IMG/VR virus record: IMGVR_UViG_3300037852_000136
Coordinates: 1-64,000 of that record
Length of the DNA: 64,000 nucleotides
Source: a virus
Direction: 5' to 3' (one strand)
A program made the translations under genes and the position numbers. The notes below the pieces were generated by a model, which was not told the origin of the DNA, did not search any database, and worked only from the letters and a program-made list of their open reading frames with translations. Positions 1 to 64,000 of this stretch are shown piece after piece; within the stretch, counting starts at the first letter, position 1, and the number at the start of each line of letters is the position of its first letter.

Positions 1-2
1 GC

Positions 3-3000
3 AACATCGGCTACCCGATCACCGGCATCCGCCTCAACGTGACGACCTGGGCTTCCGGCACCGCGACCATGGGGGTGGCGCTATGGGGCGAAGTGCCGTT
101 GGCCCTCGCTCAATCCGGTCCGAACGGCGGCATCGCTAAGCTGAACAACGGGATCGCCGGAAAAAACGGTGGAATCTCAGGTTCTACCGCTGGCATCTCC
201 GGCCCTGGCGGGGGCATCTCCGGCCCTGGCGGTTCTGGCTGCGCAACTGGTACGAATATTGTTTATCTCACGACCGCGAATAACGGAACTCCATGGATAG
301 TTCCTCCGTGCGCTGCGGTTGCAACAACCTTGACAGTCGAGACAATCGGCGGCGGAGGTGCGGCAGGATGGGCACAGAGTGGCGTATCTTGGGGTAGTGG
401 AGGCTGTGGCGGGGCGTACAGTAGTATAACCGGGACCCCTACGGCGCTCTCGATAACGGCCGCTCAATCAATTACTTTTACCGTAGGCGCGGCCGGCGCA
501 ATTGGCGGCGCGCACAATACGGCTGGAGGAGCCGGTGGGGACACATGGTGGAACGGCGCCTCGTTAGCTGCTTCGTCTGTAGGATCGAAGGGGGGCGGTG
601 GTGGTCAAGTCGGGTTGCCGGCTGCTGCTTGCACGCAAGCCCTAGCGTCGGCTGGAATTGGTACAACAAAGTTTTCTGGCGGTATCGGCGGAAGCGGTAG
701 TACCACTGGCGCTGGTGCAGGGTCTGCGGGGCCTCATGGCGCCGGCCAAAATGGCGGCACCGGCAATGGCTCCAACAATTCAGGCGGTGGCGGCGGCGGA
801 AGTGATGGTGGCAGCGCTGGCGGCATAGTAACAAATGCGCAAACGACTACTCCTGGCGCGGTTGGCGGCAGTAATTTTGGTGGTCTTGGCGGTGGTTTTG
901 GTGGGGTCCGCAGCGCGACCCCTGGCGCGGGCCAAGCAGGCCAAAATGGCGGCGGTGGCGGCGGTGGTGGCGGCAATTCCGGCAGCGCTGTAGGTGGAGC
1001 GGGCGGCGCCGGAGGGCTTGGAGCAATCTGGGATGCAACGCATGGCCCCGGTGGTGGTGGCGGTACAGCAGGCGGACAAATAAGCGGCGCCACGGGTGCA
1101 AACGGTGGGGCCGGTGGACTTTATGGCGGCGCCGGAGGATCAAATGGTTCGGGTTCCTCGACTGACGGAACGCCGGGGGCAGGCAGTGCGGGAATTATCG
1201 TAATCACGTACACGAACGATCCGACGAGTGGATTTACCGTCGCGCTTACAGTCACAAATTCCGATGCGGTTGCATTCACATCGCAGCCAATTCCGATACG
1301 GATATCGTCGGCTGATATCAACTGGAGTCATGTCCGCGTCGATGGCGGCGATATTCGCATCACTGAGGCCGATGGCGTCACGGCGGTTCCTTATTATTTT
1401 CAGACTTGGGACTATGCTCATAGGCTGGCGGTGATATGGGCCAAGCCAGCTACTTTAGGGCCATCCGGCACCACGACGATCGATCTAAAATACGCCAATC
1501 CTTCCAATCTGGTAACAACGGCCAGCTATGATAACGTTTTTGCCAAGGTAAGCGCTTCTGTAAGTGGATTGCTCGCCCTTCATCACTTTGACGAAGGGAC
1601 GGGGACTACATCAGCGGACGCTCTTGGGACCTATCCGGTAACATTGATCGGGGCTCCGACATGGGGAGCTAGCGACGGAGGAAATTTCCGCGTTCAACTT
1701 CCGAGACAATCGTTTGTCTCTGGCTCAAGCATAACCCTTAATGGCACGAGCCAATACGCATCAATCCCAACCTTGTTGGACACTGAAGGCAACACGACGG
1801 TTTCTATATGGGTCAATCCGCCAGCCTTGAACTCAAATGGAGCAGTACTCTGGACAAAGGTTAACGCAGCCACTGATTTCATGACTGTTTCGTTCACTGC
1901 GGCCGGAACCCTATCGTATAATTTGACTGTTGGAGGTACCGCGCTGATTTCTGCGGCTGTGAATGGTCACGGAAGTCACGTACTTCCGCTTAACAAGTGG
2001 TCTCATGTGGCATTCACTTATGGCAGCGGAGGGTTTCGTGCCTACGTTGACGCTGAAGCTGATTTGAACCTTCCAGCGATTACAAGCGTGCCTGGTAATG
2101 GAACAACTGCATCGACGCGTATTGGCGCGAGCTCAGCGGCTGCAAATTTTGGCAATTTCACATTTGATGAACACGCGGTGTTCAGCCGTCAGCTTGCTGA
2201 TTGGGAGATCAAAGCCCTATTCGAGCGTCGCCCTGATACGCAAATCAAGGACGCATTTTCCAAGTTGTCGGTATCGTCAAAATTAATAACAAACAGCACT
2301 GACATTATCCTTGAACCAACGATTGTCGCCCTAACGCCTGGTTCGGTGTACCACGCATTTGTTCATGACGGCGGTACTAATTTTACGGTCAACCGTCTGG
2401 CACATTTTACCTCCACAAACGGCACGACATTCACCTTGGCATCTGCTGATGTTCTATCGGGGGCAACGGCATTATCTCCTACTATATGGTATGGAGGAAC
2501 TTACGGCAGCCCCGCCGACGGGCTGTTTCACATGCTGGTTAACAACACAAGTTACACAGCCCCCAGCAATTTGTCTCATTGGACATCGCCGGACGGCACG
2601 ACTTGGACCAATAATGGAACCATTCTAACGAGCGGAGGTCAGTTCACCGCCTACACGAATTCCGCCATATATTATCCCCCGAGTGGGGGTGTTGTTCTTT
2701 TAAACGAATACTGGAATGCTGCCATAGCGCAGTATGTCTCAGGAATGTGGACAGGAACATCACTGACCAGCCTATCGTTTGTTGGAAACACATCAGGCAT
2801 GGTCTACGGCGGAGGCCCTGATATTCACGCGCTTGGCAGCGGAAAGTATCTTGTCCTAAATCATGGTTCTTTGATTGGGGCGACAAACGGCATTCCGACA
2901 GTGGGTCACGCCTCGATCACGACAGATTTCCTTAATTACATCGATGCTGGAATAACGCCCCAGATACAGCTTTACGGTCCAACATTTGATCAAGGTGACC

Positions 3001-3194
3001 AAACTGCTGATCTTTTCGCAATAGAGAATTTCGACGGCGCAGGAACCTCTATTGTCTACTTCGCTGGATCTAACGACGGGTCAACAGGGGGAAATAGTGC
3101 CAGTGGATATACAATAAATGCCGGAATCTTTACCGGGACTCTCGCGCAGTTGTTTTCCGATAATCTATCTTCGACGTTTGGGACCGAGCACTGA
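3..3194 (+). CDS. Gly-rich tail fibre-like protein with LamG domain (5' partial)
   Basis: The frame is open to the left edge. The GTG at 39 only follows in-frame codons, so the true start is probably outside the window. From nt 210 to 1200 the protein is very rich in Gly, Ser and Ala, as in phage fibre shafts. From nt 1215 to 1540 it resembles a DUF2341-type beta domain. From about 1570 to 2210 it looks like a concanavalin/LamG fold (motifs LALHHFDEGTG and SITLNGTSQYASIP), which usually binds carbohydrate. The last 300 residues look like a repetitive beta structure, possibly a propeller. A role in host-surface recognition is inferred. The part after nt 1200 looks richer in A+T than the shaft, as expected of an exchanged host-range cassette. 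Confidence 0.75.
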   Translation, partial: NIGYPITGIRLNVTTWASGTATMGVALWGEVPLALAQSGPNGGIAKLNNGIAGKNGGISGSTAGISGPGGGISGPGGSGCATGTNIVYLTTANNGTPWIVPPCAAVATTLTVETIGGGGAAGWAQSGVSWGSGGCGGAYSSITGTPTALSITAAQSITFTVGAAGAIGGAHNTAGGAGGDTWWNGASLAASSVGSKGGGGGQVGLPAAACTQALASAGIGTTKFSGGIGGSGSTTGAGAGSAGPHGAGQNGGTGNGSNNSGGGGGGSDGGSAGGIVTNAQTTTPGAVGGSNFGGLGGGFGGVRSATPGAGQAGQNGGGGGGGGGNSGSAVGGAGGAGGLGAIWDATHGPGGGGGTAGGQISGATGANGGAGGLYGGAGGSNGSGSSTDGTPGAGSAGIIVITYTNDPTSGFTVALTVTNSDAVAFTSQPIPIRISSADINWSHVRVDGGDIRITEADGVTAVPYYFQTWDYAHRLAVIWAKPATLGPSGTTTIDLKYANPSNLVTTASYDNVFAKVSASVSGLLALHHFDEGTGTTSADALGTYPVTLIGAPTWGASDGGNFRVQLPRQSFVSGSSITLNGTSQYASIPTLLDTEGNTTVSIWVNPPALNSNGAVLWTKVNAATDFMTVSFTAAGTLSYNLTVGGTALISAAVNGHGSHVLPLNKWSHVAFTYGSGGFRAYVDAEADLNLPAITSVPGNGTTASTRIGASSAAANFGNFTFDEHAVFSRQLADWEIKALFERRPDTQIKDAFSKLSVSSKLITNSTDIILEPTIVALTPGSVYHAFVHDGGTNFTVNRLAHFTSTNGTTFTLASADVLSGATALSPTIWYGGTYGSPADGLFHMLVNNTSYTAPSNLSHWTSPDGTTWTNNGTILTSGGQFTAYTNSAIYYPPSGGVVLLNEYWNAAIAQYVSGMWTGTSLTSLSFVGNTSGMVYGGGPDIHALGSGKYLVLNHGSLIGATNGIPTVGHASITTDFLNYIDAGITPQIQLYGPTFDQGDQTADLFAIENFDGAGTSIVYFAGSNDGSTGGNSASGYTINAGIFTGTLAQLFSDNLSSTFGTEH

Positions 3195-3415
3195 TGACCC
3201 GCGTCATCCTCATAACTCTCTTGCTCTCATTTCCGGCCCAAGCAGCCGACAAGATGCTGATTCTCAACGATCAAGAGCAGGCGGCCCTGCGAGCCATTCT
3301 CGATACCGCGATCCACGCCCAAGGACTTACCGCCGTCAGCCGCAACGCCTTCGTGTTTTCCGACAAGCTGGATGCCGCCGGGCCGCCGCCACCTCCAAAG
3401 GAGCCTCCGCAATGA
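3194..3415 (+). CDS. Small exported protein in the fibre operon
   Basis: 73 residues. The N-terminus has a short positive start, a hydrophobic run (VILITLLLSFPAQA) and an AQA-AD cleavage-like site. The mature part is short, charged and ends in a proline-rich tail (PPPPPKEPP). The ATG overlaps the upstream stop by one base, and its own stop overlaps the next start as ATGA, so it is translationally coupled. I do not recognise the family. A periplasmic or membrane-associated product is inferred from the signal alone. Confidence 0.6.
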   Translation: MTRVILITLLLSFPAQAADKMLILNDQEQAALRAILDTAIHAQGLTAVSRNAFVFSDKLDAAGPPPPPKEPPQ

Positions 3416-4830
3416 AACGCCTCCTCGCCCCGCTCTTAGCGGGGTTCGCGCTCCTCATTCCGCTCTTACCGGCCCCACAAGCTGCCGCCGTTGAAGCGCA
3501 ACTATACTGCTACCAAGGGCCGACCAATCCGCAGTGGGCGCCTTGCAGTTCGACCAACCAGCTTCAGGTTAGCGCTTCGGTTTCGGCGTCAATCACCGGC
3601 TTCCCCGGCACGACGCAAACGACCGGCACCCCGATCGCGGTTACGACCGGCGGGGTTACCGGGACACTTCCGGCCGGCACCGTGGTGGTGGCTTCGAATG
3701 TGGGCGCTACCAACGGCGCGTACTGCAAGCTCGGCGCGTCTGCCACCACTTCGGACCAGCTGATCCCGCCCAATTCGTGGTTTGGCTTCACGGTCGGAAC
3801 CAACACCCAGCTTACTTGCATCACCTCGACCTCGACCACCACCGTGAACATGGTGGGCGGAGCCGGACTTCCGACCGGATCTGGTGGCGGGGGAGGCGGG
3901 TCGGGAGGAGGCGTCGTCACCCAGCCGACAGCCTCCTTGCTCAACGCCACCGTGGTGGGAACCGGGACGTTCCCTACCCAGCTCACCGGCGCGACCAACA
4001 ATATTAATAACATCGCCGGGACGATCTCGCTCCCAACGGGCGCAGCCACGTCGGCCCTGCAGACGACCGGCAATACGACGCTCACGACGATCAACACCAC
4101 GCTTGGCTCCCCGTTTCAGGCGGGTGGCAATATCGGTAATATCACGGGCACGATCACGCTCCCGACTGGGGCGGCGACTTCGGCCAATCAATCGACAGAA
4201 ATTACTTCGCTAGCCACGATTGCAACTAACACCGGCGCGGCTATTCCATCGCAGTCGCCGGCGGTTCCGATTGGCGGCATCGGTGTTTGCGATGGAGCGA
4301 ACGGAGCCACCAACCCGTGTACCACGGCGATGACGGTTAAAGCCGTTTCTACGGCTCCTGTAACAGCAACGGATAAAGCTGCGGTCACCGTGCTTCGACC
4401 GGATAGCCCTGGCATCATTACGCTTGGACCGGCAGCAGATACGAGCGCGGTGCCTGAGGTTCTTACACCGACTGCAAATTCAAACTCTACATTGAGCCAT
4501 GCCAGCACGACGGCGCTAGGGACATCTTTGGTCGCCAAGGCGTCAGCCGGCAATCTCTACGGTTTTAATTGCGCGGCAATTGCCGGCGCCAGTGGCGGTA
4601 ATTGCATCGCCTATAACGGCACAACGGTCCCAGGAACCGGAGCGTTGACTGGCGCAAACGTGCTCGACTTTTGCACGTTCGATACCGGCTCTAAAGGTTG
4701 TTCTCTCTCGCGTATCCCGCTCCCGGTTAACTATGGAACCGGCATTGTGATTCTGATCAGCAGTGCTGCATCTCCATACACCTACACGACCGGCACTGAC
4801 ACCGGAGCTATCAGCGTGGATTACAAGTGA
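3412..4830 (+). CDS. Exported Thr/Gly-rich structural-type protein
   Basis: The ATG at 3412 overlaps the preceding stop (ATGA). The longer frame upstream is a shadow. The product has 472 residues. It starts with a signal-like segment (KRLLAPLLAGFALLIPLLP) ending in AAAVEA, followed by low-complexity Thr/Ala/Gly sequence with recurring LPTGAATSA and TGTI motifs. A Gly-rich linker lies near nt 3885-3915. The C-terminal part (nt 4250-4830) resembles small beta-sandwich proteins found beside phage fibres. A perfect hairpin of the dispersed family (3428-3444) lies inside the signal-peptide codons. Function unknown; probably a fibre or surface accessory protein. Confidence 0.6.
   Translation: MKRLLAPLLAGFALLIPLLPAPQAAAVEAQLYCYQGPTNPQWAPCSSTNQLQVSASVSASITGFPGTTQTTGTPIAVTTGGVTGTLPAGTVVVASNVGATNGAYCKLGASATTSDQLIPPNSWFGFTVGTNTQLTCITSTSTTTVNMVGGAGLPTGSGGGGGGSGGGVVTQPTASLLNATVVGTGTFPTQLTGATNNINNIAGTISLPTGAATSALQTTGNTTLTTINTTLGSPFQAGGNIGNITGTITLPTGAATSANQSTEITSLATIATNTGAAIPSQSPAVPIGGIGVCDGANGATNPCTTAMTVKAVSTAPVTATDKAAVTVLRPDSPGIITLGPAADTSAVPEVLTPTANSNSTLSHASTTALGTSLVAKASAGNLYGFNCAAIAGASGGNCIAYNGTTVPGTGALTGANVLDFCTFDTGSKGCSLSRIPLPVNYGTGIVILISSAASPYTYTTGTDTGAISVDYK
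3428..3444. repeat. Dispersed hairpin, copy 1 (in gene)
   Basis: CCCCGC-TCTTA-GCGGGG, a perfect six-pair stem. In frame it encodes A-P-L-L-A-G inside a signal peptide. Confidence 0.7.
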
Positions 4831-5084
4831 TGCGCATCATCATAGCGTTTTTAACTGGCCTTTTGCTATCAGCCGCAGTGGCACAGAACGTCCAGTCGCC
4901 ATCAACAAGCAACACCGTGCCCAAGACAGTCGTAGGCAGCCTGCCGGTATGTGCGGCCGGAACTGAAGGGCTGATGTACGGCGTGACTGACGCTCTTACG
5001 CCGGTTGCTCTTTCTGCCGTGACTGGCGGCGGAGCCATCCACGCTCTTGTGTACTGCAATGGAACTTCCTGGATCGTCGGATGA
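4830..5084 (+). CDS. Small exported protein
   Basis: 84 residues starting at the ATG that overlaps the upstream stop by one base; a GTG one codon earlier is possible. The signal-like N-terminus (IIIAFLTGLLLSAAVA) is followed by a short region with GSLPVCAAGTEGLMYGVTD and a final CNGTSWIVG. This pattern is common in short phage proteins that sit beside fibres and resemble a single beta-rich receptor-side domain. The stop overlaps the next ATG (ATGA). Function unknown. Confidence 0.6.
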   Translation: MRIIIAFLTGLLLSAAVAQNVQSPSTSNTVPKTVVGSLPVCAAGTEGLMYGVTDALTPVALSAVTGGGAIHALVYCNGTSWIVG

Positions 5085-5965
5085 CCAAACGCATCGCCAC
5101 TTTCTTCCTGCTGCTTTATGCGGCTTTCTTTTGCTTTCAGCAGCAAGGGCGAAGCGCGGGGTGGTTGCCGCTTGCCGCGTCTCCAACGGGAGGGTGTTCG
5201 CAGGCGACGACATTTCTTGCTCGTACATCTGGTCTAAGCGGCACACAATCAACCGCCTATACGACTATGATCTGCGGTATGGTAACGGACGGCACCTACT
5301 GCGGAACAGTGCAGGATGGTTTTTATATTTTTGCCACTAATACGACAACGACAGCGAACCTTAATCTTTGCTCGACTAGCTTCGGTTTGACTGCGACTGG
5401 ATCACCAACTTTTACCGCAAACCAGGGATATACCGGAACAGGCGCGACAACCGACTATTTATCTACCGGCTTCGTTCCGAGGACAGCCGGCGGGAATATG
5501 GTCCTTAATTCAACTTCCTTATCTGTTTGTGTTTTTACCAGTCGAACGACTAACAATAACTATGTTGAGGTTGGAGTCGGCGGTTCCGGTGGTGATTTTA
5601 CTTATATAAAGCCTGAGGCTGGAAATTTCGAATCGGACATAAACAACGGAGCCTTTCCAACGGGCACAAACGCAAATGCGCAGGGTAATTGGATAATATC
5701 TAGAACCGGGTCAGCAAATTACGCAGTTTACAACAATGGCGTTGCGACATCATTTTCTCCGCGGACCTCTACTTCTGATCAATTGCCAGATGTCGCGGGA
5801 ATAGACATTCTTGTTTTGAATAATAATAATAGCATCCAATCGGCGACAGCAGATCAGCTTGGCGCTGTGTGGTTTGGTGCGGGAGTTGGTGCCACGCCAG
5901 CCGCAAATATCTCAACTCGTATTAGAGCCTATTTTGCGGCGGTGGGAGCACCAAGTGGTTGCTAG
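5081..5965 (+). CDS. Exported beta-rich protein, LamG-like
   Basis: 294 residues. The ATG overlaps the upstream stop (ATGA). The N-terminus is hydrophobic (RIATFFLLLYAAFFCF). The body is rich in Thr, Asn, Gly and aromatic residues, with DYLSTGFVPRTAGGN, SVCVFTSRTTNNNYVEVG and NNGVATSFSPRT. These resemble the alternating strands of concanavalin-like domains in phage fibres. The DNA looks richer in A+T than the replication genes. Function unknown; a carbohydrate-binding accessory is inferred. Confidence 0.6.
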   Translation: MTKRIATFFLLLYAAFFCFQQQGRSAGWLPLAASPTGGCSQATTFLARTSGLSGTQSTAYTTMICGMVTDGTYCGTVQDGFYIFATNTTTTANLNLCSTSFGLTATGSPTFTANQGYTGTGATTDYLSTGFVPRTAGGNMVLNSTSLSVCVFTSRTTNNNYVEVGVGGSGGDFTYIKPEAGNFESDINNGAFPTGTNANAQGNWIISRTGSANYAVYNNGVATSFSPRTSTSDQLPDVAGIDILVLNNNNSIQSATADQLGAVWFGAGVGATPAANISTRIRAYFAAVGAPSGC

Positions 5966-8900
5966 GATCGCGCTAGCTCTTTGGATTTTCTGTTCGCCCG
6001 CATTTGCATGGACGCACGGCTCGTCAACTGCGAACACGGCACCAATCGGCTTCGGCCTCGGCGGCCTGACGATCAACGTCGACCAGCCGTTCCTCAACCT
6101 GATGCACGCAGGACAGTATTGGGGCGCCACCAGCGGCTCGATCGCCATTACGGGCGTTGGGGCCGGCGCGGTCGATGCCGCTAGCGGCACCGGAAGCGTG
6201 ACGGGGACGGCGCTTACGATAACGACGGTTTCTACTGGCACGTATCGCAAGAACCAGACGGTGACCGGAACCGGCATCACGGGAAGTTCTGTCATCACCT
6301 CCGGCGGTGATTGCAGCCACGGCAATGAGCCGTGCTCATTTACGCTCAGCCAGTCTTCGTCAGCGACGGGCTCGATCGCTGTAGCCGGCAGCGGACATCT
6401 CGTCCGCATCAGCCTTGCATCCAACGCACCTGTTGTGGAAGCGACGGTCACGGCTTCGATCTCGACCGATCCCGAGCTGGGAAACCTCACGACCGCGACC
6501 GGAGTGACCGTCAGCGGCAACGTGATGACGGTGCCGAACACAAACATCATGGGCACGTTCGCGACCACGAGCGGGACCACTTGTGGCGCCAATGGCTGCA
6601 TCGTGACGGGCGCTGGGTTCCCGGCGAACACCGTGATCAACACGGACGGGTCGACTACCAACACCGCCTGCGGTGGAGTGCAGTGCACGGGCAACAGAGT
6701 TGATCGTAGCGGCACGTTCGCGCTCAACAACTCGTTCACGGTCGCCTCAGGTGTGACCGTCACGGCGTCCAACACATTGACGCCAGTATTGCATGTCACA
6801 GCCGTCAGCAGCGGGCACATTCAGCAGGGTGCCTACGTCTCCGCGCCGGCAACGAACGGCACAACGATCAATATTTCATACACGGCGCTGACCGGCACGA
6901 CTGGGAACTACAGCCTATGTGACGCTTTTACGTGCGGAACCCCGGCCGCCCAGACGCAATCCTCACAGACGTTCTTGATCAGCAGCATTCGCCCGAACGT
7001 ATCAGGCGTGACGGGGCCGACGGAGGCCAACGGCTGCGGCTCCATCATCCCGGTTAACGACGGCGCGAGCTTCGACTGTGTTGGACTTGATTATTCCGGC
7101 ACGACGTGGGGCGGCGCGGGGTCGATCTCGATCAGGTACGGCGAGTACAATTACGCTTTCAACCTCGATGCCAACGGCTATCCGCAATCGATGACCGGCA
7201 GCGGCATGGCCGCCGGCATCACTATGACGGAGTACGATCTAGGTAGTCTAAACCCATCAAGCGGGATCAACTCCAACGGCTACGACAACACGACGCAGAC
7301 GGGGCCGTTCTATTCGGCCGGAAATTATCTCGTCCAGTACACAGGAGGCAGCGGAGGATGCGGCGGGACCGTCACCTATGGTGGCGATGCGGCGTGCTCG
7401 TCTACCGTCAGTCAAGGCACCGATGTAATAAACGTCGCGACGGCAACTGGTAGCGGCATCAGCGTTCAGATCAACAACATCACCGGCGGCTACGTCCACG
7501 GCATGTCGATGGTTTACTGTGGGACATATTCCGCAACGGCTTATTTACCATCGCATTGCAGCACCGGCTACGACACGCTTCTGGCCAATGGGGAGAACTT
7601 CAACCCTGTCTTCGTCGCCAAGCTCAAGGCGGGCGGCACAACCCGTTTCATGGACTGGCTGCAGGCCAACAACACCGCGCAGGTTAATTTCACTCAGCGG
7701 CCGACGCTGACGCAGCTATTCTGGCACGGCATCTGGAGCGTTAATCAGACCGACCCGATGCCAAACGGCACGCCAATCGAGGCGATGATTCAGCTTGCAA
7801 ACGAAGCCGGTATGGACCCTTGGTTTAACATGCCGCTGCTGGCGACTGACGCTTACGTTACTTCGTTTGCCAACCTCGTGCACAGCAACTTGAACTCAAA
7901 TCTTCGTGCCTATGTCGAGTGGGACAATGAAATTTGGAACGTCTGTAACGGTGCGAACCCGACGTACCGTCCTGGACTAGCTACCTCGATCGCGGCATTT
8001 CCGAACGCCGCGAACGTGTGCGGCGGATTTCGGGAGTATTTTGAATCATTGCGCGCAACGCAGGCGCGCTCACTGTGGAAAACTGCATGGGGCGCGGATG
8101 CTAACCGCGTCTTCGGCGTCATGGCAGGGCAGGGCGGCGGCGACGGCATCTGTTCGTTTGGGCCACTGAATTGCGTGCTATTGCAGCTCGCGCCTGGGGC
8201 CGATGGAAGTAATATCGCGACGCAGTGGACCGCTTACGGACTGCGCACGGATAGCGGCTCCTCTACCTCGGCCTCGATCACCGGCACGGTGATGACGGCG
8301 GGCGGCACTACCAGTGGCTTCAAGGTCGGGCAGTTTCTTACCGGCAACAACGTCACATCTCCCACCACGATCGCCTTCGACGCTAACAACACAACTCCGA
8401 CTTCGTGTGGTGGGTCGCCATGCACGGGGAATACCGGCAACGGCACCTACGGGCTCACGGCGTCTTCGACCGCTTCGGCTACGAGCATAACAGGGGTAGC
8501 TGGAGCCTCAACCAACATCGACATATTCGCGGTTGGGAAGTACCTGCAGCCGTGCGGACCAGTCAGCAGCTACGACGGCTTTACGAACGATCAGTATTTT
8601 ACTCAGATGAACACCGGCGGCCTTGGATGCACCGGTGGATCGCTTGCGACGACGGTGGCCGAGGGGCAGCTTGACTACAATACGGTTCACGCCTTTGGCC
8701 TTCCGATTGTCGCTTATGAAATCGGGCAGCAGTTTATCGCTGGTGGCGACACGTCAGCCGCACAGGTGTTCGCCAACGGCACGCGCGACGCTCGCATGGG
8801 GACGACATTTCAAAGCCTGTTCGGTCAGCTTAAGAGCATTGGCTTTGACGTGATGAATTACTACGTGCTGACGGGCCAAGCCACGCACTTCGGGGACTTC

Positions 8901-9026
8901 ATCGGGCTCGAGAACATCAACCAGACGACTACGCCGACTTATGGTGGGATTTTGACTTTTAATGCCGCGAATCCATGCTGGTGGGGATCGCAGGCGCCGT
9001 GGGCGAGCGCGGGAGGATGTCGGTAA
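5955..9026 (+). CDS. Large exported protein with glycosidase-like domain
   Basis: The likely start is the GTG at 5955, which gives a hydrophobic N-terminus (VARIALALWIFCSPAFAW); the frame upstream of it is out-of-frame overlap with the previous gene. The product has 1023 residues. Residues 70-330 and again about 770-850 contain repeated beta modules with CGG-x-PCTGN and GTY/GTFAL motifs, a repeat type known in phage fibres. Residues about 550-760 and 880-1020 look like a (beta/alpha)8 glycosidase. E659 lies in EWDNEIWN (acid/base-like NE) and E922 in AYEIGQQ (nucleophile-like), as in clan A hydrolases. The catalytic domain appears split by a repeat module. A polysaccharide-degrading role is inferred. 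Confidence 0.65.
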   Translation: MVARIALALWIFCSPAFAWTHGSSTANTAPIGFGLGGLTINVDQPFLNLMHAGQYWGATSGSIAITGVGAGAVDAASGTGSVTGTALTITTVSTGTYRKNQTVTGTGITGSSVITSGGDCSHGNEPCSFTLSQSSSATGSIAVAGSGHLVRISLASNAPVVEATVTASISTDPELGNLTTATGVTVSGNVMTVPNTNIMGTFATTSGTTCGANGCIVTGAGFPANTVINTDGSTTNTACGGVQCTGNRVDRSGTFALNNSFTVASGVTVTASNTLTPVLHVTAVSSGHIQQGAYVSAPATNGTTINISYTALTGTTGNYSLCDAFTCGTPAAQTQSSQTFLISSIRPNVSGVTGPTEANGCGSIIPVNDGASFDCVGLDYSGTTWGGAGSISIRYGEYNYAFNLDANGYPQSMTGSGMAAGITMTEYDLGSLNPSSGINSNGYDNTTQTGPFYSAGNYLVQYTGGSGGCGGTVTYGGDAACSSTVSQGTDVINVATATGSGISVQINNITGGYVHGMSMVYCGTYSATAYLPSHCSTGYDTLLANGENFNPVFVAKLKAGGTTRFMDWLQANNTAQVNFTQRPTLTQLFWHGIWSVNQTDPMPNGTPIEAMIQLANEAGMDPWFNMPLLATDAYVTSFANLVHSNLNSNLRAYVEWDNEIWNVCNGANPTYRPGLATSIAAFPNAANVCGGFREYFESLRATQARSLWKTAWGADANRVFGVMAGQGGGDGICSFGPLNCVLLQLAPGADGSNIATQWTAYGLRTDSGSSTSASITGTVMTAGGTTSGFKVGQFLTGNNVTSPTTIAFDANNTTPTSCGGSPCTGNTGNGTYGLTASSTASATSITGVAGASTNIDIFAVGKYLQPCGPVSSYDGFTNDQYFTQMNTGGLGCTGGSLATTVAEGQLDYNTVHAFGLPIVAYEIGQQFIAGGDTSAAQVFANGTRDARMGTTFQSLFGQLKSIGFDVMNYYVLTGQATHFGDFIGLENINQTTTPTYGGILTFNAANPCWWGSQAPWASAGGCR

Positions 9027-9515
9027 ATGGGTGCGGTACTTCAAAGCGGTGCAGCAACTCCCGGCCACGCGGCCAAGTGGGTGACCGATGGCGTGATCGC
9101 GGATGCTGGCGGTATGCCGGCCGCCCAGCGTGTCCTCGCGAGCTTGCGCGGTGCCAATTTCAACACCACGAACGATCAGCCGATCGCCATCCCGCTCAAC
9201 TTTACGGCGTTCCAGCTCAACTCGATCATCATCACGAACGCCTCCATTAGCCTGACGGCCGCCGTGGGAGGGTTCTACCCGCTGGCTGCTAAGGCGGGAA
9301 CCCCGATTGTGGCGGCTTCGCAGGCGTATTCAGCACTTACCGGCATAAACTCGCTAATGACCGCCACGCTGGCAGCATTCGGTTCCGGCACCCGGTTCTC
9401 GTCAGCCAATCTCGGTAGCATCGGGGGGCTATTGGCAGTGTGGTTTTCATTAACGACCCCGCAGGGCGTTGCTGCGACTGCAGATATATACCTCATCGGT
9501 ACGGACCTCTCATGA
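9027..9515 (+). CDS. Small fibre-associated protein
   Basis: 162 residues. The ATG follows the upstream TAA directly. The first 30 residues (LQSGAATPGHAAKWVTDGVI) match the motif after the signal peptide of the next gene (QQSGNVTPGHVPVWITNGVV), so the two share an N-terminal module seen in phage fibre proteins. The rest, with SISLTAAVGGFYPLAAKAGT and a YSALTG motif, is beta-rich. It has no signal peptide, unlike its neighbours. It may be a fibre cap or adaptor. The stop overlaps the next ATG. Confidence 0.6.
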   Translation: MGAVLQSGAATPGHAAKWVTDGVIADAGGMPAAQRVLASLRGANFNTTNDQPIAIPLNFTAFQLNSIIITNASISLTAAVGGFYPLAAKAGTPIVAASQAYSALTGINSLMTATLAAFGSGTRFSSANLGSIGGLLAVWFSLTTPQGVAATADIYLIGTDLS

Positions 9516-11539
9516 AAAAAGTTATTGTCCTTGTTCTGCTGCTTTATCCCGCGGTCGCGGGAGGGCAGCCGGTGCAGCAAAGCGGAAATGTCACGCCTGG
9601 ACACGTCCCCGTTTGGATCACCAATGGTGTTGTGGGTGACGGGGGCACAGCTGCGCAAGGCGCGCTGTCTAGCCTCGGCATCACGGCTTCGGGTCCAAGC
9701 TTCTGCATCAACAGCGACCTTACGTCCGCCGCCGGCTGGCAGCAGTTTTGTTTTGGCGTAACGACCGCGGGCGGTGGTACGATCAGCGTTAAAAATTTCG
9801 GGACAGCTCCTGCCGAGCCGCTAAATATCACCGTTAACGGAACAAACTACAATTTCCCATTCGTAGCTTCAGGAATTATCGGACCAAATAGTACGACAGT
9901 AGGTGATTTGGCACTATGGAATAATACCTCCGGCACGCTACTAAAAGACGCCGCCATGTCGGGCGATGTCACGATGAACGGCAGCGGCGTCACTTCTCTT
10001 GCTTCTGTCGTGACCGCGGGTGGCCCCACCGGCTCCGCTACGACCACGCCCATCATCACGTATGACGCTAAGGGGCGCCTCACTTTAGTGTCGGTGGCCA
10101 CGATCGCACCGCCGTGGTCTGCGATCACTGGGACGCCGACAACTCTGGCAGGCTATGGAATCACTTCTCCGCTGCCATATGCACAGGGCGGGTGCAACGC
10201 CACCACGCAAGCTGGATGCACCAACAACCTGTTTCCGACTCCCACTCGTGCTGGTGATATACCTTACTGGAACGGAACGACGTGGTTGTCGGTCGCGGGA
10301 AATAACAGCGGCAACGCCTGCCTGCAAGAAACTTCAGTCGGCGCCCCGAGCTGGACCCCGTGCAACTTCACGGCCGGTGCCACCATCTACAACGTGGTTG
10401 CGGCCTACGGAGCCAAGAGGAACTATCTGGTTCTTCTAGACGGAGCAATGTCCGGCGCGTCAACGACGCTGACCAGTGCTTCTGCGCATTTTGCCAGTGG
10501 GGATGTCGGTAAGTACATTGCGGTTGCAGGAGCGGGAGCCGGCGGTATTACGCTCTATACAACCATCGCTACTTTCGTAAACTTGACAACGATCACGCTT
10601 ACCAGCGGGAATATTTCTGGCGGAGCCATTTCCGGCAAGATCGTAGAGTACGGCAACGATGATGCCCCTGAGTTTCAAACCGCGTGGAATGCGTGCGTGA
10701 CAGGAGGCGGCGGCACTGTTTATGTTCCGGTCGGGTCCTACTTTGTTTCGCAGTTGAATATGGCTAACACGCAAGTTTCTTGTGTCCTTAAGGGTGAAGG
10801 GCCGCAATCAACCAGAATATTCCCACTTGAAATTGGCGCTTACGGAACGGCGAACGGTCACGTTTTCGATATGACGGGATCGGCGTTCATCGGGCTGACC
10901 AACTTCCAGTTCGGTGCCTACTACACGCTCGCAGTGCCAACCACCGGCATAGCGATGATGCAAGTTGCAAGCAACGTGTCAAATCGCATGTCGATAAATC
11001 ATGTCTATTTCAGCGGGCAATATTCCGGCACGACGTTTTACGATTACGGAGTGCCGTCGCTCTATACGATTTCCGACTCCGACTTTTACAACTACTTTCC
11101 GGGAGCCGGTACTCACAATGCTTTATACCTCACGAGCACCAATATATTGAGCTACACATCATCTTTTGCAACCGTCACTAGTGGCACGATTTCGACTTCT
11201 GACATTCTGTTTTCTGGCGATGAATTTCATAAATTCGCGGGTACTGGGGCGGATAATTCGGTGGTCCTTCTTGACGGTGTTGGAAACGTCCATTTTCTGA
11301 GCGGGGTCATATCCGGTGGAGCGACTACATATGTCTGGCTCAACGGTACGAACGGCACCCTTGGGTTCCTCAACGTGACGATGGAAACGGAGGGCCAGCC
11401 AGTCGAGCCGACGTATGAATACTACAGTAACTCAGCTACGTGGTCTCAATTGTCAGACCCGCTTACGACTGCTATCGTTACGACCTCGAAATACAACGTA
11501 GCTGTTACGACCAATACGGAGACCTTTTCCAACCACTAA
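9512..11539 (+). CDS. Tailspike-like protein with pectin-lyase fold
   Basis: The ATG at 9512 overlaps the previous stop (ATGA) and gives a 675-residue product with a signal-like start (KKVIVLVLLLYPAVAGG). Then comes the shared QSG-TPGH module, a Gly/Thr-rich region, and from about residue 385 a sequence typical of the pectate-lyase/SGNH-like beta-helix of tailspikes: DDAPEFQTAWNAC, GGTVYVPVGSYFVS and LKGEGPQSTRIFP. Such spikes trimerise and cleave or bind surface polysaccharide. The AT-richer 3' half suggests exchange with other phages. A dispersed hairpin (9548-9561) lies in the signal-peptide codons. Confidence 0.7.
   Translation: MKKVIVLVLLLYPAVAGGQPVQQSGNVTPGHVPVWITNGVVGDGGTAAQGALSSLGITASGPSFCINSDLTSAAGWQQFCFGVTTAGGGTISVKNFGTAPAEPLNITVNGTNYNFPFVASGIIGPNSTTVGDLALWNNTSGTLLKDAAMSGDVTMNGSGVTSLASVVTAGGPTGSATTTPIITYDAKGRLTLVSVATIAPPWSAITGTPTTLAGYGITSPLPYAQGGCNATTQAGCTNNLFPTPTRAGDIPYWNGTTWLSVAGNNSGNACLQETSVGAPSWTPCNFTAGATIYNVVAAYGAKRNYLVLLDGAMSGASTTLTSASAHFASGDVGKYIAVAGAGAGGITLYTTIATFVNLTTITLTSGNISGGAISGKIVEYGNDDAPEFQTAWNACVTGGGGTVYVPVGSYFVSQLNMANTQVSCVLKGEGPQSTRIFPLEIGAYGTANGHVFDMTGSAFIGLTNFQFGAYYTLAVPTTGIAMMQVASNVSNRMSINHVYFSGQYSGTTFYDYGVPSLYTISDSDFYNYFPGAGTHNALYLTSTNILSYTSSFATVTSGTISTSDILFSGDEFHKFAGTGADNSVVLLDGVGNVHFLSGVISGGATTYVWLNGTNGTLGFLNVTMETEGQPVEPTYEYYSNSATWSQLSDPLTTAIVTTSKYNVAVTTNTETFSNH
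9548..9561. repeat. Dispersed hairpin, copy 2 (in gene)
   Basis: CCCGC-GGTC-GCGGG; in frame it encodes P-A-V-A-G. It is identical in sequence to the copy at 24232. Confidence 0.7.
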
Positions 11540-11585
11540 AACTGCCAGTTGCGGCGGTAAAGAAACAGGCGTAAAGTCCCCGCCC

Positions 11586-11948
11586 ATGCGGCTCCCGCTC
11601 GCCATAGCTTTGTGCCTGTTGCCCAGCCTAGGGATAGCGCGGGACAACGGCCAATGGGGCAGCCAAACCAGCGTGCGCGAATGGTTCCAGGGCTTGCAGC
11701 AGCCGGACAATCCGCGCGTCTCGTGCTGCGGTGAAGCTGACGCGTTCGAGGCCGACACGTTCGAGGTTGAAGGCGACCACTACGTCGCGATAATCACGGA
11801 CGGCAGGGGCGTTATCGCGAACGGCACTCGCATCAATGTTCCGAACTACAAGATGAAGTACGACAGCGGCAACCCAACCGGCCACGGCATCATATTTCTC
11901 GACACCAAAATGTTGGTGTTCTGCTACGTCGCACCCGGAGGAGCTTAA
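11586..11948 (+). CDS. Exported Cys-Cys protein of the Rhizobiales type
   Basis: 120 residues with a signal-like start (RLPLAIALCLLPSLGIA). The mature part has SCCGEADAFEADTFEVEG, then ANGTRINVPNYKMKYD, then NPTGHGIIFL and a final FCYVAPGG. I associate this pattern with a conserved protein of unknown function in Bradyrhizobium genomes and their prophages. It lies directly upstream of the endolysin, so a cell-envelope role during lysis is possible but unproven. A 46-nt gap separates it from the tailspike gene. Confidence 0.65.
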   Translation: MRLPLAIALCLLPSLGIARDNGQWGSQTSVREWFQGLQQPDNPRVSCCGEADAFEADTFEVEGDHYVAIITDGRGVIANGTRINVPNYKMKYDSGNPTGHGIIFLDTKMLVFCYVAPGGA

Positions 11949-11951
11949 ATC

Positions 11952-12581
11952 ATGCCCAACAAACCCGTCGTCATCGATATCTATCACGGCGATCCGGTCG
12001 AGGATTTCCAGGCCGTCAAGGACTTCGGCATCGTCGGCGTGATCCACAAGGCGAGCGAGGGGCTGAACGACACTGACCCTCTCTACGATGTTCGCCGCCA
12101 GGCCTTCACCGCCATCGGCATGAAGTGGGGCGCATACCACTTCATGCACGACGGTAACGGTGCCGCGCAGGCAGATCACTTTCTTGAGGTCGCGAAGCCT
12201 GACGATGATACGCTGCTCGCCTGCGATTGGGAGAACAATTCCAGCGGTGGCGGCTATCCGTCCGTGCAAACCGTCAAGGATTTTTGCCAACGCATAAACG
12301 ACAAGCTCGGGCGCTGGCCGGTCCTCTACTCCGGAAACGTCGCCAAGGAGGCCCTCAAGGGCAAGGACCCATTTTTCGCAAACCTGCGGCTTTGGCTGTG
12401 TCAGTACGGTGCCAAGTGGAAGGTGCAAACGAGCTGGACGACGCCATGGCTGTGGCAGCAGAACGGGGATGACTTCGGTCCCGGCCCGCACCAGATCCCC
12501 GGCATCAAGGGCAACTGCGACAACAACTGCTTGGTCGACCCGATGACGGTGGATGATCTCCTTGCGGAGTGGGCGACATGA
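11952..12581 (+). CDS. Endolysin, GH25-type muramidase
   Basis: 209 residues, about the length of a single GH25 domain. VVIDIYHGD near the start supplies the first acidic position, KASEGLNDTDP follows the lysozyme strand pattern, WGAYHFMHDG is the family's YHF strand, and LACDWEN carries the expected Asp-x-Glu catalytic pair. WPVLYSGN and LWLCQYG complete the barrel. It would cut the peptidoglycan glycan chain at lysis. No signal peptide is present, so it should need a holin. RBS-like GGAGGAG lies before the ATG. Its stop overlaps the next ATG. Confidence 0.9.
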   Translation: MPNKPVVIDIYHGDPVEDFQAVKDFGIVGVIHKASEGLNDTDPLYDVRRQAFTAIGMKWGAYHFMHDGNGAAQADHFLEVAKPDDDTLLACDWENNSSGGGYPSVQTVKDFCQRINDKLGRWPVLYSGNVAKEALKGKDPFFANLRLWLCQYGAKWKVQTSWTTPWLWQQNGDDFGPGPHQIPGIKGNCDNNCLVDPMTVDDLLAEWAT

Positions 12582-12829
12582 ACGCCGTCTCGATTTTCGC
12601 CATCGTGGTGACAATCATCCTCGCCGGGATGCTGGCGGCCAGCAGCTCGGGGTTCTACCAGCCGGGATCGTTCTCGGGGCCGGAACCAACCAACGAGCAA
12701 GCCGCCGCTTGTCTCTCTGACGCACTGCGGCTTTGCGACATCAAGGTCGTGGACCGCACCGAGATCAAGGCGTGCCTGATGCGGCACCGCAATCAGCTCA
12801 GCCCGGAATGCCGGAGCGCTTTCCGATGA
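12578..12829 (+). CDS. Small membrane or exported Cys-rich protein
   Basis: 83 residues from the ATG that overlaps the endolysin stop (ATGA). One hydrophobic segment (IFAIVVTIILAGMLAA) is followed by a region with CLSDALRLC and CLMRHRNQLSPECRSAF, which resembles the Cys-rich repeat (C..H...LS..CR) of periplasmic proteins. Position next to the endolysin suggests a lysis accessory such as a spanin-like protein, but no lipobox or coiled coil confirms this. Confidence 0.6.
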   Translation: MNAVSIFAIVVTIILAGMLAASSSGFYQPGSFSGPEPTNEQAAACLSDALRLCDIKVVDRTEIKACLMRHRNQLSPECRSAFR

Positions 12830-12996
12830 GCCGTCCCGAATTCAAATACACCTGCTCACTCGCGGAGTTCCGGGCCGGAATGCCGAGCGATGAATATATC
12901 CGACGATACGAGGCATGGTGCTTCGGGCTGACGATTGAGGACTACCGGGCGCGAATCGCGGCCGGGCAGAGGCTGTTCACCAATCTCCGAAACTGA
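12826..12996 (+). CDS. Small hypothetical protein
   Basis: 56 residues, starting at an ATG that overlaps the upstream stop. It is charged and aromatic (EFKYTCSLAEFRAGMPSDEY) with no membrane segment. Coupling to the lysis genes is the only functional hint. Confidence 0.55.
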   Translation: MSRPEFKYTCSLAEFRAGMPSDEYIRRYEAWCFGLTIEDYRARIAAGQRLFTNLRN

Positions 12997-13007
12997 GGAT
13001 CAAAGCC

Positions 13008-13208
13008 ATGGACACTCCCAATCTCGACAAGATGCTGCGAGACGCGGCAGGCGGCACCAGCATCTTCACGTTGGAAAAAGAAGTCCCGGCCGCTCTGAAA
13101 GAGTTTTCCGCTTGGAAGGCCGACATGGAAAGTCGGCTGACTGCGCTCGAAGGGCCGTCTAACGTCGTCGGCGGGCGTCATCCCGGATCAACAGGATCGG
13201 GCGATTGA
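13008..13208 (+). CDS. Small coiled-coil protein
   Basis: 66 residues with a GAGG RBS ahead of the ATG. The middle part (LEKEVPAALKEFSAWKADME) is predicted helical. It ends in a Gly-rich tail and abuts the next gene. Similar small proteins occur beside phage lysis genes. Function unknown. Confidence 0.5.
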   Translation: MDTPNLDKMLRDAAGGTSIFTLEKEVPAALKEFSAWKADMESRLTALEGPSNVVGGRHPGSTGSGD

Positions 13209-13209
13209 C

Positions 13210-14256
13210 ATGGACACCCCGTCTCCGACCACTCCGCTTTCGACCATGACTTCGATTCTGACCACGGCTGCTACTTTGGGGTTGACGGGGCTTGGCACCT
13301 TCCTGGCTACCCATGGCCTTATGAACTCAAGCGGCACCGAGGCACTGATCTCCCTCGCCCCGTTCGTAGCCGCCGCCGGAGTGGCTACATGGAGGGAATA
13401 CGTGCGCCCCATCCTGACCGCCCAGCTTGAAGTGCTTAAGGCAAAATCGCTCGCCCAGGCTGCGGCGCTCAAAGCTGCCAACGCTCCCAAGGTCACGGTG
13501 GCGCAGATTGCCGCCCAGAGCCCCACCATGGACGCGACCCAGGTGGTCAAGGCTATCGCAACCCTGCCACCCGAGATCAAGGCAACCGTAGGACCTCCAG
13601 CGACGCCCGCGGCGAGCTTCCCGCCCCCGAAGGCTATCCTTGGCTTGGCTCTCGTGGCCGCGTTCCTAGGGCTGCTCGGCCCCGGCGCAGCCCATGCCCA
13701 GCAGGGCAACCGATCGAACCCGCCGATCCGCAATACCCCGGCCCTGACCGGCAATCCCATCCAGGACATCAAGAACGCCACCCAGCCGGCCGGCGCCAGC
13801 AGCGAGATCAAGCTGACTGGCGACCCGATCGCCGATCTGCACGCCGCCATCACCAAGGGGGGCGCCAAGCTGATCCTGCACCTGAAGCAAAGCTACGCGC
13901 TGGCCATGGCCAAGGGATCGAGCGGGAGCGCCGACAACACCTCGGCGATGTGCACGCGCGCGCTGGTTCCGATTGTCGATCTGGTCGTCAACGGCCCCAA
14001 GATGGGCACCCTCGATCCGGCCGACTCGATGAACCTGACCTCCGACGAGGTGACCGCGGCGGCCGACACCAGCGAGCCCGAGGGGCCGATCGTGGCGATT
14101 GAGAAGCTGCGCATCCTGCGGTTGGCGGTCACCAGCCCGGCGCTTAATGACGCCTGCGGAGCGCTGGTGCAGGATGAGGTCAAGAACGCGCAAGCTCTTG
14201 TCGGTAAGATTACGAGCCTGATCACGGGCGTCGGGCTGCTGCCGGCGGGGTTGTGA
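13210..14256 (+). CDS. Holin-like domain fused to exported region
   Basis: 348 residues. The N-terminal 85 residues have two hydrophobic stretches (TLGLTGLGTFLATHGL and LISLAPFVAAAGVATW) followed by a charged helix, the layout of several phage holins. Residues about 145-165 form another hydrophobic segment (GLALVAAFLGLLGPGAAHAQ) with an AHA-Q signal-peptidase-like site. The last 180 residues are hydrophilic, with a Cys in SAMCTRALVP and one in NDACGALV. The order suggests a membrane anchor, a cleavable or third membrane segment, then a periplasmic domain. Position after the endolysin supports a lysis role. Family not recognised. Confidence 0.6.
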   Translation: MDTPSPTTPLSTMTSILTTAATLGLTGLGTFLATHGLMNSSGTEALISLAPFVAAAGVATWREYVRPILTAQLEVLKAKSLAQAAALKAANAPKVTVAQIAAQSPTMDATQVVKAIATLPPEIKATVGPPATPAASFPPPKAILGLALVAAFLGLLGPGAAHAQQGNRSNPPIRNTPALTGNPIQDIKNATQPAGASSEIKLTGDPIADLHAAITKGGAKLILHLKQSYALAMAKGSSGSADNTSAMCTRALVPIVDLVVNGPKMGTLDPADSMNLTSDEVTAAADTSEPEGPIVAIEKLRILRLAVTSPALNDACGALVQDEVKNAQALVGKITSLITGVGLLPAGL

Positions 14257-14265
14257 TCTGGCGCC

Positions 14266-14736
14266 ATGGCTGATCAGCGCATCGTCCGCCCCGATCCCGA
14301 TCCGACCGAGCGGACGATCGAGCAGTCGCTGCGGGAGATAGCGAACATCGAAAAATTCCTGTCGGGCGCGATTAAAGCCCTCCAGGATCTAATCGAGGAG
14401 AAGCTGATCGGTGTCGCCACACAATTCCTCATGCGCGATACGGCTCTCGCCGCCGCCTTCAAGGCTGCACAGGATGCAGTGACAGAACAAAATAAGGCAA
14501 GCGCAACGGCGATCTCTAAGAGCGAGCTGGCCACTGCAGAAAGTATCAAGCAATTGCAGACCATTTTTCAGACCGCGAGCCAGGCGACCAACGACAAGAT
14601 TGATGACCTGAAATCGCGGATGGACAAGGGCGAGGGACGGGCAAAAGGGCTCGGCGATGGATGGGGCTATCTGGTCGGCGGCATCGGTGTGGTTTGGGGA
14701 ATTGTCGCGACTGTTGAATTGGTAACGAAACACTGA
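14266..14736 (+). CDS. Coiled-coil protein with C-terminal membrane segment
   Basis: 156 residues. A long helical region (EQSLREIANIEKFLSGAIKA to DDLKSRMDKGEG) is followed by Gly-rich residues and one hydrophobic segment (GWGYLVGGIGVVWGIVATVE). This layout is common in small phage membrane proteins near lysis genes and resembles a pinholin or antiholin partner. The role is inferred only from topology and position. Confidence 0.6.
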   Translation: MADQRIVRPDPDPTERTIEQSLREIANIEKFLSGAIKALQDLIEEKLIGVATQFLMRDTALAAAFKAAQDAVTEQNKASATAISKSELATAESIKQLQTIFQTASQATNDKIDDLKSRMDKGEGRAKGLGDGWGYLVGGIGVVWGIVATVELVTKH

Positions 14737-14833
14737 AGGATTCACTGTGTTGTCGAAAATGTTCCCGTAGAACTCGGCTAGGGACGCCGGACGCACCAAG
14801 CAAGTGCGCCTCTCTTTCGAAAGAGCTTTGGAG

Positions 14834-15148
14834 ATGTCTGATACGGGACTTATGGACTATGGGAAATTTGCCCTTGAATTTATAGCCGGAGGCGGGGCAC
14901 TGGCGGCCATCTTGGTAAAAATGGGGAGAATGGCGGGGACGTTCGAGCAAGTGAGCGATCAGCAATCGAAAGAGCTGTTGGAGCTAAAGGTCTCCATCGA
15001 AAAGCTGGAAGAGGTAGTAACGACCGTCGCTGTTCAGAAGGTGGTAATGGAGAACCTGCAAAGCCAGATCACCATGCTGACAAAGTGGTACGACGAATTG
15101 AGGCATGGGCGCGGACTGATCCGCAACGGCGAACACGCGAGTGATTAG
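14834..15148 (+). CDS. Membrane protein with coiled coil
   Basis: About 104 residues from the ATG at 14834; an in-frame GTG at 14804 and an ATG at 14852 are alternatives and none has a clear RBS. One hydrophobic segment (FIAGGGALAAILVKMG) precedes a long helical region (LLELKVSIEKLEEVVTTVAV). It is the mirror arrangement of the upstream protein. It is the last rightward gene before the leftward cluster. Function unknown; lysis accessory possible. Confidence 0.55.
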   Translation: MSDTGLMDYGKFALEFIAGGGALAAILVKMGRMAGTFEQVSDQQSKELLELKVSIEKLEEVVTTVAVQKVVMENLQSQITMLTKWYDELRHGRGLIRNGEHASD

Positions 15149-15216
15149 GCAAGAACTTCGTGACAGCCGCAGTTGCAGCCGCCGAGGCATTTCCAATAGT
15201 CAAATACGTCGCTCAT
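15145..15216 (-). CDS. Cys-rich micropeptide
   Basis: 23 codons read on the minus strand: MSDVFDYWKCLGGCNCGCHE followed by VLA. Four Cys and one His within ten residues look like a small metal site. A GAGG lies about 12 nt before the ATG. Its end overlaps the convergent gene by four bases. It would be the last gene of the leftward operon. Too short to be sure. Confidence 0.4.
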   Translation of the reverse strand: MSDVFDYWKCLGGCNCGCHEVLA

Positions 15217-15228
15217 GGTGGTGCATCC

Positions 15229-15495
15229 TCAGGTAGGACTTTGCGTGGTGCTGGTCGGCCCTTGCCAACCATCGCCGCGCTGGCTGCGGTTCATCTCGTA
15301 CAACCGCTCGATGGCTCGGTAGGCATCTCCGCAGGCTTTTCCGTCGTTGTCGAACCAAAACGTTACCGTACACCAATGATTAGGATCATTGCTGTGAACA
15401 GATATGGCGATATCCTTAGCTTTGAGCATCGCGAGTGCGCCCGGTAATCGATTGCGCAATATGTCGATGGCAGTTCTGATGCCGCTGAACGTCAT
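15229..15495 (-). CDS. Hypothetical protein
   Basis: 88 residues. The ATG overlaps the stop of the gene upstream on this strand (ATGA). SVHSNDPNHWCTVTFWFDND looks like a beta hairpin and is followed by a helix (YRAIERLYEMNR). No family recognised. Part of the leftward chain of small genes. Confidence 0.6.
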   Translation of the reverse strand: MTFSGIRTAIDILRNRLPGALAMLKAKDIAISVHSNDPNHWCTVTFWFDNDGKACGDAYRAIERLYEMNRSQRGDGWQGPTSTTQSPT

Positions 15496-15695
15496 TTTTC
15501 CTCCTTCGCGCCGCCGACATCCTCACCGAGAGCGAGCGCTCGGCTTGCGATCTCGACGGCTTTTGCGAATTTGCCGTAGGCGCCCTGGCTTCCAGGGGGC
15601 AGTTCCACAATCATTCTCATCGACTGCTCAAGATATCCGACTCGACGAGCTAGCCGCTCCAGCCGCTCGAGGCTTTCTGCCGCCCGGTCTGTCAT
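15492..15695 (-). CDS. Small helical protein
   Basis: 67 residues from the ATG at 15695, which overlaps the upstream stop; the longer frame is not needed. RAAESLERLERLARRVGYLE is a strong amphipathic helix. Function unknown. Confidence 0.6.
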   Translation of the reverse strand: MTDRAAESLERLERLARRVGYLEQSMRMIVELPPGSQGAYGKFAKAVEIASRALALGEDVGGAKEEK

Positions 15696-15892
15696 CGAAT
15701 GTCTCCGGCAGGCGGTTCCGGTAGCAGCATCCAATGCGTCGGGTTGAAATCGTCGGTCTCGGGAACTCGACATTTCCCCTCATCATCCATGCATCCGATT
15801 TGGATGGCACCCAGGGTCGCATCCCAATCTTCGTCGTAAACGAGAATTGCTTCCCATTTCGGCGCCGTATCGATTGCCTGCCACTCAGCCAC
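15692..15892 (-). CDS. DUF551-like protein
   Basis: 66 residues. It has the W-x-x-IDTAP start (MAEWQAIDTAPKWEAILVYD) and the THWMLLPEPP ending characteristic of the DUF551 family. That family is common in phages and has no known biochemical role. Its stop overlaps the next ATG. Confidence 0.8.
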   Translation of the reverse strand: MAEWQAIDTAPKWEAILVYDEDWDATLGAIQIGCMDDEGKCRVPETDDFNPTHWMLLPEPPAGDIR

Positions 15893-15919
15893 TGTCGCCT
15901 CCTCCTTTGATAGGACTCG

Positions 15920-16213
15920 CTATGGTATCGAGTTCAGGACGCTGATGAAGTGCTCAAGTGCCTGATCAGACTTTTCCTTCGCTGCGGTCCATCGCCTTGC
16001 GATTTCATCCCCCAGGTCAGGAGCGAATTTGGTCACCGCCTCAGCAAGCGTAACGATCTCGTCGGCACCGATTGCCTCACGCAGCACGCGGACCACGCGA
16101 AGGCATTCGCACCCGGACATACCGCAGAGATCGTCGCCGTCTCCAACGTAATTTGAGCAGCCCTGTTCATGGGCGAGGATGATGACGAGTTCAGCGTCTG
16201 TTATCCGTTGCAT
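15920..16213 (-). CDS. Hypothetical protein with Cys cluster
   Basis: 97 residues. GCSNYVGDGDDLCGMSGCEC holds several Cys that could bind metal. The rest is helical (ADEIVTLAEAVTKFAPDLGD). A copy of the intergenic CTCATCACAGGACT block lies between it and the next gene upstream. Function unknown. Confidence 0.6.
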   Translation of the reverse strand: MQRITDAELVIILAHEQGCSNYVGDGDDLCGMSGCECLRVVRVLREAIGADEIVTLAEAVTKFAPDLGDEIARRWTAAKEKSDQALEHFISVLNSIP

Positions 16214-16219
16214 GGCAGA

Positions 16220-16235
16220 GTCCTGTGATGAGACT
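16220..16235 (-). repeat. Intergenic block, copy e
   Basis: Minus-strand AGTCTCATCACAGGAC, the shared core of the block found between leftward small genes. The AGGA lies near the RBS position of the 16213 start. Confidence 0.6.
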
Positions 16236-16240
16236 ATTAG

Positions 16241-16516
16241 TTACGCAGCGGTCGGCTCTTTCCGCCAAATGCGCTTCCAGCCTTCGAACATCAGGCCGCT
16301 GATTCCGCCCCTTTGCTGTGGCTTCACAATCTGCGGAGAGGGCGGGTAGTAGGGCATGGCTTGCGCTGCGGCATTGGCGGCTGGATTGCTTGACGGCACG
16401 TAGCCCTCTACGGCCTCGAACGTCACGGTCGGCTCGTGACATGTCATGACGCAGCGCCAGAGCTTGCCATGCTTGTCCACGTAGATGTCGTCTAGTTGCG
16501 CGTCGTGCACTGTCAT
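16241..16516 (-). CDS. Small phage protein
   Basis: 91 residues starting after AGGAGGT at the ideal distance. The N-terminus (TVHDAQLDDIYVDKHGKLWR) followed by CHEPTVTFEAVEG forms a beta-rich domain that I have seen in small phage proteins of unknown function. The C-terminus is proline-rich and basic. Confidence 0.65.
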   Translation of the reverse strand: MTVHDAQLDDIYVDKHGKLWRCVMTCHEPTVTFEAVEGYVPSSNPAANAAAQAMPYYPPSPQIVKPQQRGGISGLMFEGWKRIWRKEPTAA

Positions 16517-16540
16517 TTGATACCTCCTATTGCCGACACC

Positions 16541-16566
16541 CTACTGATGGCCCTGTGATGAGAGTC
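16541..16566 (-). repeat. Intergenic block, copy a
   Basis: Plus-strand text CTACTGATGGCCCTGTGATG followed by AGAGTC. It lies between the 16571 stop and the 16516 start. Confidence 0.75.
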
Positions 16567-16570
16567 TGTG

Positions 16571-16750
16571 TCATTCTAGCGGCGTGATAGCGATGTGCCG
16601 CGCTCGTATAAACTGCCTAAAGCAAGTCTCATAGCACATCCACGGGCGCCAGTTTACGAACGTGCTCTGGCGACATCGTTTGCAGTAGAACCAGCCTGAT
16701 TGTGGCTCGCCATCGACGGTAGCCTGTTGGCGTTCACATAAATTGCTCAT
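16571..16750 (-). CDS. Small zinc-finger-like protein
   Basis: 59 residues, read directly from the minus strand. Four Cys in two pairs (FYCKRCRQ and WMCYETC) suggest a zinc-binding fold. The start (MSNLCERQQATVDGEPQSGW) is preceded by AGGGA. It fills an otherwise empty gap and is bounded by two copies of the intergenic block. Confidence 0.6.
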   Translation of the reverse strand: MSNLCERQQATVDGEPQSGWFYCKRCRQSTFVNWRPWMCYETCFRQFIRARHIAITPLE

Positions 16751-16758
16751 GCCAAGTC

Positions 16759-16781
16759 CCTACTGATGGCCCTGTGATGGG
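16759..16781 (-). repeat. Intergenic block, copy b
   Basis: CCTACTGATGGCCCTGTGAT then GGG on the plus strand. It lies between the TAA at 16790 and the ATG at 16750. Confidence 0.75.
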
Positions 16782-16789
16782 TGCTGGCG

Positions 16790-17047
16790 TTACGCGCGGG
16801 CTGTCGGCGCCAGCTTCAAATGGATCGAGAGCGTCCTGGCGCCGAGGGTGCGAGTAGCCAGGACATGCTTGCCGTCTTTCCTAACCATGGTTGCGCGCAC
16901 CTTTTTACTGCGGTCGGTCTCGATATCGCAGAGCACGTCGCACGAAACCGGCTCCATTTCATCGCAGATTGGGGCAAACCAGCTTTTGATTGCGGCCTTG
17001 TCGCGCTCGGTCGCGCAACTCATGCCCTGCCATTCTGACTTAGCCAC
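16790..17047 (-). CDS. Small beta-rich hypothetical protein
   Basis: 85 residues from the GTG at 17047, chosen because a perfect AGGAGG ends five bases before it; a GTG two codons earlier is too close. KSWFAPICDEMEPVSCDVLC and a basic second half (RKDGKHVLATRTLGARTLSI) are visible. Function unknown. Confidence 0.6.
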   Translation of the reverse strand: MAKSEWQGMSCATERDKAAIKSWFAPICDEMEPVSCDVLCDIETDRSKKVRATMVRKDGKHVLATRTLGARTLSIHLKLAPTARA

Positions 17048-17149
17048 CGTCACCTCCTACGTCCTTATTTTTGGCCGGATGCTTCCTGTCCCCCGGCCGG
17101 GACGTTGGCGGTCGATTTGCCGATAGGCCCAGCAAGATCAACCTCGGAA

Positions 17150-17425
17150 TTACGAAGGGCCGAGATAGCCGTCCGGCTTCTCGGGCTCCGGAAGTTGCTG
17201 CCCAACCATACCGTCCGAGATTCCGGTCCCAACGGTGGGGGAGCACTCTGCGCCATCCCACTTTGCCAAAAGACCAGATGGCGACATTACGCAGTCTGGA
17301 TCGAGCGCCCACGCCCACGCCAGCGCCTGCTTAGCCATATAAGCCTTCTGGTGGGTCTCGTGTCCATTCGGGAGCGAGCAGCACAGTTCATGTAACTTGT
17401 CATGCTCACGTTGCAGAAAACCCAT
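17150..17425 (-). CDS. Hypothetical protein with His/Cys motif
   Basis: 91 residues with AAAGGAG before the start. HDKLHELCCSLPNGHETHQK could bind metal. The C-terminus is proline- and Gly-rich. An alternative reading frame overlaps the last third (see rejected list). Function unknown. Confidence 0.6.
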   Translation of the reverse strand: MGFLQREHDKLHELCCSLPNGHETHQKAYMAKQALAWAWALDPDCVMSPSGLLAKWDGAECSPTVGTGISDGMVGQQLPEPEKPDGYLGPS

Positions 17426-17462
17426 CTCATTTCTCCTTTGGTTGCTGATGTAACTTCGACAT

Positions 17463-17490
17463 CCTACTGATGGCCCTGTGATGAGAGTCG
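17463..17490 (-). repeat. Intergenic block, copy c
   Basis: CCTACTGATGGCCCTGTGAT continues into GAGAGTCG on the plus strand. This is the longest copy. Confidence 0.75.
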
Positions 17491-17500
17491 GCGCTGTAAA

Positions 17501-17671
17501 CTACTGAGTTCCGGGCGACGCCCGTCTCCACTTGCGGACAAGCTCTTGCAGGCTGCTTCTGCAGCTATTGCAAAGATCGATGCCTTTCTCATCGTCCGGC
17601 ATCGTGACGATGTTCCCCATAGTATATCCCTTTATGTCGGCATCGCACCGATCGCAAAAATTCCGTCTCAT
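17501..17671 (-). CDS. Small zinc-ribbon-like protein
   Basis: 56 residues read from the minus strand. CDRCDAD near the start and LCNSCRSS near residue 35 form the two halves of a likely zinc ribbon, followed by a basic helix (LQELVRKWRRA). It may bind nucleic acid or a host protein. It fills the gap between two intergenic blocks. Confidence 0.6.
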   Translation of the reverse strand: MRRNFCDRCDADIKGYTMGNIVTMPDDEKGIDLCNSCRSSLQELVRKWRRASPGTQ

Positions 17672-17730
17672 CTCCGCTCTCCATTTTGCCTGTCCACCGG
17701 AACCGACCGAGACTCCTGTTGTGTGTCTAG

Positions 17731-17910
17731 CTAGTGGTCGGCGTTAAGCGCTTGATTGATTTTATTGAGTGCAGCCTGCTGGATATCTTTGGCAGCCCCG
17801 ATCTCTCCATAGGTCGCTATCCACGTTGCGGCGGCCTGTAGGGTGGCGCGCAATGTTTTGATCTCTCGAATTCTCGCCTGCCGCGTCGCCTCTTCAGGAT
17901 TGGTCAGCAT
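17731..17910 (-). CDS. Small helical protein
   Basis: 59 residues read from the minus strand: TNPEEATRQARIREIKTLRA and a second helix ending NKINQALNADH. It is alanine- and glutamine-rich and probably all-helical. Function unknown. Confidence 0.55.
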   Translation of the reverse strand: MLTNPEEATRQARIREIKTLRATLQAAATWIATYGEIGAAKDIQQAALNKINQALNADH

Positions 17911-17954
17911 TGCCCCCTCCGACTTTCCAGTCCATCGATCTCTCCCGCCAAGTC

Positions 17955-17975
17955 TCTGTGATGAGAGTCGGTGTC
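17955..17975 (-). repeat. Intergenic block, copy d (short)
   Basis: TCTGTGATGAGAGTCGGTGT on the plus strand keeps only the first half of the block, directly after the 17974 stop. Confidence 0.65.
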
Positions 17976-18189
17976 AGCCTTCGGCCGCAAACTTGCGTTT
18001 AAGGCGCTCGTATTCCTTGCGATCGCGGTCATCCGCGGCCACATCGGTTGGCATTATCTGCCAGAAATCCCCCTCATTGACCCAGACGAGTATACAATCT
18101 CCAAGCGCTCGCAATGGTGACTGTGTCATCGCAGCGTGCATCTCTGCGGCCGTGCTGCCGGCGGCATGAATGTAGCGAAGCTGAGCCAT
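17974..18189 (-). CDS. Hypothetical protein
   Basis: 71 residues from the ATG at 18189, which has AGGAG at a good distance; the frame extends further upstream without RBS. LGDCILVWVNEGDFWQIMPT is a beta segment, followed by a charged helix (DDRDRKEYERLKRKFAAEG). Function unknown. Confidence 0.6.
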   Translation of the reverse strand: MAQLRYIHAAGSTAAEMHAAMTQSPLRALGDCILVWVNEGDFWQIMPTDVAADDRDRKEYERLKRKFAAEG

Positions 18190-18209
18190 TCCGTTCTCCT
18201 GCAAAGTCC

Positions 18210-18401
18210 CTACTGAGGATTGGCTTCCATTTCGTCAAAGTGGTCCTTGACGAAAGTCAGCACCCGCTCTTTGGTGCGCTGAGATTTGAGCGTACCGAGC
18301 GTCCCCATGACGCGAACGAACGCGCGCACGGCAGGATCAGATAGCCCAACTCGCAACTGTTCTGCTTCCTGGCGGTGCTCAACCTTGATCTTAGCGAGCA
18401 T
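18210..18401 (-). CDS. Small helical protein
   Basis: 63 residues with CAGGAG before the start. KVEHRQEAEQLRVGLSDPAV and RTKERVLTFVKDHFDEMEA are helical and charged. No family recognised. A partial copy of the intergenic block (AAGTCCCTACTGA) follows its stop. Confidence 0.6.
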   Translation of the reverse strand: MLAKIKVEHRQEAEQLRVGLSDPAVRAFVRVMGTLGTLKSQRTKERVLTFVKDHFDEMEANPQ

Positions 18402-18440
18402 TTTTTAGTCTCCTGTGTATCCGTTGGTCTCGACCGATGA

Positions 18441-18602
18441 CTATGTGCCGACGCCAGCAGCTTGTTTGAGAGCCCGGACGATGGCATTCTTGAGAAGCTG
18501 TCTAGCCGTGCGCAGATCGCCTTCCTTGCCGTTACCGGCCGCGAGAGCGAAGGTCAGCCCCTCTTCGACGATGATCCGTTCGGCCGTCTTGTCGTAGTCC
18601 AT
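18441..18602 (-). CDS. Small hypothetical protein
   Basis: 53 residues read from the minus strand (MDYDKTAERIIVEEGLTFAL then AAGNGKEGDLRTARQLLKNA). GGAGGGT precedes the ATG at the right distance. Probably helical. Function unknown. Confidence 0.55.
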   Translation of the reverse strand: MDYDKTAERIIVEEGLTFALAAGNGKEGDLRTARQLLKNAIVRALKQAAGVGT

Positions 18603-18644
18603 AGTCACCCTCCCGCTTCCCTATCCGTGCTCAATAGCGCGTCT

Positions 18645-18926
18645 TCACAATTTGAACAGCCCATTGCGTATCCCCATGATGTGGCTCTTGCGCGCGCGCG
18701 GCGACAGCCTCGGCAGCGGGAACCCTTTCTTCTTTTGTATAAGCGTCTCCATCAACCCGAGAAGCTCGTTCACATGCTCGATATCGTGCGGGCCGCCGCC
18801 GGGACGGGTGCCCTTGAGCACCCAGCCCCGGACGGTCGGATGGGGGCGATCGAACCAGCGGGCTAAATCCGCCACCCGCAGGTTGCCCCGCTTCATGCAC
18901 ACCTGCAAGCGCCTCTGGATCGTCAT
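18645..18926 (-). CDS. Helix-turn-helix DNA-binding protein
   Basis: 93 residues. LRVADLARWFDRPHPTVRGW fits a helix-turn-helix, with the second helix entering the DNA groove, followed by a basic C-terminus (LPRLSPRARKSHIMGI). It may regulate the leftward operon or serve as an architectural protein. The ATG overlaps the upstream stop (ATGA). Confidence 0.65.
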   Translation of the reverse strand: MTIQRRLQVCMKRGNLRVADLARWFDRPHPTVRGWVLKGTRPGGGPHDIEHVNELLGLMETLIQKKKGFPLPRLSPRARKSHIMGIRNGLFKL

Positions 18927-19117
18927 TTCGGATACACCCTCAGTTCAACTACTCGCCCCACATAGAACGCCTTTTGGTGGGCAGCGGTAGCCGGTATTTC
19001 GATCGACTGCCGACCGAGAGGTCTCCAGTCGGCGGCTGAAGGCGGACTCCCTTGGAAAGACACTACTAGCGTGTCTCCATGAGATTCCACCCACACCACT
19101 TCGCACCGGAGTTTCAC
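18923..19117 (-). CDS. Small beta-rich protein
   Basis: 64 residues (KLRCEVVWVESHGDTLVVSF). It is coupled by ATGA overlaps on both sides, between the HTH protein and the candidate ssDNA-binding protein. Function unknown. Confidence 0.6.
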   Translation of the reverse strand: MKLRCEVVWVESHGDTLVVSFQGSPPSAADWRPLGRQSIEIPATAAHQKAFYVGRVVELRVYPK

Positions 19118-20187
19118 TGCGGTTTCCCGAAGATGTTATCGAGCATCCCCTTCATGGCGGGATCCGGGTCGACCGCTTGGGTGGCGATGCCGAAGGGCGG
19201 CCCACCCCCGGGAGCGGGTTCAGGGCGGAAGGGAGCCGGGCCGGCTTGCCCGCCGCCAAAACCCGCTGGCTCGGGGTGAACCGCCTGTGCCGCGCCAGCG
19301 GCATTAGCGGCCTCGATCTCTGCCTTGGTCCGTCGGCGACGCCGCGCCGCGGGCTCAGCAGTGGGGGCAGCCGACGAGGGGCTCTTCCCAAAAGCAGGGG
19401 AGGCCGCAGTCGTAAAGCCCGGAGGCGTCTGGGCCTGAGCAGCTGGTGGGGACAAAGGGGGGGCTTGCCCGCCTCCGGCGGGTGGAGCCACCAGCGCCGC
19501 CTGAATCGGCCGATCGTTCCTGCCCACCAGTACGTCGGTCTTCTTCTCGATCGTTGCCGCCTCGCGGGCATTGAACAAAGTCTCGTCGATGTAGGCCGTG
19601 GCCTCGAACGTGAGCACGCCGTTCTTGCCCTTCTCGAAGGCGAGGCGGGTGACGACATCCGACAGGTCGGTCTGCTGACCCTTGAACTTGTCCGTGTAGC
19701 CCTTCCACGCCTTGAAGGACCCTGGCGTCACCCGGAACTGGAACACCATCGCGGGGTACTTGGGCAAGATCACTGCCGTCCACTTCTCGTCCCGACACGC
19801 CTTGATGGCCTTGCCGCTGATCTTGGACACGTCCGAGCCGCGGGCGTTCCACTCGCAAGTGGCGCACGTCGCGGATTGCGGAGTGATGGCTTCGATCGAG
19901 GGGGCAACGCCGTTGGCGGACCAGCAGGTGGGAGGCTCATTCGAGCCGTCCACATAGTCGTTCTCGTAATACTGCTTGCACACCAACTCGCTGCGATCGA
20001 CGAAGCAAACGTCCAGGTACTTCTCGGGCACCTCCGCCTTGTTGCCGGCGGCATCCACCAAGGTGAACTCGTTGCCGCGGATCGAGATGTGCGGCGGCAG
20101 CGACCCGCCGATGCCGTCGGCAGCGCCTTCGGCGACGCGTTGGGATTGTCGATTTTGGAGGTAGGTGGGAAGGGCGAACTGGCTCAT
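19114..20187 (-). CDS. Candidate ssDNA-binding replication protein
   Basis: 357 residues from the ATG at 20187 with AAAGGAAAG before it. Residues 1-215 form a conserved-looking domain: SLPPHISIRGNEFTLVDAAG, YLDVCFVDRSE, CATCEWNA (a Cys pair that could hold zinc) and FQFRVTPGSFKAWKGY. The remaining 140 residues are a proline-rich disordered tail with a basic patch (ARRRRRTKAEIE) and a final acidic DPDPAMKGMLDNIF. An OB-like core with an acidic tail fits ssDNA-binding proteins, and similar proteins sit beside phage polymerases. The assignment is an inference. Confidence 0.55.
   Translation of the reverse strand: MSQFALPTYLQNRQSQRVAEGAADGIGGSLPPHISIRGNEFTLVDAAGNKAEVPEKYLDVCFVDRSELVCKQYYENDYVDGSNEPPTCWSANGVAPSIEAITPQSATCATCEWNARGSDVSKISGKAIKACRDEKWTAVILPKYPAMVFQFRVTPGSFKAWKGYTDKFKGQQTDLSDVVTRLAFEKGKNGVLTFEATAYIDETLFNAREAATIEKKTDVLVGRNDRPIQAALVAPPAGGGQAPPLSPPAAQAQTPPGFTTAASPAFGKSPSSAAPTAEPAARRRRRTKAEIEAANAAGAAQAVHPEPAGFGGGQAGPAPFRPEPAPGGGPPFGIATQAVDPDPAMKGMLDNIFGKPQ
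19468..19482. repeat. Dispersed hairpin, copy 3 (in gene)
   Basis: CCCGCC-TCC-GGCGGG; on the minus strand it encodes P-A-G-G-G in the disordered tail. Confidence 0.7.
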
Positions 20188-20231
20188 TTGATCTTTCCTT
20201 TGTTGCGAAGATACCACTCGTGCTGCAGCTT

Positions 20232-20642
20232 CTAGGATTTCCTGATATTTATGTGTGTGTCAAATTGACCTGTAACTCCGGGAGGAAATTCTTTATTGTG
20301 CGCGTCGAGATACTCTCGTAGAGGCTCGATGGCGGGCGCCCGCAACTGCATCAAAGCATTCCCGACCGTATCCCAATTATCCAAGCAGAAGTCGAGGAAC
20401 GTGTCGCGGTCCTCGATCTTGGGCGTAAGCGTGGTCTGCCGGTAGGCGGTGCCATGCTCGGTTCGGAAATTTTCCCACTTCTGGGAGATCGAGAGCGCCA
20501 GCAGCTGCTCGTCCATCTGCTGCAAGCGGGCACGGTACGGCGCAAAGTAGTCGCTCAGCCGCTTGCTCTCGGTCTTGAGCCAAGTGTCGAGCTGCACCCT
20601 TGCGGCGATGAGAGCGGCGGGGTCAGAGGGAAGGTCATTCAT
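20232..20642 (-). CDS. Conserved phage replication-region protein
   Basis: 136 residues. TWLKTESKRLSDYFAPYRAR is a long helix, followed by a domain with RTEHGTAYRQTTLTPKIEDR and a final FPPGVTGQFDTHINIRKS. This C-terminal pattern recurs in phage proteins next to ssDNA-binding proteins, similar in layout to the Gp157 type. The exact family is not recognised. It precedes the candidate ssDNA-binding gene. Confidence 0.6.
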   Translation of the reverse strand: MNDLPSDPAALIAARVQLDTWLKTESKRLSDYFAPYRARLQQMDEQLLALSISQKWENFRTEHGTAYRQTTLTPKIEDRDTFLDFCLDNWDTVGNALMQLRAPAIEPLREYLDAHNKEFPPGVTGQFDTHINIRKS

Positions 20643-20790
20643 CGCAGTACCCTGCCAGTTCTACTGCTGCTTCAAGCCGCTCGATTTCGGCAATGGCTTG
20701 CGTGACGAGATCGATATCGTCGTCACCCATACCAACAACTCGTCGCATACGCTCACGCAACTGCTTCAGTTCATAAATCAGGTTCGTCAT
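20635..20790 (-). CDS. Small helical protein
   Basis: 51 residues read from the minus strand (TNLIYELKQLRERMRRVVGM then an acidic DDDIDLV and a second helix). It overlaps the helicase stop (ATGA) upstream and the next start by eight bases. Probably a coiled coil. Function unknown. Confidence 0.6.
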   Translation of the reverse strand: MTNLIYELKQLRERMRRVVGMGDDDIDLVTQAIAEIERLEAAVELAGYCDE

Positions 20791-22379
20791 AGCTCTCCCC
20801 TCTGCACCGCGTCCAGCAACGCGCCCTGCATGGACTGGTTATTCTCAAGGCGCTTGAAAATCTCCTGCTCCAGCTTGTTGCTCACCAGTTGCACGACCGT
20901 CACAGGATACTTCTGGCCAGGCCGGTGGGCGCGCTTGTTCGCCTGCATATATAGCTCGGCCTTGTCCGTAGGTCCGAACCACACAACTGTCTGAGCCATC
21001 CACAAGTTGAGCCCATGTGCCATCGTGCCAGGGTCAGCAACGAGTATTCTCGGCTCGGGTCCTTCCTGGAAGGCTGCGAAGATCCTGGAGCGTTCCTTCT
21101 GGCTGACATCGCCGTTCACCACGTCGCACGACCAGTGCTTGTGAAGCTCCTTGTAGACGAGGTTCACCACGTTCGTCAACCCCACGAAGCACAATATTTT
21201 CCCAGGCGCTTCCTGGATGACAGCCTTAAGCTCGTCCATCCGGGGCTTGGCGTCGAGCGTGTGGGAGACGTGGTTGTGATCGTAAATAGCGCCTAAACTG
21301 ATCTGCAGGAACTTGGTGCGCACCGCCGCCTCGTTGACGGCCGTGATCGGCTGGCCTTGTTTAACCACCACCTGCAGGTCCCGCTTGAGCGCCGCCATGT
21401 GGTGCTTCTGCTCGGTAGTCAGCTCCACCTGCCGCTGCTGCACCGTCATCTCAGGCCCGTCCCACACGTCCTTGATGTCGTACCGGATCGAGGGCGTCAG
21501 CAGCTTGCGCGCCTTCTCGTAGCCGTCCCGCTGCGGCTTCCAGATAAATTGCGACACCTTGATCATGGATTCGTTGCGGAACTGCTCCTTGCCCTTGCCG
21601 AAGGCGTTGTTTACCAGCTTGGCCAGCCCGTAGGCATCGGTGGGAGCGGTGGGGGTAGGAGTGCCGGTCAAGAGCCAGAGGTAGTCCCGCTTGCCGATGA
21701 TCTGGCGGGCGAGCTTGTGCCGCTTGGTGCCGGCGTCTTTGTAGGCGCTGGCCTCGTCCACGATTATGAGGCGAATGTCTTGGCGATCAGCCAGTCTTTT
21801 CGAAAAGCCGTCCAATTCAAATCGTTTGTGCGTGTGTGCGCCCACGCCCACTCCATCGAAATTGACAATGTAAAAATCAACGTCCTTGGATAGCTCCGCA
21901 TCACGACGGCTAGCAGAGCCGTGGAGGATAGCAAACGTGCGGCGGTTGAGGAAGTTCTTGAAGATGGCATCAGCCCATACTCGCTGCATGATGGAAAGAG
22001 GACATACGATCAGGGCCTTCAACTCTGGTTGTTGCTTCATGAGCCAGTCGGCTGCCCACAAGGTCGCCAATGTTTTGCCAACTCCCATGTCGCTCAAGCA
22101 GAAGCAGCGAGGGTGCAGCACCAGGAAGTTGGCAGTGACCTTCTGACTGTCGTAAGGTTTGATGCCGGGGGCGTGCGGCCAGTCGTAGGATGAGTCGATG
22201 ACGGGCACAACCGGGTGCCCCAGCCACCTCAACACCTGACTGTTGCGCAAGGTGCGCGGTACCCCAAATGCGTGCCCGTTAAGCTGCCGCGCCTCGGGAA
22301 TGTGCGTCAAAATCGACTGCCCGGCTGCGTAAGGCAGATCAGGGTAGACGAGCACGTTGTGGGCTTGGTCGAAGATCAT
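20787..22379 (-). CDS. SNF2/SF2-type DNA helicase
   Basis: 530 residues from the ATG that overlaps the VRR-NUC stop (ATGA); the longer frame upstream is overlap. All main motifs are visible: Walker A DMGVGKT near residue 100, motif II IIVDEAS, motif III LTGTPTPTAP, and in the second RecA domain KILCFVGLTN, ILVADPGTMAHGLNL and the arginine-finger motif QANKRAHRPGQ. The family moves on double-stranded DNA. In phages it is found together with VRR-NUC and Cas4-like nucleases, which are its direct neighbours here. Likely a replication or recombination helicase. Confidence 0.9.
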   Translation of the reverse strand: MIFDQAHNVLVYPDLPYAAGQSILTHIPEARQLNGHAFGVPRTLRNSQVLRWLGHPVVPVIDSSYDWPHAPGIKPYDSQKVTANFLVLHPRCFCLSDMGVGKTLATLWAADWLMKQQPELKALIVCPLSIMQRVWADAIFKNFLNRRTFAILHGSASRRDAELSKDVDFYIVNFDGVGVGAHTHKRFELDGFSKRLADRQDIRLIIVDEASAYKDAGTKRHKLARQIIGKRDYLWLLTGTPTPTAPTDAYGLAKLVNNAFGKGKEQFRNESMIKVSQFIWKPQRDGYEKARKLLTPSIRYDIKDVWDGPEMTVQQRQVELTTEQKHHMAALKRDLQVVVKQGQPITAVNEAAVRTKFLQISLGAIYDHNHVSHTLDAKPRMDELKAVIQEAPGKILCFVGLTNVVNLVYKELHKHWSCDVVNGDVSQKERSRIFAAFQEGPEPRILVADPGTMAHGLNLWMAQTVVWFGPTDKAELYMQANKRAHRPGQKYPVTVVQLVSNKLEQEIFKRLENNQSMQGALLDAVQRGEL

Positions 22380-22681
22380 TTTGAAGGGGGAGGCGTGAGG
22401 CCCCAGACCGACATGGCGATTAGGAATCCCTCGAATGAATCGGCCCAAAAGGCGGCGCCGCCCGCCGCGATGATGGCCTTCATGCACTGCTCCTGGCGAG
22501 GCGTAGGCTTCTGGCCCTGCGCCTTCGTCTCGATACCAACAAAACGCCCGTTGATGCAGCAGAGGAAGTCGAGAGTCTGCGTGCCGTAGCCGTGTGGCAC
22601 GGGCATGTAGCGGTACATGCGGGGGAGTTGATCGAGGTAGCGCTTGACCTTGATCTTGAGCAAGCCCTCTTCGGTAGTCAC
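22376..22681 (-). CDS. VRR-NUC nuclease
   Basis: 101 residues from the GTG that overlaps the upstream stop (GTGA). The PD-(D/E)XK core is visible as QTLDFLCCINGRFVGIETKA (Asp, then Glu-x-Lys), followed by the VRR-NUC hallmark TPRQ and the helix CMKAIIAAGGAAFWADS. Stand-alone VRR-NUC proteins are common in phages and cut flapped or branched DNA. Coupling to the helicase suggests joint action on replication intermediates. Confidence 0.88.
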   Translation of the reverse strand: MTTEEGLLKIKVKRYLDQLPRMYRYMPVPHGYGTQTLDFLCCINGRFVGIETKAQGQKPTPRQEQCMKAIIAAGGAAFWADSFEGFLIAMSVWGLTPPPSK

Positions 22682-23529
22682 TTCGGCCTCGCCACAAAAT
22701 GGTTCTCGCAGTCTTCGACCGAGCAGTGACCGCAGAGGCCGCTCTTGCGCTTCTCGAACACTTCGCCGCCCCCCGGCAGTAGCCGTTCGAACTCCGCCAC
22801 AAGCTTGGTCACCTTCTGCCAAGTGCCGTTGGTATCGGACAGCTCGAACATCGTCCCGAGACGATTTTCCTTTAGCCACGCGTAAGAGCCAACGATCTTA
22901 GTGAGATGCGGGAACTTGCAGTGAAGCAGGAGCGCGTTGGTCTCCAGCTCGAACGGCGACTCGTAGCCGGAGGATCCCGTTTTCCAGTCGTTGATGTAGG
23001 CGGTCGCACCGTTAATGAGCGTCACGTCGATCTTGCCACGGAAGAACACTCCGTCGTCAAACCACCCGCAAGGCTTGCCCTCGCGGGTGATGCCGAGCTT
23101 CTGCTCGGCCGTTGCACCGCGCCCGTCGAACGCGGCAACGATCGGCTCCCACTGTTGCATGTTGGGGGGGAGGGGCTTGCCGCCAAGGCGATATTCTAGT
23201 GCCGTGTGAACGGCATTGCCCCACTTCATCGCTTCGGTCTCGACGAACGGCTGGTCCTTCTTAACGTAACGCCGCCAAGTCTGGTGGGGGCAGACGTTCG
23301 CGTAGTTATTAAGCAAAGTGTACGAATACACGAGGGGTTTACCCGCCTTTGGCGGGCGAACTAGCGAGGGCGGAATGGGGCCGGGATCGTAGGCTGCTGT
23401 CATCGCGGCTTCCTTGTTGACGATCTCATTAATCTCATGGATCGCACGGAAATAGCCAGTGCCCGTGCGCTTCATGTACTCGTCGGTATCGATCAGCTCG
23501 CCATTCAAGGAGAACTGCAAGCCGCTCAC
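22678..23529 (-). CDS. RecB/Cas4-like PD-(D/E)XK exonuclease
   Basis: 283 residues. YSYTLLNNYANVCPHQTWRR matches the N-terminal helix of the PDDEXK_1 family with one Cys. WGNAVHTALEYRLGG is the next helix. FRGKIDVTLING and AYINDWKTGS supply the Asp and Asp-x-Lys catalytic residues. The C-terminus has LCGHCSVEDCENHF, so with the early Cys it could bind an iron-sulfur cluster as in Cas4 and AddB. Likely 5'-3' exonuclease in recombination. A dispersed hairpin (23342-23356) lies in its N-terminal codons as R-P-P-K-A-G. Both ends are coupled to neighbours. Confidence 0.85.
   Translation of the reverse strand: MSGLQFSLNGELIDTDEYMKRTGTGYFRAIHEINEIVNKEAAMTAAYDPGPIPPSLVRPPKAGKPLVYSYTLLNNYANVCPHQTWRRYVKKDQPFVETEAMKWGNAVHTALEYRLGGKPLPPNMQQWEPIVAAFDGRGATAEQKLGITREGKPCGWFDDGVFFRGKIDVTLINGATAYINDWKTGSSGYESPFELETNALLLHCKFPHLTKIVGSYAWLKENRLGTMFELSDTNGTWQKVTKLVAEFERLLPGGGEVFEKRKSGLCGHCSVEDCENHFVARPK
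23342..23356. repeat. Dispersed hairpin, copy 4 (in gene)
   Basis: CCCGCC-TTT-GGCGGG, identical to the intergenic copy at 49966. Confidence 0.7.
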
Positions 23530-23930
23530 GCAAACACCTTCGCGAGCGCTGCCACGATCCTGGCACGCGCCGACTTGGGCGCCGTCTCGATTCGATGAAC
23601 CAGATCGCTGAACAAGCCGCAGTCTTCATCCGCCAACCCGCGCGTCACTTGAAGGGCTTCGAACAGCGTGAACTTGGGAGCGCGGGGTTGCTTAACCGCA
23701 CGCTTGCGCGTGGGCACTTTGTCTGGCGGCAGGAGGCTATCAGCGCCCAGCGCCTTCACCTGTTTCGCAATGTCGTGCTTTGGTTTGCGCGTTGCCTTCG
23801 CCGACTTAGCGGTTTTTGGCTTACGACTCTTGCGCGTCTTCGGCGCTTCCTGCTCAAAGAGCGCGCCAGTCCCCAAAGCGTTGGGCGGAGGCTGAGTCGC
23901 AAACGGGGAGAACGCGGGGGTGTCGTTCAT
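23526..23930 (-). CDS. Basic DNA-binding-like protein
   Basis: 134 residues from the ATG at 23930 with AAGGAA before it; the longer frame adds a spurious hydrophobic stretch. The central part is very rich in Lys, Arg, Pro and Ala (TRKSRKPKTAKSAKATRKPK), like histone H1 or AlgP tails. The C-terminus is a short helical domain (FTLFEALQVTRGLADEDCGL). It could bind or bridge DNA. Family not recognised. Confidence 0.6.
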   Translation of the reverse strand: MNDTPAFSPFATQPPPNALGTGALFEQEAPKTRKSRKPKTAKSAKATRKPKHDIAKQVKALGADSLLPPDKVPTRKRAVKQPRAPKFTLFEALQVTRGLADEDCGLFSDLVHRIETAPKSARARIVAALAKVFA

Positions 23931-23954
23931 GGGGTTGATTCCTTTGTTGGCTAG

Positions 23955-23970
23955 CCCCGCTGACGCGGGG
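23955..23970. repeat. Dispersed hairpin, copy 5 (intergenic)
   Basis: CCCCGC-TGAC-GCGGGG preceded by TAG, identical to the copy at 59115. Confidence 0.75.
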
Positions 23971-24106
23971 TAAAGGGCAAGAACAAAGCCACTGAAGAAG
24001 TACACTATACTCACCATGATGAGCAAGGTCAACATTTGCGATGTGCCATCCGGTGTCGAGAAAGTCCTGCACGAGATGGTGGGGGACGAAGCAGAACCAT
24101 CGCTCG

Positions 24107-24122
24107 CCCCGCGTTAACGGGG
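24107..24122. repeat. Dispersed hairpin, copy 6 (intergenic)
   Basis: CCCCG-CGTTAA-CGGGG, directly 3' of the 24123 stop on the minus strand. The stretch 23931-24122 holds this copy, the 23955 copy and no gene that I can support. Confidence 0.65.
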
Positions 24123-24305
24123 TCATTTCGCGTTTCCCCGAATTGTTTTCACGGCGTCCAGTATCCTCTCGGCCAAGATTTCAGGGTCCATGCCGGGAGA
24201 CTGTCCTATCATGACGAACGCTCCAACCCCTCCCGCGGTCGCGGGATCCACATCCACGATCAATATGCCGGGAGGTTGCTGCACCACCGTTGCTAGTAGT
24301 TTCAT
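24123..24305 (-). CDS. Small hypothetical protein
   Basis: 60 residues from the ATG that overlaps the polymerase stop (ATGA). KLLATVVQQPPGILIVDVDP is a beta segment; the C-terminus is a helix (PEILAERILDAVKTIRGNAK). A dispersed hairpin (24232-24245) lies in its coding region. Function unknown. Confidence 0.6.
   Translation of the reverse strand: MKLLATVVQQPPGILIVDVDPATAGGVGAFVMIGQSPGMDPEILAERILDAVKTIRGNAK
24232..24245. repeat. Dispersed hairpin, copy 7 (in gene)
   Basis: CCCGC-GGTC-GCGGG, identical to the copy at 9548. Confidence 0.65.
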
Positions 24306-26176
24306 TTTGAGTATCTCTCTCCCAAATGAGCCTCGCAATCGAGCGGAAGGCCCGGCAACCACGGCACCTCGCGCTTCATCTCCGCAACGCAGCGCTCGAC
24401 ATGCCACGCTTCCTTGCCATCCTTGGGGATAAGTACCAGCAATTCGTCGTAGGGCCAGTTGAGAACCCGATAACCCATGCGCGTGATTCGCACCATGGCT
24501 TGCGAGACGATAACGCGCGACACGCCCTCGCAGATGTTCTGCACCAGCTTGGATCCCCACATTTTCTTCCAGCCGTGCCGTGTCTTGACCCGCCAGTAGC
24601 CGCCGGCCTCGAACTCGCGCACCTCTTCGGTTTCATCGGGGTGGTGATATTCAAGGGTGTCGTACAGCATGGCAATGCCGCTAGGAAGAATGAGCTTGTG
24701 ATCGCGGACGGTCAACGGCCCCCACTGCATTTCCGCGCCTCCAGCGAGCCGCGCCAGCATCTTACCGGCTTGCGCCCAGTAGCCGATGTTCTTGGCACAG
24801 ACCGACGGGTTGTCCTCGCGGTACATCGCTACGAACCGAGTGGCGTCCTCGATCGAGATCTCCACTGGTGGACCGTACAGCCCCGCCTTCGCGGTTGCCT
24901 TGAACTTCTTGCCCGCGGCACCATATCCGCACATGAGTCGCCCTTGCTTTCCCATTCCTCGCTTCGCTACCATCTCCTCGTAGCGGGGATCGCCATGCTC
25001 GGGCTTATATATTTCCTCCTCGTAGAACCGCGAGGCGACAGGAATGTAGACATCCTTGCCTTGGCGGAACTGCTGGATCACAGGCTCATCCGGGCCGCCC
25101 GCCAAGTAGTGCAGCACGCGGCATTCGATCTGACTCGAATCGATCGGCGCCAACAGGTAACCTTCAGGCGCCATAATTGAGCGCCTCAGATCGGACGCGC
25201 GCTTGAAGTTGAGCCAGTTGGCTCCATCCCCCCCTGATGGACGAAGAGTACCAGCTCCCGCGTAGCGCAGATAAACACACAGAGGTCCCCGACGAGCCAT
25301 CCAGCCCAACGTTTCGGCACGTGTCTGCATGCCGGTGCTCTTGGCGCCGATGCGAGCCTCTGCCAGTCCTCTAACTCGGTCATTCTCATCCTCCAAAAGG
25401 TCGCGCATGAAATCGTCGGTCTTGGCGATGGCAGGAATAGGGCCGTTCTTGCCGTTCTTATATTCGATCTCGACCCCTTCGGCCTCCAAAAGAGCAATGA
25501 ACTTGTCGGCCGACTGCAGCTCGGTCTCGCTGATGGCGAGCGCCTGCATCCGTGCTTGCTTCTGATCGCGCTCGCGTTCCCAGATCTTGCCCAGCAGTTC
25601 GATGTCGGCGCCGAGCACGGGATTTACGAACATCTTGATGATCGTATCTATCACCTCGAACTCTTCAGGCGGCATCTGCGGGCCGAGCTTCTTAAACAAG
25701 TCCCACGTCAAATTCACATCATGGCAAGCACCGTCCGCCACTTGCTGTTTGACTTCCTCAGACAGTTCCCACCAATGCCGGCCCTTAAACAGTTGGTAAG
25801 GGACGGTTTTAGCCATCATCCCGTACTGCTTGGCAAGCGCATCAAGGCCGACAGACAAATGGTTGCCGATCAGCAGCCGCGCGCACGAAAGCGTATCGAA
25901 CCAAAACTTCGGTCGCACGCCGTAGTGATGCGAGAGGATTAATCCGTCAAAGGCGGCGTGATGCGCCAGTATCGCGGTGTCCGACCAATCTTCTTCCTTA
26001 AAAATGTGAACGCACTCTTCGTGCGTATAAAAGCGCGGCTCGTGGTGTTCGCTCCACTTGATGGCCCAGCCGTGACATTCAAACTTCGGATCTCTGCAGT
26101 ACGACTCCGTATTCATCTTGGACAGAGTCATAGTGTCGTCAAAGTACGTTTCTGCGTCAGCACAGATGATTCTCAC
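24302..26176 (-). CDS. Family A DNA polymerase with 3'-5' exonuclease
   Basis: 624 residues from the GTG that overlaps the upstream stop (GTGA). The N-terminal 3'-5' exonuclease shows D7-A-E9, LAHHAAFDGLILSHH and HDVNLTWDLF. The polymerase domain has motif A with D346 (PIDSSQIECRVLHYLAGG), motif B (MGKQGRLMCGYGAAGKKF) and motif C at D577-E578 in WPYDELLVLIP. Motif C normally reads HDE in family A; here the His is Tyr. There is no 5' nuclease domain, as in phage polymerases. It is the replicative enzyme, next to helicase and nucleases. Its start is coupled to a small winged-helix protein. Confidence 0.92.
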   Translation of the reverse strand: MRIICADAETYFDDTMTLSKMNTESYCRDPKFECHGWAIKWSEHHEPRFYTHEECVHIFKEEDWSDTAILAHHAAFDGLILSHHYGVRPKFWFDTLSCARLLIGNHLSVGLDALAKQYGMMAKTVPYQLFKGRHWWELSEEVKQQVADGACHDVNLTWDLFKKLGPQMPPEEFEVIDTIIKMFVNPVLGADIELLGKIWERERDQKQARMQALAISETELQSADKFIALLEAEGVEIEYKNGKNGPIPAIAKTDDFMRDLLEDENDRVRGLAEARIGAKSTGMQTRAETLGWMARRGPLCVYLRYAGAGTLRPSGGDGANWLNFKRASDLRRSIMAPEGYLLAPIDSSQIECRVLHYLAGGPDEPVIQQFRQGKDVYIPVASRFYEEEIYKPEHGDPRYEEMVAKRGMGKQGRLMCGYGAAGKKFKATAKAGLYGPPVEISIEDATRFVAMYREDNPSVCAKNIGYWAQAGKMLARLAGGAEMQWGPLTVRDHKLILPSGIAMLYDTLEYHHPDETEEVREFEAGGYWRVKTRHGWKKMWGSKLVQNICEGVSRVIVSQAMVRITRMGYRVLNWPYDELLVLIPKDGKEAWHVERCVAEMKREVPWLPGLPLDCEAHLGERYSK

Positions 26177-26466
26177 AACGCCACCAACCGGTAAACCGCC
26201 CCATGTCCCATCGTCGAGTTGATGACGCATCCGAGCGAGCGGAGTTTCTGCTTGTTCATCTGCATGATGTGCACGCTCACGATCGATAGCGATGTTGCTC
26301 CGCCGTCGGGATCATCAGCGTAAGCGTAACTCGCCACCTGATCGCGCGTGGCACCCTCGGGATGCTTAGCGATGAACTCGTAGATGCGCGCCTTGATGGG
26401 CGACTTCGGCGCAAACGGGTTGGCGGGCGGGAGGAGTTGGCCGCAGGTGGGACAATTCTTAGTCAC
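26173..26466 (-). CDS. Zinc-finger winged-helix protein
   Basis: 97 residues from the GTG at 26466, chosen because GGTGGGGA lies eight bases upstream; a GTG at 26481 is possible. NCPTCGQLLPP is half of a zinc site. The rest fits a winged helix: IYEFIAKHPEGATRDQVASY, a helix IVSVHIMQMNKQKLRSL, and a wing GHGAVYRLVAL. Such proteins act as phage regulators. It sits directly before the polymerase. Confidence 0.65.
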   Translation of the reverse strand: MTKNCPTCGQLLPPANPFAPKSPIKARIYEFIAKHPEGATRDQVASYAYADDPDGGATSLSIVSVHIMQMNKQKLRSLGCVINSTMGHGAVYRLVAL

Positions 26467-26633
26467 TATATTATTCCCCACCTGCGAAGGACCACGGCGG
26501 TTCCAATAATGAACATGACTACCAAAGACATTTCTACAAAATCTCCACTGAAATCCGAGTTGGGATTGGCAACTCTTATCGCTTGCTCGGCTGCTACAAT
26601 AGCTGGCGACGATGGACTTACGAAAATCGTCAT
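26466..26633 (-). CDS. Small membrane protein
   Basis: 55 residues read from the minus strand. The C-terminus has one hydrophobic segment (MSLVVMFIIGTAVVLRRWG). TAG overlaps the next GTG by one base, and its ATG overlaps the upstream stop. Function unknown. Confidence 0.55.
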   Translation of the reverse strand: MTIFVSPSSPAIVAAEQAIRVANPNSDFSGDFVEMSLVVMFIIGTAVVLRRWGII

Positions 26634-26734
26634 CGTTGTTGTCCTTCCATCCTATGCTTAAGCCTCACGAAACCCCAAGCAACCGGCACCCAGAACAGAA
26701 CCGCGAGGGCGTGGGAGAGGAGAAAGTGGATCAC
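26630..26734 (-). CDS. Membrane micropeptide
   Basis: 34 residues from a GTG that overlaps the upstream stop (GTGA). One hydrophobic segment (HALAVLFWVPVAWGFVRL) and a basic tail. The coupling on both sides supports translation. Function unknown. Confidence 0.5.
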   Translation of the reverse strand: MIHFLLSHALAVLFWVPVAWGFVRLKHRMEGQQR

Positions 26735-26838
26735 GCCGTCCCTCCTTCGCCTACCACCTGTAAATCTGATGCCTGGCGTCGGCTTTCCGACCGGCTCGTG
26801 CGTCGTGCCGCAAGCCACGCCTTTTGTTCGTCGGTCAT
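26731..26838 (-). CDS. Small basic peptide
   Basis: 35 residues (TDEQKAWLAARRTSRSESRR and a short tail). The ATG follows a copy of the intergenic block whose AGGA may be its RBS. Function unknown. Confidence 0.5.
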   Translation of the reverse strand: MTDEQKAWLAARRTSRSESRRQASDLQVVGEGGTA

Positions 26839-26846
26839 TTCCGGTT

Positions 26847-26866
26847 AGTCCTGTGATGAGAATCGC
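26847..26866 (-). repeat. Intergenic block, copy f
   Basis: AGTCCTGTGATGAGAATCGC on the plus strand, 3' of the 26874 stop. It lies about 9 kb from the cluster at 16.2-18 kb. Confidence 0.6.
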
Positions 26867-26873
26867 CGCTATT

Positions 26874-27092
26874 TCAACCCACCCGAACCACAAGAGGAGT
26901 TCGCCGGAAGACCCGGTAAAAACCCTCTTGTTTCTCGAAAAAGGCGCGGGAGCCGGCTGCGCGGATGTCTCGCACCCGTTGTTTGGCCTGCTTACGCAGA
27001 TCGCCACGCGATGTATCGCAAATATCGCAGTCGCATTCGTATCGAACTCCGTTCCGGGTGCGGAAGCTGTCAGTTTGGTGTTTGAATGGCAT
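26874..27092 (-). CDS. Small Cys-containing basic protein
   Basis: 72 residues with AGGAGG before the ATG. RYECDCDICDTSRGDLRKQA could bind zinc; the rest is basic. Possibly nucleic-acid binding. Function unknown. Confidence 0.6.
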   Translation of the reverse strand: MPFKHQTDSFRTRNGVRYECDCDICDTSRGDLRKQAKQRVRDIRAAGSRAFFEKQEGFYRVFRRTPLVVRVG

Positions 27093-27134
27093 TGCCGCCT
27101 CCTCCTGTTGCCTCTCTACTGAAATTCTTTCGAC

Positions 27135-27221
27135 TCACGCCGCGACCCGGTAGTGACTCACCTGTTCGGCAATTTTAAGCGCCTTGATCGCAAGTTTCAG
27201 CTTTTGCTTATCAGAAGTCAC
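27135..27221 (-). CDS. Micropeptide coupled to XRE gene
   Basis: 28 residues from a GTG that overlaps the XRE stop (GTGA), with a perfect AGGAGG nine bases before it inside the XRE gene. TSDKQKLKLAIKALKIAEQV is an amphipathic helix. The RBS supports translation. Confidence 0.5.
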   Translation of the reverse strand: MTSDKQKLKLAIKALKIAEQVSHYRVAA

Positions 27222-27475
27222 CAATCGAACCTCCTCTTGTCCTTGAGCCACGCATCGATGCCAGCGCACGCGGCCTTGTAGCGGAGCCACACAGTTGGGT
27301 GGATCTTGCGACCCTTGCGCTCGGGCGAGCGCTCCCCCTTGTAAGTGCGGGGCGGCGTCTTGCCAACTTCCAGCCAATACAAAGAGCTTACAGAGTAACC
27401 AATGAGTGGGCCAAGCTCGGCATGGGACAGTCCGTGCCGCTCGCGCCATGCTTTTGCTTTCTCGCTTTCAGTCAT
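27218..27475 (-). CDS. XRE/Cro-type transcriptional regulator
   Basis: 85 residues. RHGLSHAELGPLIGYSVSSL then YWLEVGKTPP fits the XRE helix-turn-helix. It is short, as in Cro-like proteins. It is the first gene of the leftward operon and lies at a divergent promoter region facing the primase gene, the usual place for an early switch. GGGAGT precedes the ATG. It may bind the inverted repeats around 27500-27630, but that is a guess. Confidence 0.8.
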   Translation of the reverse strand: MTESEKAKAWRERHGLSHAELGPLIGYSVSSLYWLEVGKTPPRTYKGERSPERKGRKIHPTVWLRYKAACAGIDAWLKDKRRFDW

Positions 27476-27481
27476 AACTAC

Positions 27482-27510
27482 TCCCTACGATGTCGCAAAG
27501 AGTAAGTCAA
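27482..27510 (-). promoter_or_regulatory. Leftward early promoter
   Basis: On the minus strand TTGACT (27510-27505), 17 bases, TAGGGA (27487-27482). The spacer holds TACTCTTTG, the complement of the shared CAAAGAGTA element at 27496-27504. It would drive the XRE and replication operon. Confidence 0.6.
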
Positions 27511-27511
27511 C

Positions 27512-27630
27512 CCCGCCGAGAGGCGGGCAGGTCACACGAGATTGTGAACGTGGGATGACGGAAGTGAGGGGTAGCGTGTTCATCCCGCGCCAGCGGGGGA
27601 AAGAAGCGGCCCGCCGGGTGAGGGCGGGCC
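27512..27630. repeat. Three hairpins in the divergent region
   Basis: The gap 27476-27740 has no supported gene. It holds dispersed hairpins at 27512-27527 (CCCGCC-GAGA-GGCGGG), 27584-27597 (CCCGC-GCCA-GCGGG) and a longer one at 27608-27630 (GGCCCGCC, seven bases, GGCGGGCC). A clear rightward promoter is not visible. Confidence 0.6.
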
Positions 27631-27740
27631 GAGAGGTGCTGCACAACAGGTTGTGTCCAGGGAGGACATACGCCAACCCAAGAGGAGGTCGACGCCACGT
27701 GTATTTGTGGCGTGCCTCCCTGAAAATGTCAAGGAGTAGT

Positions 27741-30149
27741 ATGTCACAAGAATCAGTCGCTTTCCTTCGCCACATCCTCCCGCCCGCCGGCCCCTACATC
27801 CTGACTTGTGCTCGCGGTGAGAAGAAGTGGAACGTCTTCGCCGCCACCATCAAGGAGCTGTGGGCCAAGATCGAGGCGGCCGACGCCTCCTCGCGCGTTA
27901 GCGCGGTCTACCACGCGTGCGCGAGTTTCCGGGTGGCCAAGCACGACCCGGCCGGCACCAAGCGCCCGGAACGGCGCCTAGGGCGCACGAAGCACAACGC
28001 CGCGGGCGCCAAGGCGCTATGGATGGATCTCGACGGCGGACCCGGCAAGCCCTACCCAAGCGGCGCTGACGCTGGGCGGGCCGTGCTGGAGTTCTCCCGC
28101 GCCGCGGGACTGCCGACGCCCCTGCTGGTATCCAGCGGCAACGGCTGTCATGCCTATTGGCCACTCGCGGCGCCATTACCGCCTGCTGAATGGCTAAGGT
28201 ACGCCAACGGCCTCAAGTCCCTCGCCAGTCAGCATAATCTCGCGCAAGACCCTGCCCGCACCGCCGACATCTCGTCCGTGCTCCGAACGCCCGGCACCCA
28301 CAATCGCAAGATAGGTGTGAAACAAGTAAGGTGCGGGCCGCTCGTCGGTCCCTACGACATTACGTTATTTGCCAAGCTCTTAGAGCAACCCACTATATCT
28401 GCTAGTAAATCTCGCCCGCCTCTCGGCGGGTTAGGGCTTGGCCCGCTCCCCGCACACCTTCAAGCCCGACGCTCCAAGCGCACCGCCGAAGGGGCGGAAG
28501 TCGAGACCTACGACCTAGTACTTTCAGACCAAGTGGCAGAGGGTTGCGCGCAGGTCCGGGCGCTCCGCGATCAACACGGCGTGATGCCAGAGCCCCTATG
28601 GTACAAGGCGCTCGGGGTGCTGGCGTTCTGCCAGGACGGCGACGCCAAGGGGCACGAGTGGTCGCAGGGTCACGAGCACTACAGCCGGGAACAGACACAA
28701 GAGAAGCTAGACCGCGCGCGCGAACTGACGGGCGCCACGCGCTGCGAGAGCTTCCACGGCTTAGCGCCGGCCGCGTGCGAGGCGTGCCCGCTATGGGGGC
28801 GCATAACCTCCCCCATCCAAGCGGGGCGCGGGATCGAGAAGAAGCCGGCCACGTTGGATGGGCGGACCGGAGAGCCGGTAGGGAAGGCGAACGGCGCCCA
28901 CGCCCTTCCGCCTGCTCTAACGGCAGCACCAGCGACAGACGCCTCGCAGTTCATCCGTTTTCCAGATACCGACAAAGCGGGCAAGAAACTCGCAACGTGC
29001 CGCAATGCGCGGGTCGCCATCAACGGGCTCGACATCGTGTGCGAGCACGACACGTTCCACGGCAAGATGCTGTTGGGAGGCCACGCCATCGATCAATGGG
29101 CGGGGGAGCTGTCAGACGAGGCTATCCAGATGCTTAGGGTAGTCATCGAGCAGGAGTTTCGCTTTGATCCTGGGCTAGTGCAAGCGCACGATGCCGCGGT
29201 GCAAGAATGCCTACAGCACGCGTTTGACCCGGTGGCTGACTATCTCGACTCGCTCGCTTGGGATGGCGTCCCGCGCGTGGCGGGGTGGCTATCCACCTAC
29301 CTAGGTGCCGAGGACACGCGGCTAAACCGGGCGATCGGAACGCTGACCCTCATGGCGGCGGTGCGCCGCGTGCGACAGCCAGGATGCAAGTTTGACCAGA
29401 TTGTAGTGCTCGAGTCGCCAGAGGGGCGCGGCAAGTCATCAGCCATTGAGGTGTTGGCTGGCGCGGAGAATTTCAGCGACCAGACAATCCTGACGCTTGA
29501 CGACAAGGCCCAGCAAGAGGCGGTGCAAGGCATATGGCTCTATGAAATAGCGGATCTATCGGGGATGCACCGCGCGGATGTTGAAAAAGTGAAGGCGTTT
29601 GCGTCGCGCAAGGTCGACCGCGCCAGGCCGGCCTACGGACGCACCAGGGTGGACCGGCCACGGCGCTGCATATTCATCGCCACCACTAACGACGAGACTT
29701 ACCTGAAGTCCCAGACGGGCAATCGTCGCTTCTGGCCAGTGCGAACGGGGCGCATCGATCTCGACAGCTTGCGGCGCGATCGGGATCAGTTGTGGGCAGA
29801 GGCGAACGCCATGGAGGGGACCGGCCACCCGCTGAGTTTGCCTGAGAGCTTCTGGGAGGACGCGCGAGCGGTGCAAGATAGTCGGCAGGAACATGATCCA
29901 TGGGAGGACGTGCTAGCCGCAATCAAGCTGGATAAGACCTATCAGACACTAACAGGGGGAGCAGAATGGCGCGTTTCTACCGCCTCGCTCCTTACAGGTC
30001 ACCTCCAAATTCCGGCCGATCGCCAACACGGCCTTACAGGTAAGAGGCTCGCTTATGCCATGCGGAAGCTTGGATGGGACGGACCGAAGGTTTTATGGAG
30101 CGACGACAAATCGTTTAGAGGCTACACAATTAAGGCACCTAACAGGTGA
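27741..30149 (+). CDS. Primase-helicase (AEP plus VapE)
   Basis: 802 residues from the ATG at 27741 with AAGGAG before it. The N-terminal half resembles an archaeo-eukaryotic primase: ALWMDLDGG (metal Asp pair), SSGNGCHAYWPL (SxH-type strand) and DISSVLRTPGTHNRK. A Cys/His segment near nt 28740 (CESFHGLAPAACEACPLW) may bind zinc. The C-terminal half is a VapE/SF3-type ATPase: ESPEGRGKSSAIEVL (Walker A), WLYEIADLSG (Walker B), FIATTNDETYLKSQTGNRRF. It primes and unwinds DNA for the polymerase across the divergent region. A dispersed hairpin (28415-28430) lies inside. Confidence 0.88.
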   Translation: MSQESVAFLRHILPPAGPYILTCARGEKKWNVFAATIKELWAKIEAADASSRVSAVYHACASFRVAKHDPAGTKRPERRLGRTKHNAAGAKALWMDLDGGPGKPYPSGADAGRAVLEFSRAAGLPTPLLVSSGNGCHAYWPLAAPLPPAEWLRYANGLKSLASQHNLAQDPARTADISSVLRTPGTHNRKIGVKQVRCGPLVGPYDITLFAKLLEQPTISASKSRPPLGGLGLGPLPAHLQARRSKRTAEGAEVETYDLVLSDQVAEGCAQVRALRDQHGVMPEPLWYKALGVLAFCQDGDAKGHEWSQGHEHYSREQTQEKLDRARELTGATRCESFHGLAPAACEACPLWGRITSPIQAGRGIEKKPATLDGRTGEPVGKANGAHALPPALTAAPATDASQFIRFPDTDKAGKKLATCRNARVAINGLDIVCEHDTFHGKMLLGGHAIDQWAGELSDEAIQMLRVVIEQEFRFDPGLVQAHDAAVQECLQHAFDPVADYLDSLAWDGVPRVAGWLSTYLGAEDTRLNRAIGTLTLMAAVRRVRQPGCKFDQIVVLESPEGRGKSSAIEVLAGAENFSDQTILTLDDKAQQEAVQGIWLYEIADLSGMHRADVEKVKAFASRKVDRARPAYGRTRVDRPRRCIFIATTNDETYLKSQTGNRRFWPVRTGRIDLDSLRRDRDQLWAEANAMEGTGHPLSLPESFWEDARAVQDSRQEHDPWEDVLAAIKLDKTYQTLTGGAEWRVSTASLLTGHLQIPADRQHGLTGKRLAYAMRKLGWDGPKVLWSDDKSFRGYTIKAPNR
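28415..28430. repeat. Dispersed hairpin, copy 11 (in gene)
   Basis: CCCGCC-TCTC-GGCGGG, encoding R-P-P-L-G-G between the primase and ATPase halves. Confidence 0.7.
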
Positions 30150-30360
30150 GCACCTGTAAGATCGCTCAGACCTGTAAGGCGTAAGCCATTGAAAATCCAA
30201 TAATGTTACATGTCTTACATGTCTTACACCACTCTACTAGGTAGAGTTATGGATAGGACATGGAGTATAAACATAAATATAATAGTTATACCCGTAGTAT
30301 GATTCCTATAGTCCTATAAGGAAACACCCGTCCTGTAGGGTAAGACGTGTAAGGCGGTCG
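29992..30360. other. AT-rich repeat region, possible origin or operator array
   Basis: TTACAGGT occurs at 29992 and 30034 (inside the primase end); CACCTAACAGGTG is a palindrome at 30136-30148; ACCTGTAAG occurs at 30152 and 30170. TTACATGTC is repeated directly with a 9-bp period from 30206 to 30228. CCTGTAGGGTAAG and GTGTAAGG lie at 30332-30354. Between 30240 and 30320 the DNA is very A+T rich. No gene lies in 30150-30442. Iteron-like repeats beside an AT-rich stretch after the primase gene suggest a replication origin, or a multi-site operator. Confidence 0.5.
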
Positions 30361-30367
30361 AAAGGGC

Positions 30368-30396
30368 TTGACTCTAAAATAATTACTCTTTATAAG
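30368..30396 (+). promoter_or_regulatory. Rightward sigma70-like promoter
   Basis: TTGACT (30368-30373), 17 bases, TATAAG (30391-30396). The element TACTCTTTA (reverse of TAAAGAGTA) covers 30384-30392. It drives the genes from 30443. Confidence 0.7.
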
Positions 30397-30442
30397 GAAA
30401 GCACGGCTCGCGGTGGCGCGGGCTAAAGATAGGGGAAAGACG

Positions 30443-30742
30443 ATGCCGCGAATGAACAAGCTTTCAAATTACGCGACGACCGTGGCGAGTGGCGGCGATG
30501 GCGCTATGCGCGTTGTGTATCACAACACTTGCATTGTGGAATGGACCGATCGCGGCGTTACGCTGAACACTGGCGGTTGGCGCACGGTGACGACCAAGCG
30601 CAAAATGGAACAGGCATCGCGCCAATTCAATCTTGGCTATTCGATTTACGCCAAGGATTTCGCGTGGTTTGTGCGCTTGCCGAACGGGAAGGAAGTTCAG
30701 TTTGAGGATGACACTCTCACTTTCGCGAGGGTACGGGCATGA
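30443..30742 (+). CDS. Small early protein
   Basis: 99 residues from the ATG at 30443 with AGGGGA before it; a GTG at 30413 is less likely. TCIVEWTDRGVTLNTGGWRT and SRQFNLGYSIYAKDFAWFVR are beta-rich segments of a protein type often found in early regions of phages and plasmids. No known function. Its stop overlaps the next ATG. Confidence 0.65.
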   Translation: MPRMNKLSNYATTVASGGDGAMRVVYHNTCIVEWTDRGVTLNTGGWRTVTTKRKMEQASRQFNLGYSIYAKDFAWFVRLPNGKEVQFEDDTLTFARVRA

Positions 30743-30936
30743 CAACCCTAACCCTCTACTCAGGCTCACCCGCCAAGAGGCGGGCTGAGTGGCCTATCTC
30801 CCCGAATCAGGCATGGGAGGTGCTGGCGGAGCCGCTAAACGCATGGGCGGCCCGCGCCAGGTCGCCTAGGGTGGTCCTGAGCGATGGCAAGGTGGCGTAT
30901 TTGATCCCGTTGCGCGGGACAGAGGTAACAGGATAG
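30739..30936 (+). CDS. Small early protein with in-frame hairpin
   Basis: 65 residues, ATGA-coupled to the gene before. Residues 10-17 (SPAKRRAEW) are encoded by a dispersed hairpin (30769-30784). The rest (AWEVLAEPLNAWAARARSPR then VVLSDGKVAYLIPLRG) looks like a helix followed by strands. Function unknown. Confidence 0.55.
   Translation: MTTLTLYSGSPAKRRAEWPISPNQAWEVLAEPLNAWAARARSPRVVLSDGKVAYLIPLRGTEVTG
30769..30784. repeat. Dispersed hairpin, copy 12 (in gene)
   Basis: CCCGCC-AAGA-GGCGGG, encoding P-A-K-R-R-A. Confidence 0.7.
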
Positions 30937-30945
30937 GGGGAAGCG

Positions 30946-31161
30946 ATGTATTTTGCTCAAGCCGGTGCGATGCACGGTTCGTGGTTGAGCGGGGACTATG
31001 TTCCGGCTGCGAAGGTGACTCGCGTGTTATGCGCCAAGTGTGCGGCGTGCGAAGTTACGTTTGAACCGAGTAGCGTGCTAGGACACTGGCACCAATGTGC
31101 CCCGTGGAAGTGGGCGCCGCGTTATGGTGCGCCGTGCGATAAATGCGGGAATGACTGTTAG
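30946..31161 (+). CDS. Small Cys/His protein, zinc-finger-like
   Basis: 71 residues with GGGGGAAG before the ATG. LCAKCAACEVTFEP, GHWHQCAPW and a final PCDKCGNDC carry paired Cys and His suitable for two zinc sites. Possible nucleic-acid or host-protein binder. Confidence 0.6.
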   Translation: MYFAQAGAMHGSWLSGDYVPAAKVTRVLCAKCAACEVTFEPSSVLGHWHQCAPWKWAPRYGAPCDKCGNDC

Positions 31162-31226
31162 CCGTCCCTCCCCTGGACGGCGGAGAAAGGCGCCAGCTCT
31201 TAACCGGGCCGGCGCCTTTCTTTTTG
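31161..31226 (+). terminator. Tandem stem-loops, rho-independent terminator
   Basis: GCCGTCC/GGACGGC (31161-31181) is followed by GAAAGGCGCC (31185-31194) pairing with GGCGCCTTTC (31211-31220) and a T-rich tail TTTCTTTTTG. It ends the transcript that starts at 30368. Confidence 0.8.
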
Positions 31227-31234
31227 CGCTTGAC

Positions 31235-31249
31235 CCCGCCAACGGCGGG
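31235..31249. repeat. Dispersed hairpin, copy 13 (upstream of promoter)
   Basis: CCCGCC-AAC-GGCGGG, abutting the -35 box of the next promoter. Confidence 0.7.
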
Positions 31250-31278
31250 TTGACTTTGGGAATTGTAAAGAGTATGTA
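31250..31278 (+). promoter_or_regulatory. Rightward promoter with TAAAGAGTA element
   Basis: TTGACT (31250-31255), 17 bases, TATGTA (31273-31278). TAAAGAGTA at 31266-31274 overlaps the -10 box, as in the promoter at 31893. Confidence 0.7.
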
Positions 31279-31310
31279 GGGGGCGTGAACGCAAACAAAG
31301 GGGAAGTGAC

Positions 31311-31715
31311 ATGCGCAACGGTGAAGTGGTTTGGGAATTTTGCACCGCTCATTTTCGTATCTGTCTCGAAATCGAACCGGAAGAAATGGATCCGGCTGAT
31401 AGCTTCCAATTCGAGGACGATATCGAAGCGGTTCGCAACGGAAGCGTGGAATGGTTTTGCGCCAGTGTAGTGGTGTACTTTGATGGTCGAGAGATTGCGC
31501 GCGATTCATTGGGCGGATGTGCCTATAACAGCGTGCGGGAGTTTTACACGTCGCACCGCGATCCAGATCCGACGAATCGCAATACGATCGAGACAAACAA
31601 GCGGCACCAAATCTGTCACTACTTTCCGAGCATGGTGACGGAAGCGGTATCGGAAGCGCGCAAAGCGTTTGCTCGGAAGCGTGAAGCGTTTAACGCCGTG
31701 AGTTTGCGGCAATAG
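31311..31715 (+). CDS. Conserved early protein of phages and plasmids
   Basis: 134 residues with AAGGGGAAG before the ATG. HFRICLEIEPEEMDPADSFQ, SVEWFCASVVVYFDGREIAR and DSLGGCAYNSVREFY form a beta-rich domain that I have met in early regions of Rhizobiales phages and plasmids. The C-terminus is a helix ending in ARKAFARKREAF. Function unknown. It is the first gene of its own transcript. Confidence 0.65.
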   Translation: MRNGEVVWEFCTAHFRICLEIEPEEMDPADSFQFEDDIEAVRNGSVEWFCASVVVYFDGREIARDSLGGCAYNSVREFYTSHRDPDPTNRNTIETNKRHQICHYFPSMVTEAVSEARKAFARKREAFNAVSLRQ

Positions 31716-31763
31716 CGAATGAATCGAAACCGCGCCTAGGGAGCATAAGGAAGGGGAAGTGAT

Positions 31764-31865
31764 ATGACGCTAGAGCAAGCAATTAACCGTGCGCAGCATG
31801 ACGCGAAACGTGACGGGCGCAAATTAGCAGTGCCCTACGCTCGCCTCGAGACCTGGCCCGCTTAG
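31764..31865 (+). CDS. Small early peptide ending in terminator
   Basis: 33 residues (TLEQAINRAQHDAKRDGRKL). AAGGAAGGGGAAG precedes the ATG. Its TAG stop lies in the loop of the terminator hairpin. Function unknown. Confidence 0.55.
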   Translation: MTLEQAINRAQHDAKRDGRKLAVPYARLETWPA

Positions 31866-31884
31866 GAGCGGGCTTTTTCTTTTT
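31856..31884 (+). terminator. Rho-independent terminator of the hairpin family
   Basis: GCCCGC-TTAGGA-GCGGGC followed by TTTTTCTTTTT. The stem belongs to the dispersed CCCGC/GCGGG family; here a T-run makes it a terminator. Confidence 0.85.
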
Positions 31885-31892
31885 GGGTGCTA

Positions 31893-31921
31893 TTGCGTTC
31901 GTGCTCGGTAAAGAGTATGTA
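31893..31921 (+). promoter_or_regulatory. Rightward promoter with TAAAGAGTA element
   Basis: TTGCGT (31893-31898), 17 bases, TATGTA (31916-31921), with TAAAGAGTA at 31909-31917 placed exactly as in the 31250 promoter. Confidence 0.65.
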
Positions 31922-31958
31922 GGTTGTGAGCGGTAGGGCTCAATGAGGGGAGATTCAG

Positions 31959-32156
31959 ATGAAAGTGGTTGTCAAAGGTACTTGGTTGAATGCTTGCGGC
32001 AAGGGCTCGGAAGATAAGGAATTTGAAGTTATCCGCGTCGAACCGACAATGGCTCGGGAGGGTTCCGGCTTTGAAGTGATGTATATCGTCAACGATCGTG
32101 GCCACGAATGGACCGTTGCCAAGCTTCGTTGCCAGGCTGTTTCGGATTGGCTGTGA
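31959..32156 (+). CDS. Small early protein
   Basis: 65 residues with GAGGGGAG before the ATG. KVVVKGTWLNACGKGSEDKE and FEVMYIVNDRGHEWTVAKLR form a likely beta barrel. First gene after its promoter. Function unknown. Confidence 0.6.
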   Translation: MKVVVKGTWLNACGKGSEDKEFEVIRVEPTMAREGSGFEVMYIVNDRGHEWTVAKLRCQAVSDWL

Positions 32157-32248
32157 AGCGGGCAAGTGCAAAGGTAACGGTCGCAGAGGCTTTGCGGCGC
32201 CGTGTTGCGCGTCAAGAGATTGAGCTTGAACGGATGGCGCAGGATTGA
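32153..32248 (+). CDS. Basic helical micropeptide
   Basis: 31 residues from a GTG that overlaps the upstream stop (GTGA): KRASAKVTVAEALRRRVARQ then EIELERMAQD. Strongly charged helix. Function unknown. Confidence 0.45.
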   Translation: MKRASAKVTVAEALRRRVARQEIELERMAQD

Positions 32249-32297
32249 GCACGCGATCGACAAAGCTTTGGGCGATCGTTGCCTTTCACAAGCGGAA

Positions 32298-32375
32298 ATG
32301 AAGGCGCAAGGCGCGCGTTGTGAGTGCAAAGGGCTTGACGACTATTGCGTCTGTCAGAACACGCGGCAGACCTAA
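32298..32375 (+). CDS. Cys-rich micropeptide
   Basis: 25 residues from an ATG with weak AAGCGGAA upstream; the frame is open further 5' to a GTG. CECKGLDDYCVC holds four Cys in a metal-site-like spacing. Start and reality uncertain. Confidence 0.35.
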   Translation: MKAQGARCECKGLDDYCVCQNTRQT

Positions 32376-32402
32376 GAACTCGCTACAGAGGCTTGCGACC
32401 AG

Positions 32403-32433
32403 GGGCCGGCTCAGTTGCCGGCCCTTTCCTTTT
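32403..32433 (+). terminator. Rho-independent terminator
   Basis: GGGCCGGC-TCAGTT-GCCGGCCC followed by TTTCCTTTT. It ends the rightward early genes and overlaps the 3' end of the opposing regulator gene. Confidence 0.8.
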
Positions 32434-32740
32434 GAACGGCCCTGCGGGCTTGCCAAGCGGTTAGGGCGCGATGCGATCCGCCGCGCTTGCCGTCGGTGGC
32501 GATGCTTTCGAGCATCTTGGCGCTTTCATAGAGTCTATCGGCTTTCCAGCGCATATCGCTAGCGAGTAGTGCGGCCGCCCATTGGGGGATTGCGCGCTTG
32601 CCAGCTCGCCACAAGCTCACTGCCGTTTGGCTAGCGCGGTCGTTTAGGCGTTTGCGCACGGCGCTATTGGTTAGGCCGAGCATCTCGAAAGCGTCAATTA
32701 CAATATGCCTGCGAGCCTCTGGCGCATATTTCGGTTGCAC
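32411..32740 (-). CDS. HTH regulator-like protein
   Basis: 109 residues from a GTG preceded by GGAGAAAAC. EMLGLTNSAVRKRLNDRASQ then TAVSLWRAGKRAIPQWAAAL fits a helix-turn-helix with the recognition helix at TAVSLWRAG. It is transcribed leftward between rightward early transcripts, where a phage regulator is expected. It may act on one of the repeated promoter elements nearby. Confidence 0.65.
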   Translation of the reverse strand: MQPKYAPEARRHIVIDAFEMLGLTNSAVRKRLNDRASQTAVSLWRAGKRAIPQWAAALLASDMRWKADRLYESAKMLESIATDGKRGGSHRALTAWQARRAVQKERAGN

Positions 32741-32867
32741 GTTTTCTCCGCTGGCGCACGGCGCCTTCGATCACGAAATCTAAGGCAGGTTCGTCCTCCG
32801 CGCGCGTGACCTCGCATGCTCGGCACCAGGCACCGAGGGCCGGATTCCCGCCAGCGGCGTTCCACAC
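32694..32867 (-). CDS. Possible small protein before regulator
   Basis: 57 residues from a GTG at 32867, after an in-frame TAA. LGAWCRACEVTRAEDEPALD and FVIEGAVRQRRKRATEICAR look protein-like. It overlaps the regulator start by 47 bases and no RBS is visible. The gap 32741-33120 otherwise holds only the palindrome and promoter described below. Confidence 0.35.
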   Translation of the reverse strand: MWNAAGGNPALGAWCRACEVTRAEDEPALDFVIEGAVRQRRKRATEICARGSQAYCN

Positions 32868-32957
32868 TTACAAGTGTCGAACGACCTAGACCGCTGATTT
32901 GATTGAGATATTTTATAGGAGTTCACGGTTTGACGCGTCGCGTTCACTTTCCCGCGA

Positions 32958-32998
32958 TCGAAATGTGAAGATGACCGAACGGTCATTCTCACTTTCGA
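32958..32998. promoter_or_regulatory. Long imperfect palindrome, candidate operator
   Basis: Core ATGACCG-AA-CGGTCAT (32971-32986) is perfect. The flanks continue the symmetry: TCGAAATGTGA on the left, TCACTTTCGA on the right, with one offset. The core resembles TetR-family operators. It lies between the leftward regulator and the PP-loop gene. Confidence 0.6.
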
Positions 32999-33120
32999 GC
33001 TAAGTTTTCCGACCTCCGCCGTGCGGAATTTTTCAACCGACCGGGACCGTGCTAAGAGGTTTCTGAGGTACGCACACCTCCACGCCCCCCAAAGAAAATT
33101 CAAAAAACCAAAAATCAAGC

Positions 33121-33149
33121 TTGCAAAGAGTAGTGCGTTTGACTACGCT
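33121..33149 (+). promoter_or_regulatory. Promoter-operator of the PP-loop gene
   Basis: Possible TTGCAA (33121-33126), 17 bases, TACGCT (33144-33149). It contains both CAAAGAGTA (33124-33132) and the inverted repeat GTAGT-GCGTTTG-ACTAC (33130-33146). Confidence 0.5.
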
Positions 33150-33155
33150 TCCGAC

Positions 33156-33875
33156 ATGAAACACGTTGTAGCTCTTTCGGGCGGCAAAGATTCAACTGCG
33201 ATGGCGTTGCGCTTGGCGGAGATCGAGCCGCGCGATTACGTCTACGTTCTCACGCCGACCGGCAATGAGCCGGCCGAGATGTTCGCGCATTGGCGCAAAC
33301 TTGGCGCGCTTCTCGGCAAACCTCTTACGCCGATCACCTATCACACCGACTTGTACGGTTTGATCAAGGAACAGAACGCTATTCCAAACTGGCGCGCTCG
33401 GTTCTGCACGCGTCTCCTCAAGATCGAGCCGTACGCCGCCTGGCTCGCAAAAAATTCGCCGTGCGTTTCGTATGTCGGGTTGCGCGTCGACGAAGAGGAG
33501 CGCGAAGGCGGCGACTATGCTAAGGTACCGAACGTTGAGATGGATTTTCCGATGCGCCGCTGGGGCTGGAATATCCAAACGATGTACGATTATCTTAAGC
33601 ACCGCGGTGTTACGATCCCGACGCGCACCGACTGCAAGCTCTGTTTCTATCAGCGGCTTATTGAATGGTGGGAGCTGTGGAAGCACGATCTTGAAAGCTA
33701 TCTCGAAGGCGAGCGCATTGAAGCTGAGATGGGGCATACGTTCCGATCGCCGGGGCGCGACACGTGGCCCGCTGCACTCTCGGCGTTGCGCGCCCGGTTT
33801 GAAGCGGGCGACGTACCGCGTGAAACGCGCGCTGATCCAATCAACGGTATGAAATGCCGAGTATGTAGAATCTGA
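33156..33875 (+). CDS. PAPS-reductase-like PP-loop protein
   Basis: 239 residues from the ATG at 33156. VVALSGGKDSTAMALRLAEI is the PP-loop ATP-binding site. Next come a TPTGNEPAEMF strand-turn, NWRARFCTRLLKIEP (typical of phage PAPS-reductase-like proteins), GLRVDEEERE, DCKLCFYQRLIEWWELW and a final KCRVC. The paired Cys could hold a cluster or zinc. The family includes sulfate-activating enzymes and the DNA sulfur-modification protein DndC; in phages the role is unclear. No DndD/DndE partner is visible. Its own promoter carries two shared elements. Confidence 0.75.
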   Translation: MKHVVALSGGKDSTAMALRLAEIEPRDYVYVLTPTGNEPAEMFAHWRKLGALLGKPLTPITYHTDLYGLIKEQNAIPNWRARFCTRLLKIEPYAAWLAKNSPCVSYVGLRVDEEEREGGDYAKVPNVEMDFPMRRWGWNIQTMYDYLKHRGVTIPTRTDCKLCFYQRLIEWWELWKHDLESYLEGERIEAEMGHTFRSPGRDTWPAALSALRARFEAGDVPRETRADPINGMKCRVCRI

Positions 33876-33909
33876 GTACGCACTACACACTCTTTCCCCC
33901 GCCCCCTCG

Positions 33910-33925
33910 CCCCGCGATCGCGGGG
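33910..33925. repeat. Dispersed hairpin, copy 15 (intergenic)
   Basis: CCCCGCGATCGCGGGG, a perfect 16-base palindrome after the PP-loop gene. Confidence 0.75.
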
Positions 33926-33970
33926 TCGGCGCAAAACGAAAAGAGCTTCGCACCAACCGATGAGCCGACC

Positions 33971-34078
33971 ATGCGCCACTATCACGTTCTGATTTACCCC
34001 GCATTAGCGTGGATCGCGTTCAATCTTGCCTTCTTCCTGTGGCGTCTCTACTGGTCGCCGGGCAAGGACCGCATCTAG
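33971..34078 (+). CDS. Membrane micropeptide
   Basis: 35 residues (RHYHVLIYPALAWIAFNLAF then FLWRLYWSPGKDRI) with one membrane segment. A degenerate hairpin copy (CCCCGCATTAGCGTGG, 33997-34012) lies in its codons. No clear RBS. Confidence 0.45.
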   Translation: MRHYHVLIYPALAWIAFNLAFFLWRLYWSPGKDRI

Positions 34079-34082
34079 GGAC

Positions 34083-34114
34083 TTGACAACCCTAAATGTA
34101 GTGACTAGCAATAC
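34083..34114 (+). promoter_or_regulatory. Promoter with GTAGT inverted repeat
   Basis: TTGACA (34083-34088) is followed by GTAGT-GACTAGC-AATAC (34098-34114). The -10 box is not clear. The spacing of the repeat arms equals that in the promoters at 33121 and 38742. Confidence 0.5.
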
Positions 34115-34148
34115 ACCTGCGCAGACCCCATCCCCACTGCGCACCCGG

Positions 34149-34214
34149 CCCCGGCGGTGTTTCAACCAGCCCCCCAGCCCCAACGCCGCCGGGGTCTTAT
34201 CCCGCTAGCGCGGG
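34149..34214. repeat. Long stem-loop and dispersed hairpin
   Basis: CCCCGGCGGTGTT (34149-34161) pairs with AACGCCGCCGGGG (34182-34194) with one G-T pair. A dispersed copy CCCGC-TAGC-GCGGG follows at 34201-34214, just before the RBS of the next gene. Confidence 0.65.
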
Positions 34215-34231
34215 ACGAGCAGGATCAACGA

Positions 34232-34411
34232 ATGTCCAAGGAACCCGCCCTCTTCGACTTCGCCGCCGAGATCCGCCACGAGACCGACAAGGCGTATCTT
34301 TTGTTTGACGGCACCAAGGAGGGCTGGGTGCCGAAGTCTCAGACTGAGAACCACAACGACGGAACGTTCACCATCCCGCAATGGCTTGCGGAGAAAGTAG
34401 GATTTGCATGA
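34232..34411 (+). CDS. Small conserved phage protein
   Basis: 59 residues. SKEPALFDFAAEIRHETDKA then YLLFDGTKEGWVPKSQTE and TFTIPQWLAEKVG is a pattern common in small early phage proteins of unknown function. The stop overlaps the DHH gene start (ATGA). Confidence 0.7.
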   Translation: MSKEPALFDFAAEIRHETDKAYLLFDGTKEGWVPKSQTENHNDGTFTIPQWLAEKVGFA

Positions 34412-35274
34412 AGCCCCTTTGTATCTACCATGGCGCTTGCGACGACGGCTTCGGCGCGGCTTGGTGTGTGCGCAAGGCGCTCGGCGATGAGGTAGAGTTC
34501 TTTTCCGGCGTCTACATGAAGGACCCGCCTCCGATCGAAGGCCGAGACGTGATCTTCGTGGATTTCAGCTACAAGCGTCCGGTTCTCGACACGATGGCGC
34601 GTCACGCGCACTCCGTTCTTATTCTTGACCACCACAAGACCGCACAGGAAGACTTGGCGGATATCAAGGCGCCGCCTGACGCTCATGTTTGGCGCGAGGC
34701 GGCGTGGAATGGCAAGCTCTCGGGTTCGCTGCGCATGACCGCGCTGTTCGATATGAACCGCAGCGGCGCCGGGCTCGCGTGGGACTATTTTGTCGGTGGC
34801 GCGCGACCGAAGTTTATCGACTACCTCGAAGATCGCGACCTTTGGCGCAAGCAACTCCCTGGCGGCGACGAGTTCACGATCGCACTCCGGTCGTACCCGC
34901 AGGACTTCCTGATCTGGGACAAGCTCATTGATAGCGGCCCGCAAGCGCTCATCACCGAAGGTGGTGCGATCCAGCGCTACTATCGCCTGCGCGTCGAGGA
35001 GTTGAAGCGCAGCGCCTATCACGCTGAATTGGGTGGCGCCAAATGCCGGATCAGCAATGCGCCGTACTTCGCTGCCAGCGAGGTAGCAGGCGAGTTGTGT
35101 GAAGGCGCGGATTTCGGCGCCTGCTACTTCGAGGTGGAGCACGGACGATACCAGTATTCGCTTCGGTCGCGCGGTGACTTTGATGTGAGCACGATCGCTC
35201 GAAAGTTCGGCGGAGGGGGCCACAAGAACGCGGCCGGGTTCACCACGACCGGGACCGCGCACAAAGCAACCTGA
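34408..35274 (+). CDS. DHH-family phosphoesterase
   Basis: 288 residues from the ATG that overlaps the previous stop. YHGACDDGFGAAW supplies the first metal Asp, VDFSYKR the second motif, and LILDHHKTAQEDL the DHH motif. EDRDLWRKQLPGG follows. The C-terminal DHHA1 part ends in FGGGGHKNAAGF, the GGGHxxAAG motif that binds nucleotide phosphate. Relatives degrade short oligonucleotides or signal dinucleotides (NrnA, GdpP). In a phage it could recycle nanoRNA or destroy a cyclic-nucleotide defence signal; the sequence cannot decide. Confidence 0.85.
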   Translation: MKPLCIYHGACDDGFGAAWCVRKALGDEVEFFSGVYMKDPPPIEGRDVIFVDFSYKRPVLDTMARHAHSVLILDHHKTAQEDLADIKAPPDAHVWREAAWNGKLSGSLRMTALFDMNRSGAGLAWDYFVGGARPKFIDYLEDRDLWRKQLPGGDEFTIALRSYPQDFLIWDKLIDSGPQALITEGGAIQRYYRLRVEELKRSAYHAELGGAKCRISNAPYFAASEVAGELCEGADFGACYFEVEHGRYQYSLRSRGDFDVSTIARKFGGGGHKNAAGFTTTGTAHKAT

Positions 35275-35462
35275 TGCCCTACCCCACCTCCATCCGCCTC
35301 CCCGAGGACGTTCGCCGCGTTCTGCGCAAGGTCGCCAAGCAGAACCGGCGGACAGTGACCGAGCAGATAAACTTTGTCTTGCAGGAGTGGATCCGTGCGG
35401 ACCCCGCTATCGCGGGGCTAGGCCGGAAGATCAAACCGGAGGAAGCGCATGACGCGGGATGA
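35274..35462 (+). CDS. Ribbon-helix-helix regulator
   Basis: 62 residues. YPTSIRLPEDVRRVLRKVAK then QNRRTVTEQINFVLQEWI is the Arc/CopG ribbon-helix-helix pattern. Such proteins bind DNA as dimers. The C-terminal part (ADPAIAGLG) is encoded by a dispersed hairpin (35402-35417). The start overlaps the DHH stop by one base. It is a candidate repressor for the nearby inverted-repeat promoters. Confidence 0.8.
   Translation: MPYPTSIRLPEDVRRVLRKVAKQNRRTVTEQINFVLQEWIRADPAIAGLGRKIKPEEAHDAG
35402..35417. repeat. Dispersed hairpin, copy 18 (in gene)
   Basis: CCCCGC-TATC-GCGGGG, encoding P-A-I-A-G after the RHH domain. Confidence 0.7.
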
Positions 35463-35739
35463 GGCCAACAAGAAGCTGGTTCAGAACACAACTTGGCATC
35501 GCGATATGTGTGCTCAGATGGTGATCGCGCTTGAAGCGATCGGCCTCCTCCATCTCGAAACGACGGAGGACAAGGTGCGCTTGGCGGCGGTGTCCCGTCT
35601 TGTAGGGGTGATAGCGGAAGTTACGCACTCTCGGAATGGTGTTACGGACGTGCGCGAGCCAGGGAGAATTACCCACGAAGGCGCCCTCGAAATTCTCGAC
35701 GTGCTCACCAAGTCGGGGTTCAGGATCAGCCGTGAGTGA
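35449..35739 (+). CDS. Hypothetical helical protein
   Basis: 96 residues. The ATG overlaps the RHH gene by 14 bases. WHRDMCAQMVIALEAIGLLH and VRLAAVSRLVGVIAEVTHSR are helical; the C-terminus (THEGALEILDVLTKSGFRIS) is too. No family recognised. Confidence 0.6.
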   Translation: MTRDEANKKLVQNTTWHRDMCAQMVIALEAIGLLHLETTEDKVRLAAVSRLVGVIAEVTHSRNGVTDVREPGRITHEGALEILDVLTKSGFRISRE

Positions 35740-35965
35740 CCCGCCTAGCGGCGGGCAAGTCCCGAAGCTCTTGCAGGTCCCCGATCGCGTGCACTCGGTC
35801 GAGGAGATGTGCGGTCTCGTTGCGAAGCTCCCTAATGTGGAACACGTTGTTGTGATCGTCGAGGATCCCGAAGGCGTCTGGGTCATGACGGTGGATGGCA
35901 CGACGCTTGAACGAATGAACTGGATGTTGGACCGCGCGAAGCTGCGCTTGCATAGGGTGGATTGA
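35732..35965 (+). CDS. Small hypothetical protein
   Basis: 77 residues from a GTG that overlaps the upstream stop. Residues 3-7 (DPPSGG) come from a dispersed hairpin. PNVEHVVVIVEDPEGVWVMT is a beta hairpin followed by a helix. Function unknown. Confidence 0.55.
   Translation: MSDPPSGGQVPKLLQVPDRVHSVEEMCGLVAKLPNVEHVVVIVEDPEGVWVMTVDGTTLERMNWMLDRAKLRLHRVD
35740..35755. repeat. Dispersed hairpin, copy 19 (in gene)
   Basis: CCCGCC-TAGC-GGCGGG at the 5' end of the gene. Confidence 0.7.
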
Positions 35966-35966
35966 G

Positions 35967-36176
35967 ATGGAAGAACCGTTTCGCTTGGTTGCTAGTTGGG
36001 GGCACCTCTTGCATGAGCTTCGACAAATGCCGGAAGCCGATTTTGCCAAGTACTGTTCGGCCGACTTGCGTGCGATTCCGATGTATTGGTCGATGTCTCC
36101 TGAAGGTCCCGTTAAAGTTTGGCCAAAGCCATGCGATGGTTGCGAAGTGTTTCAATTGAGGAAGTTCAAGATATGA
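35967..36176 (+). CDS. Small hypothetical protein
   Basis: 69 residues (EEPFRLVASWGHLLHELRQM then PEADFAKYCSADLRAIPM and CDGCEVFQLRKF). The stop overlaps the start of the glycosyltransferase. Function unknown. Confidence 0.6.
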   Translation: MEEPFRLVASWGHLLHELRQMPEADFAKYCSADLRAIPMYWSMSPEGPVKVWPKPCDGCEVFQLRKFKI

Positions 36177-37201
36177 AACTCGCCCTCATCACCACAACTA
36201 TCAACATCCCGAGCGTGCTTGCGCTTTATCGTCGCTTCGATCTTTCGGCCGCGGTACGCTTCTTCGTGGCGATCGACGACAAGACCCCGCGTTCCGTTCC
36301 GGTCTTCTTGGACAGCCTCGGCAACTGCCAAGTGGTGGATCAAACGGATTATAAGTGCGATGCCATCATCGGGCGCAACTCGATCCAGCGGCGTAACCTT
36401 GCTCTCTTAGAAGCTCTCAAGTGGGGTGCCGACATCATCGTGTCGGTCGACGACGATAACATTCCGATCGACCCCAACTACTTCCACCAGTTTGAGGCGG
36501 TATTTAATCCTCGTCGCTGGGACCACACGCTCATCGGGCGAAACTGGTCCGGCCTCTGCGCCCACTCCGTGAACGGTTGGTTCGATCCCGGCGCCTTTCT
36601 CGTTCCCCCCGCCACTCACCGCGGCTTCCCCGCCCACATCGTCCCCGAGACCTACTTCGAAGCCATCACCAACGCAAAAATAGGCGTGGCGGCCGGCATG
36701 GTGCTGGGCGATCCAGACATTTCAGCTGTTGAGCGGCTTGCCCGCGGCACGCGGGTCAGCGGGGTCGGTGAAATCCTCAAGGCCGGCATCGTGGTCGACC
36801 CGCAGACGCACACGGTCTTCAACAGCCAGAACACGGCGTTCCTGCGTCAGTTCGCTCCCGCCATGATGATGTGGCCGGGCGTCTCCCGCTACGATGACAT
36901 CATGGCGTCGCTCGTCACCCAGCGGGTGATGCGCGAGCATGGCTACCATGTTCACTTCGGCCGGCCGCTGGTTTACCAGCAACGCAACGCCCACGACCTC
37001 AGGCAAGACTTGGCGGGCGAGGTCTGGGGGATGCAGTACGCCGACAAAATTGCAGTCCTCCTTGACGATATCGACGTGCGCGGATCGGTTATCGACGGCG
37101 TGCGCAACATCTTCCTGCAGCTCGGCAAGTACGACTTCATCCCGTCGATCGTGAGCGAGTGCGGGGCGGCGTGGTGTGATGACGTGGAGGGGGTGCTGTG
37201 A
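36173..37201 (+). CDS. Glycosyltransferase, STELLO/RGP-like
   Basis: 342 residues from the ATG that overlaps the preceding stop. LALITTTINIPSVLALYRRF and FFVAIDDKTPRSV form the nucleotide-sugar fold; NSIQRRNLALLEALKWGADI is the helix before the metal motif SVDDDNIP. This order matches the reversibly glycosylated polypeptide (GT75) and STELLO families, which bind UDP-sugars or act in glycan assembly. GVSRYDDIMASLV near residue 245 is a second acidic motif. It starts the sugar-transfer module and probably modifies host or virion surface glycans. Confidence 0.7.
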   Translation: MKLALITTTINIPSVLALYRRFDLSAAVRFFVAIDDKTPRSVPVFLDSLGNCQVVDQTDYKCDAIIGRNSIQRRNLALLEALKWGADIIVSVDDDNIPIDPNYFHQFEAVFNPRRWDHTLIGRNWSGLCAHSVNGWFDPGAFLVPPATHRGFPAHIVPETYFEAITNAKIGVAAGMVLGDPDISAVERLARGTRVSGVGEILKAGIVVDPQTHTVFNSQNTAFLRQFAPAMMMWPGVSRYDDIMASLVTQRVMREHGYHVHFGRPLVYQQRNAHDLRQDLAGEVWGMQYADKIAVLLDDIDVRGSVIDGVRNIFLQLGKYDFIPSIVSECGAAWCDDVEGVL

Positions 37202-37374
37202 ACGTGACTCTTCGTCCGAATGGTATCGCTGACGTGTATATTCAAACTCTCGGAGAAGCCTGCACACTCGCCGATCTGGAAAAACAAATACGGGCACTGT
37301 TGGTTGCGCGTGCGTGGCTGCGGCGGGAGATGAAGGGTCGCGAGACGAAACCAGAAAAGAAGCCTGCGAAATGA
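37198..37374 (+). CDS. Small protein between glycosyltransferases
   Basis: 58 residues from a GTG that overlaps the upstream stop; its stop overlaps the next ATG. NVTLRPNGIADVYIQTLGEA then a basic helix (RALLVARAWLRREMKGRETK). The tight coupling suggests it works with the two transferases. Confidence 0.55.
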   Translation: MNVTLRPNGIADVYIQTLGEACTLADLEKQIRALLVARAWLRREMKGRETKPEKKPAK

Positions 37375-38627
37375 AACTCGCTTTGGCGTTACTCACCAAG
37401 GATAAGCCCGAGCTGACCAAGTGCTCGATCGAGCCCCTGCTTTGGCCCGACAAGTTTGACTTGTGGTGCGTTGACGGCAGTGTAACTGAGGACGGGCGGG
37501 CGTTTTTGCGCGAACCCGGCGCGAAGTTCAGTGAGCTGGCGATGGACGTGCGGGGCGGTCCCGATGCGGCAATCGTGTTCGCGCTCACTAAGATGTTGGA
37601 GCCCTTTTATGGAATGGGGAGTGCGGAGTATTATACCCACGTAGGTCTGTGTGAGCAGGACGTTCTTCTCAAACCTTACTGGCTGAACCCAACCATGGCG
37701 CTGTTCGAGCGCGGCCAGTCCGAAGGTTTGCAGGTCGGTGCTGTCAGCGCCCGCGCCTACGAGGATCGCATCCTGATCCAGCGTGACGGTTACGCCGTGA
37801 TGCACAACCTCGGCGCCGGCATGGTGATCTTCACCCGCGAAGCTGCCCGCCTGATCCTCGACAATTACCGAACGGGCTGGTGGACCGACAACCGCCTTAC
37901 CTTCTGTGCTCTTTCAGGCCTGGATATTGGCCAGTGGGGATGCTTCCGCGGCAACGAGCAGCCGATCACTGCCGACTGGCACTTCGATACGATTCTCGCC
38001 CGCCACGGCCTTGCCTCGCTTGCGCTTACGCCCTCCCTCGCGACGATGCTGGACCAGGACATCGCGGCACAAGGGCTAAAGATGGCGGACGGTCGCTACG
38101 ATCTTCTTCGCGATAAGGCAGACGCATTTGCCAAGTTCGCCGGCCGCACCATGGAGATACGCAACAGCGACTGGTCGCTTCCCGATCTACGCATCCAGTC
38201 CTCCGGCGGCATCTACACTTACTTTCCCCACCAGATCCCCGGTATTGGCGGAACGTATAGCGGAGACTGGCGGCTGAAGTGGTGTCAGGGATTCGGTCCG
38301 TTCGTTTGGGAGTCCGCTAACGCGGACCAAGGTGCCGCTTGCCTCGCGGAAGCGATGGTTCTCGGCCCCTGCGAAGTCCTGCTCGGCGGTCAAGGCAAAG
38401 TTCGCGTGACCGACACTCACTCTGGCTACAGCATCGTCTCTTCTCTTGCTGACGCGGGCGGCGCCATCCTACAGGTGCCGATCCCGTCCGGTGTCTCGTA
38501 CCGCACTATCAGGGTGGAGGCGTTGTCTCCCGGCGCGTGCTTTTACGGTATCCGAACGCGCGAGACGCAGCCGTGGCTGACGGGGTATAGGTTTGATCAC
38601 TCACACTTGCCCGCCGTAGGCGGGTGA
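37371..38627 (+). CDS. Second glycosyltransferase-like protein
   Basis: 418 residues. LALALLTKDKPELTKCSIEP and FDLWCVDGSVTEDGRAFL are GT-A-like. VGLCEQDVLLKPYWLN holds the acidic metal motif (EQD). GAGMVIFTREAARLILDNYR and DWHFDTILARHGL fit acceptor-side elements. The C-terminal 130 residues look like a separate beta domain, possibly carbohydrate-binding. Two dispersed hairpins lie in the gene: a variant at 38312 with compensating base changes, and one at 38610 that encodes the last residues before the stop. Confidence 0.6.
   Translation: MKLALALLTKDKPELTKCSIEPLLWPDKFDLWCVDGSVTEDGRAFLREPGAKFSELAMDVRGGPDAAIVFALTKMLEPFYGMGSAEYYTHVGLCEQDVLLKPYWLNPTMALFERGQSEGLQVGAVSARAYEDRILIQRDGYAVMHNLGAGMVIFTREAARLILDNYRTGWWTDNRLTFCALSGLDIGQWGCFRGNEQPITADWHFDTILARHGLASLALTPSLATMLDQDIAAQGLKMADGRYDLLRDKADAFAKFAGRTMEIRNSDWSLPDLRIQSSGGIYTYFPHQIPGIGGTYSGDWRLKWCQGFGPFVWESANADQGAACLAEAMVLGPCEVLLGGQGKVRVTDTHSGYSIVSSLADAGGAILQVPIPSGVSYRTIRVEALSPGACFYGIRTRETQPWLTGYRFDHSHLPAVGG
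38312..38327. repeat. Dispersed hairpin, copy 20 (compensatory variant)
   Basis: GTCCGC-TAAC-GCGGAC: both arms differ from the consensus in matching positions, so pairing is kept. It encodes E-S-A-N-A-D. Confidence 0.65.
38610..38624. repeat. Dispersed hairpin, copy 21 (gene end)
   Basis: CCCGCC-GTA-GGCGGG, followed at once by the TGA stop. Confidence 0.7.
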
Positions 38628-38639
38628 ACCGAGGGCAGA

Positions 38640-38738
38640 ATGAGCGGCTTGGAGATCGCCATGGTCGTTTATGGGCTCGTTCTGCTCGCTTGCATCGCGT
38701 GCCTTATTCATTCCGTGCTTGGGAACCTCCAAAAATAG
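38640..38738 (+). CDS. Membrane micropeptide
   Basis: 32 residues (SGLEIAMVVYGLVLLACIAC then LIHSVLGNLQK). One membrane segment. It ends three bases before the -35 box of the recombinase promoter. Confidence 0.5.
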   Translation: MSGLEIAMVVYGLVLLACIACLIHSVLGNLQK

Positions 38739-38741
38739 CGG

Positions 38742-38769
38742 TTGACATCGTAGTCAAAGTCACTACAGT
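38742..38769 (+). promoter_or_regulatory. Recombinase promoter with embedded operator
   Basis: TTGACA (38742-38747), 16 bases, TACAGT (38764-38769). The inverted repeat GTAGT-CAAAGTC-ACTAC (38750-38766) fills the spacer, an ideal site for a repressor. Confidence 0.75.
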
Positions 38770-38807
38770 ATGGGAATAACGAAAGCGTTTCGTTCTGAAG
38801 CTGCTTG

Positions 38808-38823
38808 CCGCGCGCTAGCGCGG
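38808..38823. repeat. Dispersed hairpin, copy 22 (leader)
   Basis: CCGCGCGCTAGCGCGG in the untranslated leader of the recombinase. Confidence 0.6.
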
Positions 38824-38850
38824 TTCACTACGCCGGGGAGGCGCAAGCCC

Positions 38851-39597
38851 ATGCTGATCGGTTACACCCGCTGCTCGACTGCCGACCAGGCGGACGGCTC
38901 CACCATCGCGGAGCAGGAGCGCATGATCCGCGGCGTCGCGATGATGCGCGGCGTCGACCAGTACGACATCGTATTCTATTCCGACCCGGCGGTCTCGGGC
39001 TCGATCAGTCTCGCGCGCCGCCCGCAAGGCGCCGAGCTGGTGGCCAACCTCAAGAAGGGCGACATCATCATCGCGGCCAAGCTAGACCGCCTGTTTCGCT
39101 CCGCCCAGGACGCTCTTTACGTGGCGGAGTACATGGCGGAGCGCGGGGTAGGGATCATCCTGGCCGACATGGGCCACACGCCCGTCACCGAGAACGGCGC
39201 CTCGAAGTTGTTCTTCACCATGCTGGCGGCGTTCGCCGAGTTCGAGCGCACGCGCATCAATGAGCGCACTGAGTCCGGCCGTGACGCCAAGCGAAAGCAG
39301 ATGGGATGTGTGGGTGCGGTCCCCTACGGTTTCCGCAAGACGGGCAAGCGACGGGACTCGTTCCTGGTCGAGAACTTCTCCGAGCAGAAGAACATCCAGG
39401 CCATGTACGACCTCAAGTCGCAGGGGATGACCTACGAGCAGGTGGCGATCGAGCTGGCGGCCAACGGCGTGTACAATCGCGCCGGCCGGCCATTCAACCG
39501 CGGTCAGATATTCTCGCTGGTGAAGGCGCATCGGCAGGGAGTGGGGGTAGCAGGTTTGCCCCGTGCTAGTGGGGCGGGGGAAGGAGCAACGGTGTAA
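38851..39597 (+). CDS. Serine recombinase (resolvase/invertase type)
   Basis: 248 residues from the ATG at 38851, which has GGGGAGG upstream; an earlier in-frame ATG at 38770 abuts the -10 box and would precede transcription. LIGYTRCSTADQADGSTIAE has the catalytic Ser region; YDIVFYSDPAVSGS and IIAAKLDRLFRSAQDAL carry the active-site Arg residues; AFAEFERTRINERTESGRDA is the long E helix. The C-terminal HTH (MTYEQVAIELAANGVYN) is of Hin/resolvase size. It could integrate, resolve or invert DNA. It is flanked by sugar-transfer genes, so inversion control is worth checking. Confidence 0.88.
   Translation: MLIGYTRCSTADQADGSTIAEQERMIRGVAMMRGVDQYDIVFYSDPAVSGSISLARRPQGAELVANLKKGDIIIAAKLDRLFRSAQDALYVAEYMAERGVGIILADMGHTPVTENGASKLFFTMLAAFAEFERTRINERTESGRDAKRKQMGCVGAVPYGFRKTGKRRDSFLVENFSEQKNIQAMYDLKSQGMTYEQVAIELAANGVYNRAGRPFNRGQIFSLVKAHRQGVGVAGLPRASGAGEGATV
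39558..39575. repeat. Dispersed hairpin, degenerate copy (in gene)
   Basis: GCCCC-GTGCTAGT-GGGGC near the 3' end of the recombinase, encoding L-P-R-A-S-G-A. Confidence 0.5.
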
Positions 39598-39740
39598 TGG
39601 TTTGGATTAACTATAAAGGTGATTTACGTTCGGGCGTTAAGTGTCCGAAGTGCGGTTGTGCGCCTGCAGGAATATTGCGTTGTTGGAACTGTAAAACATG
39701 GCTGCTGTTAGCGTGGTTCGGGTGTAAAGCGGATGTCTGA
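39597..39740 (+). CDS. Small zinc-ribbon protein
   Basis: 47 residues. VKCPKCGCAPAGILRCWNCK has two Cys-x-x-Cys pairs, then a hydrophobic end (TWLLLAWFGCK). The start overlaps the recombinase stop by one base (TAATG) and it overlaps the next gene by eight. Function unknown. Confidence 0.6.
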   Translation: MVWINYKGDLRSGVKCPKCGCAPAGILRCWNCKTWLLLAWFGCKADV

Positions 39741-41127
39741 CCGCGCCGCCGCCACCCGCTTCTACGAGCAGGCCGATAAGGTCCGCAAGGACACCTCGGA
39801 CCCGCTCAACGCCAAGCGCTCGTATGAGATGTTCTCGGCCGCTTGCTACGCGGATCCGACATGGTGGCTAGCGTGGTATCAGCATGGGAACAACCACAAC
39901 GACATCAAGCTTCATCACGCGGCCGTCGCCTGCTGGCGCCGCGCTTTGCATTGCGAGATCGAGAACCCGATCGATCGCGCTAAGGTTCTCTCCAACTTCG
40001 GGTGGGGCCTCTCGCAGATCGGCGAGATCGATGCTGCTTTCACGGCCTTGACCGAAGCCACCAAGCTCAATCCGAAAAGCGGTAGCGCGTGGACCAACCT
40101 ATCGACCATTCAAGGCCAGTTGGGCTCGCCTGCGGCAGCGGTGGGCTCGGCCCGCATCGGCAAGAACCTGGACCCCGAGAACCTCTCCGGCCAGATGGCG
40201 CTCAGCTTCGCCCTGCTGTTCAATCGTCAGTTTGTCGAGGGCTTCAAGGAGTTCGAGTGTCGCTACGCCTACGCACTTCACAATTTCCTTCACTATCCCT
40301 ACCCGAAGTGGTTGGGAGAAGAAAACCAGACCGTCTTTTTAGTGGCCGACCAGGGTTTGGGCGACACGCTTTCGTTCGCCCGCTTTGTACCTTTAGCCGC
40401 CAGCAAGGCTCGCTTCCTCCATCTCTACGTGCAGCCTGAGCTGCTTCGCTTGTTCCAGCACGCATTCATGTTCCTGAAGAACGTCAACATTATCCCGTTT
40501 CAGGTGCAGTGTCCCTACCCCGAGGCGGACGCGTGGACCACGTTCGTGAGCTTGCCGTTTGCCCTTGGCCTCACCGACGACCAGATCCGCAACGCGCCAC
40601 CGATCCAGGCTCCGACCACCCGCTTACCCGCTTCTTGGCGAGTGCCCGGCCAGAAGCTTCACGTCGGCATCGCGTGGGCGGGCAGTGACTTGAACCTGAT
40701 CAACAAGCACCGCTCGATCCCGCTCACCCACTTCTTCGATCTGGCGCGCGTCAAGGGGGCACAGCTCTACTCGCTCCAGATCGACCACCCCAAGATCAAG
40801 GAGATGAACGACCTCGGCGGCGGCGCGTTCATCCGCGACTTGTCGAGCTACGTGCGCGATATCGTCGACACCATGAGCCTCCTGCGCGATCTCGACCTTG
40901 TGATCACGTGCGAGAGCGCGCTCGGGCATATCTGTGCGACGATCGGTAAGGAGTGCTGGATTCCCTACTCATTCCTTGGTCGCGATTATCGCATTTCTCA
41001 CAACGGAGACGATCGCATATGGACCCCCAGTCATCGCATCTTCCCTCAAGGCAAAAACCAAAGGTGGGAGCCGGTCTTCGAAAGGATCGAGCAAGCGCTG
41101 GCCATGAAGCTGCGCGCGAAGTCGTGA
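39733..41127 (+). CDS. TPR-glycosyltransferase
   Basis: 464 residues. The first 190 are TPR repeats (SYEMFSAACYADPTWWLAWY, AFTALTEATKLNPKSGSAWT). The C-terminal part resembles GT41/GT9-like transferases that follow TPRs: VFLVADQGLGDTLSFARFVP, HVGIAWAGSDLNLINKHRSI, YSLQID and VITCESALGHICATIG (donor-binding). Such proteins transfer sugars to proteins or surface glycans. It is coupled downstream to a small gene by GTGA. Confidence 0.8.
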   Translation: MSDRAAATRFYEQADKVRKDTSDPLNAKRSYEMFSAACYADPTWWLAWYQHGNNHNDIKLHHAAVACWRRALHCEIENPIDRAKVLSNFGWGLSQIGEIDAAFTALTEATKLNPKSGSAWTNLSTIQGQLGSPAAAVGSARIGKNLDPENLSGQMALSFALLFNRQFVEGFKEFECRYAYALHNFLHYPYPKWLGEENQTVFLVADQGLGDTLSFARFVPLAASKARFLHLYVQPELLRLFQHAFMFLKNVNIIPFQVQCPYPEADAWTTFVSLPFALGLTDDQIRNAPPIQAPTTRLPASWRVPGQKLHVGIAWAGSDLNLINKHRSIPLTHFFDLARVKGAQLYSLQIDHPKIKEMNDLGGGAFIRDLSSYVRDIVDTMSLLRDLDLVITCESALGHICATIGKECWIPYSFLGRDYRISHNGDDRIWTPSHRIFPQGKNQRWEPVFERIEQALAMKLRAKS

Positions 41128-41258
41128 CCTATTCGGGGCCTGACATTTTATCGCGTCTCGATTCGGTGACGATTTGCGGTGTCGTGATTCAACGGCCGGC
41201 GCATATCCAGCGCTCGTTGTGGACGCGTTTTTGGGAAGAAAGATCGTGGATCGTATGA
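41124..41258 (+). CDS. Small protein between transferase and methylase
   Basis: 44 residues from a GTG that overlaps the TPR gene stop; its own stop overlaps the next ATG. TYSGPDILSRLDSVTICGVV then a Trp/Arg-rich end. Function unknown. Confidence 0.5.
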   Translation: MTYSGPDILSRLDSVTICGVVIQRPAHIQRSLWTRFWEERSWIV

Positions 41259-42103
41259 CTGAACACACCATCGCGCTGCGCCACCCCGCCGGCCGCCAGA
41301 TCGCATTTAAGATGCTTTTGGACCCCGAGTTCGTGTCGGACCAGTACATCATCGAGTACTGCAACAAGCAGGCGTGCTACGAGCCCGAGGTGGCGTGGGT
41401 CATGATGCGGGCGCTTCGTCCCGGCGACAAGGCGGTGGATGTCGGCGCTTGCGTGGGCTTCTTCACCCTGCTGGCGTCTCAGCTCGTCGGGCCGACCGGT
41501 GAAGTGGTGGCGGTAGAGCCCGGCCTTGACAATCTCCCAAAGCTGAAGGCTAACCTCGCTTTGAACCTGTTTCCTCCCGAGCACGGCTCCGGCAAGCCGA
41601 TCAGCAACGTGGCGATCGTGGAGCAGCCGTTGTTCGCGCGGGCGGAGCTAGTCAAATTTTACCAGAACAGTGATAGCAGTGGCGGCCACGCTCTATGGGA
41701 TCCGGCCCTTTGGGAGGGCAACACGAAGACTCGTGCGGCACTCCCGCATACTGTTAATTGGGCCGCTACCACCCTCAACCGTATCACGCCCTCCCCCTGC
41801 CGCCTGATCAAGCTTGACACCGAGGGGGCGGAGGAGCGCATCCTGCAGGGCGGCAACAACGTTTTGATTGTGCAACACCCGCCCTTCATCGTCGCCGAGA
41901 TCAACCAGTTCGGTCTGAACCAGATGATGTGCTCGCCCGACAGTTTACGAGCTTACATGCGGGTACATGGGTATGATACCTTCGTGCTGTATCCTGATGG
42001 CGCTTACCCCGAACTGGTGCCGCCCCGCAAGACGATTGTGTGTGAGCACATTTGGAACGTCCTGTTCAGCTCTGTCTCTGACGTAGCGAGCATTTGGCGA
42101 TGA
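41255..42103 (+). CDS. FkbM-family methyltransferase
   Basis: 282 residues. GDKAVDVGACVGFFTLLASQ is the SAM-binding motif I; EVVAVEPGLDNLPKLKANLA is motif II of FkbM proteins; CRLIKLDTEGAEERILQGG is the KLDTEGAE hallmark. The family methylates sugar hydroxyls. With three glycosyltransferases upstream it likely caps or decorates the same glycan. Confidence 0.88.
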   Translation: MTEHTIALRHPAGRQIAFKMLLDPEFVSDQYIIEYCNKQACYEPEVAWVMMRALRPGDKAVDVGACVGFFTLLASQLVGPTGEVVAVEPGLDNLPKLKANLALNLFPPEHGSGKPISNVAIVEQPLFARAELVKFYQNSDSSGGHALWDPALWEGNTKTRAALPHTVNWAATTLNRITPSPCRLIKLDTEGAEERILQGGNNVLIVQHPPFIVAEINQFGLNQMMCSPDSLRAYMRVHGYDTFVLYPDGAYPELVPPRKTIVCEHIWNVLFSSVSDVASIWR

Positions 42104-42432
42104 CCCTTACTGCCGACGAGTTCGCGGTTCTCATGATCGCCATGCAGGGCGAGTCGATGATGGCGATCGGACGGTGGCAAAAGCCGACTGAGAGCCTTAT
42201 CGAGAAGGGGTATCTCCAATCCCGCGGCGGCGACAACTTCAATTGCGTCATCACTCCAGAAGGACGAGCAGCCTGCGAGGCGCGGGATCGAGAGGGCATG
42301 GATGCGTTGAAAGTGGCAGTTAATAAGCCCAGACCGGCAACCGAAACGGAGGAAAAGAAAACTGTCATGTTTGGCGGGGCACTTGCTACAGTTCCTAAGC
42401 GCTGCCCCCATTGCGGAGGTGTTCTTGAGTAA
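42100..42432 (+). CDS. Winged-helix-like protein with zinc knuckle
   Basis: 110 residues, ATGA-coupled to the methyltransferase. LTADEFAVLMIAMQGESMMA then TESLIEKGYLQSRGGDNF and CVITPEGRAACEAR fit a winged helix. The end (KRCPHCGGVLE) is a zinc knuckle. Possible regulator. Confidence 0.6.
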   Translation: MTLTADEFAVLMIAMQGESMMAIGRWQKPTESLIEKGYLQSRGGDNFNCVITPEGRAACEARDREGMDALKVAVNKPRPATETEEKKTVMFGGALATVPKRCPHCGGVLE

Positions 42433-42766
42433 GCCCGGCGTTGAAGTCAGCCTGCCGAAGTCCTGGATCGACAAGCAGGATGTCGGGTTCTTCTTCGATC
42501 ATCCCGACCGGCACGCGCACATCCGCGCCCCCCTTGGGGACGAGATGAAGGGCGAGTTCTGGTCTCTCGGCGAGCACCAGCGGGATCGCCGTCGCGTTTT
42601 ATTGTGGCGCGTGCCGCAGGACAACCCGTACTATCGGCAGGACCGTTCGTTCTTGAAGATTCCTTTCCTTCTGTTTTCGGACGAAACGGTGGAAGACACC
42701 GACGAGATTCTCCTTCCTATTCTCAGGGAAATGATGAACAATGCTGCGGAGGGTTTTGCGAGATGA
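42425..42766 (+). CDS. Hypothetical protein
   Basis: 113 residues from a TTG that overlaps the upstream stop; no ATG fits the coupled position. FFFDHPDRHAHIRAPLGDEM and DRRRVLLWRVPQDNPYYRQD are mixed charged and aromatic. The acidic C-terminus has FLLFSDETVEDTDEILLPIL. Function unknown. Confidence 0.55.
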   Translation: MSKPGVEVSLPKSWIDKQDVGFFFDHPDRHAHIRAPLGDEMKGEFWSLGEHQRDRRRVLLWRVPQDNPYYRQDRSFLKIPFLLFSDETVEDTDEILLPILREMMNNAAEGFAR

Positions 42767-42996
42767 AAAATTTCATTGCTGGTATTTTCACAGCTTTTGC
42801 GCTGGTTAGCGGGGTTGCTTTTGCAGTTGAAGGGACCCCCGGAACATCCCTGCCTCTTGTTGGGTCTATACCGATAGAAAGTTATCCAGGCGCGTATTTG
42901 AACGCGCTAGCGCACGGACGTTTTGGCAACAAAATGATAGTCATCCAAGTCGACGAAATCGGCCGAGTCATTTGTTCTGATAGGAGTCAGCCATGA
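42763..42996 (+). CDS. Small exported protein
   Basis: 77 residues with a signal peptide (KNFIAGIFTAFALVSGVAFA-VEG) and a short mature part. ATGA overlaps on both sides. It would act in the periplasm; function unknown. Confidence 0.65.
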   Translation: MKNFIAGIFTAFALVSGVAFAVEGTPGTSLPLVGSIPIESYPGAYLNALAHGRFGNKMIVIQVDEIGRVICSDRSQP

Positions 42997-43205
42997 GTTG
43001 GACCAAATCCGTTTTCAGTTCCCATGTCGACGAGATCGGGTACGACTCCGACAAGCAGGAGCTGACCGTTACTTGGAAGAACGGTCGCATGTCCGCCTAC
43101 GAGGGGGTTGATGAGCAGACCGCGCATCAGGCCGCCAATGCCCCTTCGGTCGGGCAGTTCCTCCATAGTGAGATCAAACCGAACTATCGGCACAAATACA
43201 TATGA
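42993..43205 (+). CDS. KTSC-domain protein
   Basis: 70 residues. VFSSHVDEIGYDSDKQELTV then WKNGRMSAYEGVDEQTAHQA and SVGQFLHSEIKPNYRHKY match the KTSC domain, a small phage domain of unknown function. Confidence 0.8.
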   Translation: MSWTKSVFSSHVDEIGYDSDKQELTVTWKNGRMSAYEGVDEQTAHQAANAPSVGQFLHSEIKPNYRHKYI

Positions 43206-43471
43206 CCCAACCCCTCGTCGAGCCCCGCTCCAACGATCCCGCCCTGCGTTTCGCCGCCATGGCGGAGCGCATAACGCACAACGCCAACCAGTCCTTTGGC
43301 GGAGCGGTGGTGATTGTTCCCCCCAGCGGTGACCCGATCGAGATTTTGATGCTCGACCCGCACTCGGACATCGCAATGTTCTGGGGTACGATCCGCTCCA
43401 AGATCGATATCCTGCTGGCGACGGCGGAAGCCGAGAAGCGCCGGCAACAGGGCTTCGGCCAAGGAAGGTAG
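43202..43471 (+). CDS. Small conserved phage protein
   Basis: 89 residues. AERITHNANQSFGGAVVIVP then PSGDPIEILMLDPHSDIAMF and WGTIRSKIDILLATAEAEKR. I have seen this type near head genes of phages. No known function. Confidence 0.65.
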   Translation: MTQPLVEPRSNDPALRFAAMAERITHNANQSFGGAVVIVPPSGDPIEILMLDPHSDIAMFWGTIRSKIDILLATAEAEKRRQQGFGQGR

Positions 43472-43575
43472 CGCATGAGCTGGAACATCGCCGGTTTTTT
43501 TGAAACCCACCTTTTTAGGCATGGCTATCGCGGGCACGTCGTGCTATTTGTCAATAACGTCGGCATCATTCTCAA

Positions 43576-43592
43576 CCCCGCTGGACGCGGGG
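43576..43592. repeat. Dispersed hairpin, copy 24
   Basis: CCCCGC-TGGAC-GCGGGG, upstream of or inside the next gene depending on its start. Confidence 0.65.
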
Positions 43593-43618
43593 GCAACCCA
43601 CACGAAAGGGCTCACCTC

Positions 43619-43930
43619 ATGGTAACCGTCACCGTCGGCCACAAGATCAATTGCAGCATCGGCTTCCTCGACACCAACGGCAACCCGATGATCACCCCGC
43701 CCGTGCCGGACGCCGTTCCGACCTGGACCAACACCACGCCCGCCACCGAGACCTTGGTGGCATCCGGCGACGGCCTGACGGCCGTGGCGACCGCACTGGT
43801 GGCCGGCTCCGACGAGATCGACCTTGCGCTAGCGGTGGGCGGTGTTGCCTTCAAGGCCCTCGTAGCGGTCACCGTGCAGGCGGCGCCGCAGACGCTTGGT
43901 TCCGTCACCATCAACACGACGGTCGTCTAG
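43619..43930 (+). CDS. Ig-like beta domain protein
   Basis: 103 residues from the ATG at 43619, where a single Ig-like domain starts (TVTVGHKINCSIGFLDTNGN, then VWT-like VPTWTNTTPATETL and AVGGVAFKALVAVTVQ). An in-frame ATG at 43475 with a GGAAGG RBS would add 48 residues, including N-P-A-G-R-G-G from a hairpin. Similar domains occur in phage surface and decoration proteins. 43472-43618 is otherwise empty. Confidence 0.6.
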   Translation: MVTVTVGHKINCSIGFLDTNGNPMITPPVPDAVPTWTNTTPATETLVASGDGLTAVATALVAGSDEIDLALAVGGVAFKALVAVTVQAAPQTLGSVTINTTVV

Positions 43931-43955
43931 TCCTGCCGGTGCATGGTAGGCCGCG

Positions 43956-43998
43956 AGGGCGGTCTGGATTGTGGGGAAACGCAACCCCAGACCGCCCT
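43956..43998. terminator. Strong stem-loop, possible terminator
   Basis: AGGGCGGTCTGG pairs perfectly with CCAGACCGCCCT over a 19-base loop. There is no T-run; AGGAGG of the next gene follows 13 bases later, so attenuation or RNA processing is also possible. Confidence 0.6.
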
Positions 43999-44017
43999 CT
44001 GCTTCTAGGAGGTTACA

Positions 44018-44254
44018 ATGATCGGCACGCTCATCGGGTTGATCTTCCTGTGCATCATTGTCGGCTTCGTTTGGTGGGCAGTTGTCGGGCAGCTGTTTCC
44101 GATGATCGCGCCCTACATCGGCGAGCCCTTCATGACGTTTATCAGGATCATCCTGGCATTCATCATCCTGTGCATCGTTTTGTACGTCATCGCTATCATG
44201 CTCGGTTTTGCCGGCATCCATGTTGGCGGGCCGTTTTCCGGCGGGATTCACTGA
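44018..44254 (+). CDS. Small membrane protein
   Basis: 78 residues with two strong membrane segments (LIGLIFLCIIVGFVWWAVVG and FIRIILAFIILCIVLYVIAI). AGGAGG precedes the ATG. Located directly before the terminase. It could be a holin-like or superinfection protein; nothing decides. Confidence 0.65.
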   Translation: MIGTLIGLIFLCIIVGFVWWAVVGQLFPMIAPYIGEPFMTFIRIILAFIILCIVLYVIAIMLGFAGIHVGGPFSGGIH

Positions 44255-44266
44255 TAGCTTTGCTAC

Positions 44267-46168
44267 ATGGCAGGTTGGTCCGCTCGCAAGCGACAGACGG
44301 TCGAGAAGGCGTTTTACGCGTATCTCGCCCAATGCGTCGTCAACTCCAAGGACTTGGGCAAGATCAATCTCGGCGAGCACCTGTTTTATGGGCAGCGCTG
44401 GGCGATCACTGAAATATTCGACGCGCTCGAAGACGATATCCGTTTCATCTACATCCTCAAGTCCCGCCAGCTCGGCATCTCCACCCTCATTCGCGTCCTC
44501 ATCGCTTTCCTACAGGGGGTCTTCCCCGGCCTGAAGGGCGCGATCGTGTTCGACACGGACTCCAACAAATCGAAGGCGCACGTCGAGCTTAAGTCGGTCA
44601 TCGACAATCTTCCTGCGCATCTCAAGTTCCCCAAGGTCATAAAGGACAACCGCGAGGGCATGATCCTCGCGAACGAGTCCAGCATCTTGTTCATGTCGGC
44701 CGGCGTGCGCGAGAGCAAGAGCAGCGGCACGCTCGGCCGGTCGACCGACTTGACGGTCAGCCACTGTTCGGAGCTGTGCTCGTGGTCGAACGCGACTGGC
44801 GTAGTGGCGCTGGAGAACGCCTACAGTGAGGTGCACCCTGACCGCCTTTACATCTACGAGTCCACGGCGCGCGGCTTCAATTCGTGGCACGTAATGTGGA
44901 AAAATGCGCGCTTGGATACAGCGCATTGCAAGTGCATTTTCCTGGGGTGGTGGAGCAAAGACAGCCAGCGGATCGAGCAGTCGCACCCCGATTTCGCCCT
45001 TTATGGAACGCTACCGCCTTCTCCTCGCGAGGCTGAGAAAATCTCGAACGTCAAGGAACTGTACGATTTCGACGTTTCGGTTGAGCAGCTTGCTTGGGTT
45101 CGTCGGAAGATGGATCCCGCGGCACAAAGTCTAGGTGATGCTGATCCTGAGTTCGATGGCGACACGACGAAGATTCAAGAGCAGCCATGGACGGAATCTG
45201 AAGCGTTCCAGCAAACGGGCTCCGCCTTCTTCGCGTCCGAGAACCTAACGGATCTAACCAACAAGTACGTCTCGGACGACTTCCAGACATATATGTACCA
45301 TTGCGGCGCTGAGTTTGCCGACATGCGGGTTTTCAAGGCCGACAACATGAAGTCGGTGGAACTGAAAGTTTGGGAGGAACCAGATCATGATGGCGTCTAC
45401 GTTATCGGAATCGACCCGGCTTATGGCGAAAATGAGAAAAATTGTCGAAGCGCTATACAAGTCCTTCGATGCTACGCCGATGGAATCGATCAGGTGGCAG
45501 AGTATGCGTGGCCTCTTGTCACGACACGCCAGCTCTCTTGGGCAATTGCGTCCCTGCTGGGCTGGTACGGGGCTGGAAGAGGGCAGGTGCGATATATACT
45601 GGAGCTTAACGGTCCAGGCCAAGCCGTCCTCAACTCTCTCAAAGATCTGAAATTCCAGATCGAGAACGGTTACCAGTTCGAGAAACTCGACGCCAAGGGC
45701 TTGCGTGATATTTTTCGTAACGTTTCGCAGTACATCTACAGTCGCGTCGACGCGATTGGGCCAGGGCACAATGTACATTTCAAAACGGATCTCCAGCGCA
45801 AGATCCTAATTATGGAGCGGTTGCGAGATTTCACCTCCAACGGTAATCTTCGGGTTAGGTCGATGGAGCTGATCGAGGAGATGGTGTCGATCTCTCGGGA
45901 CGGCGACAAAATTGCCGGTAGCGACAAGGACGATAGGGTGATAGCCTTGGCGCTGGCGTCGTACTATTGGGAGACCAAGATCAGACGCGACCTCATTGTG
46001 AGGAAGATGACGCGCGACTCGGAGGCGGCTCGCCGCAGGCTTAGCATCGTGGACCAGGTGACGCTTTTCAACCAGAACAACCTCGAACAGTTCTTTGCCG
46101 GCAAGCGCATGGAACGCATCTCGGCGGCACGCAACGTGAACCGGCAGCGATGGCGTTATGGCAGGTAG
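44267..46168 (+). CDS. terL: Terminase large subunit
   Basis: 633 residues. The ATPase shows YILKSRQLGISTLIRVLIAF (Walker A variant), VFDTDSNKSKAHVELK, SSILFMSAGVRESKSSGTLG and LTVSHCSELCSW (Walker B region). The nuclease domain starts at VYVIGIDPAYGENEKN (metal Asp) and has a further acidic site at GSDKDDRVIALALASYY. It packages DNA through the portal. A small terminase subunit is not clearly recognised; the next small HTH protein is one candidate. Confidence 0.92.
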   Translation: MAGWSARKRQTVEKAFYAYLAQCVVNSKDLGKINLGEHLFYGQRWAITEIFDALEDDIRFIYILKSRQLGISTLIRVLIAFLQGVFPGLKGAIVFDTDSNKSKAHVELKSVIDNLPAHLKFPKVIKDNREGMILANESSILFMSAGVRESKSSGTLGRSTDLTVSHCSELCSWSNATGVVALENAYSEVHPDRLYIYESTARGFNSWHVMWKNARLDTAHCKCIFLGWWSKDSQRIEQSHPDFALYGTLPPSPREAEKISNVKELYDFDVSVEQLAWVRRKMDPAAQSLGDADPEFDGDTTKIQEQPWTESEAFQQTGSAFFASENLTDLTNKYVSDDFQTYMYHCGAEFADMRVFKADNMKSVELKVWEEPDHDGVYVIGIDPAYGENEKNCRSAIQVLRCYADGIDQVAEYAWPLVTTRQLSWAIASLLGWYGAGRGQVRYILELNGPGQAVLNSLKDLKFQIENGYQFEKLDAKGLRDIFRNVSQYIYSRVDAIGPGHNVHFKTDLQRKILIMERLRDFTSNGNLRVRSMELIEEMVSISRDGDKIAGSDKDDRVIALALASYYWETKIRRDLIVRKMTRDSEAARRRLSIVDQVTLFNQNNLEQFFAGKRMERISAARNVNRQRWRYGR

Positions 46169-46358
46169 ACCCGCCATGAACGTCTATCCACGAGCGACGA
46201 TTGTTGGCGCGGTTGCCGACTATCTTCTAGGTATGAAGTACAAGGGTATCTGTGCTAAGTGGGGTATCAGCGGTGGGGTGCTGTCTTACTACCTTCGCAA
46301 GGTAAAGTGTTTCAAACGTCGGAGTAGCCGTGGCAAAGTTCTCAGCAAAATGCCCTGA
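46158..46358 (+). CDS. Small HTH protein after terminase
   Basis: 66 residues from the ATG at 46158 (an ATG at 46176 also fits). RATIVGAVADYLLGMKYKGI then CAKWGISGGVLSYYLRKV is a homeodomain-like helix-turn-helix, and the C-terminus is basic. It could be a small terminase or DNA-recognition factor. It overlaps the terminase end. Confidence 0.6.
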   Translation: MAGRPAMNVYPRATIVGAVADYLLGMKYKGICAKWGISGGVLSYYLRKVKCFKRRSSRGKVLSKMP

Positions 46359-46875
46359 ATGCGCCAGCAAGTTCCCGTGGGAGCCCACTAAGGGCTACCC
46401 CAAGGCGTGCCCCCTTTGTGGGTTCGACACCTCGATCGACGAGGACGCCACCGCCATCGTGATCCCGGCGTTCCTCTCCGCCAAGTCAAAGGCCAACGAC
46501 AAGCTCTACCGGGACATGGAGAAGGGATCGGAGTTCAGGGCGCACGCGGCGGCTGAAGCGGCTGGTGTGCCGGTATCCGAGATGGCGGGGTTGAAGATCA
46601 CCGATCTCAATGACCGGCGCGACGCTGAGATTTCAGCCAAGGACACCGAGGCGAGGGCGGCGGCTGCGCGCCTTGGGATGAAGTCGCTTGATGCACCCTT
46701 CCAGCAGAACGGCGCGTCTTATAGTCCGGCCGTCCAAGCAGGACCCTTCGCCAATTCGGGAGCTAAGTTCCAGACGGTGTTGCGCGAACAGCACGCCAAC
46801 GCCACCAACTACGCGGGGATCAGCGATCAGCCGGCCGCGGAGGTGATGAACCCCGGCTATAGGCGCCGCGGATGA
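46330..46875 (+). CDS. Zinc-finger protein before portal
   Basis: 181 residues from a GTG. KCPECASKFPW and KACPLCGFD form a zinc ribbon. The rest is helical and Ala-rich (SEFRAHAAAEAAGVPVSEMA). It is ATGA-coupled to the portal gene. Similar proteins precede portals in some podophages; function unknown. Confidence 0.65.
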   Translation: MAKFSAKCPECASKFPWEPTKGYPKACPLCGFDTSIDEDATAIVIPAFLSAKSKANDKLYRDMEKGSEFRAHAAAEAAGVPVSEMAGLKITDLNDRRDAEISAKDTEARAAAARLGMKSLDAPFQQNGASYSPAVQAGPFANSGAKFQTVLREQHANATNYAGISDQPAAEVMNPGYRRRG

Positions 46876-48578
46876 TCCCTGTCCCCACGAACAAGAATGA
46901 GATCGTCGACCTCGCCAAGGAGCTGATCGAGCAGTGCCGGGTGAGCGCGGGGCCGCGGTCCAACTATTACCGGCTGATGAGCATCCTGGCGGAGACAGGA
47001 CGTTATGACGGGCAGAAGTCCCTTATCAACCTCCTCTATAAAATACTTGATCGTACTGCAGCTCATCTGTTCAGCCCTGTGGAGCTTCGCTTCGCGATCG
47101 ACTTCGAGAAGCCGGTGCCGGCGCACTTCCTTGAGAAGGCCAAGGTGGTGGCGGGGCACTTGACGAGGAGCTGGGAGCTATCGAGTACCGATACGACCTT
47201 CGGGCGCGGCGTGTTCGACTCCCTCAAATACGGTGTTGCGATCCTCAAGCAGTGGCCGGAGACCAGCGGCCCTCCGAAGGAGGAGCATACCAGCTACGAG
47301 CGCAAGCTGGTGATGCCGTGGAATTTCGGGGTGTACCGCGAGGATGAGAACGATCTCAGCAAACAGGAGGTGCTGTGCGAAACGTCTACTTTAACGATGC
47401 CGGAAATCTGGCGGCGTATTTGGCATCTGGACGACAAGAAGAAGCTCTACGACCGGATCAAGACGCATTCCCGCAAGGGCGCGGTAGTGTCCGATCCTGC
47501 CAGCATGTTCCATCAAGTGCTCTCCACCTCGCAGCTTCAGACTGGTGTGAACACCAACACCTTGCCGGGCGGTATCGTTCAGATCGGTAACGATCCCAAC
47601 TACGCTGTCATGGGTCCGGTGATCGGCGCCGAGACGGTGGAGTTTCACGAGCTGTGGGTGAAGGATGAGGAGGACTACACCACCATCCAGATTGTCGAGC
47701 CTGACATTCTAATCGCCCCCATTCACAAGAAGGCGAACCTGCTGGGCGTGCCCAAGAAGCAGCCGTACCGGAAGATCCAGCCGAACGAGGTGACGAACTG
47801 GTTCTGGGGTCGTAGCGAGCTGATCGACTTGATCGAATCGCAAGGCTTCTTGTCCGGGATATGCGACGACCTCAAGCGCATGTTTGGGCTGCAGATCGAT
47901 AAGATACTGGCGTTTTCAGGCGACACCACGATCCAGGATGAACAATACGCGCAGTTCCGCCAGGCCGGCTACGTGAACCTTGGTCAGTCCGGCAAGGTGG
48001 AGGACTTGACGCCTGCGATTCCCCCGGAGGCGCTGCAGCTGGTAGAGTTCCTGATCAATCAGATCAACGAGATGGCGGGCTTCCCGAAGATCATGCAGGG
48101 GCAGGGCGAGTCCGGGGTGCGGGCCGGCAACCACGCCAACCTCATCCAGAAGATGGCCTCACCGACGCTGCGCGACCGCGCCCTACTGGTGGAGCGGCAG
48201 TGTGCGGAGTGCGCCGACCTCGATCTCAGCATCAAGGAAGCCAAGGATCCGCACAAATACTGGACCAAGGCCGACGATGCCGTGAAGGACGTAGACGAGA
48301 CTTCGTTCCTGCTGACTGATCTCCCCGATGACTGGCGCGTGACGGTTGACTCTCACAGCTCCAGTCCGATCTTCTCGGACGAGAACACGCAGCTCGTGAT
48401 GGCGGCGCACAAGACCGGCATCGTGCAGACCGAGTACGTGATCGACAACGTGGCGCTGCCCAACAAGGCGGAAGCGAAGGCGCAGAACCGCAAGCATGAG
48501 GCCGAGCAGGCCAAGCTGTTCAAGGAGCACCCCGAGCTGCTTGTGGAGTCGTTCAAGCATGGGGGAGGGAAGCGTTAG
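46872..48578 (+). CDS. Portal protein
   Basis: 568 residues, typical length for a podophage portal. It lies between terminase and capsid genes. KSLINLLYKILDRTAAHLFS, TFGRGVFDSLKYGVAILKQW, NEVTNWFWGRSELIDLIESQ and INEMAGFPKIMQGQGESGVR are the typical portal core; the last is the region before the wing. The C-terminus is charged (KAEAKAQNRKHEAEQAKLFK). It forms the dodecameric vertex for DNA packaging. Confidence 0.85.
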   Translation: MIPVPTNKNEIVDLAKELIEQCRVSAGPRSNYYRLMSILAETGRYDGQKSLINLLYKILDRTAAHLFSPVELRFAIDFEKPVPAHFLEKAKVVAGHLTRSWELSSTDTTFGRGVFDSLKYGVAILKQWPETSGPPKEEHTSYERKLVMPWNFGVYREDENDLSKQEVLCETSTLTMPEIWRRIWHLDDKKKLYDRIKTHSRKGAVVSDPASMFHQVLSTSQLQTGVNTNTLPGGIVQIGNDPNYAVMGPVIGAETVEFHELWVKDEEDYTTIQIVEPDILIAPIHKKANLLGVPKKQPYRKIQPNEVTNWFWGRSELIDLIESQGFLSGICDDLKRMFGLQIDKILAFSGDTTIQDEQYAQFRQAGYVNLGQSGKVEDLTPAIPPEALQLVEFLINQINEMAGFPKIMQGQGESGVRAGNHANLIQKMASPTLRDRALLVERQCAECADLDLSIKEAKDPHKYWTKADDAVKDVDETSFLLTDLPDDWRVTVDSHSSSPIFSDENTQLVMAAHKTGIVQTEYVIDNVALPNKAEAKAQNRKHEAEQAKLFKEHPELLVESFKHGGGKR

Positions 48579-48597
48579 CCCCGCGTCAGCGGGGCTA
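48576..48597. repeat. Dispersed hairpin, copy 25 (intergenic)
   Basis: TAGCCCCGC-GTCA-GCGGGGCTA, nine-pair arms. The first TAG is the portal stop. It separates convergent genes. Confidence 0.8.
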
Positions 48598-48936
48598 GCT
48601 CATTCTCCCATTGTTGTTCGGCACGAACACGCTTGGTCCTTGTCCTCCTTGTCGCAAGGCGGGTTCTGTTCGGGCGATGGTTTGCGCCACCGCTTGCGTG
48701 CGCGCGTTGTGCAACATCATCTCGGCGCCTGCTTGTTTGGACTGATCGAGGTCTTCGAGCATCCAGCCGAGAATTCGTTCTGATAGCAGCGAGCACTGCT
48801 GTCCGAAGTCGTCGACGATATTGACGCTAGGAATTGCGATGAGCCCAACACAGGCGTTTTGGGCAGCGTGTTCTGTCTTGAACAGCAGCCGCCACATCGC
48901 GGGTGTCTCTCCGAAGGCGATTGTCAAGCTATACAT
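48595..48936 (-). CDS. Opposite-strand hypothetical protein
   Basis: 113 residues from the ATG at 48936. YSLTIAFGETPAMWRLLFKT, CVGLIAIPSVNIVDDFGQQC and a helical Gln/Ala-rich C-terminus. It overlaps the HTH gene by eight bases. It is one of two leftward genes inside the head region. Function unknown. Confidence 0.6.
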   Translation of the reverse strand: MYSLTIAFGETPAMWRLLFKTEHAAQNACVGLIAIPSVNIVDDFGQQCSLLSERILGWMLEDLDQSKQAGAEMMLHNARTQAVAQTIARTEPALRQGGQGPSVFVPNNNGRMS

Positions 48937-49195
48937 TTTGAAACTTCCCTTGGTTGGAAGCGGCCCACTGGATGACGGCTTCGCGGCTGAACCGGATGAC
49001 GCTCTTGCTGAGATGGATCGAGGGGAGGGGTTTCTTCTTGCGCGCGGCGTATTCCATGATGACTTTGCGCGAGACACGAAGCAGGTAGGCGACCTCGTGG
49101 GAAGTGAGAAATTCAATGTCGGCCGGCGGTTGGCGCGGGCTGTTGTACTTGAGGTAAAGCTCGCGTGAATTTTTATTGCGCTGTGCTGCCGGCAT
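48929..49195 (-). CDS. Excisionase/MerR-like HTH protein
   Basis: 88 residues from the ATG at 49195 with CGGAG before it. IEFLTSHEVAYLLRVSRKVI then PLPSIHLSKSVIRFSREAVI matches HTH_17 excisionase-like proteins (helix, turn, recognition helix, wing). Such proteins bend DNA or regulate. It may control lysogeny or its own module. No clear promoter; 49196-49315 holds nothing else I can support. Confidence 0.75.
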   Translation of the reverse strand: MPAAQRNKNSRELYLKYNSPRQPPADIEFLTSHEVAYLLRVSRKVIMEYAARKKKPLPSIHLSKSVIRFSREAVIQWAASNQGKFQNV

Positions 49196-49315
49196 GAAGA
49201 CTCCGCAAAACGGATAAAAAAGCACTTAAGCGCACAATTACCAGTGATTGTTTTGGGCGTCAATAGAGCCGACCCTGACGCACCCGCAATTCTGCGTGGC
49301 AAATGGAGGCTCTCC

Positions 49316-49360
49316 ATGATCGTTCGTAACCGCAAGGGCCGCCGGCACGGTCGCAAGTAA
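49316..49360 (+). CDS. Arg-rich 14-residue micropeptide
   Basis: MIVRNRKGRRHGRK with GGAGG before the ATG, ending two bases before the next start. Very basic. It may be real or a translated leader. Confidence 0.35.
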   Translation: MIVRNRKGRRHGRK

Positions 49361-49362
49361 TC

Positions 49363-49779
49363 ATGCCGGATGCGATCCCAGCTTCTGCTCCTGGCGCCCC
49401 CCCGTCCCTCCCGACAGCGCCAGGACAGCCTCCCGCCAAGCAGGCGCCGTTCGGTTCGTCTCCGGCAACGGGGCCGACACCGAACCGCGGCTATGAGGCG
49501 GCGGCTGCGCAGAAGTTGGGACTCGTCCTCAAGCAGCTTGGCGAGATGATCCCGCTGGCCGGAGCCACCTCCGAGATGGGCATGGCCATCATGGACATGA
49601 TCAAGAAGGGCTCGAAGTTCGTGCCGCAAGGTTCGGTCACGCCGGCCGCCGAGAAGAACCAGATCGACAACATGGCGATGAAGAACACGCAGAACAATCA
49701 GCAGATGCAGGCCATCATGGCGCAGCGGGCGCAACCCGCCGCAGGCGGGCAAGCGCCGGGACAGGAAGCTGCCGCATGA
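49363..49779 (+). CDS. Head-region small protein
   Basis: 138 residues. Proline-rich start (PPSLPTAPGQPPAKQAPF), a helical middle (AAAQKLGLVLKQLGEMIPLA) and a Gln-rich end. The codons P-A-A-G-G come from a hairpin (49735-49749). It lies between portal and scaffold, where accessory assembly proteins occur. Function unknown. Confidence 0.6.
   Translation: MPDAIPASAPGAPPSLPTAPGQPPAKQAPFGSSPATGPTPNRGYEAAAAQKLGLVLKQLGEMIPLAGATSEMGMAIMDMIKKGSKFVPQGSVTPAAEKNQIDNMAMKNTQNNQQMQAIMAQRAQPAAGGQAPGQEAAA
49735..49749. repeat. Dispersed hairpin, copy 26 (in gene)
   Basis: CCCGCC-GCA-GGCGGG, encoding P-A-A-G-G. Confidence 0.7.
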
Positions 49780-49964
49780 GCCGCGAGACCATCTTCGAGA
49801 ACAAGACCACGATGGCGGATGCTCTCGCCGAGCATCCCTGCCGCACCGATCAGACTTCCGATGAAGCTCGCGCGTATCGCAAGACGCCGCCGCCGGGAGA
49901 ACGCAAGAATCCCATGATGGAAACCCGCTCGGTCGATCGGCCGCGGCGCGGGCACGGGTACTAG
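49776..49964 (+). CDS. Small head-region protein
   Basis: 62 residues, ATGA-coupled to the gene before. Basic, Arg-rich and probably disordered (DEARAYRKTPPPGERKNPMM). Its TAG stop abuts a hairpin. Function unknown. Confidence 0.55.
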   Translation: MSRETIFENKTTMADALAEHPCRTDQTSDEARAYRKTPPPGERKNPMMETRSVDRPRRGHGY

Positions 49965-49965
49965 C

Positions 49966-49980
49966 CCCGCCTTTGGCGGG
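49966..49980. repeat. Dispersed hairpin, copy 27 (intergenic)
   Basis: CCCGCC-TTT-GGCGGG, identical to the copy at 23342, just before the RBS of the next gene. Confidence 0.75.
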
Positions 49981-49994
49981 TAAAGGAGCACACC

Positions 49995-50183
49995 ATGAGC
50001 AACGTAAACATCTTCCAGAACTCCGCCAAGTCGATCCCGACCAGCGATGAGCAGATCGTGCGCGTCAACATGGAGGAGATCGAAATCGGCGGTCGTAAGT
50101 CGCATCTGCCCGCGCAGGCGAAGTCGGGCGTCCTCGGCGTGTCGCACGTCGCGAACGCCGGCACCAACACGGGCGGGAAGTAA
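49995..50183 (+). CDS. Small head-region protein
   Basis: 62 residues (SNVNIFQNSAKSIPTSDEQI then VRVNMEEIEIGGRKSHLPAQ). AAAGGAG before the ATG. Located just before the scaffold; function unknown. Confidence 0.55.
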   Translation: MSNVNIFQNSAKSIPTSDEQIVRVNMEEIEIGGRKSHLPAQAKSGVLGVSHVANAGTNTGGK

Positions 50184-50186
50184 GTC

Positions 50187-50777
50187 ATGCCGAAGGTCGA
50201 AGTCGACGAAGCCGAGATCCTCGAAGCCCGTCGCCTGAAGGGCGTGCTCGCCGCCATCACGGCCGACCCCAAGCGCAAGGCGCGGCTGGAGCTGCTTCAC
50301 AAGGAAGTGGATCCGAACGTTCCCACCCCGACCAACGATATGCTCAAGCCGGTCGACGACGCGGTGGCGGGCGTGTCGAAGCAGATCGCCGACCTTCAGA
50401 AGCAACTCGCCGACGAGAAGGCGGAGAGCGAGAAGCAGCGCAACCTCGCGCAGCTCACGCAGCGCGTCGACTCCGGCCTCGCTTCGTTGAAGCAAGCCGG
50501 CTGGATGGACGAAGGGATCGCCAAGGTGAAGGCGATCATGGAGGAGAAGGGTCTGCTCGACGTGGAGGACGCGGTGGCGATCTTCGAGCGCCGCAACCCG
50601 CCTACGACGCCGATCGCGCCGGGAGGGTCCGGCGCGTGGAATTTCATGGATGACGCGAGCGGCGACGCCGATGCGGACATCAAGAAGATGATCGAGACCA
50701 AGGGCAACAGCGAGGCGCTGTTGAACTCTATGGTCAACAAGACTTTACAGGAAGTCAGAGGGACTCAGCGACGCTGA
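50187..50777 (+). CDS. Probable scaffolding protein
   Basis: 196 residues. Mostly charged helix with a coiled-coil run (VAGVSKQIADLQKQLADEKA then ESEKQRNLAQLTQRVDSGLA), an acidic middle and a helical C-terminus ending in basic residues (LQEVRGTQRR), as in P22-type scaffolds that bind capsid by a basic tail. Its position directly before the major capsid gene supports the call. Confidence 0.75.
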   Translation: MPKVEVDEAEILEARRLKGVLAAITADPKRKARLELLHKEVDPNVPTPTNDMLKPVDDAVAGVSKQIADLQKQLADEKAESEKQRNLAQLTQRVDSGLASLKQAGWMDEGIAKVKAIMEEKGLLDVEDAVAIFERRNPPTTPIAPGGSGAWNFMDDASGDADADIKKMIETKGNSEALLNSMVNKTLQEVRGTQRR

Positions 50778-50802
50778 GTAGCTCTTGCGCAGGAGTTAGG
50801 TA

Positions 50803-51855
50803 ATGCCCCTTCCCGGTATAGGCGTGGCTCCGGCCGCAGGTTCACTGTACAACGAGTTGGCCGCGACCACGCGCCGCTGTTTCGTGCCGCGTCTCTTCGT
50901 CCAGATTTATTTCGGAAGCCCCACGCTTTTCTACATGACGGGCAACGCGCAACGCGCGGCCGGCGGCCTGAACCAAGTGACCATTCCTTTGCAAGGACAA
51001 AGCATGGTCCAGGGGTCTTTTACTGGCTACGGCGGCGGGTTCAACTCTCCCGTCATCACTCCCGGGATTCAAAACGGCCAGTGGAACCTCGCCTACTGGG
51101 TGGTTCCGGTTCCGCTCCCGTTCGGCGAGACCGTGCTGCAGGCTACGGATCGGGAAATCTCGATCCTCAAGGCCCGCATGAACGACGTGCACGCGGTGAC
51201 GCGCCAGAATATGGCGCGTCTGTCGTTCACCAACAACTCCGCGAATCCGCTGCTGCCCGACAGCTTCCAAGGCGCCTTCGACAACGGCACGAACTTCCCG
51301 ACCTACGGCGGCATCAACCGCCTTGCGCCCGGCAACTCGGCCTTCCAGGGCCAGTACATCAACGCGAACACGATCACGACGGGCGCCACGACCTCGCCCG
51401 CGACGGTCGGCTTCACGCGCTCCAGCATGGCGACCGTGCTGGCGCAGATCACGGACGCGGCCGGCGGCGAGGCTCCCACCTTCGGAGTCATGGCGCCTGG
51501 CGATCTCGCGACCCTGAACAGCAACTTCATCGGGAACGAGCAGCAGTTCGTCAATCCGGGCGGCGGCTACTCAATGGATACCGCGGTGCGGTCTTCGTTC
51601 CCGAATATCAATGTTTCCGGCATTCCGATTTTCGCCGACCACTTCTGCCCGAAGGGCAGCGCCTTCTTTCCGAACGTCAAGTACACGGCGATGTATTTGT
51701 CGGAGGATGCCGCGTTCGATTTCAGCGGCTTCTACTCACTGGTGCCCTTGGGGCAGATCGGGCAGCAGGGCGTGGTCGTGGTCGGATACGATATCGTGTC
51801 GGCCAAGTCGAGTTCAGGCGCCTGGATTTACAATATCGGCGCAGCACAGTTCTGA
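50803..51855 (+). CDS. Major capsid protein
   Basis: 350 residues. It follows the scaffold with its own RBS (GGAGTTAGG). ATDREISILKARMNDVHAVT then TFGVMAPGDLATLNSNFIGN and NVSGIPIFADHFCPKGSAFF fit the spine, A-domain and P-domain layout of HK97-fold capsids in podophages. The C-terminus (VVVVGYDIVSAKSSSGAWIY) is a typical strand end. Judged by position, length and pattern; no signature motif exists. Confidence 0.85.
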   Translation: MPLPGIGVAPAAGSLYNELAATTRRCFVPRLFVQIYFGSPTLFYMTGNAQRAAGGLNQVTIPLQGQSMVQGSFTGYGGGFNSPVITPGIQNGQWNLAYWVVPVPLPFGETVLQATDREISILKARMNDVHAVTRQNMARLSFTNNSANPLLPDSFQGAFDNGTNFPTYGGINRLAPGNSAFQGQYINANTITTGATTSPATVGFTRSSMATVLAQITDAAGGEAPTFGVMAPGDLATLNSNFIGNEQQFVNPGGGYSMDTAVRSSFPNINVSGIPIFADHFCPKGSAFFPNVKYTAMYLSEDAAFDFSGFYSLVPLGQIGQQGVVVVGYDIVSAKSSSGAWIYNIGAAQF

Positions 51856-51867
51856 GGAGCACGCACA

Positions 51868-53070
51868 ATGCCGTCTTTTCTTTCCGGCCCCGGTCTTGGC
51901 CTAGCTCTGCCTCAGAACCTTTACCCGACTGAGCTGCAGAACGCGCCCTACGACTTCTCGAACTCGCGCGTCACGCTCGCGCCGGGGGCCTGCATTCAGT
52001 TTCCGGCCGGCGACTGGTACTACAGTCTCGGGATGTATCTCGTTCTCCAGTACCTTGATCCGGTCACCGGCGTATGGGTGACCGGCGCCTCGGGCGGCTG
52101 GGAATCGGGCGTAGGGCACGTCTCGTCGGACGGCTTCAATGTCCGCATCGCCAATCTGACCGGCTGCGTGGTTGCGGCCAGCATCACGGCTGCCGGCTCG
52201 GGCTATGCTCAGGCTACGACGACCATCACCGTGACCTCGGCGGCCCTGCAGGGCAATGCGGCGCCGACTATCCTGCCGATTATCGGCGGCGCACTCGTGG
52301 CTTCCGGCGGCACGCTCGCCGCCAACGGCGCCGGCTACGGCGTTGCTCCGATCGCGTTCATCCCGGCCCCGCCGCCGGCCGCCAATAACCCCAACGGGGT
52401 CGGCGGCATTCCGGCCAGCGGTTATCCGGTCTTGTCGAGTGGCACGCTGACGGGCTTCACGTTCACCAATCAGGGTGCGGGCTACCCTTCGGCGCCCCCG
52501 ATCGTGCTCTTGCCGAGCCCTTTCGACCCGAACCTGCTGGCTGGATCCAGCATCACGCTCGCGTCCCTTGTGGTTACCTTGACGGCCTCGGGCTCGCTAA
52601 CGGGCGCGCTGGTGACCAACAACGGGGCACCGCTCGCCAACGGCTCGCTCGCCAACATCACCTTGACGGTGGGGGGCGCCGGTTCGGCGGCTTCGTTGAC
52701 TGCGGTCGTGATGCAGACGGTGGCGGCTGCCTCCGTGGTGGCGGGCGGCACAGGGTATAGTTCGCTGGTGCCGGCTGCGATCACGTCGGTGGGCGGTGTG
52801 CCGCCCGCGGGCGCCATCACGGCCAGCCCGGATGCCAACCAACTAGCATGGAAGCCGCGGCCGTTGCAGGCGTCGATCGGCAACGCCAACGGCACCACCA
52901 CCCTGGCGGTCGGACAGCTCGCCACCATCTACGACGGCGGGTTGTTCGAAGGTGCGCCGGTTTTGATCCTGGGCGCCCCGCAGGGCGTTGCGGCCCCCAC
53001 CACGCTCGCTTCTCTCGCCCTCGTGATGGGCAGCCGTCCCGATGTCGCGATTCTTCAGCCAGCCCCCTGA
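51868..53070 (+). CDS. Capsid decoration or head fibre protein
   Basis: 400 residues. An N-terminal beta region (VTLAPGACIQFPAGDWYYSL, DPVTGVWVTG) is followed by several G-x-G-Y repeats (ITAAGSGYAQATTTITVTSA, TLAANGAGYGVAPIAFIPAP, TFTNQGAGYPSAPPIVLL, SVVAGGTGYSSLVPAAI). The same module occurs in the adaptor and stopper genes downstream. It resembles surface decoration of heads. Function inferred from position. Confidence 0.65.
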   Translation: MPSFLSGPGLGLALPQNLYPTELQNAPYDFSNSRVTLAPGACIQFPAGDWYYSLGMYLVLQYLDPVTGVWVTGASGGWESGVGHVSSDGFNVRIANLTGCVVAASITAAGSGYAQATTTITVTSAALQGNAAPTILPIIGGALVASGGTLAANGAGYGVAPIAFIPAPPPAANNPNGVGGIPASGYPVLSSGTLTGFTFTNQGAGYPSAPPIVLLPSPFDPNLLAGSSITLASLVVTLTASGSLTGALVTNNGAPLANGSLANITLTVGGAGSAASLTAVVMQTVAAASVVAGGTGYSSLVPAAITSVGGVPPAGAITASPDANQLAWKPRPLQASIGNANGTTTLAVGQLATIYDGGLFEGAPVLILGAPQGVAAPTTLASLALVMGSRPDVAILQPAP

Positions 53071-53076
53071 CGCGGG
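53063..53076. repeat. Dispersed hairpin, degenerate copy (gene end)
   Basis: CCCCC-TGAC-GCGGG at the end of the decoration gene; the TGA stop lies in the loop. Confidence 0.5.
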
Positions 53077-53091
53077 CAAGGAAAGGCAGTC

Positions 53092-53523
53092 ATGAGCACT
53101 TTGATCAAGGTCACCGGCAAGGATAGCGGGCAGACGATCCTCGTCAACACCGATGAGGTGCAGACGATTGAGAAGGTGCCGGCGACGCTTGCCAAGCCCG
53201 CCAATCCCGGCAGTCCTGCCATTGCGGCGATCCCGTCCGTCCCCGGCCGCCCGTCCCGCCCCGCGGTTGAGGGTCGGCCGGCGATGCCCGAGATCAAGGA
53301 TGCGACCGGCAAGGTGATCGCCCCGGCCATCCCCGAGGTGAAGCCGCTGCCGGCCATCCCCGAGGTGCCTGACAGTCCGGCCTACCCGGCGCATGATGAG
53401 GTGCCGCCTACGCCCGCTATCGCGGCGCAGCCCGAGAGCGCGATCATCAAGTTCGTCAACGGCTCCATGCTGGCGGTGAAAGAGACGCAGGACCAGCTGA
53501 TCGCCATGAAGCCGGCGGTGTGA
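53092..53523 (+). CDS. Proline-rich head protein
   Basis: 143 residues. Short N- and C-terminal beta parts (TLIKVTGKDSGQTILVNTDE; ESAIIKFVNGSMLAVKETQD) flank a low-complexity region with repeated PAIPEV and similar motifs. It may be a flexible fibre or linker. Function unknown. Confidence 0.6.
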   Translation: MSTLIKVTGKDSGQTILVNTDEVQTIEKVPATLAKPANPGSPAIAAIPSVPGRPSRPAVEGRPAMPEIKDATGKVIAPAIPEVKPLPAIPEVPDSPAYPAHDEVPPTPAIAAQPESAIIKFVNGSMLAVKETQDQLIAMKPAV

Positions 53524-53524
53524 C

Positions 53525-53758
53525 GTGGCGGCGACGTATAGCCAGACGACCTCGGGCTTGAACTCGACGTTGTTCGAGGTGGATGAACTGTACGTTCTCA
53601 ATGATGCGCAGGCGCAGCAGGGCAACATACAGGCTGCGATGCAGACCGGTTTGGCGTTCCTGGTGCAAGGGCCGGACGGCGCGCAGGGTCTTTATCAGAT
53701 TGACGCCGAGCGCTCGATACCGGGACAGCCGCCGATCCTGAGGGCACTGTTTCCATAA
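53525..53758 (+). CDS. Small head-region protein
   Basis: 77 residues from a GTG two bases after the previous stop. LNSTLFEVDELYVLNDAQAQ then QAAMQTGLAFLVQGPDGAQG. Probably a small structural or assembly protein; not recognised. Confidence 0.55.
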   Translation: MAATYSQTTSGLNSTLFEVDELYVLNDAQAQQGNIQAAMQTGLAFLVQGPDGAQGLYQIDAERSIPGQPPILRALFP

Positions 53759-53769
53759 GGAGACGTGCC

Positions 53770-54546
53770 ATGCTTACCTCCTACGAGACCCGCACCCGCC
53801 AGCTCTTACAAAACCCTTCGGCGCCGACCTCGCTATACGCGACGGTTGACATTGACTCGTGGATCAATCAGGCGCGCGGGCAGCTTGCGGCTGAGACCGA
53901 GTGTATCCGGGTCATTGGCACGATCCAGACCGTCATCGGGCAGCGTAACTACAATTTTTCGGCTATCAATATCGGCACGCCCTCGGTCACGGGAGCGCAG
54001 GGCGTTATTCATGTCCGGCGCATCATGTACAACGTGGCCTCCGGCCAGAAGATGGTGTACTCGCGCGGCTGGGAGTATTTCGATCAATTTTTTCTGAATA
54101 ACCCGGTGCCGCAGAACGGGCCGCCATCGGAGTGGAGTCAGTACGGGCAAGGGTCTTCCGGGCAAGGCACGATTACGGGGCAAGGCACGGGTACGATGTC
54201 GACCGGCAGCTTCTATCTCGACCCGCCGCCGGATTTGGTCTACACTTTGAATTGCGACTGCACCTGCTATCCACAGGCTTTGGCGGCCGATGCGGACGTG
54301 GAGGCGATACCGTACATCTTTACGGATGCGATTCCCTACTTCGCGGGATATCTGGCGCTGCTGTCGGCGCAGACCTCCGCCCGGCAGGCGGATGCTGAAC
54401 GTTTATTCGGATATTACGAGACATTCGTGCAACGGGCGCGGCGCTTCTCGAACCCCTCCGTGTTGCGCGGGCAGTACCAGCAGAGCCCCGATCCTACGAC
54501 GCCGAACAAGCTCGGGCTGCAGAAGGCCGCCAATGGCAACGCTTAA
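53770..54546 (+). CDS. Head-tail adaptor-like protein
   Basis: 258 residues with AAGGAG before the ATG. LYATVDIDSWINQARGQLAA then ETECIRVIGTIQTVIGQRNY is the helix-helix-strand opening of P22 gp4-like adaptors. SRGWEYFDQFFLNNPVPQNG and FTDAIPYFAGYLALLSAQTS, ADAERLFGYYETFVQRARRF complete the fold. It would sit under the portal. Confidence 0.75.
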   Translation: MLTSYETRTRQLLQNPSAPTSLYATVDIDSWINQARGQLAAETECIRVIGTIQTVIGQRNYNFSAINIGTPSVTGAQGVIHVRRIMYNVASGQKMVYSRGWEYFDQFFLNNPVPQNGPPSEWSQYGQGSSGQGTITGQGTGTMSTGSFYLDPPPDLVYTLNCDCTCYPQALAADADVEAIPYIFTDAIPYFAGYLALLSAQTSARQADAERLFGYYETFVQRARRFSNPSVLRGQYQQSPDPTTPNKLGLQKAANGNA

Positions 54547-55459
54547 CACCTACCTTAAGGCCGCCCAGAAGCTTCTACACGAGAAGCGGCAGGAAGAACT
54601 CAACCCGCGCGATCTGATCGACTATATCAACGAGGGGCGGCGCGAGGTGGCGGAGCGGACGCAGTGTGTCCGCAGGCTCACGCCTATCTGCGGCTCGATC
54701 AGCGGGTGGACGATAACCAACGGAGGGCATGGATATACTGCGCCGACTTTTACGGTGAGCCCACCCGACTTCCCGAGCGGCAACCCGATCAATCCGAACG
54801 GCTTGCAAGCGACTGCGACCGGCGTTGTTGCTGGCGGCGTTATCACGTCGATCTTTAGCCAAGCGGGAGGCGCTGGCTACTTCCAACCGCAACTGACAAT
54901 CACAGATTCTACGGGAAGCGGAGCGACCGCGACCCCGATCATTCCGGGCGTTAACAAGCTCAATCCCGGCCAGGAGAGCTACAACTTTTCCGACATCGAC
55001 GTGAGCATGTTTCCCGGCATCGCTTCGATCTTCGCGATAAAATCGGTCAGCGTGATCTACGCGAACTACCGCTATTCACTGCCGATGTACGCCTTCAGCG
55101 TTTATCAGGCAAAGATTAGGCAATACCCATTCCAGTACCAGTACGTCCCCTGCTTCGCTTCCCAGTTTGGGCAAGGCAACCAAGGTTCGTTTTACGCTTA
55201 TCCGATTCCGTCTCAGACCTACCAATGGGAGTTCGATCTATTTTGCGAGCCGCAGGATCTGGTCGACGATCAGAGCGTGGACGTGATCCCAAACCCGTGG
55301 TCAGACGTGGTGCAATACTGGGCCGCATTCAAAGGCTACTCGGAGCTGCAAAATTTCAACGCGGCAAGATACTATCTAGATATGTTCGACAATATGACGC
55401 AGCGCAAGTCAAACTACGCTCGGATTGGACGGTCGGTTTCGCAATATGGACGATACTGA
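54533..55459 (+). CDS. Second adaptor-like protein with G-x-G-Y insert
   Basis: 308 residues. The start (LNTYLKAAQKLLHEKRQEEL, LIDYINEGRREVAERTQCVR) and end (AARYYLDMFDNMTQRKSNYA) match the gene before, so the two are paralogues. Residues about 55-140 are an insert with G-x-G-Y repeats (GHGYTAPTFTVSPPDF; GGAGYFQPQLTITDSTGSG). Its start overlaps the upstream gene by 14 bases. Connector component. Confidence 0.7.
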   Translation: MATLNTYLKAAQKLLHEKRQEELNPRDLIDYINEGRREVAERTQCVRRLTPICGSISGWTITNGGHGYTAPTFTVSPPDFPSGNPINPNGLQATATGVVAGGVITSIFSQAGGAGYFQPQLTITDSTGSGATATPIIPGVNKLNPGQESYNFSDIDVSMFPGIASIFAIKSVSVIYANYRYSLPMYAFSVYQAKIRQYPFQYQYVPCFASQFGQGNQGSFYAYPIPSQTYQWEFDLFCEPQDLVDDQSVDVIPNPWSDVVQYWAAFKGYSELQNFNAARYYLDMFDNMTQRKSNYARIGRSVSQYGRY

Positions 55460-55641
55460 TGCTCACCGAGGACGAAGCCGCAACCAAGTGGTGCCCGTTC
55501 AACGTCGCACGCTCGACATCATCGCGCTGCATTGGTTCTGAGTGCATGATGTGGCAGTGGGGTCTTAAGCCGACCCCGCCAGACGCTTCCGCTCCCAAGG
55601 GTTATTGTGGGCTGTGCAATACGCAGTGGCGGCCGCAATGA
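55459..55641 (+). CDS. Small Cys-rich protein
   Basis: 60 residues. The ATG overlaps the upstream stop (TGATG). WCPFNVA, CIGSECMMW and YCGLCNTQW hold five Cys that fit a zinc site. Similar small zinc proteins occur between phage tail genes. Its stop overlaps the next ATG. Confidence 0.65.
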   Translation: MLTEDEAATKWCPFNVARSTSSRCIGSECMMWQWGLKPTPPDASAPKGYCGLCNTQWRPQ

Positions 55642-57926
55642 GTTTGGAGAAGCCCTCCCCTCCAGAATCCGAGCAGCCAAATCCCTACTACCCTATTGGG
55701 CCATCCCCGCTGCTGTTCGAAGAGTTCAAGGGCATCTCCACCGATGTTCCACGCATCGGCGTGGACGACCGACAAATGAGTTGGTGCGACGGCTTCATGC
55801 CGATCAAGAAGCGCAACTTGCGCACGCTTTACGGTAAAGGCCCGCTATTTTACACCGCCCCTGGCATTCTGACGATTGCGTTGTTCGGCTTCTATGAGAT
55901 TGGCGCGATCCCTTACGCGGTCGTGTTCTTGAGCGACGGCAGCATCGTGCAGGTGCAGGTATCGAACGGGGCGACGATACCGATTGCGCCTGCCGGCACA
56001 ATCATAAATCCTGTCATAACGAATGTCGGTTTTGATAACTATAGCAACCAGTACCTGATTATAGTTGCCAACCAAACGAACGGATACTGGTTGTGGGACG
56101 GGGCGTTGTTCTACCAATCGGGAACTCTTGGACCGACTGTTACGCTTACAAATGTGGGCGCTGGCTATAAGACGGTTCCTGTTGTAGTAGCGACAGGAGG
56201 AAGTGGAACAGGTGCTACTTTCGTGGCGTCGATCGCGAACGGCGTAGTGACCAACGTGGTCGAAACCAATCCCGGAACGGGATATCTGCCGGGGCAGACG
56301 ATCACGTTGGTCTTTTCAGGAGGCAATTCAGGTGGCTCGGGCGCTTCTTTGACCGCGGTTCTCAGTTCGACTGGCGGCGGCAGTGGTGCCACGTTTACGG
56401 TGGGGTTCACTGCCATATCAGGAAACCCCAATCACTGGAGAATATCTTCAGTCGGAGTCACGAGTGGCGGCAGCGGGTATTCACAATTTGCCACGCTTAA
56501 TGTAACACTAACGTCCAGCAACAGTACCGTTTTTACAAGCGCGACTCTTCAGCCTGTTGTCGCTTCTGGGGCGATAACCGGAGTGACGATCGTAAACGGC
56601 GGCGATTACGAGCGCAGTTTTACCTCAAGTCCTCCGACTGCGACGTTATCAACGTCTGATCCTGGAAACTTTCACGTCACGTCGGTCACGATCGGCAGTG
56701 GCGGCAGCAATTATAGCGGTTCGACCACCATCTTGGCTTCCGCTGGCGGCTCACCGGTTCAGCAGGCGACTTTACAACCCATCATCACCGGCGGCGTCAT
56801 CACGGGGGTGACCGTGGCGAGCGGCGGACTCTACGGCAGCAATACGCCGCCGACTCTTACGGTCAGCGACCCCGTTGTGAACGCGTCCGCCACGGTGGAG
56901 CTGATGCCATTTGGCGTTCAAGGCACCGCGGTTGAGACTTATGCGGGGCATGTGTGGGTGACGAACGGATCCGAGGTCAACGCTACTGCCCCCGGCAGTG
57001 TGGTGGACTTCGCCACGAGCGACGGCGGCGTTAGCTTCACGTCGCCTAGCAATATCTTCACGGCCCTTGTTTCGACCAACGGCTTCCTGTTCATGATTGG
57101 CGATTCAGCCACTGACTATATTTCGGGTGTGACCACCAGCGGCACCCCGCCGACTACGACTTACACCTATCTCAACGCCGATCCTGAGATCGGCACGCCT
57201 TACCCAGCGTCGGTGCTGCCCTTTGGAAATCTCCCGATGCTCGCCAATTCGATTGGCGTTTATCAGCTTGCGGGTTCGACCTTCACCAAGGTCAGCGACG
57301 ACCTCGACGGCTCGGGCATCCCCAACGGCTTGTGGAACTCGGTCGCCAATTTTGGCGGTAACCAGATCAGTTCTTCGAAGGCTACGGTCTTCGGCAAAAA
57401 AGTGTGGCTGTCGCTTGCTACCATCCTCGATCCGATCAGCGGCCTCCAAGTCAATAAGCTGTTCATGTGGAACGGCTCATATTGGTGGGCCACGATGCAG
57501 GATGTCACGCTTACGTTTATTGCGTCCTACGAAAATAATTCTGTTCTCACGGCTTACGGGACGGACGGCACGCGTATCTATCCGCTGTTCCAAACGCCTT
57601 CCGTCGGGTTCAGTAAGACAGTGCAGTCTCGCTTGTGGGACGCGCCCGGCGGTTACACGCACGTCAAGGCGGCCACTCGGCTTTGGGGCATCGCCTACGT
57701 TTATGCGAACACAAGCCCAACTTTCACGGTGAGCATCGACAACGAGAACGGAGTGATGGGAACGCCTTACACGATCACTCCCTCGGCGATCGGTTACTTC
57801 GAAATTCCACCTGAGGCAGTGGGGCAGCAGGGCATCATGACGGGCTTGACCATCACCACGTCCGCGGCCGACATGAGTCTGGTGAGCGTGGCGCTGCAGG
57901 ATGAAATCGTGGGGTACAGAGGATGA
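55638..57926 (+). CDS. Tail hub/stopper protein with G-x-G-Y repeats
   Basis: 762 residues from the ATG that overlaps the small gene's stop. The N-terminus (YYPIGPSPLLFEEFKGISTD then MSWCDGFMPIKKRNLRTLYG) and C-terminus (GVQGTAVETYAGHVWVTNGS, ATVFGKKVWLSLATILDPIS) form one beta-propeller-like body seen in podophage tail proteins (P22 gp10-like position). Residues about 160-420 are an insert of at least four G-x-G-Y modules (NVGAGYKTVPVVV, NPGTGYLPGQTITLVF, GGSGYSQFATLNVTL, GGSNYSGSTTIL). It probably closes the tail or binds fibres. Confidence 0.7.
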   Translation: MSLEKPSPPESEQPNPYYPIGPSPLLFEEFKGISTDVPRIGVDDRQMSWCDGFMPIKKRNLRTLYGKGPLFYTAPGILTIALFGFYEIGAIPYAVVFLSDGSIVQVQVSNGATIPIAPAGTIINPVITNVGFDNYSNQYLIIVANQTNGYWLWDGALFYQSGTLGPTVTLTNVGAGYKTVPVVVATGGSGTGATFVASIANGVVTNVVETNPGTGYLPGQTITLVFSGGNSGGSGASLTAVLSSTGGGSGATFTVGFTAISGNPNHWRISSVGVTSGGSGYSQFATLNVTLTSSNSTVFTSATLQPVVASGAITGVTIVNGGDYERSFTSSPPTATLSTSDPGNFHVTSVTIGSGGSNYSGSTTILASAGGSPVQQATLQPIITGGVITGVTVASGGLYGSNTPPTLTVSDPVVNASATVELMPFGVQGTAVETYAGHVWVTNGSEVNATAPGSVVDFATSDGGVSFTSPSNIFTALVSTNGFLFMIGDSATDYISGVTTSGTPPTTTYTYLNADPEIGTPYPASVLPFGNLPMLANSIGVYQLAGSTFTKVSDDLDGSGIPNGLWNSVANFGGNQISSSKATVFGKKVWLSLATILDPISGLQVNKLFMWNGSYWWATMQDVTLTFIASYENNSVLTAYGTDGTRIYPLFQTPSVGFSKTVQSRLWDAPGGYTHVKAATRLWGIAYVYANTSPTFTVSIDNENGVMGTPYTITPSAIGYFEIPPEAVGQQGIMTGLTITTSAADMSLVSVALQDEIVGYRG

Positions 57927-58270
57927 AGCTTACAGAACTAGAACCACGTTGGATCGTGCTAGACGGGCGCAAGGTAGGGATGCTGTTCCGTTGTCCGCAT
58001 TGCAGAGAAACATGGCTTTCGTGCTTTTTTGAAAAGATGCCAATCCTGAATGGCGGCCAATGGCCGAACCAAGTTGCGCTATTCAAAACGCTGGTCGGCG
58101 AGGATGAAGCGCATAATGTGGTTCCGTGCAAGAAGGACAAAGCTTGGAATTTAGCAGGGGCCGATCTTTCGAATTTATTTGATTTTTCAACGCTAACTGT
58201 TACTCCGTCACTTGACGCGAGTGCTTCGGGCCATTGGCACGGCTTTATAACGAATGGCGCGGCGCGATAA
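57923..58270 (+). CDS. DUF6527-like protein
   Basis: 115 residues, ATGA-coupled. FRCPHCRETWLSCFFEKMPI is the Cys-rich first half; LTVTPSLDASASGHWHGFIT then NGAAR is the TPS...HWHGFI.NG hallmark of DUF6527. The function of that family is unknown. It lies between structural genes. Confidence 0.7.
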   Translation: MKLTELEPRWIVLDGRKVGMLFRCPHCRETWLSCFFEKMPILNGGQWPNQVALFKTLVGEDEAHNVVPCKKDKAWNLAGADLSNLFDFSTLTVTPSLDASASGHWHGFITNGAAR

Positions 58271-58617
58271 TGCCTCTTGCTCAACTCAGCGCCGTTCCCC
58301 ACACTCCGGTTGAGACGCAGCAGTGGCAGTTTGCGAACGTTGCTTCGCATAGGGACATCATACGCCTCGTGGGCGTCACTAAGGGCATCCAGCTTGTGGA
58401 ATACCCTCTTGAGCCGTTCGACCCGAACGACCCTAACAGCTTGCAGAACTTCTTGAATCTTCATGCCGACATGCACCAGCAGATGGACAAGGCTCTCGGG
58501 CTGCCTAGTTACGCCTTGAGCGAGCTTGCCTGGACTGATAGTGTCGCCTTGGCGCAATGGATCAGCCAGCATTATGTTGAGCACCAAGCCGCCAGCTCGC
58601 TTTTAGGAGTCTCATGA
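58270..58617 (+). CDS. Small tail-region protein
   Basis: 115 residues from the ATG that overlaps the upstream stop. ASHRDIIRLVGVTKGIQLVE then SLQNFLNLHADMHQQMDKAL and DSVALAQWISQHYVEHQAAS. Helical with some His. Common in podophage tail regions; function unknown. Confidence 0.6.
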   Translation: MPLAQLSAVPHTPVETQQWQFANVASHRDIIRLVGVTKGIQLVEYPLEPFDPNDPNSLQNFLNLHADMHQQMDKALGLPSYALSELAWTDSVALAQWISQHYVEHQAASSLLGVS

Positions 58618-59114
58618 TGGCCACAGCCGAAGCCGTTCGGCAAACCACCAAGATGCCCAACGCCGCCGCGGTCGCTGGTAATCCGCCGTTGGCGGGCGCG
58701 CCCGTCACCCGCCGCTTCGATATCGCCGACCTGCAAAAGCATGGCGGCTGGATCATGGCCCGCCTCCAGAAGGCCCGACCAACCCTGAGCGAGCCGCAGA
58801 TCATGCAGTGGCTCAGGAGCATGATCTACTCGAACGAGCATCTTTTCCTCTACCAGGAGCACGGCTGCGCGCTCGCCCAGACGGTGCGGGAGGAGACGCT
58901 CGCCGGCACTCCGGTGGTGCGGGAGCGGTTCGTGTTCGCCGAGGAGGGCCATGCCGAGGGTGCTGCCGAGTTTTATACCCACATCTTGCAGTGGGCCAAG
59001 AACCAGGGTGTGACCACCATCGTGGTGGAAGAGATGACGGACGTGCCGCACGACTTGATCAAGGAGAAGCTCGGCCGCCTGTTCGAGCGCAAGCAGGTGT
59101 TCGCCCGCCTGTGA
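58614..59114 (+). CDS. Possible GNAT-fold protein
   Basis: 166 residues. VRERFVFAEEGHAEGAAEFY then THILQWAKNQGVTTIVVEEM resembles the acetyl-CoA-binding half of GNAT proteins, which occur before ejection proteins in podophages. The end (DLIKEKLGRLFERKQVFARL) fits the last GNAT strands. The acetyltransferase role is not proven. Its stop overlaps a dispersed hairpin. Confidence 0.6.
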   Translation: MMATAEAVRQTTKMPNAAAVAGNPPLAGAPVTRRFDIADLQKHGGWIMARLQKARPTLSEPQIMQWLRSMIYSNEHLFLYQEHGCALAQTVREETLAGTPVVRERFVFAEEGHAEGAAEFYTHILQWAKNQGVTTIVVEEMTDVPHDLIKEKLGRLFERKQVFARL

Positions 59115-59130
59115 CCCCGCTGACGCGGGG
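59115..59130. repeat. Dispersed hairpin, copy 28 (intergenic)
   Basis: CCCCGC-TGAC-GCGGGG between the 59114 stop and the next RBS, identical to the copy at 23955. Confidence 0.8.
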
Positions 59131-59143
59131 CTAGGAGTTGCCC

Positions 59144-59836
59144 ATGGCCTTCGACCCCAACTTCAACCTGACTGACCCGACCGGCGGCAACCAGACGCCC
59201 TCGCTCGACGGCAATATTGCCGGTGGCGCGGCCTCTAGCGGAGCTGGGGGCATCGCGTCCAGCCTGGGCAATATCGCGGGGCCGGGGCTCGCCCTCGGGG
59301 TGGGGGCCTACGACATCCTCAAGGGCGATCCGAACTCGGCGCCTGTGAACGCCCTCACCCAGGAGGCCGGCCAGCTTGGCGCAGAAGCCTCCCAGTTGAC
59401 CACCCAGGGGCAGGGCCTCCAGTCGTACCTGGAGCAGGGCACGCTCCCTCCGGCCCAGCAGGCGCAGCTGGAGCTGGCTCAGAACGCCGCCAGGGCCTCC
59501 ACCATCCAGGGGGCGGCCCAGCGCGGGCAGAACACCTCCCCGCTGGGGAACAGCGGCCTGAACCAGGATCTGAACTCGATCGGGCTGCAGACCGAGGTGG
59601 AGCGGGGGGCCTTGGAGAAGCAGCTGTTCGATGCCGGCAACAGCCTCATCACTCAGGGCAACCAGGCGCTTGGGATGGAGGTGGGCATCCAGGAGAAGCT
59701 CGCCGCGATCGACGCTCAGCAGCAACAGGACACCACCAACGCCATCATGGGGTTCGCCAAGTCGCTTGGGAGCATGGACTGGGGTAAGATCGGATCCTCC
59801 TTGACCCCCCTCTTGGCGCCTCTAGCGGCGGCGTAA
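59144..59836 (+). CDS. Internal virion/ejection protein
   Basis: 230 residues from the ATG at 59144 with AGGAG before it. Gly/Ala-rich hydrophobic start (GGIASSLGNIAGPGLALGVG), then Gln-rich helices (AQQAQLELAQNAARASTIQG, LGMEVGIQEKLAAIDAQQQQ). Small ejection proteins look like this. First of three in a row. Confidence 0.7.
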   Translation: MAFDPNFNLTDPTGGNQTPSLDGNIAGGAASSGAGGIASSLGNIAGPGLALGVGAYDILKGDPNSAPVNALTQEAGQLGAEASQLTTQGQGLQSYLEQGTLPPAQQAQLELAQNAARASTIQGAAQRGQNTSPLGNSGLNQDLNSIGLQTEVERGALEKQLFDAGNSLITQGNQALGMEVGIQEKLAAIDAQQQQDTTNAIMGFAKSLGSMDWGKIGSSLTPLLAPLAAA

Positions 59837-59851
59837 CCCCAAAGGGGCCAA

Positions 59852-61429
59852 ATGGCTGGTTTGCAGGGTGAGACGATCACGGGCGTCGAGGTGGACGGGG
59901 TGCCGACCTCTGGGCCGCCGATCGGTGGGGGAGACAATATCGCGGCGCCCGACAAGGTGACCTCGGGGCTTGCCGATATCCAGCAGCAAGGAAACACCGC
60001 CAAGGAGGGGTTGTACGGCAACATCGCTCACATGGCGAACGAGGATGCGTTTCGCGCGCATCACGCCTATGACGCCGAAGCTGCTACTGCGCACGACATT
60101 CCGACGTGGAACGAGGAGGAGCAGAAACAGAAGTTTGCCACCGACCCGGTGAGGGCGTTCGGCTCCGTGGGCAGCGTGTTCGCCATGATCGCCGCGGCTT
60201 TCACGCATCGCCCTATGATCAACGCCCTGCAAGGCTCGGCCGCCGCCATGGACGCCATCAAGGCGGGCGACGATAAAGCCTACGACCAAGCATTCACCGC
60301 CTATAAGACCAATGCGGACCTCGCCATTAAGCGTCACCAGATGATGCACGAGGAGTATCAGGATGCGCTGTCCTTGATGCACACCGACATGGCGGTTGGG
60401 GAAGCCCAGCTCAAGATGGCGGCCATGAAGTACGACGACAAGCAGATGCTGTTTCTGACCGAAAACGGTCTCAGCGATCTGCGCGACAAGCTCATCACGG
60501 GACGTGCCAAGGCGCTCGAATCGACCGTGGAGGCGAACAACAAGATTGACGCGTTGTCACTGCGCCGTCAGACATTCGACAGCATGAAGGCGGACGTAGA
60601 GAAGTCCGGTATCCCGAAGGACGATCCGCGCTATGCCGCCCTCATGGCGGAAGCTGGACGCCGGGCGTTCGCCGGTAAGGAAACCCCCATCGATCCGCAG
60701 ATGTGGCAGTGGGAGATGCAGCACGCGCAGGATCATGATGGCAAGGGGCCGACCGCCGAGGAGCGGCAGAAGTTTTACCAGGGCTTTCGGCTGACGGGCG
60801 CTGGTGTGGCAGGTGGCGCTGGCTCGAATCTTACCAAGGCGGTAGGCGCTTTGGAGGAGGATATCTACAAAGACAATATCGCGGCCGGGATGCCGGAGAC
60901 TGCCGCGCGTGCGGACGCGATCAAGCGGGCCAAGGAGGCGAACGCGCCACCCATCACCGGCAACGAGCGCGAGAAGCTTGAAGCGCATCTCGGGCAGTTC
61001 ACCGAGGCCGACACCCTGATCGATCGAGTCACCAGTACGCTCGATCGATACGTCGGGGCGGCGGGCGTCGCCGGCAAGGCGACCCGCATGGGCGAGCGGC
61101 TGAGCAACCTTGCGGGCGGCAAGGAAACCGATCGGGTGCAGTTGATGCGCGACATCAGCGAGTTGCAACTGATGGCTCCGCGCCTCTTGCTCGACGCTTC
61201 CGGCCGTCCGCTTGCCGCGGAGGCGGGTCACGTCAATGATGTGATTGCCGGGTTGAGCGCGGGCGATACCACTGCCAACACGCTACGCTCCATGAAGGAG
61301 ATCAAGGAGCAACTGGCGCGCATGAAGCAGCGGCAGGAGCAGCGTTTGGGAGAGACACCAAAATCTACTCCTGCTGCACCAGCTAAGCCGAAGGCTGCCC
61401 CGTGGGCGAACGATCCTGAAGTGCAATGA
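59852..61429 (+). CDS. Internal virion/ejection protein
   Basis: 525 residues, largely helical. AFGSVGSVFAMIAAAFTHRP is a hydrophobic segment; KRHQMMHEEYQDALSLMHTD and YDDKQMLFLTENGLSDLRDK are long helices. The end is a Pro/Ala/Lys tail. Position and composition fit a DNA-ejection protein that helps form the channel through the envelope. Coupled to the next gene by ATGA. Confidence 0.7.
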   Translation: MAGLQGETITGVEVDGVPTSGPPIGGGDNIAAPDKVTSGLADIQQQGNTAKEGLYGNIAHMANEDAFRAHHAYDAEAATAHDIPTWNEEEQKQKFATDPVRAFGSVGSVFAMIAAAFTHRPMINALQGSAAAMDAIKAGDDKAYDQAFTAYKTNADLAIKRHQMMHEEYQDALSLMHTDMAVGEAQLKMAAMKYDDKQMLFLTENGLSDLRDKLITGRAKALESTVEANNKIDALSLRRQTFDSMKADVEKSGIPKDDPRYAALMAEAGRRAFAGKETPIDPQMWQWEMQHAQDHDGKGPTAEERQKFYQGFRLTGAGVAGGAGSNLTKAVGALEEDIYKDNIAAGMPETAARADAIKRAKEANAPPITGNEREKLEAHLGQFTEADTLIDRVTSTLDRYVGAAGVAGKATRMGERLSNLAGGKETDRVQLMRDISELQLMAPRLLLDASGRPLAAEAGHVNDVIAGLSAGDTTANTLRSMKEIKEQLARMKQRQEQRLGETPKSTPAAPAKPKAAPWANDPEVQ

Positions 61430-64000
61430 CTGACACCAACACCATTGATCCCAAAGGCACCGATGCGTACTTCGGCCCGGTCACGCGCCGCGGGGCGGAA
61501 GCTGCCGACGCGCTTCCTGATAAGCCGCCAACTAAGATCGCGGGCGAGGACGATTACGCTGCGCTCAAGCCTGGCACCACGTTTGTGGATCCCGACGGCA
61601 AGACCCGCAAGAAGGCGTACGCGGTCACAGACGACGCCAGCTACGAGGCGGTGCCGGAGGGTGAGCACTACACCGACCCCGAGGGAAAGACGCGCCAGAA
61701 GCCCAAATATGAGGGCATCGATGTCACGGCGCAGACCCTTTACGATATGTCGATCAACGACAAGGAGCGGCAGAAGGCGCTTGAGCGCTCCTACCCCGGC
61801 AAGGTCAAGAAAAAGGGTGACGACTTCTACGTGGAGGACGAAGGCGGCGTGCTGCGCAAGCCAGGCCGCGGGCCATCGGCTGTAGGCGGTTTCATAGCCT
61901 CTCAGGTAGCTCCTGTAGGAGGGGCGATCGGCGGCTCGATCGGCGGTGCTGCGGTCGGTAGCGTGGCTCCCGGCCCCGGCACGGTCGCGGGGGGTATCGC
62001 GGGCGCGGCAGGCGGATCGGCCCTAGGTCAAGGCTTCAACGACGCCATCCTTCAGCTCGCGGGCGTCTACGACCGGTCAGGCAGCGAGGAAGCCGCGAAC
62101 CTGGGCGAAGCAGCCGCCTTCGGGGCCGTCGGCGAGGGCGCGGGACGCGCTATTGCGGGTGCGGCGCCGTTCATCAAAGGGAAGATAGCAAACACTCTTC
62201 CGGCTGCTGCCGCCAAGTTCCTGGGTGCTGATCCTGCCGGGTTGGAGCAGGCGATCGGTTTGAGCGAGAAGGGCGTCCTGGTGCCCCCATCAGGCTGGGC
62301 CAAAGAAGCGCCGCATATTCAGAACGTCGTAGAGGTGTTCGACCCGGCCTTCCACACTCAGAAGCCGCTGCTGCAGTCGGCGACCGAGCACTACGAGGAG
62401 AGCGCCACCAACATCGCAGAGAGCGTGGGCGCCAAGCCGGCCGGTAAATTCAGCGATCCACAGGCGGCGGTGTCGACCGAGAAGGCGGGTGAATCCATTC
62501 TGGGGCGTACCCGCGAGGAGTCGCGCATTGCGGACGAAAATTTGCGCAGGGCTCTGGAGTTGCGCAGAGGTGCAGCATCGGCTGATCTTGCTTCGAAGGA
62601 GGTAGCGGCTGGATCCCACATGGAGGCGCTCAAGCGCGCAGAGGTCGAAAGTCGCAAGGCCGCTGAAGCCGTGATCGACGAAGGCTTCAAGCACATTCAG
62701 GGCGATATCGACACCGCCATGAAGGTTGCGAAGGCAGGCGGCAATAGCGGCGACCTCTGGTGGAACGTGGGCGAGAAGCTCAAGGCGGTGAAGCAGGGCA
62801 TAGCGGCGCGGGCGTCCAAGATGTACGGCGAGGCGGATGCGCTGGCGGGCGATCATTTACCTAATGTTGAGGGGTTATCGGAATCCGCTGCCGATTTTCT
62901 TGCGCAATTGCCTGAAGGGTTTGAAGGGCGATACCCTTCGATCGTTAAGCAACTTCGCGATTTGGCGGGGGTGGAGAAACCACCACAACCTCCGAAGCCC
63001 ATAGTTCAAGATAATCAACCGCGTCCTCCCACAGTGCCAAAATATGATCAGGCTGTGCAGGATCAGTGGTTCGAAAATGAATTGCGTACCAATTTCGGAA
63101 CAAGTAGCAAAGCACTGGACGCTCAATCGAAATTGAGAGGGACTTCTCCAGATCAAATGCTTGATAGGTTGGCGCAACGACTTCAATTGGAAGCAGAAGC
63201 TGCGCGATGGTTAAAACCGCCAGTCAAGCCGACGTTCGGGCAGTTGCATGAGATGCGCTCGATCATTCGTCAGAACATCAACTATCACGACCTCACCCCC
63301 GGCATCCGGGAAGGCGTCTATAAGTTCTTTGCCAAGAAGGTGGATGAGATACTGCACGATCCCGAGGCGGTGCCAGCCCTGAAGGACGCATCTCAGGCGT
63401 TGAAGTTGGCTGACGCCTTCTATCGCGAAAATATGCGCCCCCTGACCGACAAGAATATTCAGGCGGTGGTGAGTGGGCTGGAGTCGGGGTTGCCGGCCGA
63501 TCCCAAGAACCTGTTTGACACCTTGGTGAAGGAAGGTCGATCGGACTTGACCAACAAGGTAAAAACATTGGTAGGTCCGAATTTGTGGGCTGGCGTGAAG
63601 GCGGCCGACACGCAGGAAATGCTGGATCAGGCCAAGACCCTGGTGCCGGGCCAGATCGATGGCAAGCGTTTCGCCCGGCAGGTGGTAGATCGGGTGCGTT
63701 CCGGGATGCTGGAGGCTGTGCACGGCAAGGAGGCATCCGCCAAGCTATTGGAGCAGGCGCAACGTGTCGCCATGCTGGACGGCAAGCTCGACATTTCGGC
63801 TCGCCCTGGTGACACCATTACGACCATCATCGGCAAGGCAAGAGCTGCCAAGGAGGCGGCTCAAGCGGCTGCCAAGGCGGATCCCCTCAAAACCTTGAGC
63901 AAGGAGATGCAAGGTATCGAGCGGGAATTTGCCGCCGAACGAAAAAAACTGCAAGCGATACGCAGTAACGATCCGCTGGCGTTCCTCTACAAACCGACAA
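61426..64000 (+). CDS. Large internal virion protein (3' partial)
   Basis: At least 858 codons, open to the right edge. The start overlaps the previous stop (ATGA). An acidic and basic N-terminus (GTTFVDPDGKTRKKAYAVTD) leads to a long Gly/Ala hydrophobic stretch (VGGAIGGSIGGAAVGSVAPG) that could insert in membranes, then long helices (ASKEVAAGSHMEALKRAEVE). This is the usual form of the large ejection protein of podophages. Between 62860 and 63230 the DNA is visibly richer in A+T and encodes a Pro/Gln-rich linker, perhaps a recombined segment. Confidence 0.7.
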   Translation, partial: MTDTNTIDPKGTDAYFGPVTRRGAEAADALPDKPPTKIAGEDDYAALKPGTTFVDPDGKTRKKAYAVTDDASYEAVPEGEHYTDPEGKTRQKPKYEGIDVTAQTLYDMSINDKERQKALERSYPGKVKKKGDDFYVEDEGGVLRKPGRGPSAVGGFIASQVAPVGGAIGGSIGGAAVGSVAPGPGTVAGGIAGAAGGSALGQGFNDAILQLAGVYDRSGSEEAANLGEAAAFGAVGEGAGRAIAGAAPFIKGKIANTLPAAAAKFLGADPAGLEQAIGLSEKGVLVPPSGWAKEAPHIQNVVEVFDPAFHTQKPLLQSATEHYEESATNIAESVGAKPAGKFSDPQAAVSTEKAGESILGRTREESRIADENLRRALELRRGAASADLASKEVAAGSHMEALKRAEVESRKAAEAVIDEGFKHIQGDIDTAMKVAKAGGNSGDLWWNVGEKLKAVKQGIAARASKMYGEADALAGDHLPNVEGLSESAADFLAQLPEGFEGRYPSIVKQLRDLAGVEKPPQPPKPIVQDNQPRPPTVPKYDQAVQDQWFENELRTNFGTSSKALDAQSKLRGTSPDQMLDRLAQRLQLEAEAARWLKPPVKPTFGQLHEMRSIIRQNINYHDLTPGIREGVYKFFAKKVDEILHDPEAVPALKDASQALKLADAFYRENMRPLTDKNIQAVVSGLESGLPADPKNLFDTLVKEGRSDLTNKVKTLVGPNLWAGVKAADTQEMLDQAKTLVPGQIDGKRFARQVVDRVRSGMLEAVHGKEASAKLLEQAQRVAMLDGKLDISARPGDTITTIIGKARAAKEAAQAAAKADPLKTLSKEMQGIEREFAAERKKLQAIRSNDPLAFLYKPT

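Follow-up and report, generated by a model that had tools for sequence, protein, structure and literature searches.

Organisation of the locus

The window, that is the whole stretch of 64,000 nucleotides analysed here, corresponds to positions 1-64000 in a phage record of 65,664 bp. This record is terminally redundant, its end overlapping its start: on comparison of the ends, positions 65390-65488 equal positions 1-99, and positions 65539-65664 equal positions 100-225. Relative to the copy at the record end, the window copy of the overlap lacks 50 bp, which comprise most of the signal sequence of a LamG protein and the upstream stop codon. This deletion fuses the genes starting at 65095 and 65472 in frame.

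The head and neck genes begin with the terminase (44267) and include the major capsid protein (50803), an SU10-type adaptor (54290) and a probable nozzle (55605). Directly upstream of the block of predicted exported proteins lies the gene of a giant protein devoid of cysteines (61426..64000 and on to record position 64593, + strand), which was used as a landmark for the alignment of relatives. On the other side, the block is closed by the first lysis gene, which codes for a signal-less GH25 endolysin (11952..12581, + strand; Pfam GH25, 1.7e-26; PHROG 291 endolysin, 1.7e-25; signal score -16.6). The exported genes are placed in a late block between these two.

The block spans the record junction, and two further signal-bearing genes are found past the end of the window. 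The first of them (record 65095-65490) has the signal MRFVAAFLLGLVLLTAGPALAQ with a score of 23.5 bits. The second encodes a glycine-rich, fibre-like protein with DUF2341 and LamG domains (39..3194, + strand; Pfam LamG_3, 5e-18; DUF2341, 1.5e-12), the mature part of which contains four cysteines. Its open reading frame at 39 is seemingly signal-less in the window because of the 50-bp deletion in the window copy of the start. From the true start at record position 65472 the gene runs across the junction to its end at window position 3194, and this start provides the signal MGRSAVNWRAWVASGLIALCASLALAQ with 18 bits.

A first-pass annotation had proposed signal peptides at seven starts, all of which were found in place as open reading frames of the + strand. 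The first gene (3194..3415, + strand; 17.7 bits) codes for a small protein of 73 residues with the signal MTRVILITLLLSFPAQA, predicted to be cut before A. The mature part of 56 residues contains no cysteine; no relatives were found among the fetched loci, and this is the least certain gene of the block. The exported fibre-like protein encoded at 3412..4830 (+ strand; 27.7 bits) has a conserved N-terminal part of about 150 residues, which matches the N-termini of relatives with 56-78% identity, and 10 cysteines in its mature part. It is followed by a small exported protein (4827..5084, + strand; 17.8 bits) with the signal MMRIIIAFLTGLLLSAAVA in front of Q, two cysteines and relatives of up to 82% identity, and by an exported protein (5081..5965, + strand; 14.0 bits; PHROG 18498, 6.6e-8) with relatives of 30-44% identity, which contains seven cysteines with the signal and six without. 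The gene at 5955..9026 (+ strand; 16.6 bits) codes for an exported protein of 1023 residues with 24 cysteines once the signal is removed; a homologue with its own signal is present in the unrelated, myophage-like record L003.

The next gene (9027..9515, + strand) encodes a conserved protein of 162 residues (42-76% identity in alignment A4) that has neither a signal nor a cysteine. It starts with the motif QSG-TPGH-W-DGG, as does the mature protein encoded at 9512, and in most relatives a gene of the 9027 type adjoins the 9512-type gene on the upstream side. The AlphaFold (AF2) model of the 9027 protein is all-beta with a pLDDT of 77; a fold search with it gave weak matches, those of viral origin being unnamed phage proteins only. 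The main exported fibre (9512..11539, + strand; 20.0 bits) carries the signal MKKVIVLVLLLYPAVA in front of G, contains eight cysteines and has a pectin-lyase match (PHROG 32881, 1.6e-20). The last gene (11586..11948, + strand; 17.1 bits) codes for a small exported protein with a mature part of 102 residues; it has no relatives in the fetched loci, and a search of 190 genomes from the class gave no match. The 4827 and 11586 proteins are too small for fibres, and the odd cysteine count of the latter is likewise at variance with the fibre reading preferred below.

The statement that most proteins of the block carry signals needs adjustment in two directions: the set is larger than first listed, extending to the genes at 65095 and 65472, whereas the 9027..9515 product is signal-less. 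Fibre or tailspike domains had also been proposed. This holds for LamG and DUF2341 in 39..3194 and for the pectin-lyase match of the 9512 protein, whereas the C-terminal half of the 5955 protein looks glycosidase-like by eye only and has no family match. Among phage isolates, no relatives of the 5081 and 5955 proteins or of the 9512 N-terminus were found, and among plasmids none of the latter. Sequence searches of the PDB with the 5955 and 9512 proteins yielded nothing; those with the profiles of alignments A1 and A4 yielded chance-level matches or none, and no chain of the MAT fibres discussed below was matched.

Prediction of signal peptides

Signal peptides were scored with our own log-odds model of Sec export and cleavage by signal peptidase I, which considers the n-, h- and c-regions and the cleavage site; it is not SignalP. 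For calibration, 46 annotated genes from one 50-kb region of E. coli K-12 were used. Here, secreted proteins scored 7.6-21.7 (about 22) bits, cytoplasmic proteins at most 2.1 bits and inner-membrane proteins at most 7.7 bits. On this scale the seven starts, which display an n-, an h- and a c-region and an A-x-A cleavage site, reach 14-28 bits and score as cleavable signal peptides of the Sec type, which confirms the first-pass observation. No open reading frame of the window outside the exported block and the lysis region reached 10 bits.

In order to extend the comparison, 18 relatives were identified by means of the capsid protein, the giant protein providing the anchor for their alignment. 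At the same place they again contain signal-bearing genes, the mature parts of which are very different. For open reading frames of at least 200 residues, a score of 10 bits or more was reached by 50 of the 91 located in the fibre modules of these relatives, compared to 9 of the 505 that surround the capsid gene in 79 loci. Fibre genes account for several of these nine, and many of the 41 fibre-module frames below 10 bits are lysis genes, represent wrong frames or starts, or are located beyond the module. For each relative the best-scoring candidate start was taken, and the controls were handled by the same rule. The choice among several starts and the use of a home-made scorer could favour an artefact, that is, starts that are hydrophobic by chance or start codons wrongly assigned in GC-rich reading frames. 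However, the same procedure gave the low count stated above for head and neck genes, the calibration is clean, and the cysteine evidence presented below is independent of the signal call. Chance hydrophobicity was rejected on these grounds, and we regard an artefact as extremely unlikely.

In two relatives (L099 and L094), twin-arginine-like signals replace those of the Sec type, as is to be expected if export itself matters. Lipid-anchored parts, which the first-pass annotation had suggested as one explanation, found no backing: a lipobox ending in Cys is absent from all nine scored starts (65095, 65472, 3194, 3412, 4827, 5081, 5955, 9512 and 11586), and the lipoprotein reading was rejected.

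Architecture of the main fibre

The mature 9512 protein opens with QSGNVTPGH..W..NGV..DGG, followed by a domain of about 125 residues that contains a pair of cysteines (alignments A1 and A2). According to the conservation profile, identity within the family amounts to 34-59% over the first 125 residues and to about 6-16% afterwards. The two cysteines, at positions 49 and 64 of the fragment in alignment A2, are nearly invariant. The motif is carried by 51 viral loci; in most of them the predicted cut lies within a few residues of QSG-VTPGH, the signal sequences differing. In the AF2 monomer model of the 9512 protein, the N-terminal 130 residues or so are beta-rich and of fair confidence. The remainder is poorly modelled and a fold search with the model gave no match, which has to be counted against the fibre reading.

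A conserved N-terminal domain combined with a variable distal part, as expected of a fibre, is found in the 9512 family. Moreover, the genes lie beside tail or neck genes, namely between the giant protein and the endolysin in the window and at the adaptor and nozzle genes in relative L122. No other fibre candidate was recognised among the head and neck genes of the window.

Cysteine parity

An even number of cysteines is expected for a disulphide-folded protein because its cysteines are paired. A set of 42 non-redundant mature proteins was chosen by signal score alone, and the controls comprised 269 structural proteins encoded by these phages. The count is even in 40 of the 42 exported proteins, but in only 127 of the 269 controls (p = 4e-10); it is also even in all 32 motif proteins. 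Since fibre proteins share ancestry, p-values at the sequence level overstate independence, and the results at the level of clusters and trees are the fair ones. For homology clusters, even counts were found for 15 of 17 exported versus 22.3 of 44 structural clusters (p = 0.001). In the window, the mature counts are 10, 2, 6, 24, 8 and 4, the exception being the 11586 protein with 3.

In eight proteins the signal itself contains an odd number of cysteines. The mature form is even in 8/8 cases and the precursor in 0/8; parity that is even only after removal of the signal argues that it is cut off in the mature proteins. This finding bears on the idea that the hydrophobic starts are uncleaved segments with a role in fixing the fibres to the virion or in their trimerisation. 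Tail fibres attach through their N-termini, which would suit this idea, but we consider it very unlikely: the cleavage motif is retained, parity is even only without the signal, the cysteine pairs follow the signal (see below), and two relatives possess twin-arginine-like signals. A membrane anchor in the virion was likewise rejected.

Exported and signal-less forms in close relatives

At the corresponding locus, the sister phages L136, L141, L145 and L165, whose major capsid protein is 66-76% identical to that of the window, encode homologues without a signal. In the signal-less relatives the motif domain begins at residue 3-7 of the protein. Both cysteines of the pair are replaced in every signal-less homologue, as illustrated by GLYGNGGTPFGIV from L165 versus GLYGNGGTPLCIT from the signal-bearing L129. 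Of 36 signal-bearing proteins, 33 possess the pair, compared to none of 13 signal-less ones; two of the three signal-bearing proteins without the pair also lack the domain, as read by eye from the alignment.

A tree was calculated after removal of the cysteine columns. Signal and pair are concordant in all 41 rows, and four changes were deduced, at least three of them on well-supported branches. A test of independent pairs comprised three pairs, all of which point in the same direction, a number too small for significance alone. The capsid tree of the same phages, used as a backbone, requires at least three changes, which means that the switchers are close relatives. In L122, an exported fibre adjoins a signal-less paralogue, both being located between homologues of adaptor and nozzle, and in L139 this position is taken by a signal-less fibre gene. 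The fibre genes of the distant relatives MW202753 and MW202825 have no signal.

That close relatives repeatedly switched export on or off, with the cysteine pair changing along, appears well supported by these alignments. The same grade can be given, on the basis of sequence, to the predicted export of the block proteins and their folding outside the cytoplasm. The proposal that these are exported proteins has gained weight from three sides: signals are kept in relatives, cysteine counts are even, and cysteine pairs are gained and lost with the signal.

Origin and possible role of the exported proteins

The phage of the window belongs to a family of uncultured soil phages. Its capsid gene matches one bacterial MAG, Acetobacteraceae bog_899, with 70% identity, and the contig concerned is wholly phage-like; it gives no more than a weak hint of Acetobacteraceae as the host. 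In the search for cultured relatives, the only matches of the major capsid protein were two uncultured records, at about 32%. The first-pass annotation had also considered surface proteins of infected or lysogenic cells; in this regard, the genes occupy the late block, and a chromosomally integrated copy was not found in the bacterial genomes sampled, 249 of the family and 385 of the class.

Folds of the LamG and pectin-lyase type occur widely in bacteria, and the 11586 product resembles a small secreted bacterial protein. The block might accordingly consist of host-derived secreted proteins (morons) that are fibre-like by resemblance only. However, the motif domain occurs in just 1 of the 249 family genomes and 1 of the 385 class genomes, in both cases on the same phage-like contig of one MAG, and the module is common to many relatives of one phage clade. 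A host origin is therefore highly improbable.

A stronger competitor is the assumption that the proteins are exported and disulphide-bonded but stay free of the particle, as secreted enzymes and glycan-binding proteins that would clear host polysaccharide in the surroundings of the dying cell, block superinfection or coat the infected cell. The evidence from export and cysteines applies to such factors in the same way, and the 5955 and 9512 proteins look glycosidase-like and pectin-lyase-like, respectively. Furthermore, the unrelated record L003 encodes an ordinary signal-less fibre in addition to four exported proteins with 4, 6, 14 and 2 cysteines; exported proteins may thus be additional to the fibre of the virion, which keeps this explanation alive. 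Similarly, phage L087 encodes one exported protein next to three fibre-like proteins that have no signal. On the other hand, a constant N-terminal domain with a hypervariable remainder is the architecture of a fibre, the 9512 domain is found without a signal at the same locus in the sisters and also within the adaptor-nozzle block, and the head and neck genes of the window offer no alternative fibre. We judge free secreted factors to be possible, though somewhat unlikely.

The reading that we prefer, with a probability of roughly 0.55, is that of a modular tail-fibre or receptor-binding block whose proteins are exported by Sec, disulphide-bonded in the periplasm and joined to virions at lysis by docking at the neck. 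A role in the virion after lysis seems to be favoured by the architecture, the signal-less homologues of the sisters and the exported copy in the connector block. During late infection, the precursors would be secreted by the host Sec pathway, each by means of its N-terminal signal, which signal peptidase I would then remove. The mature proteins would fold in the oxidising periplasm with every cysteine in a disulphide. The conserved N-terminal domain of about 125 residues would serve for docking, and the variable remainder would bind receptors or glycans. Once the lysis genes located directly downstream open the cell, particles and fibres would be released together; as particle assembly is cytoplasmic, the two would not come into contact before this stage, and the fibres would then dock at the neck (adaptor/nozzle) via the conserved domain. 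We infer the attachment of exported fibres to the virion as well as its timing and site. For the combined statement that receptor-binding fibres are exported, cleaved, disulphide-locked and added at lysis, and that relatives switch the route via signal and cysteine pair, we see about an even chance.

The 9027 protein may be a cytoplasmic partner of the 9512-type fibre, since it shares the motif, lacks cysteines and a signal and is encoded upstream of the 9512-type gene. Export places the block proteins apart from cytoplasmic assembly, which is a point against the preferred reading.

Comparison with known systems

The assembly of tailed dsDNA phages is taught as a cytoplasmic process. If the preferred reading is true, proteins that determine host range are made in another compartment and attached after lysis. 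The fibres would gain disulphides suited to harsh soil, and an exchange of fibres among neighbouring infected cells would be possible. The switch of signal and cysteine pair among close relatives makes the question testable. Annotators should also take care not to treat a fibre-like gene of a viral contig as a mis-called host gene when it carries a signal peptide. A search confined to the open-access literature, which excludes subscription journals, brought up no account of tail fibres that carry signal peptides.

For phages of Porphyromonas gingivalis, several genes are predicted to be exported; the signal-bearing genes are described as those of capsid proteins probably cut by the prohead protease, of spanins and of proteins of unknown function (PMC10367356). 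Unlike in the present case, no fibre block and no disulphide evidence are given in the text consulted (PMC10367356). Signal-bearing endolysins such as Lys44 of fOg44 and the SAR endolysins of P1 and 21 provide the known precedent for late phage proteins that use the host Sec system (PMC6116005). The block proteins resemble them as late phage proteins exported by Sec ahead of lysis; in contrast, those proteins are lysis enzymes, and the GH25 endolysin encoded here is signal-less.

The nearest likeness in the open-access literature appears to be the mosaic adhesive trimer (MAT) fibres of Bdellovibrio bacteriovorus, which are phage-fibre-like and consist of a signal followed by a conserved beta-rich domain of about 130 residues and an adhesive tip (PMC10769870). 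The paper makes no mention of disulphides (PMC10769870). The mature 9512 protein likewise has a conserved beta-rich domain of about 125 residues followed by a variable part, and the best PDB fold match of the 9027 protein, albeit weak (E 0.04), is the Bd2133 fibre tip. This likeness is one of architecture. MAT fibres come from a predatory bacterium, on whose surface they act, whereas the genes described here are found in a phage, next to neck and lysis genes.

With the fibres and tailspikes of ordinary short-tailed phages, the block shares the gene position, the constant N-terminus with a variable distal part, and the LamG and pectin-lyase folds. It differs from them in that ordinary fibres, like those of MW202753, MW202825, L136, L141, L145 and L165, have no signal, their synthesis and assembly taking place in the cytoplasm.

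Predicted export signals in related and unrelated phages

The myophage-like record L003, in which the baseplate J and I genes were identified by eye, contains at 5351-11849 a fibre of the normal kind, without a signal, and after it four proteins that bear signals and have even cysteine counts. L003 is unrelated to the phage studied here, and the signal-bearing habit thus extends beyond one phage clade.

The related locus L122 carries side by side, in a single genome, two paralogues of one fibre, one exported and the other signal-less (9938-13409); these neighbours constitute a ready-made pair for testing. Two further relatives encode fibre-module proteins with twin-arginine-like starts, namely L099 (3038-6514; MKHLSRRDFVHAG) and L094 (2727-4514; MISRRRLLISAA). 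These starts suggest that the Tat pathway may serve as an additional route.

The 162-residue protein encoded at 9027-9515 of the window contains neither a signal nor a cysteine. Its N-terminal motif is that of the exported fibre (9512-11539), and identity among relatives is 42-76%; in most of them its gene lies immediately upstream of the fibre gene. The top PDB fold match, a weak one, is a Bdellovibrio fibre tip.

Positions 65390-65664, at the end of the record, overlap window positions 1-225, the window copy being 50 bp shorter. This deletion, which may be genuine variation or an artefact of assembly, removes most of the signal of the LamG protein and joins the protein in frame with the signal-bearing gene upstream.

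The protein encoded at 5955-9026 contains beta repeats of the tail type, whose hairpin loops hold C-x4-C or similar pairs (e.g. GGDCSHGNEPCSFTLSQ, TTPTSCGGSPCTGNTGNG). They give the impression of a common phage repeat that has acquired disulphides.
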